A DNA stretch of 15,748 bases, taken from assembly GCA_029940235.1 (NCBI GenBank), contig JAOZRI010000020.1:1-15748 (forward strand). Direction: 5' to 3'. The number at the start of each line of letters is the position of its first letter. Within the stretch, counting starts at the first letter, position 1. This DNA comes from Desulfobacula sp. GTDB taxonomy: Bacteria; Desulfobacterota; Desulfobacteria; Desulfobacterales; Desulfobacteraceae. The notes beneath the pieces were generated by a model that searched no databases, was not told the origin of the DNA, and saw only the letters and a list, made by a program, of their open reading frames with translations. This document shows, one piece after another, positions 1 through 15,748 of the stretch. The position numbers were made by a program, and so were the translations under genes.

Positions 1-23
1 ATACCATAATCCAAAATAGTCAA

Positions 24-53
24 GGCTGTTTTGGAATTGGGTTCAAAACAGCC
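24..53. repeat. Perfect 10-bp inverted repeat (hairpin) at left edge
   Basis: GGCTGTTTTG at 24-33 is the exact reverse complement of CAAAACAGCC at 44-53, with a 10-nt loop. No T-run follows on the + strand; on the - strand the stem is followed by the mixed tract TTGACTATTTT, so it is at best a weak leftward terminator. No gene reading into it is visible in the window. The rest of 1-127 shows no coding sequence that I can support. Confidence 0.5.
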
Positions 54-127
54 GAGTATTTGTGGATTCAGACAAAAATCGAGAGTCAGAAGTTTGTTCT
101 GAGTATCAGGTAAAAAGAATTTTAATT

Positions 128-175
128 TTAACCCCAAGGCAAAAAAAGTTTATAATATATTTGCCTTAAGGCAAA
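128..175. promoter_or_regulatory. Two palindromic sites 32 bp apart upstream of AAA_14 ATPase 1 (candidate operators)
   Basis: The proximal site TTTGCCTTAAGGCAAA (160-175) is a perfect 16-bp palindrome. The distal site at 128-143 matches it at 12 of 16 positions; its right half AAGGCAAA is identical and its left half has decayed. A 15-bp direct repeat beginning AAGGCAAAAAAAG (136-150 and 168-182) reflects the same spacing. The proximal centre is 13.5 bp upstream of the -35 box and the distal centre 45.5 bp, the same geometry as upstream of the paralog at 12988. Operator function is inferred. Confidence 0.6.
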
Positions 176-180
176 AAAAG

Positions 181-208
181 TTGACATGGTTGTTAATGGT
201 GTGATACT
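181..208 (+). promoter_or_regulatory. Sigma-70-type promoter of AAA_14 ATPase 1, leaderless layout
   Basis: A consensus -35 TTGACA (181-186), a 16-bp spacer and -10 GATACT (203-208) with an upstream TG (200-201, extended -10). The start codon at 217 begins 9 nt after the last -10 base, so transcription should start at or within two bases of the ATG. No purine-rich ribosome binding site precedes the ATG. Confidence 0.6.
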
Positions 209-216
209 CTTGGTTC

Positions 217-1392
217 ATGTTAAAGGATAGATATATAACAGATATTATTATCCAGGATATTTTGGAAAAAATGATCTTTATAGGGGGCCCCCGCCAGGTT
301 GGCAAAACAACCCTGTCCAAAGATATTATTGCACAAAAATTTGATGGTTTCCAATACTATAACTGGGATAACAGGCAGGATCGCAGGGAGATACTCAAAC
401 CGGGGTGGCCCGGGCAGGCCAGGATTTTGATATTTGATGAAATCCATAAATACAAACAGTGGAAATCCTTTATTAAAGGTGAATATGATAAATTAAAGGA
501 AAAATATAAATTCCTTGTTACCGGCAGTGCCCGTCTTGATGTATATCGACGGGGCGGTGATTCAATGCTTGGGCGGTATCATTATTATCGTCTGCATCCT
601 TTTTCCCTTGCAGAAGCCTGTGGAAAAACCAACCTGATTAAACCTTTTGATAGGATAGAAATATCTTCTGTAAATGAGATGGATATACTTTTGGCCCTTG
701 ATAAATTTGGCGGTTTTCCAGAGCCTTTTATCAAACAGAACGGCAGAACCCTTAGAAGATGGCAAAATGAACGTGTTGACAGGCTTATTAAAGAAGATAT
801 CCGTGATGTATCAGCCATAAGAGATCTTTCAAGTATGATGCTTTTATGCGACATGCTTCCAGACAGGGCAGGATCTCGTCTATCCATTAACTCCTTAAGG
901 CAGGATATACAGGTAAGCCATAAAGCTTTGACTAACTGGCTTAATATTTTTGAATCAATGTATTATTGTTTCAGGATCTATCCCCATGCAGGTAAAAATT
1001 TCAGGTCATTGAAAAAAGAACCAAAACTTTTTTTATGGGACTGGTCTGAAATAGGGGATGATGCAGCAAGATTTGAAAATATGATTGCCTCACATTTATT
1101 AAAATTTGTCCATTTTTTAAAAGATTATGAAGGCTATCGCATGGATTTGAAATATTTGAGAAGTGCTGAAAAAAAAGAGGTTGATTTTTTAATAACCTGT
1201 GATAATAAACCATGGTTTGCCGTTGAGGCAAAGCTCAATAAAACAGATGTTTCTCCAAATCTTCTCTATTTTAAATCAAAGCTTGACATCCCTTTTTTAT
1301 TTCAGGTTGTGAAAAAAGGTGGGGTTGACAGGTTTGTGGACAATAACATACGTGTTGTTTCTGCTGACAGGTTTCTTGCCGGGCTGATTTGA
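217..1392 (+). CDS. AAA_14/DUF4143 family ATPase, paralog 1
   Basis: A 391-residue P-loop ATPase with the usual layout of the AAA_14 (PF13173) plus DUF4143 (PF13635) family. Walker A is GPRQVGKT at 24-31, Walker B LIFDE at 71-75, and TGSAR at 102-106 is sensor-like. A winged-helix segment lies at about 223-245 (starting LSINSLRQDIQVSH). A PD-(D/E)XK-like signature follows: D323 in KEVDFLI, then E337 and K339 in VEAK. No signal peptide or membrane segment is seen, so it should be cytoplasmic. The substrate and biological role of this family are not established; the fold suggests ATP-dependent action on nucleic acid. The start at 217 fits the promoter and has no Shine-Dalgarno sequence. About half of its residues match the gene at 12988, and both end in FLAGLI. 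Its stop lies 5 bp from the stop of convergent lipA. Confidence 0.85.
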   Translation: MLKDRYITDIIIQDILEKMIFIGGPRQVGKTTLSKDIIAQKFDGFQYYNWDNRQDRREILKPGWPGQARILIFDEIHKYKQWKSFIKGEYDKLKEKYKFLVTGSARLDVYRRGGDSMLGRYHYYRLHPFSLAEACGKTNLIKPFDRIEISSVNEMDILLALDKFGGFPEPFIKQNGRTLRRWQNERVDRLIKEDIRDVSAIRDLSSMMLLCDMLPDRAGSRLSINSLRQDIQVSHKALTNWLNIFESMYYCFRIYPHAGKNFRSLKKEPKLFLWDWSEIGDDAARFENMIASHLLKFVHFLKDYEGYRMDLKYLRSAEKKEVDFLITCDNKPWFAVEAKLNKTDVSPNLLYFKSKLDIPFLFQVVKKGGVDRFVDNNIRVVSADRFLAGLI

Positions 1393-1397
1393 ATGTT

Positions 1398-2279
1398 TTA
1401 ACTGCTATACAACTGCTTTGCATTATAGGAGCTGCGGACAAAAGGGCCGGACGCAATTTTCTTAAATCCAATTTGCTGAGCTGCCTTTTCAAGCTCTTTA
1501 AATTCATCAGGGGTATAATATTTTTCAACTTTAAGGTGTGATTTTGTGGGCTGCATATATTGACCCACTGTTATTATACTGCATCCATGGTCATGAAGAT
1601 CTTGCATGGTTTGTTCAAGTTCTCCCATGGTTTCGCCAAGACCCACCATGATTCCTGATTTTATGGGCATTGAAACACCGGTTGAAGAGTTAATGGAATA
1701 AGCATTTTGCAGTAATTCAAGGGACTGGTAATAATTTGCCTCTGGCCTCACCCTGGAGTAAAGAGATGGTGTGGTCTCTATATTGTGGTTTAAAACATCA
1801 GGTTTTGCATGAATAACTATTTTCAGGGATTCAAGGTCTCCTTGAAAATCTGGAATTAAAACTTCAACTTTTGTGTTATTGGGCAAAAGTGATTTAATGG
1901 CTTTTATGGTATCTGCAAAATGTGCAGCTCCTCCATCGTCAAGGTCATCCCGTGTAACTGAAGTTACAACAATATATTTTAATTTCAGATCTCTTGCAGT
2001 CTTTGCAACTCTTAAGGGCTCATCAGGATCAACAGGCATTGGTAGCCTGTTTAAAATATTACAGAACCTGCAATTCCTGGTGCAGACACTTCCGAGAATC
2101 ATAAAAGTAGCTGTGTTTTTTGAAAAACACTCAAACATATTGGGACAGTTTGCTTCCTGGCACACAGTATGTAATTTTGCCTTGGACAGCAAATTTCTAA
2201 CCCTTTGATAATCCCCGCCCCTTGGAAGACTTTTTTTAAGCCATGGCGGCTTGTCGCTACCTTTTTTTTCACATCTCAT
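1398..2279 (-). CDS. lipA: Lipoyl synthase LipA
   Basis: Radical SAM enzyme that inserts two sulfur atoms at C6 and C8 of a protein-bound octanoyl group, making the lipoyl arm of GcvH. All signature elements are present in 293 residues, a normal length: the auxiliary iron-sulfur cluster cysteines C40, C45 and C51 (CQEANCPNMFEC), the radical SAM CxxxCxxC at C66, C70 and C73 (CTRNCRFC), and the C-terminal RSSY at 282-285 whose serine binds the auxiliary cluster. It is the last gene of the leftward gcv operon, 66 nt after lipB, and acts directly after LipB. The ribosome binding site is weak, but no other in-frame ATG lies nearby. No terminator is visible after the stop, which is only 5 bp from a convergent gene. 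Confidence 0.96.
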   Translation of the reverse strand: MRCEKKGSDKPPWLKKSLPRGGDYQRVRNLLSKAKLHTVCQEANCPNMFECFSKNTATFMILGSVCTRNCRFCNILNRLPMPVDPDEPLRVAKTARDLKLKYIVVTSVTRDDLDDGGAAHFADTIKAIKSLLPNNTKVEVLIPDFQGDLESLKIVIHAKPDVLNHNIETTPSLYSRVRPEANYYQSLELLQNAYSINSSTGVSMPIKSGIMVGLGETMGELEQTMQDLHDHGCSIITVGQYMQPTKSHLKVEKYYTPDEFKELEKAAQQIGFKKIASGPFVRSSYNAKQLYSS

Positions 2280-2345
2280 TTTTTAAACCCGACTTCCCGT
2301 ATTTTGATCTTTCGGCCTCATCCTTTATTTTTCATGCCTCACTAT

Positions 2346-3230
2346 TTAAACCTGACTCCTCACCACTAACTCAAAATCAAACACCAGCGAGAAATATTTT
2401 TGAAAACTTTTTTTAACCCTCTCCATGAGCTGAATGGATGAACAATCATCCTGCATGGCTTTTAATTGAATGAAAGCAGATTCATCACAGCTTTTATTTT
2501 TTAATAACTCTTTTTTAAGTGAAGTCATGGATATATCATTAAGCCCGCAGGGATTTATCCATGAAAAAGCTTCAAGATCAGGATTGATATTCAATGCAAG
2601 GCCATGCATGGAAATTCCTCTTTTAACACTGATGCCAACGCTTCCAATTTTTGCATTGCCAACCCAGATCCCATGGTTTTTTCTGTCTCTGTCAGCTTTG
2701 ATATTAAAATCACTTGCTGTGAGTTTCATGATCTCTTCAAGGCCGTGGACAAAATCTTTTACGCTGATTCTGTTTTTTTCAAGATCAATAACAGGGTATA
2801 AAACTGCCTGACCAGGACCGTGCCAGGTGATATTACCGCCCCGATCAGTCTTGACAATATCAACATTTTTTGAATTTAAAAACTCGTTGGAAACAGTTAA
2901 ATTTTCCAGCCCTCCTCTTTTACCAAGGGTGAAAACAGGTGGATGTTCAACAAAAAAAACAGTCTCTCCACTATATTTCTGGTCAGGAAGAGAGCAGGGG
3001 GATAACTTGGCTCTATCTTGTATAACTTCAATGGTTTTAATTTGAAGTGCAAGCGCTTTGTTATATTCTAAAACTCCAAGGTCTTTAAACAGAGCAAAGC
3101 GCTTTTTTTTATCCCTGCAAGGGCCACTCTTTTGACAATCCATATTTTCATATTCTAATCTGTCATATTCTGATTTTTCAGGTTCCGATCTTACAGATTC
3201 CAACATACCGGCTGCTAACCGCACAGGCAT
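2346..3230 (-). CDS. lipB: Octanoyltransferase LipB with N-terminal extension
   Basis: Transfers octanoate from acyl carrier protein to the acceptor lysine of lipoyl domains, here most likely GcvH, making the substrate of LipA. Family motifs are clear: RGGNITWHGPGQ from 130 to 141, the catalytic lysine K194 in AKIGSVGISV and the catalytic cysteine C228 in NPCGL. The protein has 294 residues against about 210-230 for typical LipB. The family core begins near residue 47, leaving a charged N-terminal tail of some 45 residues (rich in E, K, D, R, with two Cys), and the C-terminus is also somewhat long. The start at 3230 is favoured by AAGGA a few bases upstream and by a 16-nt overlap with the end of gcvPB, implying translational coupling; an internal ATG at 3143 has no good ribosome binding site. 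Confidence 0.94.
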   Translation of the reverse strand: MPVRLAAGMLESVRSEPEKSEYDRLEYENMDCQKSGPCRDKKKRFALFKDLGVLEYNKALALQIKTIEVIQDRAKLSPCSLPDQKYSGETVFFVEHPPVFTLGKRGGLENLTVSNEFLNSKNVDIVKTDRGGNITWHGPGQAVLYPVIDLEKNRISVKDFVHGLEEIMKLTASDFNIKADRDRKNHGIWVGNAKIGSVGISVKRGISMHGLALNINPDLEAFSWINPCGLNDISMTSLKKELLKNKSCDESAFIQLKAMQDDCSSIQLMERVKKSFQKYFSLVFDFELVVRSQV

Positions 3231-4672
3231 GGTTTCCTTGCTGCTGCAACTTCATCAAGCCTTGTGACCTTTGTTAAAAAAGGAGCCCTGCGCAAGGTTT
3301 CAGGATCTGTCCTGGCCTCTTTGGCAATTGCCTTTACAGCATCAATAAATTGATCAATATCCTCTTTAGATTCTGTCTCTGTGGGTTCAACCATGAATGC
3401 ACCCTCCACAACAAGGGGAAAATAGACCGTTGGAGGATGAAAACCATAATCTAAAAGTCTTTTAGCCATATCCATTGTTGTAATGTGATGCTCTTTTTGT
3501 ATTGCATCATTAAACACACATTCATGCATGCATGGCAGATCATAGGGAAGATTCAGGGTTTCTTTTAAACTCTCCTTAATATAGTTGGCATTAAGGACTG
3601 CAAGCTTGCTTGCATTGGTTAACCCTTTTGCCCCCATGGAAAGAATATAGGAAAATGCCTTGATCAGAACCCCGAAATGGCCGTAAAAAGTGTGAAGTCT
3701 GCCTATGGTATCAGGGCAGTCTGTTAAAAATTCATAGGAATCTTTGTTTTTTATAACCCTTGGAACAGGTAAAAAAGGTTCAAGTTTTTTTACAACGGCA
3801 ACGGGTCCAGAGCCCGGGCCTCCACCGCCATGGGGAGTTGAAAATGTTTTATGCAGATTTAGATGGAGGACATCAATCCCTATTTCACCAGGCTTTACAA
3901 TACCCATGATTGCATTCATATTGGCTCCATCACCATAAACAAGACCTCCCTTTGCATGGACAATATCTGCAATTTTTTTAATATTGGATTCAAAAAGCCC
4001 AAGTGTGTTGGGATTTGTTACCATGATCCCTGCAGTATCTTCATCCATGACAGCTTTAACATCTTCTGGTTCAAGGATTCCATTTTTTCCGGATTTAATA
4101 TTTACAGATTCATAGCCGCACAGGCTTGCACTGGCAGGGTTGGTGCCGTGGGCTGTATCGGGAATAATGATTTTAGAACGCTGCCTGCCGTTTTTTGCAT
4201 GGTATTTATGGATCATGAGCATGCCGGCAAGTTCGCCATGGGCTCCTGCAGCAGGCTGGAGTGTAACAGCATGAAAGCCGGTTATCTCCTTTAGATATTG
4301 CTCAAGGTCATACATCAGTTTTAATGATCCCTGGGAATAGCTGTTCTCAGTAAAAGGATGGGCAGATGCAAAGCCTTTGCGTGAAGCCTGCACTTCATTT
4401 GTTTTAGGGTTATATTTCATTGTGCACGATCCAAGGGGATACATGCCTGAATCCACACCAAAATTCCATTGGGAAAGACGGGTATAATGGCGAACAACAT
4501 CAAGTTCAGAAAGCTGGGGCAGTTCCGGGGCATCACCAACAAGTGTTTTATCAAGCTGGGCTCTTTTAACATCTGCTTTGGGCAGAGACATGGCACAGCG
4601 ACCATTGCAGCTTTTATCCCAGATTTCCGGTTCATTGAAAACAAGGCCTTTTGTTCCAGGTTGGTTTTCCAT
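3215..4672 (-). CDS. gcvPB: Glycine dehydrogenase (decarboxylating) subunit 2
   Basis: C-terminal half of the split P-protein. With GcvPA it forms the PLP enzyme that decarboxylates glycine and passes the aminomethyl group to the lipoyl arm of GcvH. The PLP-binding lysine is K275 in HLNLHKTFSTPHGGGGPG, followed by the glycine-rich loop typical of the family. GMYPLGSCTMKYNPK (77-91) and PDTAHGTNPA (171-180) are also characteristic. Length 485 is normal. Its ATG overlaps the gcvPA stop by one base (TAATG), with GGAGG upstream, so the two subunits are translationally coupled and probably made in equal amounts. Its end overlaps the lipB start by 16 nt. Confidence 0.97.
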   Translation of the reverse strand: MENQPGTKGLVFNEPEIWDKSCNGRCAMSLPKADVKRAQLDKTLVGDAPELPQLSELDVVRHYTRLSQWNFGVDSGMYPLGSCTMKYNPKTNEVQASRKGFASAHPFTENSYSQGSLKLMYDLEQYLKEITGFHAVTLQPAAGAHGELAGMLMIHKYHAKNGRQRSKIIIPDTAHGTNPASASLCGYESVNIKSGKNGILEPEDVKAVMDEDTAGIMVTNPNTLGLFESNIKKIADIVHAKGGLVYGDGANMNAIMGIVKPGEIGIDVLHLNLHKTFSTPHGGGGPGSGPVAVVKKLEPFLPVPRVIKNKDSYEFLTDCPDTIGRLHTFYGHFGVLIKAFSYILSMGAKGLTNASKLAVLNANYIKESLKETLNLPYDLPCMHECVFNDAIQKEHHITTMDMAKRLLDYGFHPPTVYFPLVVEGAFMVEPTETESKEDIDQFIDAVKAIAKEARTDPETLRRAPFLTKVTRLDEVAAARKPCLCG

Positions 4673-6006
4673 TATTGCACCTCCTTTACCAGTTGATCAA
4701 TATCCAGTTTTGAGATGGTCTCTGTGGCACAGAAAAGATAATGATTTTTAAGTTCCGGGTAAAATGACTCAAGGTCAATGCCTGCAAAGATATTTTTATC
4801 ATTGATCAGGGATTCTTTTTTTGCTTTAAAACTATCCGGCACTTTAACAACAAATTCATTGAAAAAAGGTGAATTAAAAGCCGGTTTAAAGCCTGCTTTT
4901 TCAAGACCTGTTTTAAGATAGAAAGCTTTGTCATGATTCTGTTGTGCAATCTCTCTGATGCCGATTTTACCTGTGGTAGCAAGATAGATAGCTGCTGTCA
5001 TTGCATTGAGGCCATTATTGGAACAGATATTGGAAGAGGCTTTTTCTCTTCTGATATGCTGCTCTCTTGTGGCAAGGGTTAAGACATATCCTTTATCACT
5101 GTTGGAATCCAGAGTTTTTCCCACAAAACGACCGGGAAGGTTTCTCATCTGTTTTTTAGATCCTGCAAGAAGTCCAAGTCCGGGACCTCCAAATGATTTT
5201 GCAATGCCAAGACTTTGTCCTTCACCTGCAACAAGATCAGCACCAAAACTGCCTGGGTTTTTTAAAAGCCCATAGGCAAGTGCTTCGGTAAAAGAGGTGA
5301 TAAATAAAATCTTTTTATCAGCAGCAACTGTTTTAAATGATGCCAAATCTTCAACATTTCCAAAAAAATTGGGAGACTGGACAGCAATGCCTGCAATGTC
5401 ATCCATTTTTTCAAGGGCTTTTATATCTGTCACGCCCTTGTCAGTATATGGAATTTCAACAATCTCATACCCTGCAGGCCCGAGATAGGTCTGCATGATC
5501 TGCCTGTGATGTGGATGGATAAGAGAAGAGACAGCAATTTTGTTGGATGTTCTATGTTTTCGCAGGGCAATAAGGCAGGCTTCGGCAAGGGCAGTTCCAC
5601 AATCATAGTGTGATGCAGTGGCAACATCCATACCAAGAAGCTGTGTTACCATGGTCTGGAACTCATAAATACCCTGCAGGGTTCCCTGACTTACTTCGGG
5701 TTGGTAAGGAGTATAGGCTGTCATGAATTCTGATCTTGAAATCAGATAGGGAATGATTGCAGGTATATAGTGATCATAGGAGCCGGCCCCAATAAAATAT
5801 TTACAATTTTTATTGGCAGCATTTAAAGAAGCAAGCTCTTCCATGTGGGTATCAAGCTCCCATTCAGACAAAGCTTGTGGAATATCCATCTTCTGTTTTG
5901 TTTTAAGATCATCGGGTATGCAATTAAACAGATCATCAAGGCTGGAAAGCCCTGAAACTTTAAGCATACTTTCAATATCTTCTCTGGTGTGTGGAAGATA
6001 GCGCAT
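4672..6006 (-). CDS. gcvPA: Glycine dehydrogenase (decarboxylating) subunit 1
   Basis: N-terminal half of the split P-protein, partner of GcvPB in the glycine cleavage complex. The start MRYLPHTREDIESML matches the conserved N-terminus of the family, and the length of 444 is usual. This subunit carries no PLP lysine and contributes to the heterotetramer and active-site cleft. AAGGA lies 7 nt before the ATG, and only 5 nt separate it from the gcvH stop. The split arrangement, rather than a fused GcvP of about 950 residues, is common in Gram-positive bacteria, archaea and many Desulfobacterota, in line with the proposed host. Confidence 0.97.
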   Translation of the reverse strand: MRYLPHTREDIESMLKVSGLSSLDDLFNCIPDDLKTKQKMDIPQALSEWELDTHMEELASLNAANKNCKYFIGAGSYDHYIPAIIPYLISRSEFMTAYTPYQPEVSQGTLQGIYEFQTMVTQLLGMDVATASHYDCGTALAEACLIALRKHRTSNKIAVSSLIHPHHRQIMQTYLGPAGYEIVEIPYTDKGVTDIKALEKMDDIAGIAVQSPNFFGNVEDLASFKTVAADKKILFITSFTEALAYGLLKNPGSFGADLVAGEGQSLGIAKSFGGPGLGLLAGSKKQMRNLPGRFVGKTLDSNSDKGYVLTLATREQHIRREKASSNICSNNGLNAMTAAIYLATTGKIGIREIAQQNHDKAFYLKTGLEKAGFKPAFNSPFFNEFVVKVPDSFKAKKESLINDKNIFAGIDLESFYPELKNHYLFCATETISKLDIDQLVKEVQ

Positions 6007-6011
6007 GGTTT

Positions 6012-6410
6012 TTATCCTTTCAGCATGTCAAGGTAAGCACCTTTATCAAGGAGAGCTTCAAACTCGGATGTATCATCAATCTTCACCTTGATAAGCCAGC
6101 CATTATCATAGCAGGATTCATTAACAAGTTCAGGAGCATCTTCAAGCGCTTCATTGATCTCAACTATCTCCCCTGCAACGGGCATATATATCTCTGAAAC
6201 AGCTTTTACTGATTCAACACTTCCAAATTCATCACCCTTTTCAAAGGTGTCACCAACTTCGGGCAGCTCCACAAAAACAATCTCTCCAAGCTGATCCTGG
6301 GCATAGTCATTTATTCCAATTGTTATGACTCCATCTGAATTTTTTGCCCATTCATGATCTTTTGTGTATTTTAAATCTTCAGGCAAGTTAAGGTCGTTAA
6401 TCTCTTTCAT
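6012..6410 (-). CDS. gcvH: Glycine cleavage system H protein
   Basis: Lipoyl carrier that shuttles the aminomethyl intermediate between the P, T and L proteins. The lipoylated lysine is K69 in GSVESVKAVSEIYMPV, the classic H-protein signature, and the acidic stretch after it (EINEALEDAPELVN) is also conserved. At 132 residues it is a complete, typical H protein. A G-rich ribosome binding site (GAGGGG) precedes the ATG at 6410. K69 is the expected substrate of the LipB and LipA encoded downstream in the same operon. The gene is separated from gcvT by a 104-nt AT-rich gap, the longest in the operon. Confidence 0.97.
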   Translation of the reverse strand: MKEINDLNLPEDLKYTKDHEWAKNSDGVITIGINDYAQDQLGEIVFVELPEVGDTFEKGDEFGSVESVKAVSEIYMPVAGEIVEINEALEDAPELVNESCYDNGWLIKVKIDDTSEFEALLDKGAYLDMLKG

Positions 6411-6514
6411 GGGAACCCCCCTCTGTTTTAGTTATTAATTTTTAGTTATTAATTTTGAATTGAGGATGACTCTATTTTTAAATAAATATATTTCATTTAT
6501 TAAAAATAAAGAAT
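6411..6514 (-). repeat. AT-rich gcvT-gcvH spacer with tandem and inverted repeats
   Basis: A 14-bp unit TTTAGTTATTAATT occurs twice in tandem (6427-6440 and 6441-6454). An 11-bp inverted repeat pairs AATTTTGAATT (6451-6461) with AATTCAAAATT (6519-6529, inside the last codons of gcvT), enclosing a second AT-rich hairpin (6475-6486 against 6496-6506 with one bulge). No T-run marks it as an intrinsic terminator in the operon direction. Such a spacer could serve transcript processing or uneven expression of gcvT and gcvH, but that is inference. Confidence 0.5.
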
Positions 6515-7840
6515 TTAAAATTCAAAATTTTTCCTTGCTGTTCTATCCGGTCTTATATCCTTTACAATATTGACTTTTATGGCTCTTTTTTTATCTTTAA
6601 GTGTTAATGAACAATTGTTATCATTGATGGCGCTGAAATCAAACTTTTTATCAACCATGACAAAACCACAGCTTAAGCCTTTTATTTTCAAACCTTCAGG
6701 GATATTCTGCGAATTTATGCTTATGATTTTGTCATTATGCCAGGTTATCCCCATATCTGTGACACAGGTCAAAACTTTTCCCACTATATTGCCTTTGCTG
6801 TCAATAACCTGACTGTTTTTTCCAGGAGTTATTTTTCTTAAGGAGTCTCCCACAAAGGGATAGGTAAATGGATCACAGTCATGGGACAAAAGAGCATCAG
6901 ACCCAATAAATTTTTTTGTAAAACCTGTTTTACCTTTATTAAAGGCAAGGGCAAAATCCCAGGGATGATTTATAAACTTCCAGTTTCCAATATCCTGATG
7001 GGATAGAGGCAGGCATGCTCCGGTTCTAAGAGAATCCCTTGCAGCAAGACCGCATGCTGTGATGCCAAATTCTTCACCTGCTTTTAAAGTATCTCTCCAC
7101 AGCTTTACAACTGCTTCAGATCTGATAAATATTTCAAAACCAAATTCCCCTGTATACCCAGATCTTGATAATAAGATGGGAGTGCCATCCTTTAATGTGA
7201 CATTTAATTTTTTTGACCCGGATTTATCAGATTCAGATTTATTAGATCCGGATTCACCAGACCCGGAGTCGCCAGGCAGGGATTTATCAAAATTACCTTT
7301 AAAAGAAAAATAGGGCATCTGCTTAAGAACCATATCAGGGTTTTTGATGAGTCTTGCAAGAATTTGGGCACTATTTATACCTTGAATATCCATCTTTGCA
7401 GTTGTTCCGGACAGATCTTCAATATTTACGCCGGAGCCTTTGATTTTATTTGAATCTAAATGTTTTGCAATGGCTGCTCCCATGCCGGCATTGACACATA
7501 TCATGAAAAAAATATCATCAAATTTATAAATAATGGCATCATCTATACAGTGACCATTCATATCAAGAAAAGCCCCATATATACATCGTCCAGCCCCTAA
7601 CCTTGAAATATCCCTTGTAAAACAATAATTTAATAATTCAAAAGAGTCTTTGCCTTTAACAGTGATACACGCCATGTGACTTGTGTCAAAGATTCCAGCA
7701 GATTTTAAAACTCCAAGATGTTCATTTTTAACTCCGGTTTCATACCAGAGAGGCATGTCAAATCCGCCAAAATCTGCCATGTTGGCATTTGCTGATTTGT
7801 GCCATCTATATAAAGGTGTGGTTTTTAAGCTCCTGGCCAT
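6515..7840 (-). CDS. gcvT: Aminomethyltransferase (T protein) with low-complexity insertion
   Basis: Takes the aminomethyl group from GcvH, releases ammonia and forms methylenetetrahydrofolate. Recognised by FGGFDMPLWY (24-33), FDTSHM (51-56), the HCIDDAIIYKF block near 98-107 holding the aspartate equivalent to the catalytic one, SRSGYTGEFGFEIF (225-238) and GLAARDSLR (264-272). At 441 residues it is about 75 longer than typical GcvT. One cause is a Ser/Gly/Asp/Lys-rich insertion at about 185-212. After GLAARDSLR the usual xEAxMxLYGxE pattern is replaced by TGACLPLSHQD, a departure from the E. coli type that may mark a subfamily. AAGGA precedes the ATG, 11 nt after the stop of the regulator gene. 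Confidence 0.92.
   Translation of the reverse strand: MARSLKTTPLYRWHKSANANMADFGGFDMPLWYETGVKNEHLGVLKSAGIFDTSHMACITVKGKDSFELLNYCFTRDISRLGAGRCIYGAFLDMNGHCIDDAIIYKFDDIFFMICVNAGMGAAIAKHLDSNKIKGSGVNIEDLSGTTAKMDIQGINSAQILARLIKNPDMVLKQMPYFSFKGNFDKSLPGDSGSGESGSNKSESDKSGSKKLNVTLKDGTPILLSRSGYTGEFGFEIFIRSEAVVKLWRDTLKAGEEFGITACGLAARDSLRTGACLPLSHQDIGNWKFINHPWDFALAFNKGKTGFTKKFIGSDALLSHDCDPFTYPFVGDSLRKITPGKNSQVIDSKGNIVGKVLTCVTDMGITWHNDKIISINSQNIPEGLKIKGLSCGFVMVDKKFDFSAINDNNCSLTLKDKKRAIKVNIVKDIRPDRTARKNFEF
7205..7285. repeat. Degenerate short repeats encoding the GcvT linker
   Basis: Within gcvT the motif (G)AYCCGGA recurs at about 7215, 7245 and 7260, interspersed with TTTATCAGATTCAGATTTAT-like sequence. 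It encodes the Ser/Gly/Asp/Lys-rich segment at residues 185-212. The pattern is what slippage or duplication of a short unit would leave; the reading frame is intact. Confidence 0.5.
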
Positions 7841-7851
7841 GGTTTGTCCTT

Positions 7852-8295
7852 CTAGAAAATATAGGGAACTTTCAGATTATAGGATTTATACACAACAAAT
7901 GTCTCCACAGATCCAATTCCTTTTATATTAGCAATCTCCTCGGTGTAAAATTCAAGCAGGCCAAAACCCTTTTTAAAAAGAACAAGAATCATGAGATCAT
8001 ACCTGCCGGTAACAACGTTTACAGAGATAACTCCCTTAAGTTTGCTGATCTCTTCACCTTTTTCAACAAGGTTCATCTCTGTAAGTTTTATACCTATAAT
8101 AACAACACGATGGTCGGGCAGGGTGGCGGGATCAACAAGGCCGCAGATTTCAAGGACACCCTCTTTCTGGAGATTATTTACCCTGGTTCTAACTGTGTTT
8201 TCTGTGATGGCAAGCTTGTCAGCAATTTTTTTAAAGGATTTTTTACCCTCTTTTAATTCCCGGATAATATTTATGTTGGTTTTATCGATTTTCAT
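7852..8295 (-). CDS. Lrp/AsnC-family transcriptional regulator
   Basis: A 147-residue protein with the two-part Lrp/AsnC layout. The N-terminal winged helix-turn-helix has its recognition region at about 20-43 (FKKIADKLAITENTVRTRV). A C-terminal RAM-type ligand-binding domain follows, with the family's hydrophobic pattern (VTGRYDLMILVLFK and GIGSVETFVV). It is the first gene of the gcv operon, 11 nt before gcvT, so it probably controls glycine cleavage and itself, perhaps with glycine as effector; the ligand is not shown by the sequence. GAGG lies before the ATG at 8295. The promoter upstream carries a palindrome that this protein could bind. Confidence 0.92.
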   Translation of the reverse strand: MKIDKTNINIIRELKEGKKSFKKIADKLAITENTVRTRVNNLQKEGVLEICGLVDPATLPDHRVVIIGIKLTEMNLVEKGEEISKLKGVISVNVVTGRYDLMILVLFKKGFGLLEFYTEEIANIKGIGSVETFVVYKSYNLKVPYIF

Positions 8296-8348
8296 GATTT
8301 CCTCGTTTTTTTTAATAAAAACTTATGGAAAAACAAATTTATTTATTT

Positions 8349-8374
8349 ATTATTGAAAAATACCCTTCAATAAT
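8349..8374. promoter_or_regulatory. Palindromic candidate operator over the gcv operon promoter
   Basis: ATTATTGAA (8349-8357) and TTCAATAAT (8366-8374) form a perfect 9-bp inverted repeat with an 8-bp centre. It spans the -10 box, the predicted start point and much of the spacer of the leftward promoter, where a bound regulator would block polymerase. AT-rich palindromes suit Lrp/AsnC proteins, and the first gene transcribed encodes one. Binding is inferred. Confidence 0.55.
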
Positions 8375-8385
8375 GATATTGTCAA
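8357..8385 (-). promoter_or_regulatory. Promoter of the lrp-gcvT-gcvH-gcvPA-gcvPB-lipB-lipA operon
   Basis: On the - strand there is TTGACA (8385-8380), a 17-bp spacer and TATTTT (8362-8357). Transcription should start near 8350, giving a leader of about 55 nt with (TTTA)n-like sequence before the GAGG ribosome binding site of the regulator gene. This is the best match to a sigma-70 promoter in the intergenic region. Confidence 0.6.
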
Positions 8386-8410
8386 ATAAAATTTTGAAAA
8401 ATTGAATATT

Positions 8411-8419
8411 TGTTATAGG
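8411..8419 (+). promoter_or_regulatory. Candidate extended -10 promoter of lpdA
   Basis: TGTTATAGG contains an extended -10 element (TG, one base, TATAGG at 8414-8419). A partial -35, TTGAAA, lies at 8394-8399, but its 14-bp spacer is short. The predicted start near 8426 would coincide with the base of the long leader hairpin. Weak evidence. Confidence 0.3.
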
Positions 8420-8423
8420 ATAT

Positions 8424-8499
8424 TTGACAGGTTGTTACATAATACAAATTTTTCCAACGCAGAAATTGGGAAAATTGGTGTTGTGTAACAGCCTGTCGA
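8424..8499 (+). repeat. 34-bp near-perfect hairpin in the lpdA leader
   Basis: The arm at 8424-8457 pairs with 8466-8499 around an 8-nt loop (CGCAGAAA). Of 34 positions 33 pair as + strand RNA, with one A-G mismatch. Five of the pairs are U-G wobbles with U always on the 5' arm; on the opposite strand these would be A-C mismatches, so the structure favours RNA in the lpdA direction. No T-run follows, so it is not an intrinsic terminator. It ends 12 nt before the GGAG ribosome binding site of lpdA. It could be an mRNA stability or RNase III element, or a small MITE-like insertion; no clear target duplication is seen. Confidence 0.75.
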
Positions 8500-8523
8500 T
8501 TAAAAACAATGGAGATGGATCAA

Positions 8524-9972
8524 ATGTCAGTAAAAATTATTATTATTGGAGGGGGACCCGGAGGCTATGTCGCAGCTTTAAGGGCAGCAGCTCTGGGGGG
8601 CAGTGTCACCCTGATTGAAAAAGAAAACCTTGGTGGAACCTGTCTTAATAAAGGGTGCATCCCTTCAAAAATTATGAAAAACAGTGCAGATGTTTTACTT
8701 AAATTTTTAAAGGCTGATAATTTTGGTATCAATGTCCAGGGCAGTGTTACTCCTGATATCCTTAAATTGATGGAAAGAAAAAATAAGATACTTGATACCC
8801 AGAGAAAAGGCATAGATTCACTGCTGAAGAAAGCCGGCGTCATTATGGAAAGGGGCAGGGCAAAGATAAAATCTTCCACTGCAGAATCAAAAGGAGTTAT
8901 TGAAGTTGATTTAAACGATGGCAGCACAAAAGAGATTGAATATGATAAACTTATTATTGCCACGGGAACCAAACCTTTAAATGTTAAGGATTTCCCATTT
9001 GATCATGATAATATCCTCTCTTCCGATGATCTTCTTGAGATAGAGCAGATTCCAAGCTCCCTTCTCATAGTGGGAGGCGGTGTGATTGGATGTGAATTTG
9101 CCTTTATTTTTTCTGCCCTTGGCTCAAAAGTGACAATTGTGGAAGGCATGTCAAGATTATTGCCTCTGCCATCGGTAGATGAGGAAATCTCCAAACTGCT
9201 ATTGCGGGAGATGAAAAAAAGAAAGATTAAGGTTTTTTGTGATACAGTTGTAAAATCAACATCCATGCATGATGATGAAATTTCAATCAGCCTTGATGTG
9301 TCTCCCTTTACTGATAATCCAAAACCCAAAGCATTAAAGTTTGAATCACTTAAAGCCCAAAAAATGGCTGTGTGTATTGGAAGAAAAGCTTTATCATCTG
9401 ATCTTGGGCTGGAAAATATCAATGTTAAAACCGACTCTTCAGGCTGGATTCAAGCCAATGAAAGATTGGAAACAAGTGTAAAAAATGTTTATGCCATCGG
9501 TGATATCTTGGGCCCTAATAAAGTTATGCTTGCCCATGTGGCTTCCCATGAAGGGGGGATTGCAGCCCAGAATGCAATGGGTGCAAACAAGAGTATGCAT
9601 TATGATGTCATCCCCGGAGCAATTTTCACCATGCCGGAAATCGGAACAGTGGGCCTGAGTGAAGCCCAGGCAAAGGCAAATGGCTGTCAGATTAAAACAG
9701 TGTCCATGAATTTTCGTACCCTTGGAAAGGCCCATGCCATTGATGAGATCACAGGCATGGCAAAAATGATTATTGAAAAAGAGAGTAGAAAAATCCTTGG
9801 TGTGCATATTATGGGAGCCCATGCAACGGATCTAATAGCTGAAGTAACTCTTGCAATTCAAAAAGGAATGACAGCCGATGATATTGCCAGCACCATCCAT
9901 GCCCATCCAACTTTGTCAGAGATTTTTGGCGAGTTATCCATGAAAACCTGTGATATGGCAATACATGGCTAA
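8524..9972 (+). CDS. lpdA: Dihydrolipoyl dehydrogenase (L protein)
   Basis: Flavoprotein that reoxidises the dihydrolipoyl arm of GcvH with NAD+. From the start used here (482 residues) the FAD-binding GGGPGG is at 9-14, the redox disulfide is C40 and C45 in GGTCLNKGCIPSK, the NAD-binding GGGVIG is at 184-189, the second FAD contact is in YAIGDI, and the active-site pair is H461 and E466 in HAHPTLSEIFGE. All are intact. The frame is open to an ATG at 8509 (487 residues), but GGAG at 8511-8514 lies 9 nt before the ATG at 8524 and nothing precedes 8509, so 8524 is preferred. It is divergent from the gcv operon, so it probably serves glycine cleavage, though it could also serve other 2-oxoacid complexes. 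Confidence 0.95.
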   Translation: MSVKIIIIGGGPGGYVAALRAAALGGSVTLIEKENLGGTCLNKGCIPSKIMKNSADVLLKFLKADNFGINVQGSVTPDILKLMERKNKILDTQRKGIDSLLKKAGVIMERGRAKIKSSTAESKGVIEVDLNDGSTKEIEYDKLIIATGTKPLNVKDFPFDHDNILSSDDLLEIEQIPSSLLIVGGGVIGCEFAFIFSALGSKVTIVEGMSRLLPLPSVDEEISKLLLREMKKRKIKVFCDTVVKSTSMHDDEISISLDVSPFTDNPKPKALKFESLKAQKMAVCIGRKALSSDLGLENINVKTDSSGWIQANERLETSVKNVYAIGDILGPNKVMLAHVASHEGGIAAQNAMGANKSMHYDVIPGAIFTMPEIGTVGLSEAQAKANGCQIKTVSMNFRTLGKAHAIDEITGMAKMIIEKESRKILGVHIMGAHATDLIAEVTLAIQKGMTADDIASTIHAHPTLSEIFGELSMKTCDMAIHG

Positions 9973-9981
9973 AAGTGTATA

Positions 9982-9998
9982 TCCTTCTAACTGAAGGA
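9982..9998. terminator. Small hairpin between convergent lpdA and FmdB-type gene
   Basis: TCCTTC (9982-9987) and GAAGGA (9993-9998) form a 6-bp stem with a 5-nt loop in the 43-bp gap between the two convergent stops. No strong T-run follows on either strand, so it would be a weak bidirectional terminator at best. Confidence 0.3.
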
Positions 9999-10015
9999 CG
10001 CTGTTGTTATCCTGC

Positions 10016-10213
10016 TCATGAAAAACCTGTACCAGGGGAGCCTGTTGCACACTTTCCAATACTGCTGCCTCCCATAAAACTTGCAACGCTCATTTTTTTT
10101 GAAATTTTCTTAGAGCTGCACTCAGGACAGGAGATATCTTGATCGTCACCCGCAAAAACAAGTTTTTCAAACTCATGTGCACATTTATTGCATTTATATT
10201 CAAAAATAGGCAT
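10016..10213 (-). CDS. FmdB-family small zinc-ribbon protein
   Basis: A 65-residue protein with the N-terminal pattern of FmdB regulators (PF09723): MPIFEYKCNKCAHEFE, then SCPEC. The zinc ligands are C8, C11, C29 and C32. The tail after residue 45 is Gly/Ser-rich with one further cysteine, as in many family members (GGSS...). The family is often annotated as regulatory, but its function is mostly unknown. AAAGGAG stands before the ATG at 10213. It lies 27 nt downstream of the gene at 10241 in the same direction, presumably co-transcribed, and its ribbon is nearly duplicated at the C-terminus of that protein. Confidence 0.85.
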   Translation of the reverse strand: MPIFEYKCNKCAHEFEKLVFAGDDQDISCPECSSKKISKKMSVASFMGGSSIGKCATGSPGTGFS

Positions 10214-10240
10214 GGAATACTCCTTTTTACCTTTGCTTTA

Positions 10241-10807
10241 TTAAGCAGCACTCACTTTCTTTGAAACTTCTTTGGTGTTGCATTCAGGACATGAAATATC
10301 TTGACTGTTATCCTCAGAAATATGGTGTTCAAACTCATTTTTACATTTATTACATTTATATTCAAAAATTGATATGGGAAGATTACTTTTCTTCTTTGCT
10401 TCCTCAATCATTGAACGGATTTTTACAAATGTCTGCGACACAGATTCAGGAAATTTGGGATCATCAAGTACAAATGCTTCAATATCAGCAACACTGTAGC
10501 TTAAGTAGCGAATCTGTGTTTTACCCTCTTTGGAAAAAACCATAACGAATTTTGGCATAAAGATGGCACGTTCGGGATTCATGGTCAGGCTTTTATCTGC
10601 TTTGGTGGGTTTGCAGATCTGCAGCATATGAAGATCAAAACTGTCTGGAACCTCGCCACCATGTTCACGGAAAGTATTTTTCATGTTCATTGAATCAAAA
10701 TTATTAACAACAAAAGCATATTTTTTTACAGTGTCAGTAAAATCAGCTACAAACTGGCTTACACTTTTGTCACTTTCGGTAATATATAGATCATTGTTAC
10801 GGTTCAT
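10241..10807 (-). CDS. DUF302-like domain fused to FmdB-type zinc ribbon
   Basis: A 188-residue protein in two parts. Residues 1-110 resemble the DUF302 fold (PF03625), with a LHMLQICKPTKADKSL-type segment (59-74), the strand IFMPKFVMVFSKEGKTQIRYL and no membrane segment; this assignment is by pattern only. Residues 145-188 are a zinc ribbon with ligands C152, C155, C173 and C176 that repeats the neighbouring gene product (IFEYKCNKC, QDISCPEC, SKK.S). AAGGAG precedes the ATG at 10807. Function unknown; DUF302 proteins have been linked to small-molecule or metal binding, and the ribbon suggests zinc or a nucleic-acid or protein contact. It is the first gene of a probable two-gene transcript. 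Confidence 0.8.
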   Translation of the reverse strand: MNRNNDLYITESDKSVSQFVADFTDTVKKYAFVVNNFDSMNMKNTFREHGGEVPDSFDLHMLQICKPTKADKSLTMNPERAIFMPKFVMVFSKEGKTQIRYLSYSVADIEAFVLDDPKFPESVSQTFVKIRSMIEEAKKKSNLPISIFEYKCNKCKNEFEHHISEDNSQDISCPECNTKEVSKKVSAA

Positions 10808-11033
10808 ATTCTACTCCTTAATATGGTATATTTATTATCTGTTTTTAAAGTGTGATCTATTTTTCCACTGTGCCAAATGGATGTGGATTGTGCAATAAAC
10901 TTTATTAAATTCCTTATTTAGTAGCAACTAATAGACCAACAAGATTAAAAAGAGTATTAAATTTGCATAACATATTGAAAATTAAGTTATTTTTAACTTT
11001 TTTTATTTTAGAACAATAAAAAAGATATTGTTC

Positions 11034-11075
11034 ATAACGTTACCATAACGTTACCATACAAGGAGGGTAACGTTA
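11034..11075. repeat. Phased array of three TAACGTTA palindromes
   Basis: TAACGTTA occurs at 11035-11042, 11046-11053 and 11068-11075, with start-to-start distances of 11 and 22 bp, so all sites lie on about the same face of the helix. The first two belong to a tandem 11-bp repeat ATAACGTTACC (11034-11055). The second and third also form a perfect 10-bp inverted repeat (11046-11055 with 11066-11075) around a loop containing AAGGAG. It looks like a multi-site operator; the binding protein and target gene are unknown. Confidence 0.65.
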
Positions 11076-11290
11076 AATAAAAGCTAATTTATTACTCCCT
11101 AAGCCAGGATTAAAAAAACACTTCTAAAAAAATTATTAAAATAAAACAAAGGGTTATATGAAAATAAAATAAAATCTAAAACAATTCATCCCTCTGGCAT
11201 TAAGAATGCAATGATAGATATTCAGTTATTCAGAAAATAAAGTAAAGGCATTTACTTACCTCCAGAATTCTGATTAACCACCTCACCGTA

Positions 11291-11341
11291 AACCGGGGCA
11301 GTATAAATACCGCCAGTAGCTGCCCCGGTTCTTCTTTTTTT
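11291..11341 (+). terminator. Strong intrinsic-terminator-like hairpin with no visible upstream gene
   Basis: AACCGGGGCAG (11291-11301) and CTGCCCCGGTT (11320-11330) form an 11-bp GC-rich stem with an 18-nt loop, followed by CTTC and seven Ts (11335-11341). On the + strand this is a good Rho-independent terminator, yet the nearest + strand gene (lpdA) ends 1.3 kb upstream past two opposite-strand genes. On the - strand it lies 76 nt after the gspF stop but lacks a T-run in that direction. Confidence 0.55.
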
Positions 11342-11406
11342 ACTACACTTTCCATATGAATACTTTAAAAACTAAAGCGGGAAACCCGCAAGTTATCAGT
11401 TGTCAG

Positions 11407-12636
11407 TTATTGAATAAGTTGATTTATTTCAAATATGGGCAGGCAGATGGCAAGTATAATACCGCCAACCACAATACCCATTATTAAAATAATAAGAGGT
11501 TCTATTAACGATGTGGCCGCAGTTACAGCAGTATGGACATCTTTTTCAAAAAGATCGGCTGTCTTTTCAAGCATTTTTTCAAGCTCACCACTGGTTTCTC
11601 CGACTTTAATCATCTGGGCGGCAAGGGAAGGGAATACCCTGTTGTCAGCAAGCACATCACCTAACTCACCACCTTGCTCCACTGTGTCACAGGCCTTTGA
11701 GATAAGTTCAAACATTACCTTGTTCCCGGCAATACTTTTTGTGATATGCATGGCAGTCAGCATGGGGACACCATTTTCCAGCAAAGAGCCAAGAGTCCTT
11801 GTAAATCTTGCAGCAATAATTTTTTTTAACAGATTCCCTGAAATTGGCAGAGAAATTAAAAGGTTGTCAATAAAATAGGCACCTTTATTGGTTCTTCGAA
11901 TTAAAAACAGAGCTAAAAAAAGTATAAAGGGAGTCATGAGAATACCCCACCACCATGATTTAAAAAAAGAGCTTACAGAAATCAGGATAATGGTTGGCAG
12001 GGGCAGAGTCTGATTCATGTCAGAAAATATATCTACAATGCCAGGCACAACATAGGTTAACAGAACAAGTAAAACTCCAAATCCAATAAAAGACATTAAA
12101 ACAGGGTATGCCAGTGAAGCCTGGATTTTGTTTTTAGAATCTTCTCTGTTCTCATTAAAATCTGCAAGCCGTTCAAGAACAATTTCCAGGGTTCCTGAAG
12201 ACTCTCCTGCATTTACCATATTGATAAAAATAGGTGAAAAGACATTTGGATACAAGGCAAGGGCATTGGCAAAACTGCTGCCCTCTTCAATGGCGTCTTT
12301 TATCCTTGAAAGCACTCTTTGCATGGTTTTTGATCTGGTCTGGGGAACAAGGGTTGAAACAGCTTTAACAAGTGGGAACCCGGCAGACAAAAGTGTTGAC
12401 ATCTGCCGTGTAATCATGGAGAGCTCTGACGAGCTTATTCTTGTGAAAAAATTTATTTGCGGTAAAAATGATTTTTTATTTTTTAAAGCTGTGCTTGACT
12501 CAATCTTGTTTAAATCTATGGGAAAAATTTTTTGCTGCCTGAGTCTGGATTTAGCCGCAGTACTGCTTTCGGCATCTATAATCCCGGAAACATTTTTTCC
12601 TTTATTGTCAAAAGCTTTATATTCAAATACAGCCAT
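11407..12636 (-). CDS. gspF: GspF/PilC-type inner-membrane platform protein
   Basis: A 409-residue type II secretion or type IV pilus inner-membrane protein. It starts MAVFEYKAFDNKGK, the usual N-terminus, and has two T2SSF domains (PF00482), at about 70-195 (SELSMITRQMSTLLSAGFPL) and 272-400 (ARFTRTLGSLLENGVPML). Three hydrophobic segments lie near 178-203, 226-247 and 379-403. This protein normally couples the assembly ATPase (GspE/PilB) to pseudopilin assembly, but no gspE, gspG or other secretion gene is in the window. There is no ribosome binding site before the ATG at 12636; a TTGACA/TATATT promoter places the start point at the ATG. A pilC-like role cannot be excluded. Confidence 0.9.
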   Translation of the reverse strand: MAVFEYKAFDNKGKNVSGIIDAESSTAAKSRLRQQKIFPIDLNKIESSTALKNKKSFLPQINFFTRISSSELSMITRQMSTLLSAGFPLVKAVSTLVPQTRSKTMQRVLSRIKDAIEEGSSFANALALYPNVFSPIFINMVNAGESSGTLEIVLERLADFNENREDSKNKIQASLAYPVLMSFIGFGVLLVLLTYVVPGIVDIFSDMNQTLPLPTIILISVSSFFKSWWWGILMTPFILFLALFLIRRTNKGAYFIDNLLISLPISGNLLKKIIAARFTRTLGSLLENGVPMLTAMHITKSIAGNKVMFELISKACDTVEQGGELGDVLADNRVFPSLAAQMIKVGETSGELEKMLEKTADLFEKDVHTAVTAATSLIEPLIILIMGIVVGGIILAICLPIFEINQLIQ

Positions 12637-12642
12637 AATGAA

Positions 12643-12670
12643 AATATACTTAATAACCCGGCATTGTCAA
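12643..12670 (-). promoter_or_regulatory. Promoter of gspF, leaderless layout
   Basis: On the - strand there is TTGACA (12670-12665), a 16-bp spacer and TATATT (12648-12643), then six bases and the ATG at 12636. Transcription starting seven bases after the -10 would begin at the start codon itself. No Shine-Dalgarno sequence is present. The stretch 12671-12898 beyond it shows no supported gene, only a short direct repeat of AAGCCT around 12758-12772. Confidence 0.6.
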
Positions 12671-12898
12671 TTGGATTCATCAATGGTTGTAATATTTCTT
12701 TGTGCTGATGTTTTTGGATTTACAAACAAAAAAACGTGTCAAAGGTTTTTGCGAAAAGCCTAATAAGCCTTGCGTTTTAAGGGAAAGCATGGTTTTATTA
12801 AAAATTATTCCCAAAAAAATTCCCGGTATTAGATGTAACCGACAGGGCGGAGCTATGCCACTAATATTTTGAAATTGAGACCTTTGAATAATATTCAA

Positions 12899-12950
12899 TT
12901 TTGTATATGCATACAAAATAGTTCTTAGTATTTTGTATGCATATACAAAA
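12899..12950. promoter_or_regulatory. Two palindromic sites 32 bp apart upstream of AAA_14 ATPase 2 (candidate operators)
   Basis: TTTTGTATATGCATACAAAA (12899-12918) and TTTTGTATGCATATACAAAA (12931-12950) are each imperfect palindromes (8-bp arms) and exact inverted copies of one another; the identity extends to a 22-bp inverted repeat with an 8-bp spacer (12899-12920 with 12929-12950). The site centres are 32 bp apart and 45.5 and 13.5 bp upstream of the -35 box, identical to the arrangement before the paralog at 217 although the sequences are unrelated. Confidence 0.7.
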
Positions 12951-12953
12951 TAC

Positions 12954-12981
12954 TTGACATAAAAATGTTTATCATTACAAT
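12954..12981 (+). promoter_or_regulatory. Promoter of AAA_14 ATPase 2, leaderless layout
   Basis: TTGACA (12954-12959), a 16-bp spacer and TACAAT (12976-12981), then six bases to the ATG at 12988. The predicted start point is the A of the start codon. No ribosome binding site lies between. Confidence 0.7.
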
Positions 12982-12987
12982 ATCAAC

Positions 12988-14160
12988 ATGAAAATAAAAC
13001 CAAGATACCTGACTGAAAATATAATTGAAGATCTTAATGAAAAAATGGTCTTTCTTGGAGGTCCAAGACAAGTAGGAAAGACAACAACTGCAAAAGAACT
13101 TGTTTCGAAAAATATTAAAAGCAGCTACTACAACTGGGATAGAATAAGTGATCGGACTGCAGCGTTAAAGGGAGAATGGGCTCCGGATAACAAGCTGATT
13201 ATCCTTGATGAATTTCATAAACATTCAAAATGGAAAACATGGATAAAGGGTGAATTTGACACACACAGGAATTTATATCAGTTCCTTTTAACAGGAAGTG
13301 CCCGACTTAATATCTTTCGGCGTGGTGGTGATTCATTGCAGGGTAGATATCATTATTACACACTGCACCCATTTTCCATTGCAGAATTAAATGGTTCAAA
13401 AACCAGTGTTAAACCTCTACAGGAACTTATTTTTAATGAAACTCCCGTTGGCGAAGAATTTAATGCTCTATTTGATTTTGGTGGATTTCCAGAGCCGTTC
13501 TTAAAACAGAACCGTCGCTTTTTGCGAAGATGGCATATGGAAAAGACAGAACGTTTTTTTACAGAAGATATACGGGAACTTACATTTATAAAAGATTTTG
13601 GTAACCTTGCCTTGCTGGCTGATATGCTTTCCGATAGAGTATCGTCTATATTATCAATCAATTCCATGGCTGAAGATCTTCAGGTCAATTTCAGAACTGT
13701 TGCAAACTGGCTTGATACATTTGAACTGTTTTATTATTGTTTTAGAATTCCTCCGTTTCAATCAAAAAAAATAGCCTCTGTAAAAAAAGAGAAAAAATTA
13801 TATTTATGGGACTGGTCATCTGTGGAGAATGATGGTCAAAAATTGGAAAATTTTATTGCCTGTCACCTTTTAAAATTTTGCGATTATCTCTCTTCATATG
13901 AAGGGTATGATATCTCTCTTTCATTTTTAAGAGATTCCACAGGGAAAGAAGTTGACTTCATTGTTACATTTAAAAACAAACCCTGGTTTTCTGTTGAAGT
14001 TAAAAACAGTGATTCAGCAATCTCCAAAAATTTATATTATTTTAAAGAAAAACTCTCCATACCATTTAATTATCAGGTCGTAAAAAAATGCAGGAACGAA
14101 AGACTCAAAAACGGTGTACGGGTAATGCCGGCAGATAAATTTCTGGCAGGACTTATTTAA
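12988..14160 (+). CDS. AAA_14/DUF4143 family ATPase, paralog 2
   Basis: A 390-residue paralog of the gene at 217, collinear over the whole length and with roughly half the residues identical by eye. Walker A is GPRQVGKT at 25-32, Walker B IILDE at 71-75, with TGSAR at 102-106. The shared blocks RRGGDS, GRYHYY, LHPFS and FGGFPEPF follow, then a winged-helix segment at about 222-245 (ILSINSMAEDLQVNF). The PD-(D/E)XK-like residues are D323, E337 and K339. The helix recognition part differs from paralog 1, as would fit a different operator. No membrane segment. Function is not established; an ATP-driven, DNA-associated role is inferred. It starts at a strong promoter with no ribosome binding site. 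Confidence 0.85.
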   Translation: MKIKPRYLTENIIEDLNEKMVFLGGPRQVGKTTTAKELVSKNIKSSYYNWDRISDRTAALKGEWAPDNKLIILDEFHKHSKWKTWIKGEFDTHRNLYQFLLTGSARLNIFRRGGDSLQGRYHYYTLHPFSIAELNGSKTSVKPLQELIFNETPVGEEFNALFDFGGFPEPFLKQNRRFLRRWHMEKTERFFTEDIRELTFIKDFGNLALLADMLSDRVSSILSINSMAEDLQVNFRTVANWLDTFELFYYCFRIPPFQSKKIASVKKEKKLYLWDWSSVENDGQKLENFIACHLLKFCDYLSSYEGYDISLSFLRDSTGKEVDFIVTFKNKPWFSVEVKNSDSAISKNLYYFKEKLSIPFNYQVVKKCRNERLKNGVRVMPADKFLAGLI

Positions 14161-14276
14161 TTTATTCTACAGTTTTATTTGCCGGAAATTAGTACTTGGC
14201 TTACGATATCTCATAGTATAGTGTGTAAAATGCAGTATTATTGAACATTATAATCTGTGAAAAAACACAACACGAC

Positions 14277-14305
14277 TTGCATATTTTCACAAAATTGCAT
14301 ATTAT
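14277..14305 (+). promoter_or_regulatory. Candidate promoter of AAA_14 ATPase 3 with nearby repeats
   Basis: TTGCAT (14277-14282), a 17-bp spacer and TATTAT (14300-14305), six bases before the ATG at 14312. TTGCATATT is repeated at 14277-14285 and 14295-14303. TGTGAAAA (14256-14263) and TTTTCACA (14284-14291) form an inverted repeat, and TGTG-N6-CACA (14256-14269) lies just upstream of the -35. These match the promoter consensus less well than the other two ATPase promoters. Confidence 0.45.
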
Positions 14306-14311
14306 ATTTAT

Positions 14312-15487
14312 ATGATCACCAGAAAAATAACTGAAGAATTAATTGCATCGGCTAAAGAATACCCTGTGGTAACTGTTCTTGGACCACGGCAATCCGGCAA
14401 AACCACACTTGTTCGAATGACCTGGCCAGACAAGCCATATTTTTCCATGGAAACCCCGGATATACGTATGGCGGCTGAAACTGATCCCCGCGGATTTTTA
14501 AATGAGATCCCTGATGGTGCCATACTTGATGAAATTCAGCGTCTGCCGTTGTTGTTATCCTATATACAGGGAATCGTTGATGAAAGACAAAAACCTGGTA
14601 TGTTCATTCTAACTGGCAGTCATCAACCAGATATACATCAGGCTGTCAGTCAGACTCTGGCTGGAAGAACAGCTGTGTTGACTTTGTTACCGTTTTCGTT
14701 GTCAGAGCTTTTAAACTATAAAAAAGAGTGGGATGCCAATGAAATAATGATAAAAGGCTCCTTTCCGCGATTTCACGAATCAAACCTTAAGATTTCTCGT
14801 TTTTACAATGGATATGTTCAAACCTATGTAGAACGAGATGTAAGAACGATTATTAATGTCAAGGATCTAAATTTGTTTCAACGGTTCTTGCAATTGATCG
14901 CCGGTCGTATTGGACAAATTGTTAATTATACATCGTTAAGCAACGATATAGGATTGTCTGTACCATCAATCAAAAACTGGATAAGTGTTTTAAAGGCATC
15001 ATTTATTATTTTTGAATTGCAGCCTTTTTTTGAAAATATTAACAAAAGAGTTATTAAATCCCCTAAAATATATTTTACTGACACAGGACTGGTTTCGCAT
15101 CTGTTGGGAATTGAAACAGAAAATCAGGTAAAACGTGACCCTTTGCGAGGAGGGCTTTATGAAAATTTTATCATTCTTGAAATATTAAAAGCACAATACA
15201 ATCAAGGCAGACGTCCAGAACTGTTTTTTTATCGTGACACCCATGGAAATGAAGTCGATCTGATAATAAAGCAGCAAAGGCAGTTAATCCCCATTGAAAT
15301 CAAATCATCTGCTACCTTTACCAAAGATTTTTTAAAAGGAATTAAAAAATTTAAAAACCTGACCGGCGACAGATGCCTGCATGGATATGTTTTATATAAT
15401 GGTAAAGAACAATTTAGTCTTGACAATACAGATATTCAAAACATACTGATTCACAACCCTTTGCATAAAGAGTTGCTGATTTTTTAA
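14312..15487 (+). CDS. AAA_14/DUF4143 family ATPase, divergent member
   Basis: A 391-residue ATPase of the same superfamily but a different branch from the genes at 217 and 12988. Walker A is GPRQSGKT at 24-31, Walker B ILDE at 71-74, and TGSHQ follows at 101-105. The block LAGRTAVLTLLPFSLSELL (116-134) is typical of the common AAA_14 branch. A winged-helix region lies at about 205-226 (TSLSNDIGLSVPSIKNW). The C-terminal DUF4143 part has FTDTGL near 255-260 and a PD-(D/E)XK-like signature, D316 (GNEVDLI) and E329, K331 (PIEIKSS). Cytoplasmic; role unknown. No Shine-Dalgarno sequence precedes the ATG. A 151-bp gap separates it from paralog 2, so the two probably have separate promoters. Confidence 0.88.
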   Translation: MITRKITEELIASAKEYPVVTVLGPRQSGKTTLVRMTWPDKPYFSMETPDIRMAAETDPRGFLNEIPDGAILDEIQRLPLLLSYIQGIVDERQKPGMFILTGSHQPDIHQAVSQTLAGRTAVLTLLPFSLSELLNYKKEWDANEIMIKGSFPRFHESNLKISRFYNGYVQTYVERDVRTIINVKDLNLFQRFLQLIAGRIGQIVNYTSLSNDIGLSVPSIKNWISVLKASFIIFELQPFFENINKRVIKSPKIYFTDTGLVSHLLGIETENQVKRDPLRGGLYENFIILEILKAQYNQGRRPELFFYRDTHGNEVDLIIKQQRQLIPIEIKSSATFTKDFLKGIKKFKNLTGDRCLHGYVLYNGKEQFSLDNTDIQNILIHNPLHKELLIF

Positions 15488-15596
15488 ACAAGATGGCATT
15501 AATTAATTCATCAATGGGATATTCCCGGTCAAATTTTTTTTTGTGTTATAGTCAAGATTAAATCTTTTATGGACAAATTCAACTTTTAATTTGTAA
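15488..15596. other. Intergenic stretch with coding-like fragments
   Basis: Between the two convergent stops. On the - strand, fragments such as VEFVHKRFNLDY and KFDREYPIDELINAIL can be read in two frames separated by a 9-base A-run. These may be remains of a gene or chance readings in AT-rich DNA. Confidence 0.3.
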
Positions 15597-15748
15597 TTAC
15601 AGTAAGCCAAAAAGCCATAATGGTATTTTGCGTTTTTCTGTAGTGTAGTCGGTATCAATGACAAGATAGCTGTTTTGTGCATCTTTTATCTGCTTAAAAG
15701 TTTTATTTCTGCTACCAATTTCAAAAAACATCTCTTTGACTCTGAAAT
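15597..15748 (-). CDS. C-terminal end of a probable AAA-family (DUF4143-type) ATPase, partial
   Basis: An open frame enters from the right edge and runs about 50 codons to a stop at 15597. It contains FFEIGSRNKTFKQIK, then SYLVID, and ends KIPLWLFGLL. From memory, this order (an FE-[VI]-G...K-FKQIK segment, a Y...D strand and a terminal IPLWLFG motif) closes many AAA_14/DUF4143 ATPases of the Bacteroidota type. That would make it a fourth family member, convergent with the gene at 14312. The ATPase core lies outside the window, so the call rests on a short tail; the start cannot be seen. Confidence 0.45.
   Translation of the reverse strand, partial: FRVKEMFFEIGSRNKTFKQIKDAQNSYLVIDTDYTTEKRKIPLWLFGLL

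Follow-up and report, generated by a model that had tools for sequence, protein, structure and literature searches.

The window analysed here is the whole of a 15,748-nucleotide stretch from the draft genome of Desulfobacula sp. (GCA_029940235.1, contig JAOZRI010000020.1, positions 1-15,748, forward strand). It carries two forward-strand genes, P1 (217..1392) and P2 (12988..14160), whose proteins are 52% identical and each join an AAA_14 ATPase, a winged helix-turn-helix (HTH) and a DUF4143 domain. Pfam detects only AAA_14 (PF13173) and DUF4143 (PF13635) in them, at 92.3 and 77.5 bits in P1 and 86.2 and 81 bits in P2, all above the gathering cut-offs of 27 and 28.1. The winged HTH is seen in a confident AlphaFold2 model of P1, where it lies centrally at residues 204-273 with its recognition helix at 235-247, and was placed in P2 by alignment to P1. 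In a fold comparison covering mainly residues 1-281 of P1, the ATPase core and winged helix superpose on 2fna and 2qen, as in the SSO1545-like fold, at a sequence identity of 16-17% to these archaeal ATPases (SSO1545/PABY2304); a PDB sequence search gave no close relative (best E 0.0072). We know of no operator or autoregulation for SSO1545/PABY2304 or for STAND ATPases.

Across 92 proteins the Walker A residues G24, R26, Q27, G29, K30 and T31, the Walker B residues D74 and E75, and D323 are invariant, while E321, E337 and K339 are conserved to at least 90%. We read E321-x-D323 ... E337-x-K339 in the DUF4143 domain of P1 as a PD-(D/E)XK-like, predicted nuclease-type motif. PDC-S01 proteins likewise join an ATPase to a PD-(D/E)XK-type domain; their PADLOC models match P1 and P2 (best E 3.8e-46 and 6.9e-54) and, far better, P3 in the same window (4.3e-107). 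According to the excerpted text of PMC12988326, PDC-S01 are phage-defence candidates with a PD-(D/E)XK label and rank fourth in frequency among prokaryotic defences, with validation pending for most such candidates of the core defensome; that excerpt does not mention their regulation.

Two putative operator sites lie in front of each gene. For P1 the distal site (127..144, centre 135.5; halves TTTAACCCC and AAGGCAAAA) and the proximal site (159..176, centre 167.5; ATTTGCCTT and AAGGCAAAA) precede a promoter predicted at 181..208 on the forward strand, with TTGACA at 181-186, a 16-bp spacer and GATACT at 203-208. For P2 the distal site (12898..12919, centre 12908.5; ATTTTGTATAT and GCATACAAAAT) is mirrored by the proximal one (12930..12951, centre 12940.5; ATTTTGTATGC and ATATACAAAAT), ahead of a forward-strand promoter predicted at 12954..12981 (TTGACA 12954-12959, 16-bp spacer, TACAAT 12976-12981). 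Both promoters are called by resemblance to the consensus, and in both genes the two sites are upstream of the -35. The original prediction held that the two genes share one geometry, with palindrome centres 32 bp apart and 16-bp promoter spacers. Every coordinate was borne out by the sequence and by a repeat search, which found 26-nt direct repeats 32 nt apart start to start (125-150 and 157-182 for P1; 12898-12923 and 12930-12955 for P2), and the spacers were confirmed from the sequence. The description as paired palindromes fits P2 and the proximal site of P1, but the distal site of P1 is imperfect, with 4 of 8 inner pairs complementary. The P2 sites are mirror images at 18 of 18 positions, giving a 23-nt inverted repeat at 100%.

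Each pattern is private to its gene. With zero mismatches in the draft genome, TTTGCCTNNAGGCAAA matches the proximal site of P1 (159..176) alone and TTTTGTATNNNNATACAAAA matches the two P2 sites and no others. Allowing up to two mismatches, TTTGCCTNNAGGCAAA occurs at 17 places and its reversed control at 6; two of the three one-mismatch places lie within reading frames and one begins 73 bp ahead of an ORF, and inspection by eye of 90 bp on each side of these three showed no second site. The P2 pattern with up to three mismatches gives 113 places against 121 for its control, and further pairs may lie among these weak matches beyond those listed.

The proposal that geometry is kept while sequence changes would fail if homologs lacked paired palindromes or had them at random spacing. 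In a palindrome-blind scan of the DNA upstream of 102 non-redundant relatives (less than 75% identical to one another), the best direct-repeat spacing was exactly 32 bp in 62, and the mean log-odds was 6.92 for spacing 32 compared with 0.66 for the runner-up, spacing 31; 31 of the 102 loci score below 19 at spacing 32. The same repeat scan put spacing 32 best in 3 of 198 neighbouring ORFs and in 2 of 37 other DUF4143 genes sorted by profile (L285 and L291, scores 7.0 and 6.5). A separate scan for palindrome pairs was positive in 31 of 71 protein clusters versus 2 of 213 Markov shuffles, and the pair-bearing relatives span at least 10 phyla. The 32-bp pair is thus not chance, given 62/102 relatives against 3/198 and 2/37 in the controls. 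The exact spacing recurs with unrelated letters, so the proposal holds well beyond the window.

These sets were filtered as follows. Removed before any counting were six loci without a usable start (L041, L057, L136, L147, L148, L149), two without a hit (L008, L150), seven duplicates, two repeats of P2 (L005, L081) and one with too little upstream DNA (L019). L006 and L007, members of the first set of 132 loci, were excluded from the 102-locus and covariation sets by a 30% identity limit and are among the 37 control genes. The replication set went from 101 loci to 83 on removal of L175 and L237 (no P-loop or start), 15 with repeated upstream DNA and one that was too short. From the first control of P3-type genes L191, L194 and L201 were excluded, together with two that were too short. 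The two of 20 genes in that control that carried the 32-bp pair proved to be mis-assigned: L181 is P2 itself and L202 is a P1-type gene from the same stretch. Among the DUF4143 genes sampled outside the P1/P2 subfamily, P3-type ones included, the pair is not in excess.

Operator letters differ wholly between clades and the 32 bp is what stays invariant. Close orthologs do have upstream letters in common, as expected if the sites were an inherited promoter relic, upstream DNA passed down with the gene and bound by nothing. We consider such a relic highly improbable: the letters are replaced wholesale at a constant 32 bp, down to proteins 34-40% identical to P1, while the two copies within a locus keep matching each other. 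Inverted arrangements outnumber direct ones 38 to 22, a preference no greater than the one that shuffles produce (208 to 137). A third site another 32 bp away showed no general excess. At one locus (L145) the best two spacings are 32 and 64.

The distance to the promoter is a different matter. The 13.5 bp between proximal centre and -35, part of the original prediction, is real for P1 and P2 (TTGACA from 181 and from 12954) but is no family constant, and a fixed -35 distance as conserved geometry was rejected: the 51 strict loci whose promoter match is good show several registers and some scatter. Specifically, the proximal centre falls near -13 (11 loci), +1 (6), +17 to +19 (14) or +33 to +34 (4) relative to the -35 start, together 35 of 51, and is scattered in the remaining 16. 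Among the P2 orthologs the distal centre is at -79 from the start codon in L002, L015 and L016 and at -47/-48, one 32-bp unit further downstream, in L014, L038, L206, L133 and L134. The few preferred registers bear on whether the pair might instead be where an ATPase-nuclease loads or cuts, marking self DNA or the end of a mobile element, with the promoter nearby by accident. The conserved nuclease-type residues E321, D323, E337 and K339 would suit such a role, as would the multi-copy, patchy occurrence of the genes and, at P2, a 17-nt inverted repeat (94%; 12888-12904 and 14289-14305) that joins part of the distal operator to DNA just before P3. However, besides the registers of 35/51 loci, a search at the opposite end of the P1 gene turned up no repeat of the operator, and P1 matches only two plasmid records (E up to 1e-40) and three phage records (E up to 1e-10). 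We regard loading or cutting sites as distinctly unlikely.

If the ATPase reads its own operator, the letters should follow its recognition helix. Over 37-104 loci with called sites, in relatedness-corrected all-pairs comparisons, the helix beats every other stretch of the protein in tracking operator similarity. Permutations shuffled the operators over all loci and ignored the tree, and are therefore lenient. The outcome varies with the site calls. A first version (40 loci) ranked the helix window first. Early site calls put the helix first in the discovery set (matched by 3 of 500 permutations), behind a top window of 204-215 in replication, and in combined data third in one set and outside the listed top windows of the other; loose calls at 77 loci did not put it first either. 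With strict calls that keep the register, windows of 8 and 12 residues put it first among 380-384 at each of three thresholds; 16-residue windows give ranks 3, 5 and 1, and pairs below 50% identity give ranks 15-113. When mirror pairs are allowed it is first over all pairs at four thresholds and ranks 1, 2, 5 or 10 for pairs below 50% identity; in the latter, another window leads in three of the four scans made with the two strictest thresholds. We had fixed beforehand the prediction that the helix would come top in the replication set alone, and it did not: with better site calls (40-46 loci) it ranked 24/384 and 67/380 at threshold 19 and 4/384 and 28/380 at threshold 20, and among 1000 permutations 88 and 256 equalled the helix windows by themselves. 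Of 101 remote loci, those with the most P2-like operators encode two distant proteins (36-37% identity) that have the helix motif of P2. The anticipated co-variation of palindrome and winged helix thus appears in the combined data but not as the top signal in replication alone. That operator letters covary with the recognition helix of their own protein in the combined data is a case we consider good but not closed, because it depends on getting the site register right and on including the broad first set.

A separate regulator could occupy the sites in place of the ATPase, as NrdR does at the boxes of genes other than its own. The excerpted text of PMC12051234 describes NrdR as a nucleotide-binding repressor that binds as a tetramer to two 16-bp palindromes, separated by 15-16 bp, whose centres lie three helical turns apart. 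Tandem palindromes at three turns, 32 bp here, are thus a known arrangement, though the layout alone does not make an NrdR site, and that the ATPase is the binder is something we infer. NrdR itself is built from a zinc ribbon and an ATP-cone and its targets are ribonucleotide reductase genes; P1 and P2 are AAA ATPases with a winged HTH and a nuclease-type domain, in which Pfam finds neither zinc ribbon nor ATP-cone. Here, unlike for NrdR, the letters are private to each gene and the spacing alone is common. Against a separate regulator, paralogs within a genome have different site letters, as do different clades, at constant spacing, and these letters follow the ATPase's own helix in the combined data. 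The other DUF4143 genes have no excess of the pair, and no regulator gene directly adjoins P1 or P2 in the window, where P1 stands at the contig end with its upstream side unseen. A separate regulator is therefore an unlikely occupant.

A more likely explanation, to which we give a probability of about 75%, is that members of the P1/P2 subfamily autoregulate, each ATPase sitting on its own paired operator as a dimer-of-dimers. The spacing, its confinement to this subfamily in the genes sampled, the fold model and the combined covariation support the self-regulation with private operators that was originally proposed, and we infer binding by the ATPase itself, as well as its stoichiometry and sign. 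One dimer would read each palindrome through its two recognition helices; two dimers, 32 bp or three helical turns apart on the same face of the DNA, would make contact through the protein body and so form, at the promoter, a dimer-of-dimers with dyad symmetry. Such an assembly would itself set the 32-bp distance, so that the spacing would be constant even as the operator letters changed in step with the recognition helix, and paralogs would retain private switches. The effect is presumably repression of the ATPase's own gene, since the proximal site reaches or passes the -35 in 39 of the 51 loci with well-matched promoters; at P1 and P2 themselves activation could be the alternative, because both sites are upstream of the -35.

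Another known parallel is type Ia ParA, which the excerpted text of PMC8465637 describes as a winged-HTH ATPase that regulates its own promoter, binding as cooperative dimers to repeated inverted motifs whose letters differ among plasmids F, P1 and P7 at similar relative positions. The self-regulating winged-HTH ATPase and the changing letters at similar positions resemble our model for proteins P1 and P2. By that same excerpt, however, a single ParA dimer bridges overlapping hexamer motifs that lie 26-29 bp apart, whereas every site here is palindromic by itself. ParA also has an N-terminal winged HTH and the corepressor ParB; P1 and P2 carry the winged HTH in the middle of the protein, and no gene in the window was recognised as a partner. 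Neither protein has the combination of ParA ATPase domain and N-terminal winged HTH. The literature searched contains no account of paired 32-bp operators of AAA_14/DUF4143 ATPases.

DUF4143 ATPases are common and nearly unstudied, and within the literature searched the name DUF4143 turns up in a single paper. The 32-bp pair gives one subfamily a concrete candidate activity, specific DNA binding with a named helix and a known site, and the table of helices and half-sites may serve as natural specificity pairs for studying how a winged HTH acquires a new target within an unchanged assembly. Whether operator assembly is coupled to ATP state or nuclease activity is a matter of speculation. Tentatively, and as a doubtful extension, the assembly might be a storage form of a defence enzyme, in which a closed dyad-symmetric tetramer keeps both gene and nuclease off until a change of nucleotide state or the capture of invading DNA dissolves it, with derepression and nuclease release as one event. 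If so, the symmetry of the tetramer would have left its mark in mirror-image pairs whose inner and outer half-sites differ, and the drift of helix and operator would prevent mutual silencing among the many paralogs of a genome. Private operators in any case suggest how several paralogs may coexist in one genome without cross-talk.

Each of the two related ATPase genes P1 (217-1392) and P2 (12988-14160), which both encode AAA_14 and DUF4143 domains and are 52% identical, is preceded by two palindromic sites with centres 32 bp apart. Every coordinate originally predicted for these operators was confirmed in the sequence: the proximal centre lies 13.5 bp from TTGACA at both genes, both promoter spacers are 16 bp, and the letters of the two operators are unrelated. 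At P1 the pair is present but its distal site is an imperfect palindrome; the distal and proximal sites of P2 are mirror images of each other.

The stretch, contig C321, belongs to a draft genome (615 contigs, 3.0 Mb, 78.7% completeness), and MAGs labelled Desulfobacula hold the nearest named matches of P1. Lipoate and glycine-cleavage genes, among others, lie between P1 and P2. The GcvT-like gene at 6515-7840 contains a Ser/Asp/Lys-rich repeat stretch at 7220-7306 (GDSGSGESGSNKSESDKSGSKK); a 133 nt direct repeat of 77% identity joins 10083-10215 and 10245-10377, and the zinc-ribbon gene at 10016-10213 resembles an incomplete copy of the 3′ end of the DUF302/zinc-ribbon gene at 10241-10807. 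A third, distant relative, P3 (14312-15484), has the same two domains and direction as P2 and starts 151 bp past its end; it is a canonical DUF4143 ATPase (PDC-S01 match, E 4.3e-107), and the top repeat spacing in its upstream DNA is 34, not 32. At E 1e-10 there are 10 DUF4143 matches in the draft genome, and up to 18 per genome in this genus (G000 and related genomes).

Relatives of P1 and P2 were drawn from the same genome, from 58 related ones, from 395 of the same phylum and from a species-genome collection. Start codons were fixed by their distance to the P-loop, and the upstream DNA was then scanned for two similar palindromes at spacings of 14 to 70 bp. A spacing of 32 was best in 43 of 132 loci of the first set with even centres and in 62 of 132 when both types of centre were allowed. 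Once the proteins were clustered at 75% identity, 32 was best in 31 of 71 clusters, and in 20 of the 23 scoring above 12, as against 2 of 213 Markov shuffles, none of them scoring above 12. Two predictions, that 32 would again be the most frequent spacing and that the recognition helix would rank top in operator covariation, were fixed before the replication loci were fetched, except for 30 loci already collected but unexamined. The first was borne out: 32 again came out most often (31 of 83 loci), and was best in 14 of 36 replication proteins less than 75% identical to the first set. A palindrome-blind scan, using only direct repeats of 18 bases, found exactly 32 best in 62 of 102 non-redundant loci, with a mean score of 6.92 compared with 0.66 at the next spacing. 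With a third scorer, which also accepts mirror-image pairs, 71 of 102 loci scored at least 19 at spacing 32; at the other spacings (18 to 70) an average of 5.7 loci, and never more than 21, reached that score. Because other ORFs of the fetched loci (3 of 198 upstream regions) and non-P1/P2 DUF4143 genes (2 of 37, sorted by the profile of alignment A1) rarely show this spacing, the excess is, among the genes sampled, confined to the P1/P2 subfamily.

The original prediction that geometry is kept while letters change stands for the 32-bp distance, which is rigid, but not for the register to the promoter, which is loose. Among 51 strictly called loci with a good promoter match, the proximal centre lies near −15/−13, +1, +17 to +19 or +33 to +34 from the −35 start in 35 (near −13 for P1, P2 and their kin), and is scattered in the other 16. 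These favoured positions are approximately 16 bp, or 1.5 helical turns, apart. In P2 orthologs the distal centre is at −79 (three loci) or −47/−48 (five loci) from the start codon, a shift of about one unit. A loose register combined with a rigid distance is expected if a protein assembly, rather than RNA polymerase, sets the distance. At three loci (L022, L028 and L034) the −35 TTGACT itself forms the middle of a palindrome (like AAATAGTC-TT-GACTATTT), and a second AATAGTC-like half-site is seen by eye close to the start codon, 32 bp downstream.

In 7 of 74 non-redundant loci (L243, L025, L055, L242, L061, L209, L245) the sites are mirror images (at least 16 of 18) despite a forward match of at most 12; two loci show the converse, a direct match with a poor mirror match, and neither extreme occurs in 1500 shuffles. 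Mirror pairs of this kind, in which outer and inner half-sites differ, would fit selection by a dyad-symmetric dimer-of-dimers. Over all 74 loci mirror pairs prevail over direct ones (38 to 22, with 14 ties), but this lean does not stand out against the shuffles (208 to 137), and the symmetry argument therefore rests on the extreme cases.

The half-site consensus varies with the recognition helix, residues 235-247 of P1 in the winged HTH predicted by AlphaFold2: TTTGCC/TTTGCT accompanies VSH[KR]A[VL], TTGTAT VNFRTV, TTGCAT VNHRTV, ATGAAGT VSIHTVKH, TCGGaaT CSDKTVKR, TTACGA VSVDTIRR and TTCaGGT ASHEAV. Three paralogs of the same genome (P1, P2 and L003) have three different operators. We compared half-site similarity with sliding protein-window similarity for all locus pairs, with overall protein similarity removed. 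The anticipated covariation of palindrome and winged helix appears in the combined data, where recognition-helix windows rank first of 380-384 over all pairs at four thresholds (best site calls; 37-104 loci; r 0.19 to 0.42), and none of 1000 permutations reached the observed helix value at threshold 20. For pairs below 50% identity the helix ranks first or second at the two looser thresholds; at the two stricter ones its ranks are 1, 5, 5 and 10. In the replication set alone, with fewer loci of a single class, the second prediction failed because the helix was not top (ranks 4 to 67; an earlier scoring put window 204-215 top); earlier versions with a poorer site register also had mixed outcomes. 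The cleanest single case is one of convergence: L055 and L059 are only 36-37% identical to P2, yet share its VN[FH]RTV helix, and their operators are the two most P2-like among 101 loci less than 48% identical to P2. They also lead for the P2 orthologs L014 (99 loci) and L038 (103 loci).

The best reading is that a dimer-of-dimers of the ATPase would bind its own paired operator, resulting in autoregulation. We infer repression as its probable direction: the proximal site touches the −35 or sits downstream of it in 39 of 51 strict loci, which suits repression. At P1 and P2 both sites are just upstream of the −35, a position that would suit activation too. A much less likely alternative is that the paired sites mark the end of a mobile element. 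At the far end of P1 a search for a repeat resembling the operator found none, whereas P2 is flanked by a 17-nt inverted repeat (94%, 12888-12904 and 14289-14305) with its second arm just before P3; this may reflect chance similarity in AT-rich DNA, a half-site in front of P3, or the end of an element. The first arm overlaps the distal P2 operator.

Autoregulation from paired sites would have parallels in families to which P1 and P2 do not belong. NrdR is described as using two 16-bp palindromes separated by a 15-16 bp spacer, likewise three turns apart (PMC12051234), and type Ia ParA as a winged-HTH ATPase that controls its own promoter via repeated motifs (PMC8465637), as proposed here. By model match P1 and P2 are related to the defence candidate PDC-S01, which is reported to rank fourth in frequency among prokaryotic defences; most candidates of this kind still await validation (PMC12988326). 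In the literature searched, with subscription papers mostly outside it, DUF4143 is named in a single paper, and we found no operator described for DUF4143/AAA_14 ATPases or PDC-S01, or in connection with autorepression by STAND or AAA ATPases.

The pair itself is widespread. From 44 named loci, 12 were left out (7 duplicates, 4 without a usable start, 1 without a hit), and 29 of the 32 evaluated pass the 99% shuffle threshold (all except L127, L141 and L144). Since the named loci come from Desulfobacterales, Nitrospirae, Deferribacteres, Fibrobacteres, Armatimonadetes, Patescibacteria and relatives, Aminicenantes, Acidobacteriota, Bdellovibrionales, Elusimicrobia, Verrucomicrobia and Leptospiraceae, the paired operator is either old or widely exchanged.
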